A stretch of DNA of 34,522 nt from Deltaproteobacteria bacterium CG11_big_fil_rev_8_21_14_0_20_42_23 (GTDB taxonomy: Bacteria; UBA10199; 2-02-FULL-44-16). Location: positions 19,373-53,894 of the forward strand of contig PCXC01000037.1 of the NCBI GenBank assembly GCA_002796345.1, written 5' to 3'. The translations under genes were made by a program, and so were the position numbers. This document shows positions 1 through 34,522 of the stretch, piece after piece. Positions within the stretch are counted from its first letter, which is position 1; the number at the start of each line of letters is the position of its first letter. Below the pieces are notes generated by a model. That model did not search any database, was not told where the DNA came from, and was given only the letters and a program-made list of their open reading frames with translations.

Positions 1-75
1 AATGTATTGTTTTTTAAGATAAGCCAAAGGTGAAATCTAACAGATAGCTAACAAATTATTCCAAAAATTGGAATC

Positions 76-157
76 GCCGCGGTGGCGGAATTGGTATACG
101 CGCTTGACTTAGGATCAAGTGGAGCAATCCTTGAGAGTTCGAGTCTCTCCCGCGGCA
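76..157 (+). tRNA. tRNA-Leu (UAG anticodon), prophage integration target
   Basis: A full cloverleaf can be drawn. The acceptor strands GCCGCGG (76-82) and CCGCGGC (150-156) pair perfectly, with discriminator A157. The anticodon stem CTTGA/TCAAG encloses the loop CTTAGGA, giving anticodon TAG at 110-112. A class II variable arm follows, and the T arm contains GTTCGAG. The 3' CCA is not encoded; the next bases are CATGG. The gene stays functional because the integrated phage supplies an identical 3' end. The integrase start codon begins at 159, one base after the discriminator and C158. Confidence 0.96.
132..153 (+). repeat. attL core (22-bp direct repeat with attR)
   Basis: The 22 bases of the tRNA T-arm/acceptor region recur exactly at 34460-34481. 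After one mismatch (G154 versus A34482) the identity continues for GCAC. This is the expected product of tyrosine-recombinase integration into a tRNA 3' end, and it sets the prophage limits at roughly 132-34481. Confidence 0.9.
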
Positions 158-158
158 C

Positions 159-1175
159 ATGGCTTCTCTTACAAAACGATATGGACATACCTGGTATCTC
201 GTTGATCGCATCGACGGAAAACAGAAGTGGATTAAATTAGGGCGAATTAGCAAAGCTGAAGCAAAGGCTGTTAAGGCTCGTTACGAATCCGATCAAACCT
301 ACCTCAAGCTTGACATCCAATCTAATAGCAGGATCACCTTCGCCGAATGCTCCGAAGAATATCTTCAATGGGCAAAAAATTATAAAGGTGCAGATACCAT
401 GCACAACGAAAAGGATTTGTTGAATTTTATGATAAAGACTTTAGGAGAACGAAAACTTGAAAGCATAGTCGTAGAAGATCTTGAAGCCCTTTGGAATAAT
501 AAGGGATATAAAGCAAACACGATACTAAAGCGAATTGCAGTTATACGAGCAATCTATAAATATGCTCTTCAAAGAAAATATCTTAAAAGAAATATATCCC
601 TTGAATTAAAAAGACCTTCATTGCCTGTCCTTCCTCCTAAACATGTTAACCCTAAAATCATCGAGAAAATTTTTTCAGTTATGACTCCTGAGAATGGTTT
701 TCGTTTTGAAAGTATCGCCAAATTTAAAATTCTCTATTACACTGGTCTTAGGCCAATAGAAGTGTTGCGTTTGCAGGCGCGTGACATTGATTTTACTCAC
801 AAGCAAATTCTTGTCCGAAAAAGCAAAACAAAGCGTTATCGCAGCGTTCCAGTACACCAAAACCTTATGGAGATTGTCACGCAGCTTACTCTTGGTCGTA
901 CTGATAAAGACTATCTCTTTCCTTCTCGTCACGATAAGTCAAAACACCAAGTTAATTTAAGAGGGGCACTCATAAGAGCTGTTGAACTGGCAGGTGTTAA
1001 AGGTGCTAAAATAACGCCTTACACATTTAGACATCAATTTGCGACAACCGTGTTGAACAACACAAGAGATTTACGAACTGTACAGCAACTGCTAGGACAT
1101 ACAACAATTCAAATGACAACGAGGTATGCAACTGCGTTAGATGATAAGCTTAAAGAGGCAGTGGATTCGTTATGA
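159..1175 (+). CDS. int: Tyrosine site-specific integrase
   Basis: This 338-residue phage integrase integrates and, with a directionality factor, excises the prophage at the tRNA-Leu att site. Residues 1-50 form the short N-terminal arm-binding domain (MASLTKRYGHTWYLVDRIDG...). A SAM-like core-binding domain spans about 58-150 and the catalytic domain about 160-338. Visible active-site residues are R198 (TGLRP), a Lys near 221-225, R291 in PYTFRH, H314 (LLGH) and nucleophile Y323 (TRYA). The first His of the usual HxxR box is Tyr288, a substitution also common in relatives. The ATG at 159 fits the family N-terminus, but no Shine-Dalgarno is possible because the upstream bases are the tRNA 3' end. 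Translation may depend on transcription through the tRNA. Confidence 0.95.
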   Translation: MASLTKRYGHTWYLVDRIDGKQKWIKLGRISKAEAKAVKARYESDQTYLKLDIQSNSRITFAECSEEYLQWAKNYKGADTMHNEKDLLNFMIKTLGERKLESIVVEDLEALWNNKGYKANTILKRIAVIRAIYKYALQRKYLKRNISLELKRPSLPVLPPKHVNPKIIEKIFSVMTPENGFRFESIAKFKILYYTGLRPIEVLRLQARDIDFTHKQILVRKSKTKRYRSVPVHQNLMEIVTQLTLGRTDKDYLFPSRHDKSKHQVNLRGALIRAVELAGVKGAKITPYTFRHQFATTVLNNTRDLRTVQQLLGHTTIQMTTRYATALDDKLKEAVDSL

Positions 1176-2008
1176 TAAAAGAACAGGTATTTGAATTTTT
1201 TGGACTGACAAGCGTTATTGGCGTCATCTTGCATTTCGTGTTCAAAGAAGCATTTAAAGCTTTAATGCAAAAACAACTGGCAAAACATGATGAAAAAACC
1301 CAAAGATCACTTCAAAGTGAGAAAACTGAACTAAAAAAACAATCTGAATTACAACTTCAATCTGTACAACACGAAATGGAAAAAACTCTCACAATTATTC
1401 GGCTTGGAAATGAAAAAAATATTCACAATTTTCAGAATGCAAATCAACGTGTCCATGATGCTTATACAAAAATACTCTATAGAATTACTAGAACTCTGTG
1501 AAGACTCGGAAAGACTTTCTAAAATTCTTGTAACTGATTGGCTTGAGAAATATATGTTCGGTGGGGAATCCACTAAAAAAGATGATATAGAAAAAACTGT
1601 CGAGTATTTTTCAAATTACACTGAACACCTTCTTCATTCAAGACCCCTCACCTTATCAAATTATCAAAACTTAAGAGTTATGGATTAAATATTGAACTTG
1701 CTGACAAAGAACTTCAAGCCACCATGTGGCAAGCTTTTGTTCTTATCAATGGTTTTTTCAAAGTGACTCCATTTGTAAAACTTTTTGAAAATGCACATGG
1801 GGTATCTTGGGGAACTCAGATGCAATCAATAGTTCTCAATCGAAATAAAGAAAAAAAACAGAGGGTAGTTAGATTATTTTCCCTTTCTCAAATACCTCAA
1901 ATCACAACTCACACCTACCTTGTTTATCAAGCAAGGCATGCCGTTGTAGCGAGAAAGCTTCAAAACAAGCATTCCTTCATTACCATTTCTTCGAGTGACT
2001 TGTCATGA
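1172..2008 (+). pseudogene. Frameshifted membrane/coiled-coil protein gene
   Basis: The gene starts at 1172, overlapping the int stop by 4 bases. Frame A (1172-1501) encodes a membrane segment (about residues 10-30, FFGLTSVIGVILHFVF) and a long charged coiled coil. Near 1475-1490 coding appears to move to the second frame (YSIELLELCEDSERLSKILV, open to 1688). Near 1640 it returns to the first frame (KSYGLNIELADKELQATMWQ...), which stays open to 2008. The three segments read as one continuous protein of roughly 230-270 residues. I therefore call one gene broken by two compensating indels. The true 3' end is unclear, since sequence after about 1870 looks less protein-like. It may be a decayed accessory (moron or exclusion) gene. 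The family is not recognised. Confidence 0.6.
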
Positions 2009-2079
2009 GTGAAACTGAGATTCATCCCAACAAGAATTCCAACAGCAAACATAAAGATCGAAAATAAATATTGCTTCAC
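1960..2079 (-). CDS. Small single-span membrane protein (39 aa, GTG start)
   Basis: A short frame starts with GTG at 2079, preceded by AAGGTG five bases upstream. The product begins MKQYLFSIFMFAVGILVGMN and ends in a charged tail, SFTHDKSLEEMVMKECLF. One hydrophobic segment spans residues 4-20, consistent with a signal-anchor or tiny membrane protein. It follows the next gene's stop by 9 bases and is the last leftward gene, converging on int and the pseudogene. It may belong to the lysis cluster. Function unknown. Confidence 0.45.
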   Translation of the reverse strand: MKQYLFSIFMFAVGILVGMNLSFTHDKSLEEMVMKECLF

Positions 2080-2088
2080 AAATACACC

Positions 2089-2280
2089 TTACCTACCTGA
2101 AGGGCAACGCCCTTGAATAATTCTTTTCGTATAATTCAGCATCTCTTTATTCGTTGCCTTGAGCACAACAGTTTCATCTTTTAACTGAACATATGAATGC
2201 CAGGTAAAGGCTGAAAAACCAAAGAATGCAGCCGCTATAATCCATGGAAAAACCAACAATATTTTATTTCTCATAATCAT
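2089..2280 (-). CDS. Small membrane protein of the lysis region (63 aa)
   Basis: The protein has one N-terminal transmembrane segment (about residues 7-26, LLVFPWIIAAAFFGFSAFTW), followed by a short helical, charged domain ending QGRCPSGR. This is the layout of a bitopic inner-membrane protein with a periplasmic helix. Either ATG (2280, or 2274 with GAGAG six bases upstream) could be used. It lies between the spanin-like pair and the last tiny gene. It could be an accessory holin, antiholin or Rz-like protein, but no family is recognised. Confidence 0.6.
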   Translation of the reverse strand: MIMRNKILLVFPWIIAAAFFGFSAFTWHSYVQLKDETVVLKATNKEMLNYTKRIIQGRCPSGR

Positions 2281-2356
2281 CTCTCATTTTCGTAAATTCC
2301 AAGTGCTGCTTTTGAAGTTCTGAGAAGAAAATTTCAATGATAGATTCGAGTATCAC
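2264..2356 (-). CDS. Candidate 30-aa overlapping peptide (GTG start)
   Basis: A GTG at 2356 has AAAGG five bases upstream. It opens a frame for a 30-residue amphipathic peptide (MILESIIEIFFSELQKQHLE...) that ends inside the start of the downstream membrane-protein gene, as in translational coupling. The gap would otherwise be empty. The evidence is only the ribosome-binding site, spacing and overlap. Confidence 0.3.
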   Translation of the reverse strand: MILESIIEIFFSELQKQHLEFTKMRDDYEK

Positions 2357-2376
2357 TTGAGCCTTTCGATTTTGTT

Positions 2377-2460
2377 TTATTTCTGTTCCAGCTCATCAAT
2401 CATCTTTGCTGCAAGAGTTTCAAAATTATTCCGTGGGCATTGTTCAATCTGAGTTTTCAT
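2377..2460 (-). CDS. Candidate 27-aa overlapping peptide
   Basis: An ATG at 2460 lies within the end of the o-spanin-like gene, with GGGAA just upstream. The frame encodes MKTQIEQCPRNNFETLAAKM and seven more residues before TAA. It fills the gap between the spanin-like gene and the next short frame. Low confidence; it could be noise. Confidence 0.25.
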   Translation of the reverse strand: MKTQIEQCPRNNFETLAAKMIDELEQK

Positions 2461-2794
2461 TTCCCATGGTCTCAGAATATCTCTTGATCCAGTCGATCAG
2501 GCACCTTTCTCGTTTCACCAATTCATAGACGTCTGAACACAATTCAATTTTTGCTCTGTCGGAAAATGCTTTCAAACAATCCTCTTCAATTGTTTGTCCC
2601 CTGTCTTTACGATAAGAAAGCAATTTTTCTATACCTGGACATGGGTTACGAGGTTCAATGCTTGTTATTGACTTGCATCTTTTTGCGCAGCCACTTTTGG
2701 TCATCCCGAAGACCATCATAAAGATCAATGTCCATCCTTTTAAATTCCATTTGATCCTTTTGGTATTTTTTATTTGCTTCTCTGAGCGCATCAT
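2444..2794 (-). CDS. Putative outer-membrane spanin lipoprotein (Rz1-like)
   Basis: This frame is +1 relative to the i-spanin-like gene and starts inside it, the usual Rz/Rz1 nesting. The chosen ATG (2794) has GAGAAG about nine bases upstream. The N-terminus is basic (MMRSEKQIKNTKRIKWNLKG) followed by a short hydrophobic stretch (WTLIFMMVFGM) and SGC, a lipobox-like site that is imperfect at position -3 (Lys). The predicted mature part of about 80 residues is Cys-rich and contains a PRNPCPG stretch. A TTG-started longer form from 2863 is possible; its N-terminus also ends in VGSC. Role: outer-membrane half of the spanin complex that disrupts the outer membrane at lysis. The assignment rests mainly on context. 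Confidence 0.5.
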   Translation of the reverse strand: MMRSEKQIKNTKRIKWNLKGWTLIFMMVFGMTKSGCAKRCKSITSIEPRNPCPGIEKLLSYRKDRGQTIEEDCLKAFSDRAKIELCSDVYELVKRERCLIDWIKRYSETMGNENSD

Positions 2795-2900
2795 TTTCAG
2801 CTTCTTCTCGGTCAAATTTTCTGAATTTGTGCACGATCCAACCCACGACAACAAAAAGACCAAACAAAAAACTTGACCCTATGATAATGGATGTTTCCAT
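2655..2900 (-). CDS. Putative inner-membrane spanin (Rz-like)
   Basis: An 81-residue protein starts at the ATG that overlaps the holin stop (TGATG); GTG at 2903 is the alternative. It has an N-terminal transmembrane segment (about residues 4-25, SIIIGSSFLFGLFVVVGWIV), then a charged helical region likely to form a coiled coil (KFDREEAENDALREANKKYQ...). This is the architecture of an i-spanin: anchored in the inner membrane with a periplasmic coiled coil. A second lipoprotein-like frame begins inside it. It is short for the family, so it could also be an unrelated small membrane protein, but its place after endolysin and holin favours a lysis role. Confidence 0.6.
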   Translation of the reverse strand: METSIIIGSSFLFGLFVVVGWIVHKFRKFDREEAENDALREANKKYQKDQMEFKRMDIDLYDGLRDDQKWLRKKMQVNNKH

Positions 2901-3088
2901 CACTCAGCTTTCTTTATTTTCTCAGCTTCCTTACCCTTGTCAGCAATTCCTTGCCCAACAATGTATGAAATAATTATGGCCACTACTTGCATTGTTGTTT
3001 GTTCGGGAATTCCGAGAAAATAAAATAAAACTGCCGCAACTACGCCGCCCATTGCTGTCAAAAACTTTTTTGATTTAAAAACTCCCAT
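2900..3088 (-). CDS. Putative holin (62 aa, two membrane segments)
   Basis: A small basic-ended protein with two hydrophobic segments (about residues 11-27, AMGGVVAAVLFYFLGI, and 32-48, MQVVAIIISYIVGQGI), joined by a short PEQTT turn. The C-terminus is Lys/Glu-rich. This matches class II-type holins, which permeabilise the inner membrane to release the endolysin. The ATG overlaps the endolysin stop (TAATG) and AAGGAG lies seven bases upstream, so expression is strong and coupled. Confidence 0.7.
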   Translation of the reverse strand: MGVFKSKKFLTAMGGVVAAVLFYFLGIPEQTTMQVVAIIISYIVGQGIADKGKEAEKIKKAE

Positions 3089-3540
3089 TATGCTATCTCC
3101 TTGTTTTTTCGTTTATCCCAACGTTCTCCTGTGTCTTCGGTATCGTAATGGACAAAACCATCATAGAGACCAAGGCCACCATTCGGTATCTTTCCCTCAT
3201 TGATAAGCTTCAGAATATCGTTATACACTTCGTTTGAAGAGTGATTGACAAACCAGAAATCACAAGCTGCCGCTTTCTTATGCCAACTTGTTTTCACACC
3301 CCCTACGAGAGTATTGTAGCGTTCAGTTCGATACCAAGAATTGACAATCATCGGCTCATTATACAAAGCTCTAATCGTTTCCAGATGAGGAATTAACTTG
3401 AGTGCGTACTTTTTAAGACAGAAAAAAGGGACAGGCGCGCCATCACGACAATCTATTTCATAAAGCTTAAAATGAGGTGAAATGTTGATGTGCCTCGTTT
3501 TGACAAGCTGCTCGTATACTTTTTTACTGAACCAATTCAT
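3088..3540 (-). CDS. Endolysin, peptidase M15 family (D-Ala-D-Ala/L-Ala-D-Glu type)
   Basis: A zinc peptidase of 150 residues expected to cleave peptidoglycan peptides at lysis. The family hallmarks are visible: SWYRTERYN (68-76), the zinc motif SWHKKAAACD with H87 and D94 as ligands, and FVHYD with H131 and D133. No signal peptide is present, so export should depend on the neighbouring holin. The start ATG overlaps the upstream stop (TAATG). Length fits the compact Peptidase_M15_3 endolysins of phages. Confidence 0.88.
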   Translation of the reverse strand: MNWFSKKVYEQLVKTRHINISPHFKLYEIDCRDGAPVPFFCLKKYALKLIPHLETIRALYNEPMIVNSWYRTERYNTLVGGVKTSWHKKAAACDFWFVNHSSNEVYNDILKLINEGKIPNGGLGLYDGFVHYDTEDTGERWDKRKNKEIA

Positions 3541-3893
3541 TAAAAGAGTCCTAACAATGCTCGTTTAAGAAAGTCTGAAGAAGCTGCTCCAGCAGAGAAA
3601 ACAAAAACAAACATCAAGATAGCAAGCAATTTGATCTTAAATTTTGTAAGCTTCATTTCTGCATCATAGGCCGAAATATGCTCATCAATTTTTTTATGCG
3701 TTTCTTCGTTTATTTTTGTAATGCGCTTATTTGTTTCATCATCTACTTTATGAAGCTTTTCTAACTTTTTCCAAAAAGCATCATGAATTTTGCTTATTCT
3801 GTCATTCGAAAAGGTTATTTCTTTTTCGATAGATTTGAGTGTGGCACTGATTGCGCCTAACTCTCTGTGAAATTCCGTTATATCTTCAGCCAT
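3540..3893 (-). CDS. Tail-anchored coiled-coil membrane protein (XhlA-like layout)
   Basis: About 117 residues. A long charged helix (about 1-82, with heptad-like spacing, KEITFSNDRISKIHDAFWKK) is followed by one C-terminal transmembrane segment (about 86-104, KLLAILMFVFVFSAGAA) and a short basic tail. It sits directly before the endolysin. The layout recalls hemolysin XhlA-type lysis accessory proteins but sequence identity is not asserted. ATG 3893 is favoured because AGAGG lies six bases upstream; ATG 3896 is possible. Confidence 0.7.
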   Translation of the reverse strand: MAEDITEFHRELGAISATLKSIEKEITFSNDRISKIHDAFWKKLEKLHKVDDETNKRITKINEETHKKIDEHISAYDAEMKLTKFKIKLLAILMFVFVFSAGAASSDFLKRALLGLF

Positions 3894-3902
3894 CATAAAC
3901 CT

Positions 3903-4559
3903 CTATGCATTGATGAGATACCCGATCAAATAAAACGTTTCATCCAGATCAGTACCGCCATCGCCAGTCGTCACATTCACAAAAATTTGAGTTCCTGCTG
4001 AAAACGACTCGACAACCTGTCCCATCCCCAATGCACCTTGGTCTACAAAATTGCCAACAGTGGTTGGAATCGTAAAAAAATTTGTAAGAAGATTATCGTA
4101 ATTAGGGTTATTCGTGCCAACCGAGCCTTGAGATAAATTGCCTGGAGTGACGGAGGCAGTACATCGAGCAAGAATTTGTAAAGGAATAAGTATTTTTCCA
4201 GTTGGCACCATGTAAAGAAGTGTTGTTGCAACACTCAGCATGTCAACCGAAACGCTTCCTACAACTTGAATCCCACCAATGATAGCATTGCCATTCAGAT
4301 CAAGATTACCACCAAGTTGTGGGTTTGCATCCTCAACGAGCGCTGCAATTCCGCTTCCTGAAGCCGTAAGATCTAGCCAATCTGCGGAGTTCATAGAATT
4401 TTTAATGCAGATATAAACTTTCTTACCAATAATATCAGCCCATAGAGACAAAACTTTAAATCCTTTGGTAATATCATCTGTATTGGTTGGTGCGCTTGTG
4501 CCATCCAATTTTGCTGGTAATTCACCTATTCCAAATGGTGGAAAAACAAATTTACCCAT
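3903..4559 (-). CDS. Tail fibre/appendage protein
   Basis: 218 residues. The segment around residues 73-95 (ALVEDANPQLGGNLDLNGN) is the recurrent LGGNLDLNGN motif of phage fibre and receptor-binding proteins. The N-terminal part (FPPFGIGELPAKLDGTSAPT) is not recognised. The remainder is Gly/Thr/Val-rich and beta-like. It is the last of the appendage genes before lysis, so a distal fibre or receptor-binding role is plausible. AGGAG lies upstream of the ATG. Confidence 0.65.
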   Translation of the reverse strand: MGKFVFPPFGIGELPAKLDGTSAPTNTDDITKGFKVLSLWADIIGKKVYICIKNSMNSADWLDLTASGSGIAALVEDANPQLGGNLDLNGNAIIGGIQVVGSVSVDMLSVATTLLYMVPTGKILIPLQILARCTASVTPGNLSQGSVGTNNPNYDNLLTNFFTIPTTVGNFVDQGALGMGQVVESFSAGTQIFVNVTTGDGGTDLDETFYLIGYLINA

Positions 4560-5282
4560 TTAAAAACTCCTTTTTGGTTTACGATAACCAAAAATACTAA
4601 AATTAATTGAGGCATCAACACCTGAAAAAACTGCAAATGCTCCATTTGAATCAATGGGAAAATTTTGACGATTTAAATTAATTGTCTGATTTTTAAAAAC
4701 AGGGACGTAGGTATCAATAATCGAATTATCATCTAAAACATTTCCATCACTGTCATAATAATAAGATCCTTCAGCGTTTTCAGGACTAGTGTTACAAATA
4801 AAAAAGTTTTCAATGAAATATTTATAATTAGGATCGAGAGGGTTTGATCCATTCAAAGTTCCAGTAATATCAAAAGGAATAAAAGGACCACCTGTTGGCA
4901 GCACTTGTCCTATCTGCAAAAATTCTCTTCCGTCTTCCATGTCTTGCTGTAAATATTCAACACCAAAGGCATGAAAGGCTAGAGCACTTGTAATATCACT
5001 TCTAACCATTAATGTTCCGTTGATGTCTAAAGGGATGCACAAATTTTGCAGAATTAAACTGGAATCACTTTGAATTGAAACGTCATAATATAAAGCTGAA
5101 GTTTTATTTGGAACAGCTCCATCAACATCTAGAAAAATACGAGCCTTAGCAGAACTCAATGTCTTATTAACAACATTAAGTTGAGTAACTAAACCTTTTC
5201 TACCTACCGATGGCACGTATAACGTGGCGACGTTTGTATCAGCTGGTCTAGCCTGCCCTAATGTTTTCCATATAAAACCCAT
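4560..5282 (-). CDS. Hypothetical virion appendage protein
   Basis: 240 residues with no recognised family. Composition is beta-rich (LYVPSVGRKGLVTQLNVVNK), there is no signal peptide or membrane segment, and it ends with a basic tail (YRKPKRSF). It is abutted by fibre-like genes on both sides with only a few bases between them, and GAGGT precedes the ATG. I infer a structural component of the tail tip or fibre, but sequence alone does not show a function. Confidence 0.6.
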   Translation of the reverse strand: MGFIWKTLGQARPADTNVATLYVPSVGRKGLVTQLNVVNKTLSSAKARIFLDVDGAVPNKTSALYYDVSIQSDSSLILQNLCIPLDINGTLMVRSDITSALAFHAFGVEYLQQDMEDGREFLQIGQVLPTGGPFIPFDITGTLNGSNPLDPNYKYFIENFFICNTSPENAEGSYYYDSDGNVLDDNSIIDTYVPVFKNQTINLNRQNFPIDSNGAFAVFSGVDASINFSIFGYRKPKRSF

Positions 5283-5286
5283 AAAA

Positions 5287-6606
5287 TTACCTCAACATAC
5301 GGAATAAGTTTTCAAGAAACTCAGTCGACCCGTTTACGTATTTTTCAGATCCAATAAAAACTATGTTCGTAGTGTCAAAAGAATTTAATGAATAAAATTG
5401 AGCGCCATTTTCATAAATAACTGGCACAGTGATGTTTGTGTAAATCCATGTGTTTCCTAAGTCGTTCAGTTGAGAACCACTCTTCAAATAGATCCCAGCA
5501 TATAAATTATTAAAATTCATATTCACTGAGAACGGCATTTCGATAATTCCATGATTGATGATTGCAAGATTTGCATTCGCTAAAAGCTCCTGAGCGGCAG
5601 TGCCATCCACATCAAATCTAGATTGAAGATTGCAATAGGTTCCCGTTTCAATTTTCAAGCCATAAGCGCCAGCAAATGGCAGAAGATGAAAATCAAGAAA
5701 TCGTGAAATTCGAGTAAATAATCTTCCTTGAGTTTGAATTCCATAGTTTGTGTTGATCGTTGCTAAATCCTGATCTATATCAAGCAATCCCCCATTGAGG
5801 TTTCGAAAAACATACGTGCCAGCATTTGGTTCAAGCGGTCCATTGATTTGAGAATTTCCAAAAGCATTTTGAACAAAATAAGTAGAAGCATAAGGACTTT
5901 CATTTTGAATCGGAACAGCGAATTCAGAAAAATCCATGAAATGAACTTTAAGGCGAGAAGCAATATTACGAATGAGAATAGTTGCTTCCCGCATCACAAA
6001 ACCATTGACGTTGATTTCAAGATTGGGAGCGTTGAGCGTCCAGTAATTTCCAATACCCAAGCCTGGACCAGTACATATCACGCTTGCTGGGATGGCTGTG
6101 TTCCCCGTAACATTGATAATGCCAGAGACATTTGTGGTGACGTTTGCAAGTCCTTGCACAAGACCATAAACACCTTCAGCGAGATTGATGTTGACCTCGT
6201 TTAATAAAGCCAGCGAAACAATAGCTTCCGTAAATGCTTTTGAAATCGTTTGAAATGGAGCTGCTTGTGTGCCATTATTATTGTCGTCACCCGTTGCTGG
6301 GTCCACGTAAAATGTTTCTTGAAGTGATGTCCCTGTTTCGACAATGGTCCAATTATTCGCAACGGGAGCAGCTAAAAAATCATAACTTGTTTTGAGTTCA
6401 TAAACCAAACCATCATCGAGGCATTTCACTCTCATGCCGTGTCTCAGACGAGAAATGGGAATAGCATCACGATCAGGAACCGTGCCCATGATTCTGAATC
6501 CACCTTTTCCAAGCCTGCAATCGTGAGTTGGGTAGGTGTCGGCAGGATTATTGGGCACAACAGGCCCTGCTACTTGAATGCCTTGTTGTAAGGTATCATT
6601 CCCCAT
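5287..6606 (-). CDS. Tail spike/appendage with predicted beta-helix (pectate-lyase-like) region
   Basis: About 439 residues from the ATG that overlaps the upstream stop (TAATG, GGGAG eight bases upstream). A TTG-initiated frame five codons longer is also open but unlikely. The N-terminal 95 residues look like an attachment module. Around residues 100-125 the sequence YVDPATGDDNNNGTQAAPFQ followed by TISKAF is the typical entry of a right-handed parallel beta-helix, as in tail spikes and pectin-lyase folds. The rest has repeated Asn/Gly/Ile turns (NITGN-, NINLAEGVYG-like rungs). Likely surface-polysaccharide binding or cleaving, but no catalytic residues can be assigned. Confidence 0.7.
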   Translation of the reverse strand: MGNDTLQQGIQVAGPVVPNNPADTYPTHDCRLGKGGFRIMGTVPDRDAIPISRLRHGMRVKCLDDGLVYELKTSYDFLAAPVANNWTIVETGTSLQETFYVDPATGDDNNNGTQAAPFQTISKAFTEAIVSLALLNEVNINLAEGVYGLVQGLANVTTNVSGIINVTGNTAIPASVICTGPGLGIGNYWTLNAPNLEINVNGFVMREATILIRNIASRLKVHFMDFSEFAVPIQNESPYASTYFVQNAFGNSQINGPLEPNAGTYVFRNLNGGLLDIDQDLATINTNYGIQTQGRLFTRISRFLDFHLLPFAGAYGLKIETGTYCNLQSRFDVDGTAAQELLANANLAIINHGIIEMPFSVNMNFNNLYAGIYLKSGSQLNDLGNTWIYTNITVPVIYENGAQFYSLNSFDTTNIVFIGSEKYVNGSTEFLENLFRMLR

Positions 6607-7442
6607 TAGAAAATCTCCCAATCAATATTATTGTCGTTTTGAACATCGAGGGTTTTGAGAATAATATAATTTTGTGCAAAACCCCGGTCATTGATGAGAT
6701 TATCAACAAATGTTTCATATCCGTTGAAATCAAATCCTCCGATTTGTGTGTTCACTGGGTTGCCATAAGCTTGTGGATACGCGATGTATAAATAATTATT
6801 TCCTCCCCCCACACTGGCATCAAAATTATAAACATGCTGACGATTTGCATCGAGTTCAATTGAAGGGCCAAAGTTGGCCATAACTTCCACACCGGTATCA
6901 ATATCATTCGCTTGAGAAACGCCATGATACACGCCTGGAAGAAATAGAACTGATGTTATTCTTTGTGATGGGTTTCCTGCTGGAGCGCCATAAGACTCAT
7001 CATCCCCAACGGCGTCAATGGTCCAGGTTGTATTCACGATAATACCAAGGTTATTGAGCTGAATTTGACGAAGATTATTGGCAAGGACACCAACACCTTG
7101 GTCGATTTGCTGCGAAAAGGGATCGTTCGCATTCCGATTGTATGTCCACGAGAGCAAAACATCATCAACGATCGATCCAATTTCAACCGTGCCTACATTA
7201 TTTGTAAATGATGAAAGGGCATGAAGAGGAATAATCAATGCCTCACTAATGCCAGTGCCTTTCCCCAGAGTACTGATGCCAGCCCGACGTGATATAAAAT
7301 TGTCTCCAACATTGATCCCTTCTTCAAAAACAATTCCACCTCCAGGAGCACCTGGCTGGCCTACATTATTGACTTGCCCCGAATCAGCAAAAACAGACAC
7401 CCAAAAACAGATGAAGCATATTGATAAAAGAAATTTTTTCAT
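6606..7442 (-). CDS. Fibre-like protein with an N-terminal signal peptide
   Basis: 278 residues. The start MKKFLLSICFICFWVSVFAD is a textbook Sec signal with predicted cleavage after VFA (residue 19). The rest contains a Gly/Pro stretch (GQPGAPGGG) and a C-terminal beta domain with YIAYPQAYGNP and a Gly-rich GGFDFNGYE, a pattern seen in phage tail-tip or fibre domains. A signal peptide on such a domain is unusual, because virion proteins assemble in the cytoplasm. Either the protein is exported to the lysogen surface or periplasm, or the hydrophobic N-terminus serves assembly. The downstream fibre gene overlaps its stop. Confidence 0.7.
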   Translation of the reverse strand: MKKFLLSICFICFWVSVFADSGQVNNVGQPGAPGGGIVFEEGINVGDNFISRRAGISTLGKGTGISEALIIPLHALSSFTNNVGTVEIGSIVDDVLLSWTYNRNANDPFSQQIDQGVGVLANNLRQIQLNNLGIIVNTTWTIDAVGDDESYGAPAGNPSQRITSVLFLPGVYHGVSQANDIDTGVEVMANFGPSIELDANRQHVYNFDASVGGGNNYLYIAYPQAYGNPVNTQIGGFDFNGYETFVDNLINDRGFAQNYIILKTLDVQNDNNIDWEIF

Positions 7443-7449
7443 AATTTGC

Positions 7450-7848
7450 CTAATTACAAAGATATTTTATCACGTCCCCGATATTATCTCCGGCAATCCA
7501 AATTTTATTTGCATTTCCATTGACCGTGACATTGCTGATCGTGCCAGTAGACACAATATGGAGCCCCTCATTGGTCCCAATTGCATTCGTGATCGTTGAA
7601 CCGCCGATGTAAATATTTCCTTGGTTGTTGATTCCCGATTGAAAGGTACATGATGTTGCTTGTAAATCTGGCATTTGCTGACGATCAAGTGCACCAGCTG
7701 CAGCAATGGTAATAGAGCCATTGTTCAAATCCAAAGCCCACTCGAAAATAGGTGCCGCAGTTCTATTTTCTAGTGGGTAGTTAATAACTGCAAAGGCAGG
7801 AAGGGATAAAAATGTAAATATCAGAAAAGTAATGAGCTTTTTCTTCAT
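7450..7848 (-). CDS. Small beta-rich protein with signal peptide
   Basis: 132 residues from the ATG at 7848; an 11-codon-longer frame is open upstream but would bury the signal. MKKKLITFLIFTFLSLPAFA is a clear Sec signal with an AFA cleavage site after residue 20. The mature part is about 112 residues, Gly/Asn/Ile-rich and repetitive (NIYIGGSTITNAIGTNEG), with NGNANKIWIAGDNIGD near the end. This resembles small accessory domains found next to phage fibres. It is the first gene after the 27-bp repeat gap, and eight bases separate it from the second signal-peptide gene. Function unknown. Confidence 0.65.
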   Translation of the reverse strand: MKKKLITFLIFTFLSLPAFAVINYPLENRTAAPIFEWALDLNNGSITIAAAGALDRQQMPDLQATSCTFQSGINNQGNIYIGGSTITNAIGTNEGLHIVSTGTISNVTVNGNANKIWIAGDNIGDVIKYLCN

Positions 7849-7898
7849 GGTCGGAGCCCCTTTTTGAGGAAAGTGTGACACAAAAAGAAAAAGCTAAA

Positions 7899-7925
7899 AA
7901 TAAACTAATGGGTGTTAGGATTTAA
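7899..7925. repeat. 27-bp dispersed direct repeat, copy 1 (candidate late regulatory element)
   Basis: Exactly repeated at 21688-21714 in the same orientation. The core CTAATGGGTGTTAG is an interrupted inverted repeat (CTAA...TTAG). It fills most of the 53-base gap between the fibre gene ending at 7935 and the signal-peptide gene starting at 7848, within a region otherwise almost devoid of intergenic DNA. Confidence 0.7.
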
Positions 7926-7934
7926 GTTGTAGTC

Positions 7935-8702
7935 CTATGCTAACTGTCCGGTACAGATAATTGAAATGTCGTATGCCATATTGTCATCAGAATTTACGCA
8001 GTTCACGTTACCATTATTATCATCTTCATGGATAGTTACATTCACATCAATACTTCCAGCTTGAACATTAGAGTAAGAAATAATTTGTTGTCTATACCTA
8101 CTAGCTATTACATCTCGTACCCCTAATGCTGTTCCTTGAATAATATAATTCGCATCTGCGAAATCATTGTTAAAAACTATATTGAACGTCATACCAGAGT
8201 TATTATCATCAGTCACAAGAGTAGGAACGCCAGCAATATTATTGGAAGATAACACTACGATCGTTCCACCATTAACATCAGCTGTGAATCTTATTCTTGA
8301 TGTACCAACTTGAAGGGAATCGACATAGTTTTTTGTAGCTGCATCTTGAGCAACAGCAGGGTCTAGAACATTATTGATACGATTATTACCCATTGAAGCT
8401 GGACCGGTAAAAGCACGTGCGCCACTTGCCAAAATATATTGAGGATGGTCATCATCGGCCAAACCACCGAGTTGACCGTGATCGAAAAGACTTTCATTGA
8501 TGATTTTGAGTGATATGGCAGCATCAAGTTGGGTGAAGATATTCCCATTGAGCGCAATACCTTGATTTTCAATAACACTTACAATTTCTTCTTGTACGTT
8601 ATTATGCCATGTTTTTTCAAATAGCGTTCCTGGCAAACCACCTTGAGCATCTTTGTCTTCAAATAAATTGGCGACATGACCATCAGCATCTACACGTTTC
8701 AT
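7935..8702 (-). CDS. Tail fibre protein (N-terminal baseplate-attachment and collar motifs)
   Basis: 255 residues. The first 80 (LFEKTWHNNVQEEIVSVIEN, then QLDAAI) match the usual start of tail fibre proteins encoded just after gp48 in Mu-like phages. DDDHPQYILASGARAFTG (about 84-101) and a MGNNRINNV...AATKNYVDS segment (about 104-129) are recurrent fibre motifs. The C-terminal 120 residues are a beta-rich domain. GGGGG precedes the ATG. Role: connects baseplate to receptor-binding parts. Confidence 0.85.
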   Translation of the reverse strand: MKRVDADGHVANLFEDKDAQGGLPGTLFEKTWHNNVQEEIVSVIENQGIALNGNIFTQLDAAISLKIINESLFDHGQLGGLADDDHPQYILASGARAFTGPASMGNNRINNVLDPAVAQDAATKNYVDSLQVGTSRIRFTADVNGGTIVVLSSNNIAGVPTLVTDDNNSGMTFNIVFNNDFADANYIIQGTALGVRDVIASRYRQQIISYSNVQAGSIDVNVTIHEDDNNGNVNCVNSDDNMAYDISIICTGQLA

Positions 8703-8704
8703 TT

Positions 8705-9265
8705 TTAACCCCCAAAATTAAACACAACAAAAGTATGAGCCGGTTTCAGTTCTTGAATTTTACAGAGCATATATAAATCGTCTGGTTGCACTGGTAGATT
8801 GATTTCAATCACAAACATACACTCAAGTCCGGTTGAGCGAGCATCACCACACCTTGCTTCACCACACCGAGAAACACGACATTCAATAATTTCAAATTCA
8901 GCCTCATCAAATCCAAAACCTTCCAGTAAATCCTCAAAAAACTGTCTGCTTTGCCTATTATTGTTTGCTAGCTTCTGTTTAATCTGATCTCTTCTCTGGT
9001 CTAATGTCTGACTTTCAGGATCATCTACACAAGCATCAGGTAAACCTAAATATCTCTCCCAATCACTAATAAGCTCAAGCGTACGATTTGGATCAGCTTC
9101 TACTAGGAGTTGAATATAACGATCTTCAACTCTGCAAAACTCAACTGCCATTGAATCAGTGAGAAGCGAAATCGCGCTTCCATCTTCCTTATTCCAAGCT
9201 TTTCCGCGTGGAAGCAGTTTTCGCATTAGCGCCTTAAATTTTTGTAATCCTACAGATTCTGCCAT
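8705..9265 (-). CDS. Mu gp48-like tail/baseplate protein (DUF2313, YmfQ family)
   Basis: 186 residues. The N-terminus LLPRGKAWNKEDGS (about 17-30), the central ERYLGLPDACVDDP (about 70-83), and QRRDQIKQKL followed by a Cys-rich insertion are characteristic of the DUF2313 family, encoded after baseplate J in Mu-like phages. The Cys-rich part (CRVSRCGEARCGDARSTGLEC) is typical of the family and may be structural. It overlaps the upstream gene by 16 bases. Likely a baseplate component that positions fibres. Confidence 0.88.
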   Translation of the reverse strand: MAESVGLQKFKALMRKLLPRGKAWNKEDGSAISLLTDSMAVEFCRVEDRYIQLLVEADPNRTLELISDWERYLGLPDACVDDPESQTLDQRRDQIKQKLANNNRQSRQFFEDLLEGFGFDEAEFEIIECRVSRCGEARCGDARSTGLECMFVIEINLPVQPDDLYMLCKIQELKPAHTFVVFNFGG

Positions 9266-10725
9266 GTAATCGTCCCTAAAACTGCTATTTCACCTGCATT
9301 TGGTTGAAAATTTACTACAGGTGCGAGCAAGTTGTGATCCTCTTCACCAACAGCTAAACTAATCGCCTCATTGATTCTACTGAGTAAAATTGTTCCATCA
9401 TGAATCAAATTTGGAGTTTTGAATGTTCCAACAACCTGTGCATCTCGCGCTATCAAGTCCTTTAATTCTTGTGTAACGGCATCTCGAACAGCTTGCGTGT
9501 TTGGCTGAAGTGCTATCATAAAATCCAGTGGTGCAGGTGTGGGAGGAAAAACGATCACATCAGCAGTAATTGGTCGAACGGTATCAATGTAATCTTGAAC
9601 TTCTTGAACCTTTGCAGCGTCAGGAATAATATTTGTTTCACCATCTTCAACCACGAATACTGCAACCGTTCCCAAACCAAACCAACCTGGACCAACCCAA
9701 ACTCGCGTAATACCCGCAATACTTAAACCCCATGCAACATAATCTCGAACGGCTCCACCAGCGGGGGGCTGTTGAATTCTCTGGAGCAAACGCTCTCTCA
9801 ACTGTTCTATTGTTTCTTGATCTTCTGCCTCTTGAATGGTGTCATTAACTGTCACGTTTGCATCAACTCCAACGATAGGAGCAACAAGCTGTAAGATACT
9901 GCCATCAACAACATTTCCATTTTCCGCTGCAACTACGGCTGTAGCCTCTACGATAATTTCTCCTTCGATGACTTCATCAACACCTTGTTGAGTGACATTG
10001 ATAATGAAAAAGGTATCACCTGGATTTGCATCTTCTCGTACTCCATTTTGTGCATCGGTAATCGTAAGAACATTGGCTATAGCATTCGCAGACCAAGCAT
10101 CATCTACATCCAGGACGGCCGCAATTTTTGCTGCAACTGTCGCATCATCATCATTTGCATTGATTGTGGTAATTTCAACATTTCTATCTTGTTGTAGTGC
10201 CTGAACTGGTGCGGGCGTTCCTGAGTTATCAATATCAATCCAAACACCCGCAGAACCATCAGCATCATAAAGAATAAAGTAGGTTCCATCTAAAGAGCCA
10301 CCAACGTCAGCTAATGTTGTAAAGTCGGTGATTTCTTGTGCGCCAACAACGCCAGCAGGGATTTCTCCTTCCGCATCTGTTTGATAATCAACATTATCAG
10401 AACGTCTTATGATTGTATTTTGTGGAATGATACTCCCTACATCTCCTGTGAATTTCACCTCAACACGGGCAAAGGTTGCAGCTTTTTTTGAAAGTCCCCA
10501 CACACTTGCCCAACGTTCCAAAAACTCATCTTCGGCTGTATCTGGTATGAGTTGTCGTGAAAGCCAATCAAGATGACCATGAAGCATATGAGAAACACCT
10601 GCTATTGCTTTAGCAATAGCATCTTCCACGCTACGTCGTAAAATTGATGCTATCCCAAGTCCTTCACGAATATCATTTTGAACTCGTGTCACAATTGACG
10701 GTAACAATGGTCTGTTAAACGGCAT
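9250..10725 (-). CDS. Baseplate protein J-like (Mu gp47 family)
   Basis: 491 residues. The N-terminus MPFNRPLLPSIVTRVQNDIR is the standard start of Mu gp47. DWLSRQLIPDTAEDEFLERW (about 52-71) and the later RLLQRIQQPPAGGAVRDYVAWG block (about 317-340) with IAGITRVWV are diagnostic of Baseplate_J. The middle, about residues 130-250, is an inserted repetitive beta segment rich in D, N, A and V. Role: wedge/baseplate spokes of the contractile tail. It overlaps both neighbours by about 10-16 bases. Confidence 0.93.
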   Translation of the reverse strand: MPFNRPLLPSIVTRVQNDIREGLGIASILRRSVEDAIAKAIAGVSHMLHGHLDWLSRQLIPDTAEDEFLERWASVWGLSKKAATFARVEVKFTGDVGSIIPQNTIIRRSDNVDYQTDAEGEIPAGVVGAQEITDFTTLADVGGSLDGTYFILYDADGSAGVWIDIDNSGTPAPVQALQQDRNVEITTINANDDDATVAAKIAAVLDVDDAWSANAIANVLTITDAQNGVREDANPGDTFFIINVTQQGVDEVIEGEIIVEATAVVAAENGNVVDGSILQLVAPIVGVDANVTVNDTIQEAEDQETIEQLRERLLQRIQQPPAGGAVRDYVAWGLSIAGITRVWVGPGWFGLGTVAVFVVEDGETNIIPDAAKVQEVQDYIDTVRPITADVIVFPPTPAPLDFMIALQPNTQAVRDAVTQELKDLIARDAQVVGTFKTPNLIHDGTILLSRINEAISLAVGEEDHNLLAPVVNFQPNAGEIAVLGTITWQNL

Positions 10726-11188
10726 TGATTATCACCCCATCTTTCTCAAAATTCCAAAGCACTTCATATCGTTCAGCATCACCAGAAGGCCGAGTGATGT
10801 TAATATTCAGACAAATGATTTCTCGTTCAGGATAGCGAGCAACAACTTCCACATTAGATGCAACACCATCCTCAATCATCCACTCAAGGCTTTTTCTTGC
10901 AAATTGTTCAAAGTCATTAAGAGTTGGTTGCGTTTGCTTATTTCGTTCAAGAATCCAGAGTTTTGAGCCAATTTCATCGCCTTCAACTTGTGAGATCATA
11001 TCTCCCCACCAGCCACGTTTATCATCATGACCAAAAGGAAGCTCATTCTCCTCAGCTCGTTGATCGGTAAAAAGTGAAATGAGTACGGCCGTTCTCAAAC
11101 CATCTTCCAATTTCAAGCCAGAACTCAGAACGTCAAGGTCAATGACAACCTGATTGTTTATATATAACGATAGTCCTATATCACTCAT
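10715..11188 (-). CDS. Mu gp46-like baseplate protein (GP46 family)
   Basis: 157 residues. LRTAVLISLFTDQRAEENEL (about 31-50), then GWWGD (about 59-63) and GSKLWILERNKQT (about 74-86), are characteristic of the Mu gp46 / phage GP46 family, corresponding to the gpW/gp25-like baseplate proteins. It is encoded between the spike and baseplate J, as in Mu. The stop and start of the neighbouring genes overlap or nearly touch. Confidence 0.88.
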   Translation of the reverse strand: MSDIGLSLYINNQVVIDLDVLSSGLKLEDGLRTAVLISLFTDQRAEENELPFGHDDKRGWWGDMISQVEGDEIGSKLWILERNKQTQPTLNDFEQFARKSLEWMIEDGVASNVEVVARYPEREIICLNINITRPSGDAERYEVLWNFEKDGVIINAV

Positions 11189-11190
11189 AA

Positions 11191-11886
11191 TTATAAATTC
11201 TGGTTTGGAACACCTGTTTGTCCACCACTATCACCAGGATGATTGTGAGCATTGAAGGTGTTTTTAATTTCCTGTAATCCCGTACCAACATTTTGACTTT
11301 CAATATCTTGCACAGCTACTATTCCTCCAAAGAAGAAGGCATTGATACCTCCGCCTCCTCCAAACCCTGAACTCAAACCACCACTTATTCCAAACGATGG
11401 CGTTGTATATGTCGTCCCAAGAGGTGCCACCGCTGTAATTTGTTGAGCATTTATTTCATAGTCATTCGTATTTATTTCAACCTTTTGCGATGCATTGATC
11501 CGGAAAGTCGCAGTATTGACTTCAATCGTCTTTCCTCGTTTTAACTTTATAAAATCTCCCTCATCTGAATAAAGCGCCACTTCACCTGGTTGTAAGCTTT
11601 TGAGGCGATAGCGTCTGTCATCAACAGCAACAATTAAACCGTGCTCTCTATTCCCAGAGGGGAAAACAACCACTCCTTCAGCACCAACAAATGGAACACT
11701 CGTAAATCCGTAATTTTGAAACCTTTCAACTTTGTCTTTTATTTCATCAGCAAACAACTCCATCTTCATGAGCTGCATTTTTGTTGTATCATTCACAGCG
11801 CTTACTACAGCTCTGCTAACCATCATCGCAATGCGATTTCTCAGTGGCTGAACAGCTCTTCTAAAAAAATCCAAGAGGTCTGCCAT
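11191..11886 (-). CDS. Baseplate spike/assembly protein (Mu gp45, gpV-like)
   Basis: About 231 residues from the ATG overlapping the upstream stop (TAATG, AAGGA six bases upstream). An ATG at 11901 would add five residues. PFVGAEGVVVFPSGNREHGL (about 71-90), an OB-fold-like region, and a repetitive beta-helical tail (NTATFRINASQKVEINTNDY) are gpV features. The C-terminal NAHNHPGD contains an HxH motif like the iron-binding tip of P2-type spikes. It punctures the outer membrane during tail contraction. Confidence 0.87.
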   Translation of the reverse strand: MADLLDFFRRAVQPLRNRIAMMVSRAVVSAVNDTTKMQLMKMELFADEIKDKVERFQNYGFTSVPFVGAEGVVVFPSGNREHGLIVAVDDRRYRLKSLQPGEVALYSDEGDFIKLKRGKTIEVNTATFRINASQKVEINTNDYEINAQQITAVAPLGTTYTTPSFGISGGLSSGFGGGGGINAFFFGGIVAVQDIESQNVGTGLQEIKNTFNAHNHPGDSGGQTGVPNQNL

Positions 11887-12992
11887 TACGAATCCTTCCA
11901 TCCTAACTTTTCGATAGGATCATTCTCTTTTTCAATAACTGACTCAGGTTCAAACGCATCTTGTCGTCCCAAGCTCATTTGGCTTACTGTTCCTCCACTG
12001 TTTGATTTTGTGAACGTAATATTGTTCATCAGCATTTCGCTGGTGATACCCAACATTTTACAATCAACATCAACCAGTTCATTCACCTTCCAAAGTGTTC
12101 CATCTCTTTTTTGCCAACCAGCTACTTCAATATCCAGCGTAACACCTTCAGCAGCTCTAACACTTGCCTCCCATTCTGCACGTTTTTGTGACTCTGTTGT
12201 ATTGAGAGATGTCTCACCAATGACAAGCAATGGTCGATAACGAACAATTCCTGTATCTTGTGCAGTACCACGAGAACTGGCTGCATTTTTTCCATGAAAT
12301 TCATCCGTCCCCGCTGTCTGACCTTTTATAAAATAATTACTAAACCTTTTTGAATTATCATAGTTCACCGAACCTTTTAAAATATTCACACCCTGAACAA
12401 GAGCTGTATTACTTTTTCTTGAACCTCTTCTCGTAAGAACAAGGTCTCCATTTTCATCTGAAATAAGCAATACGCCCCGTATTTTTGCAGCCCGTGATAA
12501 CGCTTCAAAAACTGACTCTCCTTGCTTAATAGTAAATGGGTCAAAAGCAGCGCCAATATCTGTTTCCACTTTCAATTGAATACCAAAAGGAGAAAGAAAT
12601 CGTTTTGCTAACTCTTGTAGGTTTAATCCTCGAAATTCACCTGGGGGATCAATCACAGAGCAATCAACTAAGTCACCTGTCTTATCTCTTCCCGTAAGTG
12701 TAATAGTTCTGGTGCTTGCATCAAAATTTGCATTGAGGCTGTCAATATACCCATTGATGATCTGTTGCTTTCCAACATAAACCCCAACATTCTTACCTGG
12801 CTTTAAGGGCCACTGGGCATTTTCTTGCCTCCAACGATCAGAAATATTAACTGAAAAACTTCCAGAGATTTGAGTCATACTTTTTGCTACACTGACATTT
12901 TCCCATGCGTGGTACACTCTGTTGTCAATGACAAGTGAAACTGAATTTTCAATCTCACGTCCGTCTTGTATAATTGCTGGGATGTTAACCAT
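11886..12992 (-). CDS. Tail hub protein (Mu gp44/P, late control D family)
   Basis: 368 residues. The start MVNIPAIIQDGREIENSVSL, VYHAWENVSVAKSMTQISGS (about 28-47), LKPGKNVGVYVGKQQIINGY (about 63-82) and TLTGRDKTGDLVDCSV (about 97-112) follow Mu gpP closely. The middle holds an OB/LysM-like region, QGESVFEALSRAAKIRGVLL. It forms the trimeric hub between spike and tail tube. It shares bases with both neighbours (13-base and TAATG-type overlaps), indicating coupled translation. Confidence 0.9.
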   Translation of the reverse strand: MVNIPAIIQDGREIENSVSLVIDNRVYHAWENVSVAKSMTQISGSFSVNISDRWRQENAQWPLKPGKNVGVYVGKQQIINGYIDSLNANFDASTRTITLTGRDKTGDLVDCSVIDPPGEFRGLNLQELAKRFLSPFGIQLKVETDIGAAFDPFTIKQGESVFEALSRAAKIRGVLLISDENGDLVLTRRGSRKSNTALVQGVNILKGSVNYDNSKRFSNYFIKGQTAGTDEFHGKNAASSRGTAQDTGIVRYRPLLVIGETSLNTTESQKRAEWEASVRAAEGVTLDIEVAGWQKRDGTLWKVNELVDVDCKMLGITSEMLMNNITFTKSNSGGTVSQMSLGRQDAFEPESVIEKENDPIEKLGWKDS

Positions 12993-14223
12993 GAGCCAAC
13001 ACCTCCAATGATGACCTTCCAGGGATAAAGGCAGGATTCCTCACTTTGTTTCGATCAATAATGTCTTGCTCTAAGTCACGAGATTCATAAATATCATAGA
13101 CAAGAATCAACGAAGGTGTAGTGATGTCGGTTGTAAATTCTGCGATACTTGCAAGACTTGTTCCTGGATTTGGCATAACTGCTCGCAGCAATGCCTTTAA
13201 GTCACTAAGAGCAACAAAATAATCATCATCAACAACCGAATTCATTTCACGTTCAAGAATGGCCACAATATTCTGCCTTGCTTCTTCAGCTTCATTCAGT
13301 GATTTAAAACCATCTCTCAGAAGATTTACATTTCCCTCAGAAACCTGTTTAGCCTCACGAATAAATGATTTTGCAGCCATAGCCACAGCCGTCTGACGAA
13401 TAAGACTCCTCAAAGCCTCTCTATTTTGAGCTTCACGAACTCTATTTGGGGTAAGTGTAGGAATTTCAGCAAAATCATCCCCGAATGAATCAAGCGAAAG
13501 ATAAAAGTCGAGAGCACTTTTTTTCCTATCAGTTGTATCGGCTACGTTTTGTATCTCTGTAGAAAGTGAGTCTGACAATGAGCCATTTTGTGTTACAAGA
13601 GAGTCAACATTTCGTTCAATGTTTGTGAGATTTTGTTGTACTGTAGATGCAAAATCCAAAGGCGAATGAATTGCCTTAAAGCTTCCCCTGATTAAATCAA
13701 GTGAACTCACAATCGTGCTTGATGCAGAAGACACCATATAACCAGGGGCTAGAACTAAATTATAGGAATCTGAGAACACCCTTTTTGAAAGGTCTAAAAC
13801 AGCCTCGGCTTTATCAATAATGTTTTGACTGTTATTGAGAATTGTTGAGGGGAATTGAAATTTTCCCGCCTCTACAAAACTGATATTGAATGTTGCAATC
13901 CTTCCTTCTCGTGTATCTTCTTTCAAAGAAAAACCGGTACAAACAACATTGAGGTTCCCAAGATAAGGATGAACAAGAATACCTTCACCACGCTTCTCAC
14001 ATGCTCTTATCAGGGCATCACGTGTTTGAAAGTAATTATCTCCAAGGATGTGACATTGAATTGAATACTCACGCGCCTCACGACCCATGTCTTCTGTGTA
14101 GGGCTCGTCACGTTCGGGAAACTGATGCGTAGTTGTCCGCCTACCACCAGAGAAATCATGGCTATCAATTAAAAATTGAATTCCTCGAAATGAAGCTGGT
14201 CGTAATTGATCTGTCCAAACCAT
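12985..14223 (-). CDS. Mu gpN-like tail/DNA circularisation N-terminal domain protein
   Basis: 412 residues. The first 130 (WTDQLRPASFRGIQFLIDSH, then PERDEPYTEDMGREAREYSI) are the DNA_circ_N domain that begins Mu gpN, a distal tail protein linking tube to baseplate. The remainder is helical with Asp/Ser-rich segments. It lies between the tape measure and the hub gene, as in Mu. Seven bases separate it from the tape-measure stop. Confidence 0.9.
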   Translation of the reverse strand: MVWTDQLRPASFRGIQFLIDSHDFSGGRRTTTHQFPERDEPYTEDMGREAREYSIQCHILGDNYFQTRDALIRACEKRGEGILVHPYLGNLNVVCTGFSLKEDTREGRIATFNISFVEAGKFQFPSTILNNSQNIIDKAEAVLDLSKRVFSDSYNLVLAPGYMVSSASSTIVSSLDLIRGSFKAIHSPLDFASTVQQNLTNIERNVDSLVTQNGSLSDSLSTEIQNVADTTDRKKSALDFYLSLDSFGDDFAEIPTLTPNRVREAQNREALRSLIRQTAVAMAAKSFIREAKQVSEGNVNLLRDGFKSLNEAEEARQNIVAILEREMNSVVDDDYFVALSDLKALLRAVMPNPGTSLASIAEFTTDITTPSLILVYDIYESRDLEQDIIDRNKVRNPAFIPGRSSLEVLAHG

Positions 14224-14230
14224 AGTTTAC

Positions 14231-15802
14231 CTATTGCGGAAGCGCAGCCAAGCCCACGCTCAAATCTAAAATTCCATCGTTCTGAATAGGATTGATCCGT
14301 GTTCCTGGTGGAATATTCGTAAAATCAACCCCCACTCTCGCATTGTTAGTTGTTGTTCTGTTGATAATATTACTACCGATTGCACTCGCTTGAGGTGTGC
14401 TTGGTTGCTGATTATTCCCAGCAAAAGCATTCCCAGTAAGAAAATTAAAACCACTTGCAATTCCAGAGCCTATTGTCCGAAGAAATGAACCGATAGGGCC
14501 ATCCCAAAGATCAGTGAAAAAACTTTTCACTTGTTCCCAATTTTTAACTACGAGACCAGCAGCGCTGATAAGCCAACCAATGGGAGTTATGAATTGAATC
14601 AACTTTCCTATTGGAGAATCCCAAAGTTTTATGAATGTCTGCTTGACCTTCTCCCAATTTTTAATCACCAAGAAAGCAATGGCAGCTAATGCAGCAACAG
14701 AAGCTATTACAAGCCATATTCCATTTGTCTTTAAGAGAAAAAAAAGAGACTTCATAACAGAAATAATTGTTACAAGAGCGCTTCCAAGCTGAACAATTCC
14801 AACAATAAGTTTACCAGCAATGAGAACACTAAGAGCAACTCCTGCTATTTTTAAAAACTTGAAAGCTTGTGATAAGATGGGAACAATATCTCTGAGTTTC
14901 AATATGACTTCTTTTAGTTTTTCTACAAACTCAACTACCTTTTCTCTGATAAGAGCTTTATTTTGTTTCGTCCATTCTATCATTCTCTTTACAATATCAG
15001 TAACAATAGGAATGAGTTCTGTTCCAAGCAAAATTTTAAAACCACTAAAAACTGTTGTCAGTCTAAAAATCGTATCGTTAAAATCTTCAGCTTTTGTCGT
15101 TGCTTCTTTATCGAGTAAAAATCCAAGCTCTTCAAGTTCAACACCCTGGGCCTTTAAAGCATCTGACCCTTGATTGAGAAGATTGATAAGTTTCGTTCCT
15201 GCTCTTCCAAAAAGTTCTTGAGCAGCAGTTGTTTTTGCAATCCCATCTGGCATTTGTGAAAAAGCATCGGCTACAGCTAAAACCCCCTCATTCATATTTT
15301 TGATCTTACTTGGATCAATTCCTATTCTTTCAAAACCTCTCTTGGCAGTAACAAGACCACTGTTTGCATCGCTGATAACACGAGCAAAGCGGACGACTCC
15401 TTTATTGAAATCTTCCTGATTGGCTCCGGCAAGTTTTGCAGAAAATGCATATTTTTGGAGTTCTTCTACAGTCAAGCCAACCCTTGCTGAAGTTTTGGCA
15501 AGATCATCAGCAAAGTTTGCAGTACTTTTTGTGATTGCTAAAATACCAGCACCGGCAGCCCCAAGAGCAACACCAACTGGCAATAAAGCGCTTCTAATGT
15601 TGCCTAGACCTTGTTTAAATTGATTCGTTGCAGAATTGAGCCTGTTGAGCTGACTCTTTGCTTTGAGAGCAAAGACCTTAAAGCTTCCCTGAACGCGCTT
15701 TATAGGGTCATTTAAAGCCTTAATATTTCTTCCAATTGACTGAAGTGGACTTGAAATTTTGTCAATTGCAGATAATTTTATATTGAAAGGAAAATCAGCC
15801 AC
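14231..15802 (-). CDS. Tail tape measure protein
   Basis: 523 residues, started by GTG at 15802 (GAGGAG about ten bases upstream), overlapping the frameshifted chaperone stop. The N-terminal helix region, a hydrophobic stretch near 73-92 (LLPVGVALGAAGAGILAI), the conserved SARVGLTVEELQKYAFSAKL segment (about 104-123) and a strongly hydrophobic block near 320-385 are typical. Two tandem units, KNWEKVKQTFIKLWDSPIG and KNWEQVKSFFTDLWDGPIG, occur about 40 residues apart. At about 1.5 angstrom per residue the tail would be near 75-80 nm. It sets tail length and helps DNA cross the inner membrane. Confidence 0.92.
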   Translation of the reverse strand: MADFPFNIKLSAIDKISSPLQSIGRNIKALNDPIKRVQGSFKVFALKAKSQLNRLNSATNQFKQGLGNIRSALLPVGVALGAAGAGILAITKSTANFADDLAKTSARVGLTVEELQKYAFSAKLAGANQEDFNKGVVRFARVISDANSGLVTAKRGFERIGIDPSKIKNMNEGVLAVADAFSQMPDGIAKTTAAQELFGRAGTKLINLLNQGSDALKAQGVELEELGFLLDKEATTKAEDFNDTIFRLTTVFSGFKILLGTELIPIVTDIVKRMIEWTKQNKALIREKVVEFVEKLKEVILKLRDIVPILSQAFKFLKIAGVALSVLIAGKLIVGIVQLGSALVTIISVMKSLFFLLKTNGIWLVIASVAALAAIAFLVIKNWEKVKQTFIKLWDSPIGKLIQFITPIGWLISAAGLVVKNWEQVKSFFTDLWDGPIGSFLRTIGSGIASGFNFLTGNAFAGNNQQPSTPQASAIGSNIINRTTTNNARVGVDFTNIPPGTRINPIQNDGILDLSVGLAALPQ

Positions 15803-16192
15803 GTTTTTTCATCTCCTCGTGTATTTCTTCGCACCGATCAATCCAAAAAAGCAGGTCATCTGCCGTAATGTTATCAAGGTCAGAAAGCGAAAAATGAAAT
15901 GTGTACGCGAGAAGACCTAGCCACTGTTTCCAGTCTTTTGGCCACGCGCTAAAAAATTTCCGATGACCTCCGACATCTTTTGCAAATCAACTAAGTCTAA
16001 TTCATCAACCACTTTGTCAGGCACTTCTACTAAATCCTTCATTAAGTCGATAAAATCTCCTGTATTCATATTATCAGGATTGAAGCGACGCATATCTTTT
16101 GCTTTTGGCCTTCGTATAGTTAGCTTTTTATAAACCTCTGAGCCAAACTCTATCGGGTAATCTAATTCTATTGTTGCCTCTTTTGAACTCAT
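15795..16192 (-). CDS. Tail assembly chaperone, -1 frameshift fusion (P2 E+E'-like)
   Basis: Programmed slippage at the heptamer at 15950-15956 would join the first 81 residues of the chaperone to a 51-residue extension in the -1 frame (SAWPKDWKQWLGLLAYTFHF...ending EMKKRG). The total is about 132 residues. The extension is open from before the slip site to TGA at 15795-15797, is Trp-rich and clearly protein-like, and ends beside the tape-measure start. In P2 and Mu-like phages the analogous frameshifted product binds the tape measure and recruits tail tube protein. No independent start with a good ribosome-binding site is seen for the extension. Confidence 0.8.
15917..16192 (-). CDS. Tail assembly chaperone E (unshifted product)
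   Basis: 91 residues of the Phage_TAC/gpE type. IELDYPIEFGSEVYKKLTIR (about 8-27) followed by RPKAKDM is the signature, and VDLQKMSEVIGNFL (about 68-81) ends the shared part just before the slip site. The short 0-frame product ends ARGQKTGNSG. It lies directly downstream of the tail tube gene and upstream of the tape measure, the invariant place for this chaperone. Confidence 0.88.
   Translation of the reverse strand: MSSKEATIELDYPIEFGSEVYKKLTIRRPKAKDMRRFNPDNMNTGDFIDLMKDLVEVPDKVVDELDLVDLQKMSEVIGNFLARGQKTGNSG
15950..15956 (-). other. -1 ribosomal frameshift slippery site T TTT TTA
   Basis: Read on the minus strand, the 0-frame codons are AAT TTT TTA GCG, giving the classic X XXY YYZ heptamer T TTT TTA. 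It lies 31 bases upstream of the 0-frame stop at 15917-15919. Slipping back one base leads into a 51-codon open frame. P2 uses the near-identical T TTT TTG in the same gene pair. I did not model a downstream stimulatory structure. Confidence 0.85.
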
Positions 16193-16200
16193 AATTACCT

Positions 16201-16569
16201 CTAAGCTGTAATTTCTTCAGCAGATGTTCCTTCAAAACGTACTTCGATTTCACCTTCTTCAGTCGTAATATTCCCATCACCAGCATACCAAGCTTCACGC
16301 AGGAGAATGATTTTGCTATTCGCAAGACTAAGCGTCACCGTTACATCACTTAAAGCAAGAAGAGCATTCTTTACATCAAGATCAACATCATCGGTAAAAG
16401 CTCCTTCAATGAAAGGAACCTGGGGCATTTCTTTATAACCATGAACGCTATCAGAACCTACTACCGCTTCTTTTTTGGGATGACCAAGATTATAGGTAAA
16501 ATTTCCTTTCGCTCTAAATTTTGTTCCACCTATAACTAAGGCAATCAAACCACCTCGACGACGAGCCAT
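16201..16569 (-). CDS. Tail tube protein (Mu gp40/M-like)
   Basis: 122 residues. GGTKFRAKGNFTYNLGHPKK (about 14-33), then PQVPFIEGAFTDD (about 50-62) and the AGDGNITTEEGEIEVRFEG end, identify the Mu gpM tail tube family. It forms the inner tube of the contractile tail and lies directly after the sheath gene. Confidence 0.9.
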   Translation of the reverse strand: MARRRGGLIALVIGGTKFRAKGNFTYNLGHPKKEAVVGSDSVHGYKEMPQVPFIEGAFTDDVDLDVKNALLALSDVTVTLSLANSKIILLREAWYAGDGNITTEEGEIEVRFEGTSAEEITA

Positions 16570-16581
16570 ATTTTATCTCCT

Positions 16582-18054
16582 TTAGAGTAAAAATTGAATT
16601 TGTACTCCGGTGACACGTAATTGGTTAATCAGATCAGGTGGCAAGAGGATGTCGAGCCGATCAGGATCACCAACATTTCTTTCAACGATTAAATCACGCT
16701 TAAATTGGTCAATATTTTCTACCAAACCCAGTTCTTCCCATTGTCTAAACTTTGCGACAGCTTCAGCCTTTGCAATTTTAGGTGTTACAATTGCCTGTCC
16801 AGGGCCATAATTCACACCGTCATTTGCAAGTTTATGATTCGGAAATTTCAGCAAGAAAGTATTCCTAAAATCAAAACGAAGATATGAAAGCGTGAGCACT
16901 GTATTCACATTCAAGAAACTAATATCTGGTGCACCAAAGACATTCGTTTTGAATGTTGTAATCATCCGTTCAATACGGACATTTCCACCATCATCAACGA
17001 AATAAGTACTGATTCCATTTTCAAGGAGTTGATTACGTTCCTGGCGTGTAAACTGCTCTGTTTCTTTTGGCGGAAGCAGTTTTAATAATTGCAAAGTCTG
17101 AAAGGGTCGAGCAGGGTCTCGCTGTGCTGCAAGTGCAATTCGTCCAGCCATTGCACCAACCCATTCCCAAGGGGAGTTTGGTCCTTCTATGGTCATAATA
17201 GAAACAAGATGACTGTTTCTGCTATTCCCAAGTGCTGTAAGACCACCAAAAATATCTCGTTTAGCACTAAGCGCTATGCCTTCATTTTGACGTAATGGCC
17301 CCCAACGATCAGTCAACTCAGTTTCCATTGCCGTTAAGTTCGCTGCATCTGTGTATGGGAAAGCAATAATATTATACTGTGTTTCTGCAAGTAGGTTGAT
17401 AACAAGACTAACATCAGGATTGCCTGCACCAACAGCCATGTCAACAATATCAGCAGTAAGACCAGCAGGAAGTTTTTCACCATCAAAATAATTTAAACGA
17501 ATATCAATTTCATTTCCAAGCTCACCACCATTTTTTGCGGTGAGATCAACTATCGTATCGTCAACTCCGTTTACAACAGCAGTAACAACAGCGTCGGCAT
17601 CAGCAGCAATAGCAGCTTGAAGCGCAGCAGCAACGTCAGTTGGGGTATCGGTTGTAGCAACTGAAACACGATAGCGACGACCTGCTATATAAACATTCAA
17701 AAGACCTGCTTCAGTTGGAACACCGCCAATATCTATTTGCCAAACAGCTTGAATAGCAGCTCCATCATCTGCAAGAGGTACAGCCAAAAGTTCCGTAGAT
17801 TTGTTATTATCTAAAATTTTCTCACACATTTGAGCAAGATGCGAACCTGGCCCATATTTTTTTCTAGCTTGTCCTGCACTCGTAATATGAGAAAACGTCA
17901 AAGCTGCATCAGTTCCAGCAACAAGTTTTTGACCTATAGCGAGAATTTTATAAGGTTGAATAGAAGGCCCTTGCTGTGCATTTGTATTATCAAATTCAAC
18001 ATAAACAAATGGCACTCGTTGGTTTGCTGGTATCTCGTTAAAGCTAATAGTCAT
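16582..18054 (-). CDS. Tail sheath protein (Mu gpL-like)
   Basis: 490 residues. NQRVPFVYVEFDNTNAQQGP (about 11-30), YKILAIGQKL (about 35-44) and a C-terminal block with SYLRFDFRNTFLLKFPNHKL (about 394-413) are Mu gpL hallmarks. About residues 130-200 form a D/A/V-rich inserted domain. The sheath contracts to drive the spike into the cell, so the phage is a myovirus. It is the longest gene of the tail cluster after the tape measure. Confidence 0.93.
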   Translation of the reverse strand: MTISFNEIPANQRVPFVYVEFDNTNAQQGPSIQPYKILAIGQKLVAGTDAALTFSHITSAGQARKKYGPGSHLAQMCEKILDNNKSTELLAVPLADDGAAIQAVWQIDIGGVPTEAGLLNVYIAGRRYRVSVATTDTPTDVAAALQAAIAADADAVVTAVVNGVDDTIVDLTAKNGGELGNEIDIRLNYFDGEKLPAGLTADIVDMAVGAGNPDVSLVINLLAETQYNIIAFPYTDAANLTAMETELTDRWGPLRQNEGIALSAKRDIFGGLTALGNSRNSHLVSIMTIEGPNSPWEWVGAMAGRIALAAQRDPARPFQTLQLLKLLPPKETEQFTRQERNQLLENGISTYFVDDGGNVRIERMITTFKTNVFGAPDISFLNVNTVLTLSYLRFDFRNTFLLKFPNHKLANDGVNYGPGQAIVTPKIAKAEAVAKFRQWEELGLVENIDQFKRDLIVERNVGDPDRLDILLPPDLINQLRVTGVQIQFLL

Positions 18055-18071
18055 AGCTTTTCTCCCTTATC

Positions 18072-18308
18072 TTATTTAGATTTTTCTGTGCTCTTTTTTG
18101 ATTCTTTTACTTGCACGCTTGAAGGTTTTTTACTTTTATCTTCTTCAACAAGGACACAATCACCGTCTTTCAGGCGACGTGCCCAAAATTTATCCGTAAT
18201 ATCAACTTCAATACCATCAGCAGGAATATGCTTTCCTGTCTTAGGATCAGGTATCCTATAATTTGGACTAAAAGGTTTCAGTTTTACTTTTGTTGATTTG
18301 TTTTTCAT
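18072..18308 (-). CDS. DUF2635 protein (Mu gp38-like)
   Basis: 78 residues. The conserved core RIPDPKTGKHIPADGIEVDI (about 18-37) followed by FWARRLKDGDCV is DUF2635, encoded just before the sheath in Mu-like phages. Both ends are Lys/Ser-rich and probably disordered. Exact role unknown. Confidence 0.87.
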   Translation of the reverse strand: MKNKSTKVKLKPFSPNYRIPDPKTGKHIPADGIEVDITDKFWARRLKDGDCVLVEEDKSKKPSSVQVKESKKSTEKSK

Positions 18309-18320
18309 GTAAAAACCCCT

Positions 18321-18881
18321 TTATAAGTTAATTTCATCTTCCGCATCAATATTGCCATCAGGATCACTATCGTGATGTCCTATGTCATAGTCTATATTTA
18401 CTCCCGCTAAATCTGTGATATTTCCGTGCTGTATTTGATTATCCTGTACTTTCGGAAGATCGGTTACGTATTGACAGATCAACGTTATCTTTGTGCTTCC
18501 TAACTTCCTTGCTCCATCTTCCCGGAAATCCATATCGATATTCACAAGAAGTATTCTATCACACGTATCATTTAATGTTTCATCAACGAATAAAAGTGAT
18601 TCAACCTGGTCAGCAATTGTATCGAGCGAGTCTGTTAGTGTTTTTTCATCGTTTGCACCTGCAACAATCTCAATATTTACGAATAAGTCTCGCTTGAATG
18701 AGAGAGGTGCTCGATCAAACTCTTCTACTGGCTCTGATTTAATCGTCACATTGATTGCTGGAAGATTTAAACCATCGTCCCAATGAGCACTTGCTTGATT
18801 TGAAAGAACATTTACTCCTGCATCAGTATTATTGAGGAGAGTGTTAACGATAGCTTCTCGAATCAACTGGCGCTGATGCAT
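18321..18881 (-). CDS. Mu gp37-like head-tail/tail terminator family protein
   Basis: 186 residues. The N-terminal QRQLIREAIVNTLLNNTDAG and the alternating strand/helix middle with PAINVTIKSEPVEEF (about 36-50) resemble the gp37/tail-terminator-like family, located upstream of gp38. The C-terminus (DYDIGHHDSDPDGNIDAEDE) is a highly acidic extension. It shares one base with the upstream gene. It probably caps the tail or joins it to the head. Confidence 0.65.
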   Translation of the reverse strand: MHQRQLIREAIVNTLLNNTDAGVNVLSNQASAHWDDGLNLPAINVTIKSEPVEEFDRAPLSFKRDLFVNIEIVAGANDEKTLTDSLDTIADQVESLLFVDETLNDTCDRILLVNIDMDFREDGARKLGSTKITLICQYVTDLPKVQDNQIQHGNITDLAGVNIDYDIGHHDSDPDGNIDAEDEINL

Positions 18882-19210
18882 TATAATACCTCATGAAGGA
18901 ATAAACTTGCTCCCCCTTGTCCATCTTCTTGTGAATCGTGAACCAAATATTTTGCTCCACTCGCAAGAATCTCAACCTGATCTCCTTTTCTTGGACTTGC
19001 TGGTAAGTCAGACAACTTTACCCCAATTCGAGGAGCATTTGAGCTAATCACCATTTCTGTGTCAGGATCAACATGCTCAAACTTTAAATCAAAGACCGCT
19101 TTTATATCTATCGGTATACCTGTAACCTGAGAGGTATACCGCACATCTTCACCCATGGTAGGTATAGCAATATCGAGCACCTTTCCAAAAAGTTCCTTGA
19201 AGCTCGCCAT
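18881..19210 (-). CDS. Head-tail joining protein (lambda FII-like)
   Basis: 109 residues, beta-rich. ISSNAPRIGVKLSDLPASPR (about 55-74) followed by KGDQVEI and the C-terminal SLFLHEVL match the Phage_attach/gpFII family of small head-completion proteins that form the tail-docking ring. It stands between the decoration-protein gene and the gp37-like gene, matching a head-to-tail transition. Confidence 0.7.
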   Translation of the reverse strand: MASFKELFGKVLDIAIPTMGEDVRYTSQVTGIPIDIKAVFDLKFEHVDPDTEMVISSNAPRIGVKLSDLPASPRKGDQVEILASGAKYLVHDSQEDGQGGASLFLHEVL

Positions 19211-19219
19211 ACATTTTTA

Positions 19220-19555
19220 TTATCCTTTCAAACGACATTGAACTGTTGCTGCACCAACACCAGCAGCAGCAAAACACATTCCAGCAAGAACATTTGTACC
19301 AGCGCCATCTGCAAGAGTCAATTCACCTGCACCAGCATCCCAATAAAGATTGTCGCCCTGTACCATATCGTTATCAGTAGTCTTTGGAAGTGAAAAAACT
19401 CCTCCTAGACGCAGTGTTCCTTGAGCATCTGCTGCAATATTTACGCTTGCAACTCCAAGCCGAGTTACAACGAGGACAGGATCACCACTGGCAATAGCAC
19501 CAGGGCCTGGATTTGTGTATGCCATTGCATCGCCTGGTTGAATAAAGTTTTTCAT
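19220..19555 (-). CDS. Capsid decoration (cement) protein, DUF2190
   Basis: About 111 residues from the ATG at 19555 (GGAG nine bases upstream; an ATG at 19561 is too close to it). KNFIQPGDAMAYTNPGPGAI (about 2-21), GTLRLGGVFSLPK (about 46-58) and the A/G-rich AAAGVGAATVQCRLKG end are the DUF2190 pattern. It likely trimerises on the capsid surface as a lambda gpD analogue. It follows the capsid gene by 29 bases. Confidence 0.88.
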   Translation of the reverse strand: MKNFIQPGDAMAYTNPGPGAIASGDPVLVVTRLGVASVNIAADAQGTLRLGGVFSLPKTTDNDMVQGDNLYWDAGAGELTLADGAGTNVLAGMCFAAAGVGAATVQCRLKG

Positions 19556-19584
19556 AATCATTTCTCCTTTATAAACTTAATTTA

Positions 19585-21069
19585 CTAACCTGCGTTTAGA
19601 TAAAGACCTCTGTGGTCAATGACTTTTGCAGCACCATCATAAGTTGCTCTGATTTCAACACCGTCGGTATCAAATCCAGTACGAGTCGTAATTCTTGGCC
19701 CACGCTGACCATCGAGTGTACCCAACTCAACAATGTCAAGCTGACTTACATCTGCGGTGAGATACCAGGCTGTTAATGAGACAGCATCAAGACGTGGTTC
19801 CGCAGCAAATTGGAGTCGACCAAAGAAAGGATTTACAGCGGTTTGGTCGGTGGCTCCCATTTGAGCAGCTAAAACCCCAGAAACTAATTGCTGAATCTCT
19901 GTTTCTAAAGCAGCAGGGCCAAATACCCATCGACCTTCTACATTGATAGGAGCGCCATTCAATCCCGTTTGAACTCTCATTGCAGCTCGCGCAATCCCAA
20001 GAGTTCCAACATTCGGTGCACCAACTTCACCAATACCTGCTAAGTTTGCATGAACAACGCTGAAAAGGGGTTGGTTGTCAGCCATATTCGCATTATTGGT
20101 AATCTCCGCCCATACAAGATCACTTTCAAGATCACCAGTCGCTCGACCAAACAAGAAAGGAATTCTCGTAAATGCATCCAGGTCATCATTCACAATTACT
20201 TTTCGAGTAATGCTGACGATTTTGCTGTAGGTTTTTGCAGCATACTTTTCAGCACCTTCACCAATTGTTCCTCTTTTTACCTCTCCATCATCAAGCACTT
20301 CTTCAAGACGTGGAGCATCTCCGAGCTGAACACGGCTCACTTGTTTGAAATCTTGAAGTGCTATACGACGCGTAAATGGGGCAAAAGTCTGAGGTGCAGA
20401 CTCATAACCATTGCGAAGCGTCTTAGTTGCAATATTTTCAAGAATAAGTGGAAAGTCATCAGTTGTATGAAAACCATCTCGATAAGCTTTTCGTGAGCTG
20501 CCCAGCGCACATTCAGCAATTTCGCTATGTGACATTCCGGCAGTTCTTACACCATCTTGTTCAAGACATTTACGGGCAATCTCAACAAGACTCATGTGAA
20601 CCCATTCACGACCTTCATCTTTAAGCTCATGCTTCTCAGGCATGGCACGATGCAAAAGGGCTGATTCAATCCCTACTTTTCGATAATGTTTATAATCCAT
20701 GTCAGAAACCTCCGCTCTCACGTTATTGGTATGGGCCTTTCGTTGCTGTGCAGAAAGCTCCTTCACGATCAACTTTCTTGCATCATTCATTGATGTATTT
20801 TTGTTTATCAGATTCTCAGCAAATTCATAAGGTAAGTTTGCACTTCTTACCGCATTGAATATATCGATTGCGTCTTTTGCAGTAAGGGAACGTTCATCGC
20901 TGTCATCGTCATTGCTTTCATCAGATGATTCTGAATTTGCATCGTCTTTAGATTCACTAGATTCAGCAACTTCTTCTCCTTGAGTTTCCTCTTTTTCTTC
21001 TTCCTGAGATTCTTTTGTCTTTTCTTCCTCAAGTGTGTCTTCACGCTTCTTGGGCTTGAGTTTGTTCAT
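19585..21069 (-). CDS. Major capsid protein with delta/scaffold-like region, from internal start
   Basis: An in-frame ATG (codon 189 of the fusion) has GAGGAG six bases upstream, the best ribosome-binding site in the gene. Translation from here gives about 494 residues: an acidic, low-complexity region (about 1-65), a helical segment to about 125, then the capsid domain (EVSDMDYKHYRKVGIESALL onward). It would make capsid protein in excess over protease. Mu and lambda use nested starts for their scaffold. The internal start is an inference from sequence. Confidence 0.65.
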   Translation of the reverse strand: MNKLKPKKREDTLEEEKTKESQEEEKEETQGEEVAESSESKDDANSESSDESNDDDSDERSLTAKDAIDIFNAVRSANLPYEFAENLINKNTSMNDARKLIVKELSAQQRKAHTNNVRAEVSDMDYKHYRKVGIESALLHRAMPEKHELKDEGREWVHMSLVEIARKCLEQDGVRTAGMSHSEIAECALGSSRKAYRDGFHTTDDFPLILENIATKTLRNGYESAPQTFAPFTRRIALQDFKQVSRVQLGDAPRLEEVLDDGEVKRGTIGEGAEKYAAKTYSKIVSITRKVIVNDDLDAFTRIPFLFGRATGDLESDLVWAEITNNANMADNQPLFSVVHANLAGIGEVGAPNVGTLGIARAAMRVQTGLNGAPINVEGRWVFGPAALETEIQQLVSGVLAAQMGATDQTAVNPFFGRLQFAAEPRLDAVSLTAWYLTADVSQLDIVELGTLDGQRGPRITTRTGFDTDGVEIRATYDGAAKVIDHRGLYLNAG

Positions 21070-21633
21070 GTTTCTCTCCTCTTCGTTTGCCAAAAGAAAC
21101 TGGCATTCATTTTTTTCTAGTTTTCTAAATTTTGCCTCGTTGTCAGCAGGAATAGGAACTGCCGAAATTTCAAAAGGTTCCCAGTCAACTGCCCTTAAAA
21201 CTTTGATGCCTTCTTCAGCATCCAGCTCTTTAAGTTCTTTAAATTTATAAACTCTGTAACCAACACTGACGTTTCTAATTATTCCATTTTTGACATCATT
21301 AAAAATAGGTTGGACTTCTTCTCTATCTGAGAAACGAACAGTAGCTGTTCCTTTTTTTCCATCAACACTTGCTGATTCAACCACTCCAATGACATCCCCA
21401 AGTGAAAAACTTTTGTGACTATTTAACAGCGGAGCACCATTGTTCAGACGTTCTAGCCTCACATGAGATGGATTCATGGAAAGTTCTTCCATGAAAGGTT
21501 CGTCAAAAAAAGGCTCCCGTCGCACACGAGACTTCGTTGTAAACACAACTTCCATCGTCCTTTTTTCTTCATCAACAGAAGAAGGCTGCACTTGGGCTCT
21601 TAAATTAAGAGACTGGATATTTTTCTTTTTCAT
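19585..21633 (-). CDS. Prohead protease-major capsid fusion protein
   Basis: 682 residues. Residues 1-175 are an S78/Mu gpI-type prohead protease with H73 (LLNSHKSF), S123 (IIRNVSVGYRVYKF) and the WEPFEISAVPIPAD end (151-164). A strongly acidic linker follows (about 200-250), then a helical delta-like region and the capsid domain (about 310-682) with the AWYLTADVSQLDIVELGTLD block and the GLYLNAG end. Such protease-capsid fusions are known in Mu-like prophages. The ATG at 21633 has no Shine-Dalgarno; instead an 18-base hairpin (21640-21657) lies just upstream, so full-length product may be rare. Confidence 0.9.
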   Translation of the reverse strand: MKKKNIQSLNLRAQVQPSSVDEEKRTMEVVFTTKSRVRREPFFDEPFMEELSMNPSHVRLERLNNGAPLLNSHKSFSLGDVIGVVESASVDGKKGTATVRFSDREEVQPIFNDVKNGIIRNVSVGYRVYKFKELKELDAEEGIKVLRAVDWEPFEISAVPIPADNEAKFRKLEKNECQFLLANEEERNMNKLKPKKREDTLEEEKTKESQEEEKEETQGEEVAESSESKDDANSESSDESNDDDSDERSLTAKDAIDIFNAVRSANLPYEFAENLINKNTSMNDARKLIVKELSAQQRKAHTNNVRAEVSDMDYKHYRKVGIESALLHRAMPEKHELKDEGREWVHMSLVEIARKCLEQDGVRTAGMSHSEIAECALGSSRKAYRDGFHTTDDFPLILENIATKTLRNGYESAPQTFAPFTRRIALQDFKQVSRVQLGDAPRLEEVLDDGEVKRGTIGEGAEKYAAKTYSKIVSITRKVIVNDDLDAFTRIPFLFGRATGDLESDLVWAEITNNANMADNQPLFSVVHANLAGIGEVGAPNVGTLGIARAAMRVQTGLNGAPINVEGRWVFGPAALETEIQQLVSGVLAAQMGATDQTAVNPFFGRLQFAAEPRLDAVSLTAWYLTADVSQLDIVELGTLDGQRGPRITTRTGFDTDGVEIRATYDGAAKVIDHRGLYLNAG

Positions 21634-21639
21634 AAATTT

Positions 21640-21657
21640 GCCAAATAATATTTTGGC
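21640..21657. other. Inverted repeat in the capsid gene leader
   Basis: The arms GCCAAA and TTTGGC are separated by six A/T bases, ending seven bases from the capsid-fusion ATG. No U-tract follows, so it is not a normal intrinsic terminator. It may replace or hide a ribosome-binding site. Confidence 0.45.
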
Positions 21658-21687
21658 TTGATTATGGAGCAGAGAGAAAAATCACAC

Positions 21688-21714
21688 AATAAACTAATGG
21701 GTGTTAGGATTTAA
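21688..21714. repeat. 27-bp dispersed direct repeat, copy 2 (candidate late regulatory element)
   Basis: Identical over 27 bases to 7899-7925. It lies three bases after the portal stop and about 55 bases before the capsid-fusion ATG. This 83-base gap is the largest in the late gene block. Confidence 0.7.
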
Positions 21715-21716
21715 CT

Positions 21717-23198
21717 TTAAGGAGAACTTTCACTTGAAGTTAATTGAAGATCACCATTTTGCTTTGTTTTTCTTGGATCAGAATCAAAGATAAGCTTTCG
21801 CGCATCAATCATTTCGGCATCGCCTTTAATTTCATCAAGTAGTTCAGTAGGATCAAATCCATACATACGAACCACTTCACTATAGCTCATAAAACCTGAT
21901 CGGACTGCATCAACGAGGGCTGGTATTTCTTTTGTTGGGTCAACCATTTCTCTCTTGGGTGGAGTCCAAGAAATGCTTACGCCATCAAGATTTTTTCCAG
22001 TTGACAGGATCAGTACTTCTTTAAACCATGAAAACATTGGATTCAAAAATTGAGGCATAAGTATATTACAGCGCCATGAATCAATATTACGTTGAAATTT
22101 AAGCCATCCCATACGCGCACTTGAGAAGTTTACTTCAGAGTAATCCCCTGTCAAAACTTCGTAGGTAACACCTAGACCTGTGGCTATCGCATGGAGATTC
22201 ACGGATAAATACTCTTTATAATTTTCAACTGTTGGTGGGCTCGAAAAAGTGACTGTTTTCCCTGGAGGTAAATGCTCCCATTGACCAGGCTGAACTCTTT
22301 CACCTATCTTGTTACTTACTCCATTTGTAGGCGGATCAACAGGATCAGTTATGTCATGAACAATGCCCGTAAAACACGCTGCAATTTTTTGCCTTACCAG
22401 TTGAGCATCCTCATATTCATCAAGATCACGAAGTCGAACAATACAAGGTGCTAACCAAGGAATCCCTCTGATTTGACCACTTCGCTCAACCTTATAAATA
22501 TGAAGCACCTCGTCCGCAGGTACACGAACAAGCGTTGTGTTTCCCGTCCCATCTCCTGGATGTTCTTGAAACATCCAATACGCTGTTCTTCGTCCAAGAG
22601 GGTCAAATTCAATACCTTGTTTAATCAGTGGCTTTGTTTCTTGTTCTTTCGTGTAATCAACAAAATCACCTTCTAAAATTTGAATTTGAAAGGGAACGGG
22701 AAGACTGTCATCATCAACAAACCTCTTTCTGATAATAAGTTCTCCACCTTCGGCAATTGTTTTCATCACTACATTCTGAAGTCCATAAAGATTATGACGA
22801 CCCTCAAAATCACATGCCTTTGTTAGCGCCCATTGCTTCCAAATATTTTCAACATCTGCTTGAAGATTTTTCTTGTCTGCTTTTATTTGCCCGATAATTC
22901 CTTTGCCAATAGTTTCCCCTGCAATGGCATTGATTCCAGCTCGCGCATAAGGATTATTACGAACAAGGTCTCGTGAACGTTGACGAAGTCGGCTTAGAGA
23001 AAGCTTTGCCTCTTGATTTACTGAAGTATCTGACGTTATCCAACCCTCGACACGTCTACCAGTTGAGGCGCCTTCATATCTTCGCTTCTCAAGGTCTTGC
23101 AGAGCTAACCGATACCCTTGTCTTTTCAATCTTGCTTGAGGTGAGAAAAAACCAATAATTTTATCCAAGAAGTTTAGGTGTTGTTTTTCTTTCGCCAT
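21717..23198 (-). CDS. Portal protein (lambda gpB family)
   Basis: About 493 residues from ATG 23198, whose start MAKEKQHLNFLDKIIGFFSP matches the family; longer frames to 23288 run into the gpW-like gene. RSRDLVRNNPYARAGINAIA (about 57-76), IWKQWALTKACDFEGR (about 110-125) and LLTGDYSEVNFSSARMGWLK (about 340-360) are lambda-type portal motifs. It forms the dodecameric DNA gate at the capsid vertex. It follows the gpW-like gene and is followed by the 27-bp repeat. Confidence 0.93.
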   Translation of the reverse strand: MAKEKQHLNFLDKIIGFFSPQARLKRQGYRLALQDLEKRRYEGASTGRRVEGWITSDTSVNQEAKLSLSRLRQRSRDLVRNNPYARAGINAIAGETIGKGIIGQIKADKKNLQADVENIWKQWALTKACDFEGRHNLYGLQNVVMKTIAEGGELIIRKRFVDDDSLPVPFQIQILEGDFVDYTKEQETKPLIKQGIEFDPLGRRTAYWMFQEHPGDGTGNTTLVRVPADEVLHIYKVERSGQIRGIPWLAPCIVRLRDLDEYEDAQLVRQKIAACFTGIVHDITDPVDPPTNGVSNKIGERVQPGQWEHLPPGKTVTFSSPPTVENYKEYLSVNLHAIATGLGVTYEVLTGDYSEVNFSSARMGWLKFQRNIDSWRCNILMPQFLNPMFSWFKEVLILSTGKNLDGVSISWTPPKREMVDPTKEIPALVDAVRSGFMSYSEVVRMYGFDPTELLDEIKGDAEMIDARKLIFDSDPRKTKQNGDLQLTSSESSP

Positions 23199-23214
23199 AA
23201 TTCTCAATACCTTT

Positions 23215-23430
23215 TTATTCATCAGGTGGTTGGTCAAAACCTTTGCTATGACTTGAAAGCACCGAGAGATGAGGTGATGCAAGCCCAAGTTCTTGTCTCA
23301 TGACAGAACGAAGTCGCATCATTTCTTCAAGCGATCTGTAGGTAACTGTTTTATCCTCATATTGAACCTTACTTACACCTTGTTCAATCGCTCTTTCGAG
23401 GGCATCAAGTGCTTGAACGTTAAATGCCAT
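23215..23430 (-). CDS. Head-tail connector, gpW-like
   Basis: 71 residues. LDALERAIEQGVSKVQYEDK (about 8-27) and TVTYRSLEEMMRLRSVMRQE (about 28-47) match the gpW fold family: two helices around a short hairpin. gpW of lambda joins portal and tail. It is encoded between the terminase and portal genes exactly as in lambda. Confidence 0.9.
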   Translation of the reverse strand: MAFNVQALDALERAIEQGVSKVQYEDKTVTYRSLEEMMRLRSVMRQELGLASPHLSVLSSHSKGFDQPPDE

Positions 23431-23433
23431 AGC

Positions 23434-25326
23434 TTAACTCCAAAAATCCTTACGTTGTTTCCAAAAACCATCTGTTTTTTTCGATGTATCTATATTTTCC
23501 GATGAAACTTGTTTGGTTTTTACCCCAAGCTCCATTCTCATTCGTTGCCAGTCTATATCCGCAAAACGGTCGATACCAATAAATGCGGCAGCAGCTCGAT
23601 TATAAACCCTACAGTCTAAAGCTTCATTACGATCTCGTATCTTTTGCCATTCAAGTTTTTTAAAACCCTTATGAATACGAATGACAATTTCCTCTGCCGT
23701 GAGCTGCATGAAATATTCTTCCCCATACTCAGGGAAATGGCAGTAGCCAAAAGGTGTTGATTCTCCTTCGAGTGGCTTTGGTTGACGTAGATAACCGTAA
23801 ATCTCATGCTTTAAGGTATCGACACCAACAGGCCATAATCGAACGCCTCTACGCAAAGTCTTGCCTCTTTTTGTAACATCAACTGATTTTGGATGCGCTA
23901 AAATAATTTGTTGTCGGGCGTTACCTTTTACGCACATGACCTTGGAGAGCGGTTGACGTCTTACCCAGTCATAAACCATTTGAGTATTGTATCCGCTATC
24001 CACAGCTAACATTCGTATTTGAAGGTTTACTCCCGTTTCGTGCATGAATGACTCGTTGAGGAGATGGTCAAGGTTAAACCATACTTCGTCAGATGAAGTA
24101 TCACCCATGTATACACGATAATCTATCGACCATGAAATTTTTTTCTCCGCCCATCCCACTACTTCAACTTCAATGCGATCTTTCTGAACATCGGCTCCAG
24201 CAGTGAGGAAAACAACATTCTTTGGAACTGTACCTATCTTATAGGTTTCTCGTCGTTCATAAAGACGTCGCCAATCGGGGGATTCACCGCGTTCTTTCCA
24301 CGTTTCACCGAGTACAGTGTTGACAAACACACGCAACTTTTCCTGATTTTGTTTGGCCTCTTGAAAAAGAATGGCAGCATCAGCCCAAGAAAACCATCCT
24401 ACTGGGCTATAAAGTGATGAAAGATGAAATCCCGCAATATTTTTACCGGAATTCCCGGGATTTTCTGCAATCCACTTACCATGTTCAAGCATCCAAGATT
24501 TTTTGTGCTCATAAATTTCGTGACCACAAATTTCACACGAGTAATAAGCTTTTTCAGGTTCTCCTTTCGGCCATTTTACCTGACTCCATTTTAACGACTG
24601 ATATTCATTACATTCAGGGCATGGGACATGATACTTTCTCATGTCAGTATTTTCATATGCAGACTCAATGCGGCTTCTTCCTTCAATGGTCGGCGTAGAA
24701 ACCATAAAAATCTTTTTTCGCGCAAAGGTTCTCGTTCTGGCCTTTGCAAGTGCTACAGGATCACCTTCACCATCAACATCACCAGGATAAGCATCAACTT
24801 CATCAAGAAAAACATTCTTTGCCGGTAAAGATCGAAGGCCAACAGCAGAGTTCGCTCCGGTCATTACAAGTACGCCACCAGGAAATTCTTTTGAAAGGAT
24901 AGTATTTCCTGAGTCGCGCGAACGTGGATTGCGTACTTTTGATCTCAGCCTCGAAGATTCTTCAATGAGCGGTTCAATACGTTGTTTTGAATTTCGTTTT
25001 GCCATCTCAACGGTAGGTTGTACGGCAAGCATTGGCCCTGGTGCATAGTCAATCACAAAACCAATCCAATTATTTCCTGCCTCAGTGCCACCAATTTGAG
25101 CACCTTTCATGAAAACAATTTCTTTTGAGCTAGAATAAGGACTCAGCTCATCCATGATCTCGCGTAAATAAGGCGTTCTTGCAGTTCTCCATGTGCCTGG
25201 TTCTGAACTAGCTTTTTGACTCAGCTTTCTATATTTATCCGCCCATTCACTTACCGTCAATTCGGGATCAGGTTCTATTCCCGAAAAAAAAGCAAGATCA
25301 TGGACGCTTTCCCCATTTATTCTCAT
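23434..25326 (-). CDS. Terminase large subunit (lambda GpA family)
   Basis: 630 residues. ATPase: the Walker A-like GAQIGGTE (75-82) and Walker B VFLDEVD (172-178). A zinc-ribbon-like CPEC...CEIC pair lies near 236-268. The nuclease domain begins around LTAGADVQKDRIEVEVVGW with the metal-binding Asp, and a second Asp lies in LAVDSGYNTQMVY. It pumps and cuts DNA from concatemers. Lambda-type enzymes use cohesive-end (cos) or related cutting; no cos site was identified. It overlaps the small-subunit gene by 29 bases. Confidence 0.95.
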   Translation of the reverse strand: MRINGESVHDLAFFSGIEPDPELTVSEWADKYRKLSQKASSEPGTWRTARTPYLREIMDELSPYSSSKEIVFMKGAQIGGTEAGNNWIGFVIDYAPGPMLAVQPTVEMAKRNSKQRIEPLIEESSRLRSKVRNPRSRDSGNTILSKEFPGGVLVMTGANSAVGLRSLPAKNVFLDEVDAYPGDVDGEGDPVALAKARTRTFARKKIFMVSTPTIEGRSRIESAYENTDMRKYHVPCPECNEYQSLKWSQVKWPKGEPEKAYYSCEICGHEIYEHKKSWMLEHGKWIAENPGNSGKNIAGFHLSSLYSPVGWFSWADAAILFQEAKQNQEKLRVFVNTVLGETWKERGESPDWRRLYERRETYKIGTVPKNVVFLTAGADVQKDRIEVEVVGWAEKKISWSIDYRVYMGDTSSDEVWFNLDHLLNESFMHETGVNLQIRMLAVDSGYNTQMVYDWVRRQPLSKVMCVKGNARQQIILAHPKSVDVTKRGKTLRRGVRLWPVGVDTLKHEIYGYLRQPKPLEGESTPFGYCHFPEYGEEYFMQLTAEEIVIRIHKGFKKLEWQKIRDRNEALDCRVYNRAAAAFIGIDRFADIDWQRMRMELGVKTKQVSSENIDTSKKTDGFWKQRKDFWS

Positions 25327-25873
25327 GTGATAAGTCCGTTAGCATCTTATGTGCTTCTCTATCGAGATAGGCACTGATTTCATGCTCATTTTTCCCCTGC
25401 ATAATAGCCAGTTCGCTTGCAATACGTTGTATTAAATTCAGCACTCCATCCCTGAAAATTCGACCACATTTAAAAGCACCTCTTTTGACTTCCTCAGCAG
25501 AAATCAAACTCGAACTTTTTTCCAAGTATTCAAGTCTCGCCAACTCTGCTTTATAGCGTCTTTCAGCAGTCCTAAAGTCTTTAAGAGATTTTCCTTTGAT
25601 TTTTCCAAGATCAACACTTTCAGACGCAATCTGCTTCTCACGTTGCAAATCAAACTTTGTGCTTTTATTGCTATCCTTGGTATAACTTGGGTCTCGATTT
25701 TCTTCCCATTGAACATCAGCCTTTTTTACATCAATCCAACCGTCCTTAGTTCTCCCGATGATACCAGTTTTTATGGAATATTGAATGGTGCTCTGAGGCA
25801 CACCTTTGTAACGAGCATATTCACGAATACGCATTTTCTTTGATTTTTTTGTGATCGTTTTTTTCTTCGCCAA
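25298..25873 (-). CDS. Terminase small subunit (Nu1-like DNA-binding)
   Basis: About 191 residues. The best start is TTG at 25873 (GGAG six bases upstream), giving MAKKKTITKK; TTG 25879 and ATG 25834 are alternatives. An N-terminal winged-HTH-like region (REYARYKGVPQSTIQYSIKT, about 17-36) resembles Nu1 and other small terminases. The following part is a long charged helix with a RRYKAELARLEYLEKSS core. It would recognise the packaging site and recruit the large subunit. Confidence 0.82.
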   Translation of the reverse strand: MAKKKTITKKSKKMRIREYARYKGVPQSTIQYSIKTGIIGRTKDGWIDVKKADVQWEENRDPSYTKDSNKSTKFDLQREKQIASESVDLGKIKGKSLKDFRTAERRYKAELARLEYLEKSSSLISAEEVKRGAFKCGRIFRDGVLNLIQRIASELAIMQGKNEHEISAYLDREAHKMLTDLSHENKWGKRP

Positions 25874-25909
25874 ACTCAACTCCGCAACATGTTGATTTTA
25901 AAGGTAGAC

Positions 25910-26137
25910 CTATATAAACAGATTTCTGTAACTAGACGTTTTTTGGGAGCTTGCCAGCCTCTTCACAACACTATTGGGAAGGACCCAAATTTTTTCAAAA
26001 GTTGGTCTAAGTTTATGTGCACCTGCAAGCCCGCGTGGTTTAATACCAGCTAAGCAAACAAAAATCCCTAAAAGCACAAACAAAAATAAAGCCGAGTTTC
26101 TTACATCACTCCTAATAAAATTTAAAAGTTCATCCAT
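25910..26137 (-). CDS. Small membrane protein, unknown (75 aa)
   Basis: ATG 26137 has AAAGGTG six bases upstream (GTG 26146 also opens the frame). One transmembrane segment lies near residues 16-32 (ALFLFVLLGIFVCLAGI), followed by a basic C-terminal part (KPRGLAGAHKLRPTFEKIWV...). It lies between the gpZ-like and terminase genes, in the place where lambda-like phages carry small accessory genes. No function assigned. Confidence 0.55.
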   Translation of the reverse strand: MDELLNFIRSDVRNSALFLFVLLGIFVCLAGIKPRGLAGAHKLRPTFEKIWVLPNSVVKRLASSQKTSSYRNLFI

Positions 26138-26160
26138 GATTTTCACCTTTTAGCATGTTG

Positions 26161-26364
26161 TTACTTCTTCAGCCTCTCTCCCATCCCATTAAGTCCTTTC
26201 AGAATTTTCTCAAGCCTTTGCATCGTCTCAATTACATTCTCAGACTTCGGAAAACAGATGTTAATCGTGTTATGAATTTTCTTACAGTAACGAAAGCCCT
26301 CAACATCATAGCAATATTTCTTTGTTTGTGAGTAAACTTCTCTGCAAATTTGCTTATTGCTCAT
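26161..26364 (-). CDS. Small Cys-containing protein, unknown (67 aa)
   Basis: 67 residues with four Cys (C7, C18, C27, C37), a basic, helical C-terminus, and no membrane segment or signal. It does not match a family I know. The Cys spacing is not a classic zinc finger. It starts just after the gpZ-like stop, in the packaging-upstream interval. Confidence 0.5.
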   Translation of the reverse strand: MSNKQICREVYSQTKKYCYDVEGFRYCKKIHNTINICFPKSENVIETMQRLEKILKGLNGMGERLKK

Positions 26365-26368
26365 AATC

Positions 26369-26980
26369 TCAACTCAACCTCTCCAACTCTAGCTTTATTT
26401 GCTTATGATAATTTTTCTCAAATTCATCTTGTATTACTTTGTCGACTGGAGCTCTAAACTTCTCTCTTCTGAACAAGATTGCTGGAGAATGTGTTTTTCG
26501 TATTTTTAAAGCCTTATTTCCTTTTTTGTTTTTACCCCTGAAAAATATTTGAGGGCTTCCACCTTTACCTATTGCAACAAATGATTTTCTTAAAATCGTC
26601 TTTTTACCAGGCTCAATTTGTATCTGTATCCTTCTACGCTTCTTAATCTTAACCCCTTTCAAATTCGGTCTTGGAGCAGATTTTTTGCCCACTAAAAAAC
26701 GTATCAGTGTCACTTTTCTATCAATAATCGTAAGTTCGGATGAAATTTTTTCTAGATTTTTTGAGGCTTTTGAAAGTTTCATTTTCAGAAAATCCTTATT
26801 CAATTCTCCCTTCTTTATTTTTCTAAACTCTCTAATACGATCATTTGACACAGTTCTGGCTTTACGGATCGTATCATTCACAGTCCTTTGTAGAGCACTG
26901 GTAAGGGATTTGTTTTTGAAAGTATTTAACTTCTTTGGCAAATCCTTTAACAATTCTTCTGCATTAATAATTAAAGTCAT
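26369..26980 (-). CDS. Minor tail protein Z-like (GPZ family)
   Basis: 203 residues, very basic. TSALQRTVNDTIRKARTVSN (about 27-46) at the N-terminus, a KIKKRRRIQIQIEP core and a C-terminal helix (VDKVIQDEFEKNYHKQIKLE) are in the pattern of phage GPZ, the tail-completion protein of lambda. It is not in the tail gene block: it overlaps the SSB stop (ATGA, AGGAGGGGG upstream) and lies upstream of terminase. Confidence 0.6.
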   Translation of the reverse strand: MTLIINAEELLKDLPKKLNTFKNKSLTSALQRTVNDTIRKARTVSNDRIREFRKIKKGELNKDFLKMKLSKASKNLEKISSELTIIDRKVTLIRFLVGKKSAPRPNLKGVKIKKRRRIQIQIEPGKKTILRKSFVAIGKGGSPQIFFRGKNKKGNKALKIRKTHSPAILFRREKFRAPVDKVIQDEFEKNYHKQIKLELERLS

Positions 26981-27405
26981 TCCCCCTCCTGCATTTGTTC
27001 TTCATCATTCTGCTCAATATCATGAGCCTTTGGAAAAACTGCTTCTTCATCAGAAAAAGTCTTTTTTGCTGATGGAAATTCAGAAAGCAAAATCAACTTA
27101 TGTGCCAGGATGTAATAATACGTTTTTTGACGTTCTTTATTTAAAGTATATCCGGAAACCTTCAACGGGCCTTCAATAAACACCTTTTGTCCCATGCAAC
27201 TTTTTTCACGTACTAGATAGGCAAGGCTCCCATAGAGATTAACACTTATCCAATCAACGAATTCACGTGTCTTTCCATTTTTTAGCTTGAACTCATTGGC
27301 ACAAGCTACAGAAAGCACCGCAAAAGCCTTTCCATCCTTTGTTTTTCCAGTTTGAGGCTCTATGCCTATTGTTCCAATCAACTGAACACGATTAAGACTC
27401 TGCAT
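26977..27405 (-). CDS. ssb: Single-stranded DNA-binding protein
   Basis: 142 residues with the OB-fold pattern of bacterial/phage SSB: NRVQLIGTIGIEPQTGKTKD (about 5-24), AFAVLSVACANEF (about 27-39), FVDWISVNLYGSLAYLV (about 49-65) and KVFIEGPLKVSGY. The tail is acidic (NDEEQMQEGE) but lacks the usual DDDIPF tip, so it may not bind host SSB partners. It coats ssDNA during phage replication and recombination. The neighbouring annealing-like protein and nuclease use the same substrate. Confidence 0.93.
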   Translation of the reverse strand: MQSLNRVQLIGTIGIEPQTGKTKDGKAFAVLSVACANEFKLKNGKTREFVDWISVNLYGSLAYLVREKSCMGQKVFIEGPLKVSGYTLNKERQKTYYYILAHKLILLSEFPSAKKTFSDEEAVFPKAHDIEQNDEEQMQEGE

Positions 27406-27808
27406 AGTTATTTATACTCCTAACGGTGATCGGTTTAAATCTTTCATCTTTATTAACTACCAGTTCATTACCACCATTGATTTTCACAACCACAATATCG
27501 CTTCCGACAAAAACAATCTTACATTGACCTGTTATTTTGGGATGTGTTACCATCTTATTCAATAGTTGCTCTGGAGAGTACATTTTCATTTCTAAAACCT
27601 TTTGAGCAGCATCTTGTAACCTTTGTGATATTGGCGTATTTCCATTATAAGCTTCACTGATAATTGCTCGATTCATTTTAAAATAACGTGAAAAGTTAGC
27701 TTTGCTTCCCATACGGTCTACAGCCTCACGAAAATTTCTCCTAACATTTTCATCCCAACAACCATGCTTAGTTCTTTTTCTCTTTATCTTTGTTTTTTCC
27801 TCCGCCAT
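27392..27808 (-). CDS. Putative DNA-binding protein (HTH-like)
   Basis: About 138 residues from the ATG overlapping the VRR-NUC stop (TGATG). Residues about 35-65 (KANFSRYFKMNRAIISEAYN) read as a helix-turn-helix of the Cro/XRE type. The C-terminal half is beta-rich (CKIVFVGSDIVVVKINGG). It lies among replication genes, so a regulatory role in the phage is possible. No clear family match. Confidence 0.55.
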   Translation of the reverse strand: MAEEKTKIKRKRTKHGCWDENVRRNFREAVDRMGSKANFSRYFKMNRAIISEAYNGNTPISQRLQDAAQKVLEMKMYSPEQLLNKMVTHPKITGQCKIVFVGSDIVVVKINGGNELVVNKDERFKPITVRSINNYAES

Positions 27809-28158
27809 CAATCAGTCCCCCCAACCTTAAAATTTTGAAAAATAAAATGCTCTTGCTGTGGCAGAAATGATAGCTTCTCAACAACATCCTCAAGACTTCT
27901 TGCAACAAATGCTATAGCTCCCAACTCTCGTGAATTTTCCAAAACTCTTTTTTGATGATCTGAAACTATTCCACGTTCCGTTTTTACCTCAATCATCAAC
28001 GCTCTACCACTTCCATCTGGCATGATTCCTATAATATCTGGAATGCCTAGGGTTGACCCTAAAACTTGATATTGTTTCCAATGAAAGACTTTAAGGTGTT
28101 TTAGATAATCACTAATTTGGCGTGTTATGTCCTTTTCTGAAAGTCTCAATTGTCGCAC
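27808..28158 (-). CDS. VRR-NUC domain nuclease
   Basis: 116 residues. TLGIPDIIGIMPDGSGRALM (about 36-55) followed by IEVKTERGIVSDHQKRVL holds the PD-(D/E)XK core: D41, then E57-x-K59 and Q69. VRR-NUC enzymes cut branched DNA, and phage versions act as Holliday-junction or flap nucleases. It lies between the helicase-loader-like gene and a DNA-binding protein, fitting replication and concatemer processing. Confidence 0.9.
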   Translation of the reverse strand: MRQLRLSEKDITRQISDYLKHLKVFHWKQYQVLGSTLGIPDIIGIMPDGSGRALMIEVKTERGIVSDHQKRVLENSRELGAIAFVARSLEDVVEKLSFLPQQEHFIFQNFKVGGTD

Positions 28159-28179
28159 AATATTTTCCCCCTAAATCTT

Positions 28180-28692
28180 TCAATCCATTGACAGTCTCTT
28201 ACTTCGTTTTTTCTCAATGATTTGTTTGTAAGCTTTTGCAAAATGTGCCCGTTCAACTCCGATGTTTTCACTCATGCAAATATCTCTCCAACCAATCATA
28301 TGCACAGCTCGCTTTATTTCCTCTGTACTAAACTGAGGTATTCCTGAGCATCCCTGTCGAGATACTTGCCTTAAAACTTCTTCCCAAGATTCAAATTCAT
28401 CTTTTGTTTTAAAATCTTCAAAAGCATATTCACGAATGTAAGCAATTAAGTTTGTGTTCGGATATAATTCTTTGTGTTTTAAACAGAATGCTTTTATTCC
28501 ACGAATAAACTCCTCCTCACTCAAATCCGACAGCATTTGACTCCAAATCTGAACCTTCTCCTTCGTCATCGAAAGGTTTGGGAAGTGACCGCTGATAATC
28601 TTCATTCCTTGATGGAAGACTTCCCGCGGGAGTTGGATCATTTGCCCATTCTTCGATTGCTTGGATATTTCGATTTGCTGACATTTTCCCAT
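28180..28692 (-). CDS. Putative replicative-helicase loader (lambda P-like)
   Basis: 170 residues. ATG 28692 has AAAGGAG seven bases upstream, so this start is favoured even though it puts 176 bases inside the upstream gene. The helical middle (SEEEFIRGIKAFCLKHKELY, PNTNLIAYIREYAFEDFK) resembles the helicase-loader/DnaB-interaction proteins encoded after initiator genes. The C-terminal AKAYKQIIEKKRSKRL is basic. It would load host DnaB at the origin in the overlapping gene. Confidence 0.6.
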   Translation of the reverse strand: MGKCQQIEISKQSKNGQMIQLPREVFHQGMKIISGHFPNLSMTKEKVQIWSQMLSDLSEEEFIRGIKAFCLKHKELYPNTNLIAYIREYAFEDFKTKDEFESWEEVLRQVSRQGCSGIPQFSTEEIKRAVHMIGWRDICMSENIGVERAHFAKAYKQIIEKKRSKRLSMD

Positions 28693-29437
28693 TCAGAAAC
28701 TCCTTTCGTAAAAAATTATTCAATGGATCTGCTTCGTTGAAAAATCTATCAAGACCGCGCTTGAGAAAATCTTTCAAAGTCCATTTGTGATCGAAGTAAT
28801 GCTGCTCAGAATGCAGAACCTTGGCATAGTTTTGAATCGCCTGTTTGATTATCGCCACAGCCTCATCATCGCCACTCGCCTCAAGTTCCTTCATTTTTTT
28901 GAGGGCGCTAGAGATTGCGCTACAAATTTCTTTCGTCATGCCTTTGTGCTGAATAATTTTCTGAGAATTCCAAAAATTAAAAACGGGTATATATATATCC
29001 CTATGGTTAGTGGTTAGTGGTTTATGGTTAGTGGTTAGGCTTTTTTTGGGTTTATGTTGGGTTTTGTTTGGAAAAGCGGTGGTTTTTTTTGGGTTATTTT
29101 CTCTTGTAACTTCTTGTTTTTTGGTCCTTCCACCTTTCTTTCCATTTATCGATTGTTTGTTCAGAAATGCTTTATACTCTTCGATTTCATTCATGACTCG
29201 ACTTTGAATATAACCTTTTTCTGTCAATTCGAAGAAATCAGTGAACACATTTTTTAATTCCTTCTCATATTCAGAACCCAATCCTAACCGACGCAAAACC
29301 AGTGGGTTATCGGTGGGTATTGGTATTTCATTGAGATACATACAATCAAGTAATGAACGATAAATGTAATGCTCAATCGGAGAAAGGTGACCTGTGTCCT
29401 TTCTATAGTCTGCAATATTGAACTGATAGTAGTGCAT
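28517..29437 (-). CDS. Replication initiator-like protein with DUF1376 domain (lambda O position)
   Basis: About 306 residues from the ATG overlapping the nuclease stop (TGATG, GGGGAG upstream). MHYYQFNIADYRKDTGHLSP, then HYIYRSLLDCMYLNEIPIPT and NGKKGGRTKK, are the DUF1376 hallmarks. A linker encoding KPLTTNHRDIYIP, rich in LTTNH, follows; the DNA there is the iteron run. The C-terminal part is helical (SAISSALKKMKELEASGDDE...). DUF1376 proteins often occupy the O initiator position and bind the origin inside their own gene. The end overlaps the loader gene. Confidence 0.8.
   Translation of the reverse strand: MHYYQFNIADYRKDTGHLSPIEHYIYRSLLDCMYLNEIPIPTDNPLVLRRLGLGSEYEKELKNVFTDFFELTEKGYIQSRVMNEIEEYKAFLNKQSINGKKGGRTKKQEVTRENNPKKTTAFPNKTQHKPKKSLTTNHKPLTTNHRDIYIPVFNFWNSQKIIQHKGMTKEICSAISSALKKMKELEASGDDEAVAIIKQAIQNYAKVLHSEQHYFDHKWTLKDFLKRGLDRFFNEADPLNNFLRKEFLNGKMSANRNIQAIEEWANDPTPAGSLPSRNEDYQRSLPKPFDDEGEGSDLESNAVGFE
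28984..29038. other. Candidate replication origin: 7-bp iterons beside AT run
   Basis: Five tandem 7-bp units (TGGTTAG, TGGTTAG, TGGTTTA, TGGTTAG, TGGTTAG) occupy 29004-29038. An alternating TA run, bounded by GGG and CCC, covers about 28985-29000. The layout of direct repeats next to an easily melted segment, inside the initiator gene and before the loader gene, parallels lambda ori. The repeat encodes LTTNHKPLTTNH. Confidence 0.6.
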
Positions 29438-30120
29438 CAACAATCTCCCCATTCAGAAAGAAGTTTGTTTGATTTAGACCTATTGCACTGATAACAAGAA
29501 GTGCAAAGATTCTCGTGACCATTCTGCTTAATAAAAAACTCTTTTAAAATGAGAGTAACTGTTTCTTGCTGTGTCCAAATAACTTTTGGCTGTCCTGTCA
29601 GCTTGTTTTTAGTGATTAAACATCCAATAGGATTGTTTGTTATCAGCAAGTAAATTTGAAGCTGTGCGATATAATTTCTTTGGTGCAACTTCTTTGAATA
29701 GAGAAAATCCTCTGCGGATACTAACTTTGGAAAATCGTGAGGTGAAATAGATTTAACATCAAATGGAAAGTCATGTTCTTTCCATCGTAGAATACCATCA
29801 ACATGGCCTGTGATAAGCGGGTTATCCAATTGGAATGATCGTTGCTGATTGATAACTTCAAAACCCATCTCTTGAAGCGATTGAATAACTGATCTTTCTT
29901 GTAGGTTGCCTTCATCAAAAATTGATTGAAGAACTTCATTATGTAGGGGCCGCTCTCTCCAATTCTTAATGCAATAATAGTGGTAGCGATCACATGGGTG
30001 GCCCACAGATGAAGCCCTCAAGTTATTTTGAGGAAACTGTTTTATTCTTCCACGCTTATATTTTTTCCAGGCACCTTCAATATCGGGAAGCTCTTGATGT
30101 TCTTGAACTTGAAGGTTCAC
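29437..30120 (-). CDS. Cas4/RecB-like PD-(D/E)XK exonuclease
   Basis: 227 residues started by GTG, overlapping the preceding stop. LRASSVGHPCDR (34-45) begins the fold, E75 and GHVDG (D108) follow, then FDVKS (D121, K123) and YIAQLQIYL (Q153) complete the nuclease motifs. C43 with CTSCYQC (C206, C209, C212) suggests a Cas4-like iron-sulfur cluster. Lambda uses Exo in this role. It probably resects DNA ends, feeding the annealing-like protein encoded immediately upstream. Confidence 0.8.
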   Translation of the reverse strand: MNLQVQEHQELPDIEGAWKKYKRGRIKQFPQNNLRASSVGHPCDRYHYYCIKNWRERPLHNEVLQSIFDEGNLQERSVIQSLQEMGFEVINQQRSFQLDNPLITGHVDGILRWKEHDFPFDVKSISPHDFPKLVSAEDFLYSKKLHQRNYIAQLQIYLLITNNPIGCLITKNKLTGQPKVIWTQQETVTLILKEFFIKQNGHENLCTSCYQCNRSKSNKLLSEWGDC

Positions 30121-30932
30121 TTAGTGCTCCCTTCATTTTTCAATGCATCCTTAGCAGCTTCAAATTCATCTTTGAGTGAATTTTCTAAATCAGGATTTGA
30201 CTCCTGGTAATAAAGACCTTTTTGCTTTTCTGATTCTTTAAATCCGAAATTATCGAGAAAGTCTTGAGAGAAATGTTTTCCTACGCGAGCAAAAATAAAA
30301 CGTTTTCTATTATAATCAGCCGTCCAAAATGGACTATTATTCTTTTTCTCGGCATTCTGTGTTTTTTTCGTATTGGCAGCCTTTGACCCACCTTTGTCAT
30401 AGCGAACAGTAGCTGTTCCCTTTTTACTAATTCCCTGCTTCCCTAAGTCATCCCAAGTGAGACCTCCAAGTCCAAGTATTTTCAAAAGTGCTCGTCCCAT
30501 AAAATTTGTGACGGCTGATTTTTTGATATTTGCTATATCAACATCTTGAACTGGTTTAAGAATACCTTTGTTTTTTCCAAAGAAAGCATCACGTGATGAA
30601 CAAACTCCTATCTCTTGAATTGACCTTCCAACGGCTGGCCACGTAGCTATACCAGTAACTGTGTAGACATAATATCGACCATTTTCGTCATCAATATTCT
30701 CACGTTCAATGGTCATATCGCTGATGCAAATGCCAAACCGCGCTGCAATTTTTTGAGAACCTGACTCACGTAAATAAGGATTATCGCCTTGTGCAATCCA
30801 ATCATTTTCAGTTGTAGCCTTAATCGCTAACGAAAGTCTTTCCTGATAGAGTTTTTCACAACGTTGCATTGCCTCTAAAGGGTCAATCAATGATTGTTCT
30901 TCAGTAACAACAATTTCTTTTGTGTCATTCAT
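30117..30932 (-). CDS. Putative single-strand annealing/recombination protein
   Basis: 271 residues. ATG 30932 has GGGGG close upstream. WIAQGDNPYLRESGSQKIAA (about 46-65) followed by RFGICISDMTIER, and IKKSAVTNFMGRALLKILGL (about 136-155), form a conserved pattern in phage proteins next to RecB/Cas4-like exonucleases. The C-terminus after about residue 190 is Lys/Asn-rich and then helical. I infer an annealase (Red beta/Rad52-like role), forming a two-component recombinase with the nuclease. The name rests on neighbourhood and general pattern, not a definite fold match. Confidence 0.5.
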   Translation of the reverse strand: MNDTKEIVVTEEQSLIDPLEAMQRCEKLYQERLSLAIKATTENDWIAQGDNPYLRESGSQKIAARFGICISDMTIERENIDDENGRYYVYTVTGIATWPAVGRSIQEIGVCSSRDAFFGKNKGILKPVQDVDIANIKKSAVTNFMGRALLKILGLGGLTWDDLGKQGISKKGTATVRYDKGGSKAANTKKTQNAEKKNNSPFWTADYNRKRFIFARVGKHFSQDFLDNFGFKESEKQKGLYYQESNPDLENSLKDEFEAAKDALKNEGSTK

Positions 30933-30949
30933 GAATCCCCCTAGAGTTC

Positions 30950-31126
30950 TTATTCCTCGTTATCTGTTTCAAACAAATCGCCTTGACCAAGTTCATTCAT
31001 TTTTCTTGCTACATCTTCCTTGTCGTCCTTCAGTCTTTCGTTGAGTTGCTGCCTTGCTATTTTTACATCACGTTCCAAATCAAAGTATCTTCTGGTAGCT
31101 TCGATAATTTGTTCTTGCGTACTCAC
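30950..31126 (-). CDS. Small helical protein (58 aa, GTG start), unknown
   Basis: GTG at 31126 with AGAGG upstream opens a 58-codon frame: MSTQEQIIEATRRYFDLERD... ending LFETDNEE. It is almost entirely charged helix. Its start overlaps the stop of the preceding 41-aa frame (GTGA). The next gene starts 18 bases downstream. Probably a real small early gene of unknown role. Confidence 0.6.
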   Translation of the reverse strand: MSTQEQIIEATRRYFDLERDVKIARQQLNERLKDDKEDVARKMNELGQGDLFETDNEE

Positions 31127-31248
31127 GATTTACCTCTGACTTCTTTGTTTAATTTGTGATCCTTTAGAAGTTCTTCTTTTTTAGGTTTCTTTGAAACCTT
31201 TTGCTTTTTAAGCTGCCGGATTAACTGCATTCCTGTGATGAGTCTCAT
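31123..31248 (-). CDS. Small basic protein (41 aa), unknown
   Basis: An ATG eight bases after the zinc-ribbon gene stop encodes MRLITGMQLIRQLKKQKVSK and a Lys/Glu-rich tail. Its stop overlaps the next GTG start by four bases. No Shine-Dalgarno of note. It may be a small DNA- or RNA-binding protein, or a coupling peptide. Confidence 0.45.
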   Translation of the reverse strand: MRLITGMQLIRQLKKQKVSKKPKKEELLKDHKLNKEVRGKS

Positions 31249-31255
31249 TTTGTGT

Positions 31256-31531
31256 TCAAGAATTGGAAGCCAAAGCTTTTGCATTGCGCACTCCTTTCAC
31301 AAATCTTCTGTTAAACATTTCAATCATTGACTCTTTAATGAGTTGAAAATTCAGAAGGGTTTCCCCTGTTAAAATTTTTCTGTGGCAAGATTCACAAAAA
31401 TCGCATCCATCAAGTTTGTTGAGTTCTTCTTCAGGAAAATATTCTGCACACGCTTCGCAAGGCGCTTTTCCTTCATCTGCCATTTTGTCACCATATTCAT
31501 CGTTATGATCGTAGTAGTCATTGGTACTCAT
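31256..31531 (-). CDS. Small zinc-ribbon protein, unknown
   Basis: 91 residues. C25, C28, C43, C46 and C49 (CEAC ... CDFCESC) form a likely zinc-binding pair with 14 residues between the knuckles. The N-terminus is acidic (DYYDHNDEYGDKMADEG), and the C-terminal helix is amphipathic and basic (MIEMFNRRFVKGVRNAKALA). Such small proteins in early operons often bind polymerase or nucleic acid, but no specific family is recognised. It overlaps the upstream HTH gene by four bases. Confidence 0.65.
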   Translation of the reverse strand: MSTNDYYDHNDEYGDKMADEGKAPCEACAEYFPEEELNKLDGCDFCESCHRKILTGETLLNFQLIKESMIEMFNRRFVKGVRNAKALASNS

Positions 31532-31743
31532 GACTTATCTCCTGTCTTAATTCTTCTAGGGTCAACAAATGGAGGTTCTTCTGTGAGCCATGCTTCAAGT
31601 TTTGACTTCACAAACCTGTAAATAGGTCGAGAACCAGTTCCAATTCGTTTACATGGAACATGGCCTTCACTCGCTAATCTTCTTAATGTGTTTGGAGCAA
31701 TTGATAAGAACTCAGCAGCCTGTTTTGCGTCCATGATAACCAT
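31528..31743 (-). CDS. Excisionase-like HTH (HTH_17/MerR-fold) protein
   Basis: 71 residues. MDAKQAAEFLSIAPNTLRRL (about 4-23) followed by ASEGHVPCKRIGTGSRPIYRF is the winged HTH_17 pattern of excisionase/AlpA-type proteins. The ATG overlaps the preceding stop (TAATG) with GGAGG upstream. It is the best candidate for the directionality factor of the integrase, although it lies 30 kb from int. It may also be an early regulator. Confidence 0.75.
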   Translation of the reverse strand: MVIMDAKQAAEFLSIAPNTLRRLASEGHVPCKRIGTGSRPIYRFVKSKLEAWLTEEPPFVDPRRIKTGDKS

Positions 31744-32096
31744 TAGTAAGTTCCTCCATCGACATTTGGGCCGTATTGATTCATCAGCATGCGATCGATC
31801 TCATCCTCCAACTGGTTCAGGTCAGAAATAAAATAGCTCTTCGTTATGCCTACAATCTGAAGCTTTCGATTTTCGGGAATTGGTTCTTGTCCTGACTTCC
31901 ATTTTTGAATGGTTCTATCTGAAACTTTTAGGTCACAGGAAAATTGACTCACAGGAAATGAATTGAGGCATCGTTTCGCCAAATCCGACCCTGGGGGCGT
32001 TTTTCCGCCTTCAAGGAGAGTAAGGGTCGCAAATGTGACCTGGTCTTCGTCTTCACGACTTTGATCTAAAGCGAGATTGTGAAATCTTTTACTCAT
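31743..32096 (-). CDS. HTH regulator, CII/Cro-like position
   Basis: About 117 residues from ATG 32096 (GGAGG upstream), overlapping the Cro-like stop. Residues about 50-80 (FSCDLKVSDRTIQKWKSGQE) form a helix-turn-helix. The C-terminus is acidic (NQLEDEIDRMLMNQYG). Second in the early transcript, it sits where lambda has cII. Whether it activates or represses is not visible. Confidence 0.65.
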   Translation of the reverse strand: MSKRFHNLALDQSREDEDQVTFATLTLLEGGKTPPGSDLAKRCLNSFPVSQFSCDLKVSDRTIQKWKSGQEPIPENRKLQIVGITKSYFISDLNQLEDEIDRMLMNQYGPNVDGGTY

Positions 32097-32311
32097 CAAG
32101 CCACCTCCTGATTTTCAGGAATTAAATCTCGGAGGGTGACACCGAGTGCGGTTGCTATTTTTTGGAGGGTTTCGATGCCGATGTTAGTGATATTTTCTCT
32201 TTCGAGCTTGCCAATATATTCAGAGCTAACCCCACTTTTTACGGCTAATTGGAACATGGTGAGGTTTTGACTCTTTCTGTTGTTACGAATTTTTTGTCCA
32301 ATTGATTCCAT
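32096..32311 (-). CDS. Cro-like XRE repressor
   Basis: 71 residues. IGQKIRNNRKSQNLTMFQLA (about 4-23) followed by VKSGVSSEYIGKLERENI is an XRE helix-turn-helix. It is the first leftward gene, divergent from the S24 repressor, and AAGGG lies six bases before the ATG. It likely binds the shared operators to favour lytic growth. Confidence 0.85.
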   Translation of the reverse strand: MESIGQKIRNNRKSQNLTMFQLAVKSGVSSEYIGKLERENITNIGIETLQKIATALGVTLRDLIPENQEVA

Positions 32312-32324
32312 TTTCTACCCTTTA

Positions 32325-32341
32325 AGTATAGGTAATATACT
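32325..32341. promoter_or_regulatory. Operator-like 17-bp palindrome with flanking direct repeat
   Basis: AGTATA and TATACT flank the five bases GGTAA (6-bp arms). TATAGGTA occurs at 32327-32334 and 32341-32348 (14-bp spacing), and a 10-bp palindrome TATTTAAATA lies at 32347-32356. This cluster is within the 115-base intergenic region between the divergent repressor and Cro-like genes. Confidence 0.55.
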
Positions 32342-32364
32342 ATAGGTATTTAAATATAAGTCAA
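32336..32364 (-). promoter_or_regulatory. Predicted leftward early promoter (PR-like)
   Basis: On the minus strand TTGACT (32359-32364) is a good -35 element. AGTATA (32336-32341, 17-base spacer) or TAGTAT (16-base spacer) serves as -10. It is 25-30 bases upstream of the Cro-like ATG, and the -10 overlaps the 17-bp operator-like palindrome, so repressor binding would block it. Confidence 0.55.
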
Positions 32365-32426
32365 CACAATTTTACGTAGTATATTATTGTTGTGATTTTA
32401 ATAGGTTAGGAGTTAATCTGCAATAT

Positions 32427-33080
32427 ATGGCAGATAATTTAGGGGAAATTGTAAGAAAGTTCAGGGAGGAAAAAGGGCTTTCTCAAGAAGCTTTAGCTCG
32501 ACTTGCTAATTGCAGTACATCCTTTATTGGTAAATTAGAACGTTGGGAAGAAGGTGGTAGAAATCCTTCACTAGATACCATAGAGGCAATTGGAAATGCT
32601 CTGAAAATACCTATATACAAAATAATCACTGATTTGGGTGAATTGTCGCAGGAAAGACCCCCAAACGCCGTTGATGCCCCGTCTTACATCCCCCACGATA
32701 TACCTGTTGTTGGCCTCGCCAAAGCAGGAAGAGGGGGTTTTTTTGGAGATGACGGCCTTCCGGTCGATGATTGGAGCAAAAAAATCCATCGTCCATCAGA
32801 TGTAAAAGACCCCCACGCTTATGCCGTTGTTATTGAAGGGAACAGCATGGAGCCCGTTTTGAAAAAGGGCCATAAGGTGCTTGTTATCACGGATCGGGAA
32901 GCACAAGCAGGAGACTGGGTCGTCGTTCAACTGAAGAGCGGCGAAGTCATGGTCAAAGAAGTCTCCATGAAAGACGGGTTAGTTTTGCTCAAATCGCTCA
33001 ATCCTCTTCATGAGCCCATAGTGCTAAAAAAATCCGAAGTCCTTGCTATTCATCCGGTGGTTTGGATTAAAAGAAAATGA
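32427..33080 (+). CDS. CI/LexA-type prophage repressor (XRE + S24 peptidase)
   Basis: 217 residues. N-terminal XRE HTH: VRKFREEKGLSQEALARLAN (about 9-28). C-terminal S24 autoprotease domain: Ala100-Gly101 (AKAGRGG) as the probable self-cleavage bond, S140 in GNSMEP as nucleophile and K177 in VMVKE as general base. RecA-stimulated cleavage would make the prophage SOS-inducible. The annotated ATG lies 14 bases after GGAG, unusually far; an in-frame CTG nine bases upstream (32418) would have better spacing. It maintains lysogeny and is divergent to the early operon. Confidence 0.93.
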   Translation: MADNLGEIVRKFREEKGLSQEALARLANCSTSFIGKLERWEEGGRNPSLDTIEAIGNALKIPIYKIITDLGELSQERPPNAVDAPSYIPHDIPVVGLAKAGRGGFFGDDGLPVDDWSKKIHRPSDVKDPHAYAVVIEGNSMEPVLKKGHKVLVITDREAQAGDWVVVQLKSGEVMVKEVSMKDGLVLLKSLNPLHEPIVLKKSEVLAIHPVVWIKRK

Positions 33081-33151
33081 ATGATACCGTTTCAAAAATT
33101 GAAGAGGCAATCTTGAATGGAGAACAAAAATGGCAAGCATCGACAAACTAA
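33077..33151 (+). CDS. Candidate 24-aa bridging peptide
   Basis: An ATG overlapping the repressor stop (ATGA) opens a frame for MNDTVSKIEEAILNGEQKWQ and four more residues. It ends inside the next gene, whose ATG is at 33130. The arrangement would couple translation of the repressor and the downstream membrane protein. Evidence is only the overlap and open frame. Confidence 0.25.
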   Translation: MNDTVSKIEEAILNGEQKWQASTN

Positions 33152-34233
33152 AAGATAACTTGCAGACCCATCTTTTTGAAAATGAAAAAATTTTAGCCAC
33201 GGTGCAAGGTTCTTTTGCAAAGGATTTTTTTAATTCGAAAATTTACAAAAAAGGCATTCTATCTCTTACAAATAAAAGAATTCTATTTTACTCAAAAAAA
33301 ATATTTGGGTACATAATGGAGTCTTTTCCACTTGAGAATGTATCATCAATAGAATTTTCATCAGGGCTCATGGGTAAGGAAATTTCTTTTTTTGCAACGG
33401 GTAATAAAGCAAAATTAAAATGGATTCAAAGGGGTGAAGTTGATTTGTTTATCAAGAAGGCTCAAGAATCTATTGGTAGTGGCTCTAAGAACAAAGAACT
33501 TTCAGAAAATCCCATTATTTCGGATCATCAAGTCAAGCTGAGCAACCCCACCAAAAATATTGAGGAAGAACCCCTAGACGAATCCGTTCCGCCCTCAAAT
33601 CAATCCAGACTCATTCTAACGAAAAGGCCATGGTATCATGGCATGCCTTTTGTCATCACAATGCTGTTTTTGTTCTCGCCAATAGGTGCTATTTTTATGT
33701 GGACGGGAAAAAGGTTTCCCTTGTGGGTTCGCATTCCAATAACTGGCATCATTGCTCTTTTTTTGGTAGGGCTTATTGTCTCACCAGAGGAAAAAACAGA
33801 GCAGGCCTCTCAAAAAATCTATAATGAAACAACGATACCAGAAGAAGAAGCAGAGCCTTCAGAAAAAGCAGCAAAACAAAATGAAGCTAACAAATTTGCT
33901 TCAAATCTCAAAAGGAAGATAGGCGATTACGAGAATCTTAATTATGACATTAAGATGGATTATGGAAGCAAAAACGATGTTGCGTTACATTTATACTACA
34001 AAACAATGCCATCAAATCTTTTACAGGTTAAATCTGATGCGACTTTTGTAGCAAAAAAAGCTCTAGCAACAATGACGAAATCGGGTGTGAATCCATCCGA
34101 TGATATGGCATTTTTATTTGTTCACGCGAAAAAAATGGAAAAAGGAGAAACCGGAAAAGATTTGGTCAGAGTGTTTGGAAGAATTTCTTATAGTTTTTCG
34201 GATGACCAGTTGGAATGGGAACCAGGAAAATAA
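33130..34233 (+). CDS. PH-domain membrane protein, probable lysogenic accessory gene
   Basis: 367 residues. Residues about 15-115 have the bacterial PH (bPH) pattern (ENEKILATVQGSFAKDFFNS, LSLTNKRILFYSKKIFGYI). A polar linker follows, then two hydrophobic segments (about 175-193, VITMLFLFSPIGAIFMW, and 200-218, IPITGIIALFLVGLIV). A Glu/Lys-rich stalk leads to a C-terminal alpha/beta domain of about 100 residues (NLKRKIGDYENLNYDIKMDY onward). GGAG precedes the ATG. It probably lies in the same transcript as the repressor, a usual place for superinfection-exclusion or defence genes. Function unproven. Confidence 0.7.
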   Translation: MASIDKLKDNLQTHLFENEKILATVQGSFAKDFFNSKIYKKGILSLTNKRILFYSKKIFGYIMESFPLENVSSIEFSSGLMGKEISFFATGNKAKLKWIQRGEVDLFIKKAQESIGSGSKNKELSENPIISDHQVKLSNPTKNIEEEPLDESVPPSNQSRLILTKRPWYHGMPFVITMLFLFSPIGAIFMWTGKRFPLWVRIPITGIIALFLVGLIVSPEEKTEQASQKIYNETTIPEEEAEPSEKAAKQNEANKFASNLKRKIGDYENLNYDIKMDYGSKNDVALHLYYKTMPSNLLQVKSDATFVAKKALATMTKSGVNPSDDMAFLFVHAKKMEKGETGKDLVRVFGRISYSFSDDQLEWEPGK

Positions 34234-34244
34234 AACACATTCAC

Positions 34245-34262
34245 AGCTAACAAATAGCTAAC
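34245..34262. repeat. Paired AGCTAAC motifs near attR (possible integrase arm sites)
   Basis: AGCTAAC occurs at 34245-34251 and 34256-34262, an 11-bp period (about one helical turn). A nearly identical 18-bp block is at 35-52, upstream of the tRNA, with 16 of 18 bases the same. Confidence 0.4.
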
Positions 34263-34433
34263 TTTTGAGGTGAAAAAGGGCAGAAAATGCAGTTTGACGA
34301 AGAAATTTGAAGGCGTCGGGAATTTTTAACAAGCCCATTAAAATTGGGGATAAAGGTATTAAAAACAACAATTTAACTTTTTATCTTCTTGAATTAAACA
34401 ATTCGCTCTGTTAGTAAAAATAGCTGAGAACTA

Positions 34434-34485
34434 GACTTAGGATCTGGTGGGGCAACTCGTGAGAGTTCGAGTCTCTCCCGCAGCA
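34434..34485 (+). pseudogene. Degenerate tRNA-Leu 3' half at attR
   Basis: GACTTAGGATC, the anticodon loop to stem region with the TAG anticodon, is followed by a diverged variable-arm segment. Over 106-137 versus 34434-34465 there are 6 mismatches in 32 bases. The exact 22-bp att core and an altered acceptor strand CCGCAGC follow. No 5' half is present, so this is not a functional tRNA. The 34234-34433 interval between the last gene and this remnant holds no gene I can support. Confidence 0.85.
34460..34481 (+). repeat. attR core
   Basis: 22 bases identical to 132-153 of the tRNA-Leu gene, followed by one mismatch and GCAC. It marks the right end of the prophage; bases after about 34486 should be host chromosome. 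Confidence 0.9.
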
Positions 34486-34522
34486 CTGAGAAATCACCCT
34501 TCTCGTCTCTCGTTCTCTTGTC

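Follow-up and report, generated by a model that had tools for sequence, protein, structure and literature searches.

An exact 27-bp repeat in two late intergenic gaps of a prophage as a possible late-activator site

The window, by which we mean the whole stretch of 34,522 nucleotides analysed here, is an integrated temperate phage of ~34.4 kb, sited in a tRNA-Leu gene. A 27-bp element, AATAAACTAATGGGTGTTAGGATTTAA, occurs in it twice, exactly and in the same orientation (7899-7925 and 21688-21714), in the only two late gaps of more than ~40 nt that hold no gene. Since the exact repeat is confined to two real gaps and is followed by in-register similarity downstream, a cis-acting signal is its most economical reading. 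With a probability of about one half, we take the element to act in cis as a DNA site at the head of two late units, most likely one recognised by an activator that the phage encodes or by a modified RNA polymerase.

The late and structural genes all lie on the minus strand, so that the functional reading of the element is its reverse complement, TTAAATCCTAACACCCATTAGTTTATT. Among these genes are the terminase small subunit (phrog_57), the contractile tail sheath (phrog_165), baseplate proteins and an M15-type endolysin, and the match of the protease/capsid fusion to its phrog identifies the head as being of the Mu type. The gene order bears out the division of the late genes that an earlier, sequence-only reading of this DNA had proposed, with terminase, gpW and portal in one section, capsid to fibre in a second, and the signal-peptide, appendage and lysis genes in a third (Table 1). 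The ATG of the signal-peptide gene is at 7847-7849; the listed open reading frame starts at a GTG further upstream. A second signal-peptide gene (6606-7442) has 32%-identical relatives solely on large viral contigs (59-320 kb).

Table 1. Positions of the element, its surroundings and other features in the window
Feature	Position	Strand	Remarks
Copy 1 of the 27-bp element	7899..7925	-	9 nt past fibre stop, 49 nt before signal-peptide ATG
Copy 2 of the 27-bp element	21688..21714	-	2 nt past portal stop, 54 nt before protease-capsid fusion ATG
True intergenic gap with copy 1	7850..7934	-	85 nt
True intergenic gap with copy 2	21634..21716	-	83 nt
40 nt downstream of copy 1	7859..7898	-	21/40 in-register match to copy 2 leader; TTTTTC in common
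40 nt downstream of copy 2	21648..21687	-	In-register match to copy 1 leader
Signal-peptide protein	7450..7849	-	No family; first gene after copy 1
Tail-fibre-like protein	7935..8702	-	phrog_1858 and others; gene before copy 1
Mu-like prohead protease/major capsid fusion	19585..21633	-	phrog_4523, E 3.5e-205; first gene after copy 2
Portal protein	21717..23288	-	phrog_21; gene before copy 2
Orphan 139-aa protein	27392..27811	-	Early/late border; HTH-like by eye, no family
Zinc-ribbon-like protein	31256-31531		No Ogr/Delta/B family match
CI/LexA-like repressor	32427-33080		
tRNA-Leu	76-158		
Att-like repeats, imperfect	103-158 and 34431-34486		
Integrase-like gene	159-1175		Sequence inspection

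The sequence-only reading had described two identical blocks that follow the fibre and portal stop codons and precede the signal-peptide gene and the capsid fusion; their coordinates, exactness, shared orientation and placement were all confirmed, and the two copies lie at nearly equal distances from the next ATG. A third copy with up to three mismatches is absent from the window and from the rest of the 2.03-Mb host genome, and at the same threshold the 27-mer is absent from the 45 other genomes of the host phylum (46 searched, including the host). The 14-bp core, allowing one mismatch, is likewise found at just these two places in the host genome. The longest repeat in 200 windows simulated with a Markov-3 model had a mean length of 15.5 bp and a maximum of 20 bp, as against the 27 bp observed, and shuffles gave an expectation of 0 matches to the 27-mer. 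A chance origin of the exact repeat is excluded. With no further site for the element in 2.03 Mb, a factor that recognises it is probably encoded by the phage.

The earlier description, which placed the element in the two largest gaps between late genes, is correct and can be made more precise: no other late gap of notable size is free of a gene. Together, these two make up 0.6% of the late region. Two other apparent gaps are occupied, the one at 15803-15916 by a gpE-E'-type frame that overlaps and the one at 23289-23433 by a 71-aa gpW-like ORF (23215-23430). Downstream of both copies, the similarity continues in register for ~40 nt, with an identity of 21/40 compared to 10.5 ± 2.9 for random pairs; as a fraction, this is 0.53 in register versus at most 0.47 for other shifts (composition-shuffle p ~0.002). 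An identical 27-bp core next to diverged flanks is as expected for a constrained site.

The same pattern bears on the possibility that the repeat is a relic, a leader or module-boundary sequence of ~70 bp that was copied once and recently, either along with the appendage genes or through recombination, and that is now functionless or mere homology for module exchange. The decay of similarity over 27 + ~40 nt would fit such a copy, as would the lineage-specific occurrence of the element and the inserted genes seen in the portal-capsid gap of relatives, for example G001 (a genome of the phylum) and Vibrio phage 1.055.O. However, a neutral copy should not give 27/27 identity beside flanks that are only about half identical, nor would it account for both copies being at matching start-codon distances and in the only two real gaps. 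We regard a relic as rather unlikely.

For comparison with capsid relatives we considered three genomes of the phylum (G001, G003, G045), 80 viral contig loci and phage records. The 27-bp element was found in none of these capsid relatives; they are distant (42-60% protein identity), which bears on its lack of conservation. In IMG/VR, 16-17-mers that cover the core had no exact match. With a 16-mer in a shifted position there were 30 matches, none of them alike past the word itself and nearly all in long open frames, and these were set aside as chance-like.

The portal-capsid gap is itself retained in relatives, with different content, and in none of the relative stretches tested is it repeated elsewhere in the same stretch. 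Three relatives (L138, L154, L163) have intrinsic-terminator-like hairpins with U tails at this place. One (L118) has a promoter-like TTGCAC/TATAAT, and G001 and G003 have a short motif in common (p ~0.02); both observations favour an activator box, and the motif of the latter pair could not be convincingly extended to the window (p 0.13-0.93). The gap of the window thus resembles those of its relatives in being small and in carrying signal-like sequence, and differs from them in the sequence itself, which in the relatives consists of palindromes, terminators, a promoter or inserted genes (in L099, L105, L115, L127, L133, L137, L143 and the relatives named in this paragraph, G045 included).

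Several features of these gaps are of interest in their own right. In the GC-rich relatives L099, L105, L115, L127, L133, L137 and L143 they hold palindromes with variable arms and the centre CAAWTTG, such as CCGTCAAATTGACGG and CTATCCAATTTGGATAG, which are possibly a conserved operator or RNA hairpin. G001 and Vibrio phage 1.055.O carry cassettes of opposite-strand genes between their portal and capsid genes (L013:13849-16243 and L181:7585-8538), and the portal-capsid gap therefore looks like an insertion hotspot. G003 and G045, which belong to different families of the phylum, have near-identical gaps (L015:4542-4616 and L018 about 6972-7046), which suggests that closely related phages have recently been exchanged between families.

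Among 50,697 phage records, only that of Vibrio phage 1.144.O (MG592515.1, 4329-4356) has a sequence close to the 27-mer, with one gap and one substitution (E 0.06-0.2, the best match of the reversed query having 0.9). This match is non-coding, has the same orientation and lies in a gap of the late region, downstream from the portal gene; the two phages have unrelated terminases. In Vibrio phage 1.144.O the matching sequence supplies the 5' arm and the loop of a strong U-tailed hairpin (L239:4325-4376, z -4.9). We take the resemblance as a lead, not proof. The sequence-only reading had held that absence of conservation in relatives would speak against a signal, and the outcome is divided, with no exact match in relatives among the 46 genomes or in IMG/VR and one weak match in a Vibrio phage.

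Sigma-70 promoters were sought as pairs of -35 and -10 hexamers with 16-18 nt spacing. No coding-strand site with at least 9/12 matches occurs in either gap, the best reaching 8/12 at copy 2 and less than 8/12 at copy 1. At copy 2, a weak -35 hexamer TTGTGT (21684-21689), which overlaps the end of the repeat, is followed after a 17-nt spacer by the -10 hexamer CATAAT (21661-21666), to which the weak -10-like CACACT at copy 1 (7872-7877) corresponds in register. These putative promoter elements are weak at both copies and could be due to chance. A plain sigma-70 promoter was dropped, as none reaches the usual threshold in either gap, and a promoter matrix derived from 135 host upstream regions was discarded after it had drifted to a ribosome-site-like -10. 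The want of a good sigma-70 promoter in both gaps is as expected for activator-dependent late promoters and favours the activator box.

Alternatively, the element may act in RNA. Where the capsid and appendage messages begin, at their 5' end, it could be a signal for processing, for stability or for termination/anti-termination, for instance as the site of a single-strand-specific endonuclease in the AU-rich stretch UUAGUUUAUU. Its position directly after stop codons, its AU-rich composition and the pyrimidine-rich tract that follows are consistent with this, and so are the hairpin that contains the near match in Vibrio phage 1.144.O and the U-tailed hairpins in the portal-capsid gap of the three relatives mentioned above. 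Against it, the coding-strand 27-mer has a fold of 0 kcal/mol, the leader of copy 1 folds more weakly than its shuffles, and that of copy 2 reaches z ~ -1.1 with a partner sequence that is not conserved. No intrinsic terminator (GC-rich hairpin plus U run) was called at either copy, and Rfam gave no match for the element (at E up to 5, just a tRNA and a sub-threshold match elsewhere). An RNA signal appears unlikely to us, but along with the duplicated relic it is a serious competitor of the activator box; an intrinsic terminator was rejected on the folding. Of the roles that the sequence-only reading had put forward (promoter, activator site, processing or termination signal), termination and a plain sigma-70 promoter find no support, and an activator-dependent promoter is possible as far as the sequence goes; its interpretation thus holds in part.

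That reading had also pointed to an interrupted palindrome in the core. The palindrome is present (CTAA-N6-TTAG), but it is ordinary: of the shuffled 27-mers, 38% have arms of at least 4 bp and 19% reach the extended score. We consequently dropped it as evidence for function.

If the element is a late-activator box, copy 2 would head the capsid-to-fibre unit and copy 1 the signal-peptide, appendage and lysis unit. The 27-bp box, which would lie just upstream of, or overlap, a poor -35 region, would be recognised by an activator of the phage or by a modified RNA polymerase. Polymerase would thereby be recruited and would begin transcription ~40-50 bp beyond the centre of the box and 15-30 nt ahead of the start codon. 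Expression of the two late units could then be raised without reliance on transcription that runs through from the packaging genes. The activator, its binding and a start of transcription at the element are all parts of the model that we infer.

The search for a regulator yielded no member of a known family. The Ogr/Delta/B zinc finger (Ogr_Delta, PF04606) had no match in the host genome, with an E. coli control genome positive, and the Mor/C family (PF08765) had none there either. The orphan protein at the early/late border has no relatives, no family and no structural match, and its structure model is poor (mean pLDDT 39.9); it is a candidate regulator by position alone. Several points thus count against the activator box: no relative has the element, no known late activator family is encoded, there are two copies only, none of them ahead of the packaging genes, and the palindrome is not significant. 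A more specific proposal is that an undescribed activator, such as the orphan protein, acts with a new type of 27-bp late box to turn on the capsid unit and the appendage/lysis unit apart from packaging; it is speculative, and we consider it unlikely.

Two well-studied systems offer themselves for comparison. In phage Mu, the C-activated late promoters (lys, I, P, mom) serve several late units, head and lysis blocks among them, and at the head of each unit an activator site lies upstream of non-consensus -35 and -10 hexamers. The window phage is similar in its Mu-type head, and its box, upstream of weak -35/-10 candidates, may be placed in a comparable way; it differs in that the host genome encodes no Mor/C protein and that there are just two sites. 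The Mu C site has the form TTAT-N6-ATAA, which is absent from both gaps within one mismatch. A T stretch has been reported in the spacer of the lys and mom promoters (PMC4461284), and both copies in the window likewise have TTTTTC in the same register.

In P2 and 186, whose late promoters are activated by Ogr, B or Delta, one late unit starts at the head genes (PMC3931495). Like these, the window phage is a contractile-tailed temperate phage with several late units; unlike them, it has the TGT-N12-ACA consensus in neither gap, and the genome encodes no Ogr_Delta protein. It is moderately supported that the 27-bp box would work in the manner of the Mu C or P2 Ogr late promoters while belonging to neither group.

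Mycobacteriophage L5 has stoperators, short oriented repeats in the intergenic regions of its late genes. A prophage-repressor operator or stoperator that silences the late genes in the lysogen would agree with oriented intergenic sites in late genes and with the CI/LexA-like repressor, but in contrast to L5 the window has two copies only and none at the repressor promoter; neither a copy nor a near copy occurs in the repressor/early promoter region (32312-32426), where an operator would be expected, and we consider this explanation very improbable. Hardly credible at all is a direct-repeat recombination site that deletes or circularises the 13.8-kb capsid-to-fibre block, for although the copies have the same orientation and flank a complete module, no recombinase gene was recognised beside either, there are no significant palindromic half-sites, and loss of the block would destroy the phage.

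The window contains a second repeat (21335-21357 and 30403-30425), alike in 22/23 bp, with the sequence CGAACAGTAGCTGTTCC[T/C]TTTTT. It is located inside two unrelated coding genes, both of which encode KKGTATVR at this place. Its core, GAACAGTAGCTGTTC, is a perfect 6-3-6 palindrome that is found exactly at just these two places in the genome. This repeat may be operator-like, or the two peptides may match by chance.

Should the 27-bp element be a late box, it would provide a handle on the timing of capsid versus appendage and lysis functions in a phage of a sparsely sampled bacterial phylum, and its cognate regulator could be found through binding to a 27-bp probe. An undescribed activator acting at this box would, if true, add to Ogr and C a third kind of late switch among contractile-tailed temperate phages. 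If the element is instead a relic, it illustrates the duplication and joining of late modules. In both cases it is something local to one prophage rather than a general mechanism.
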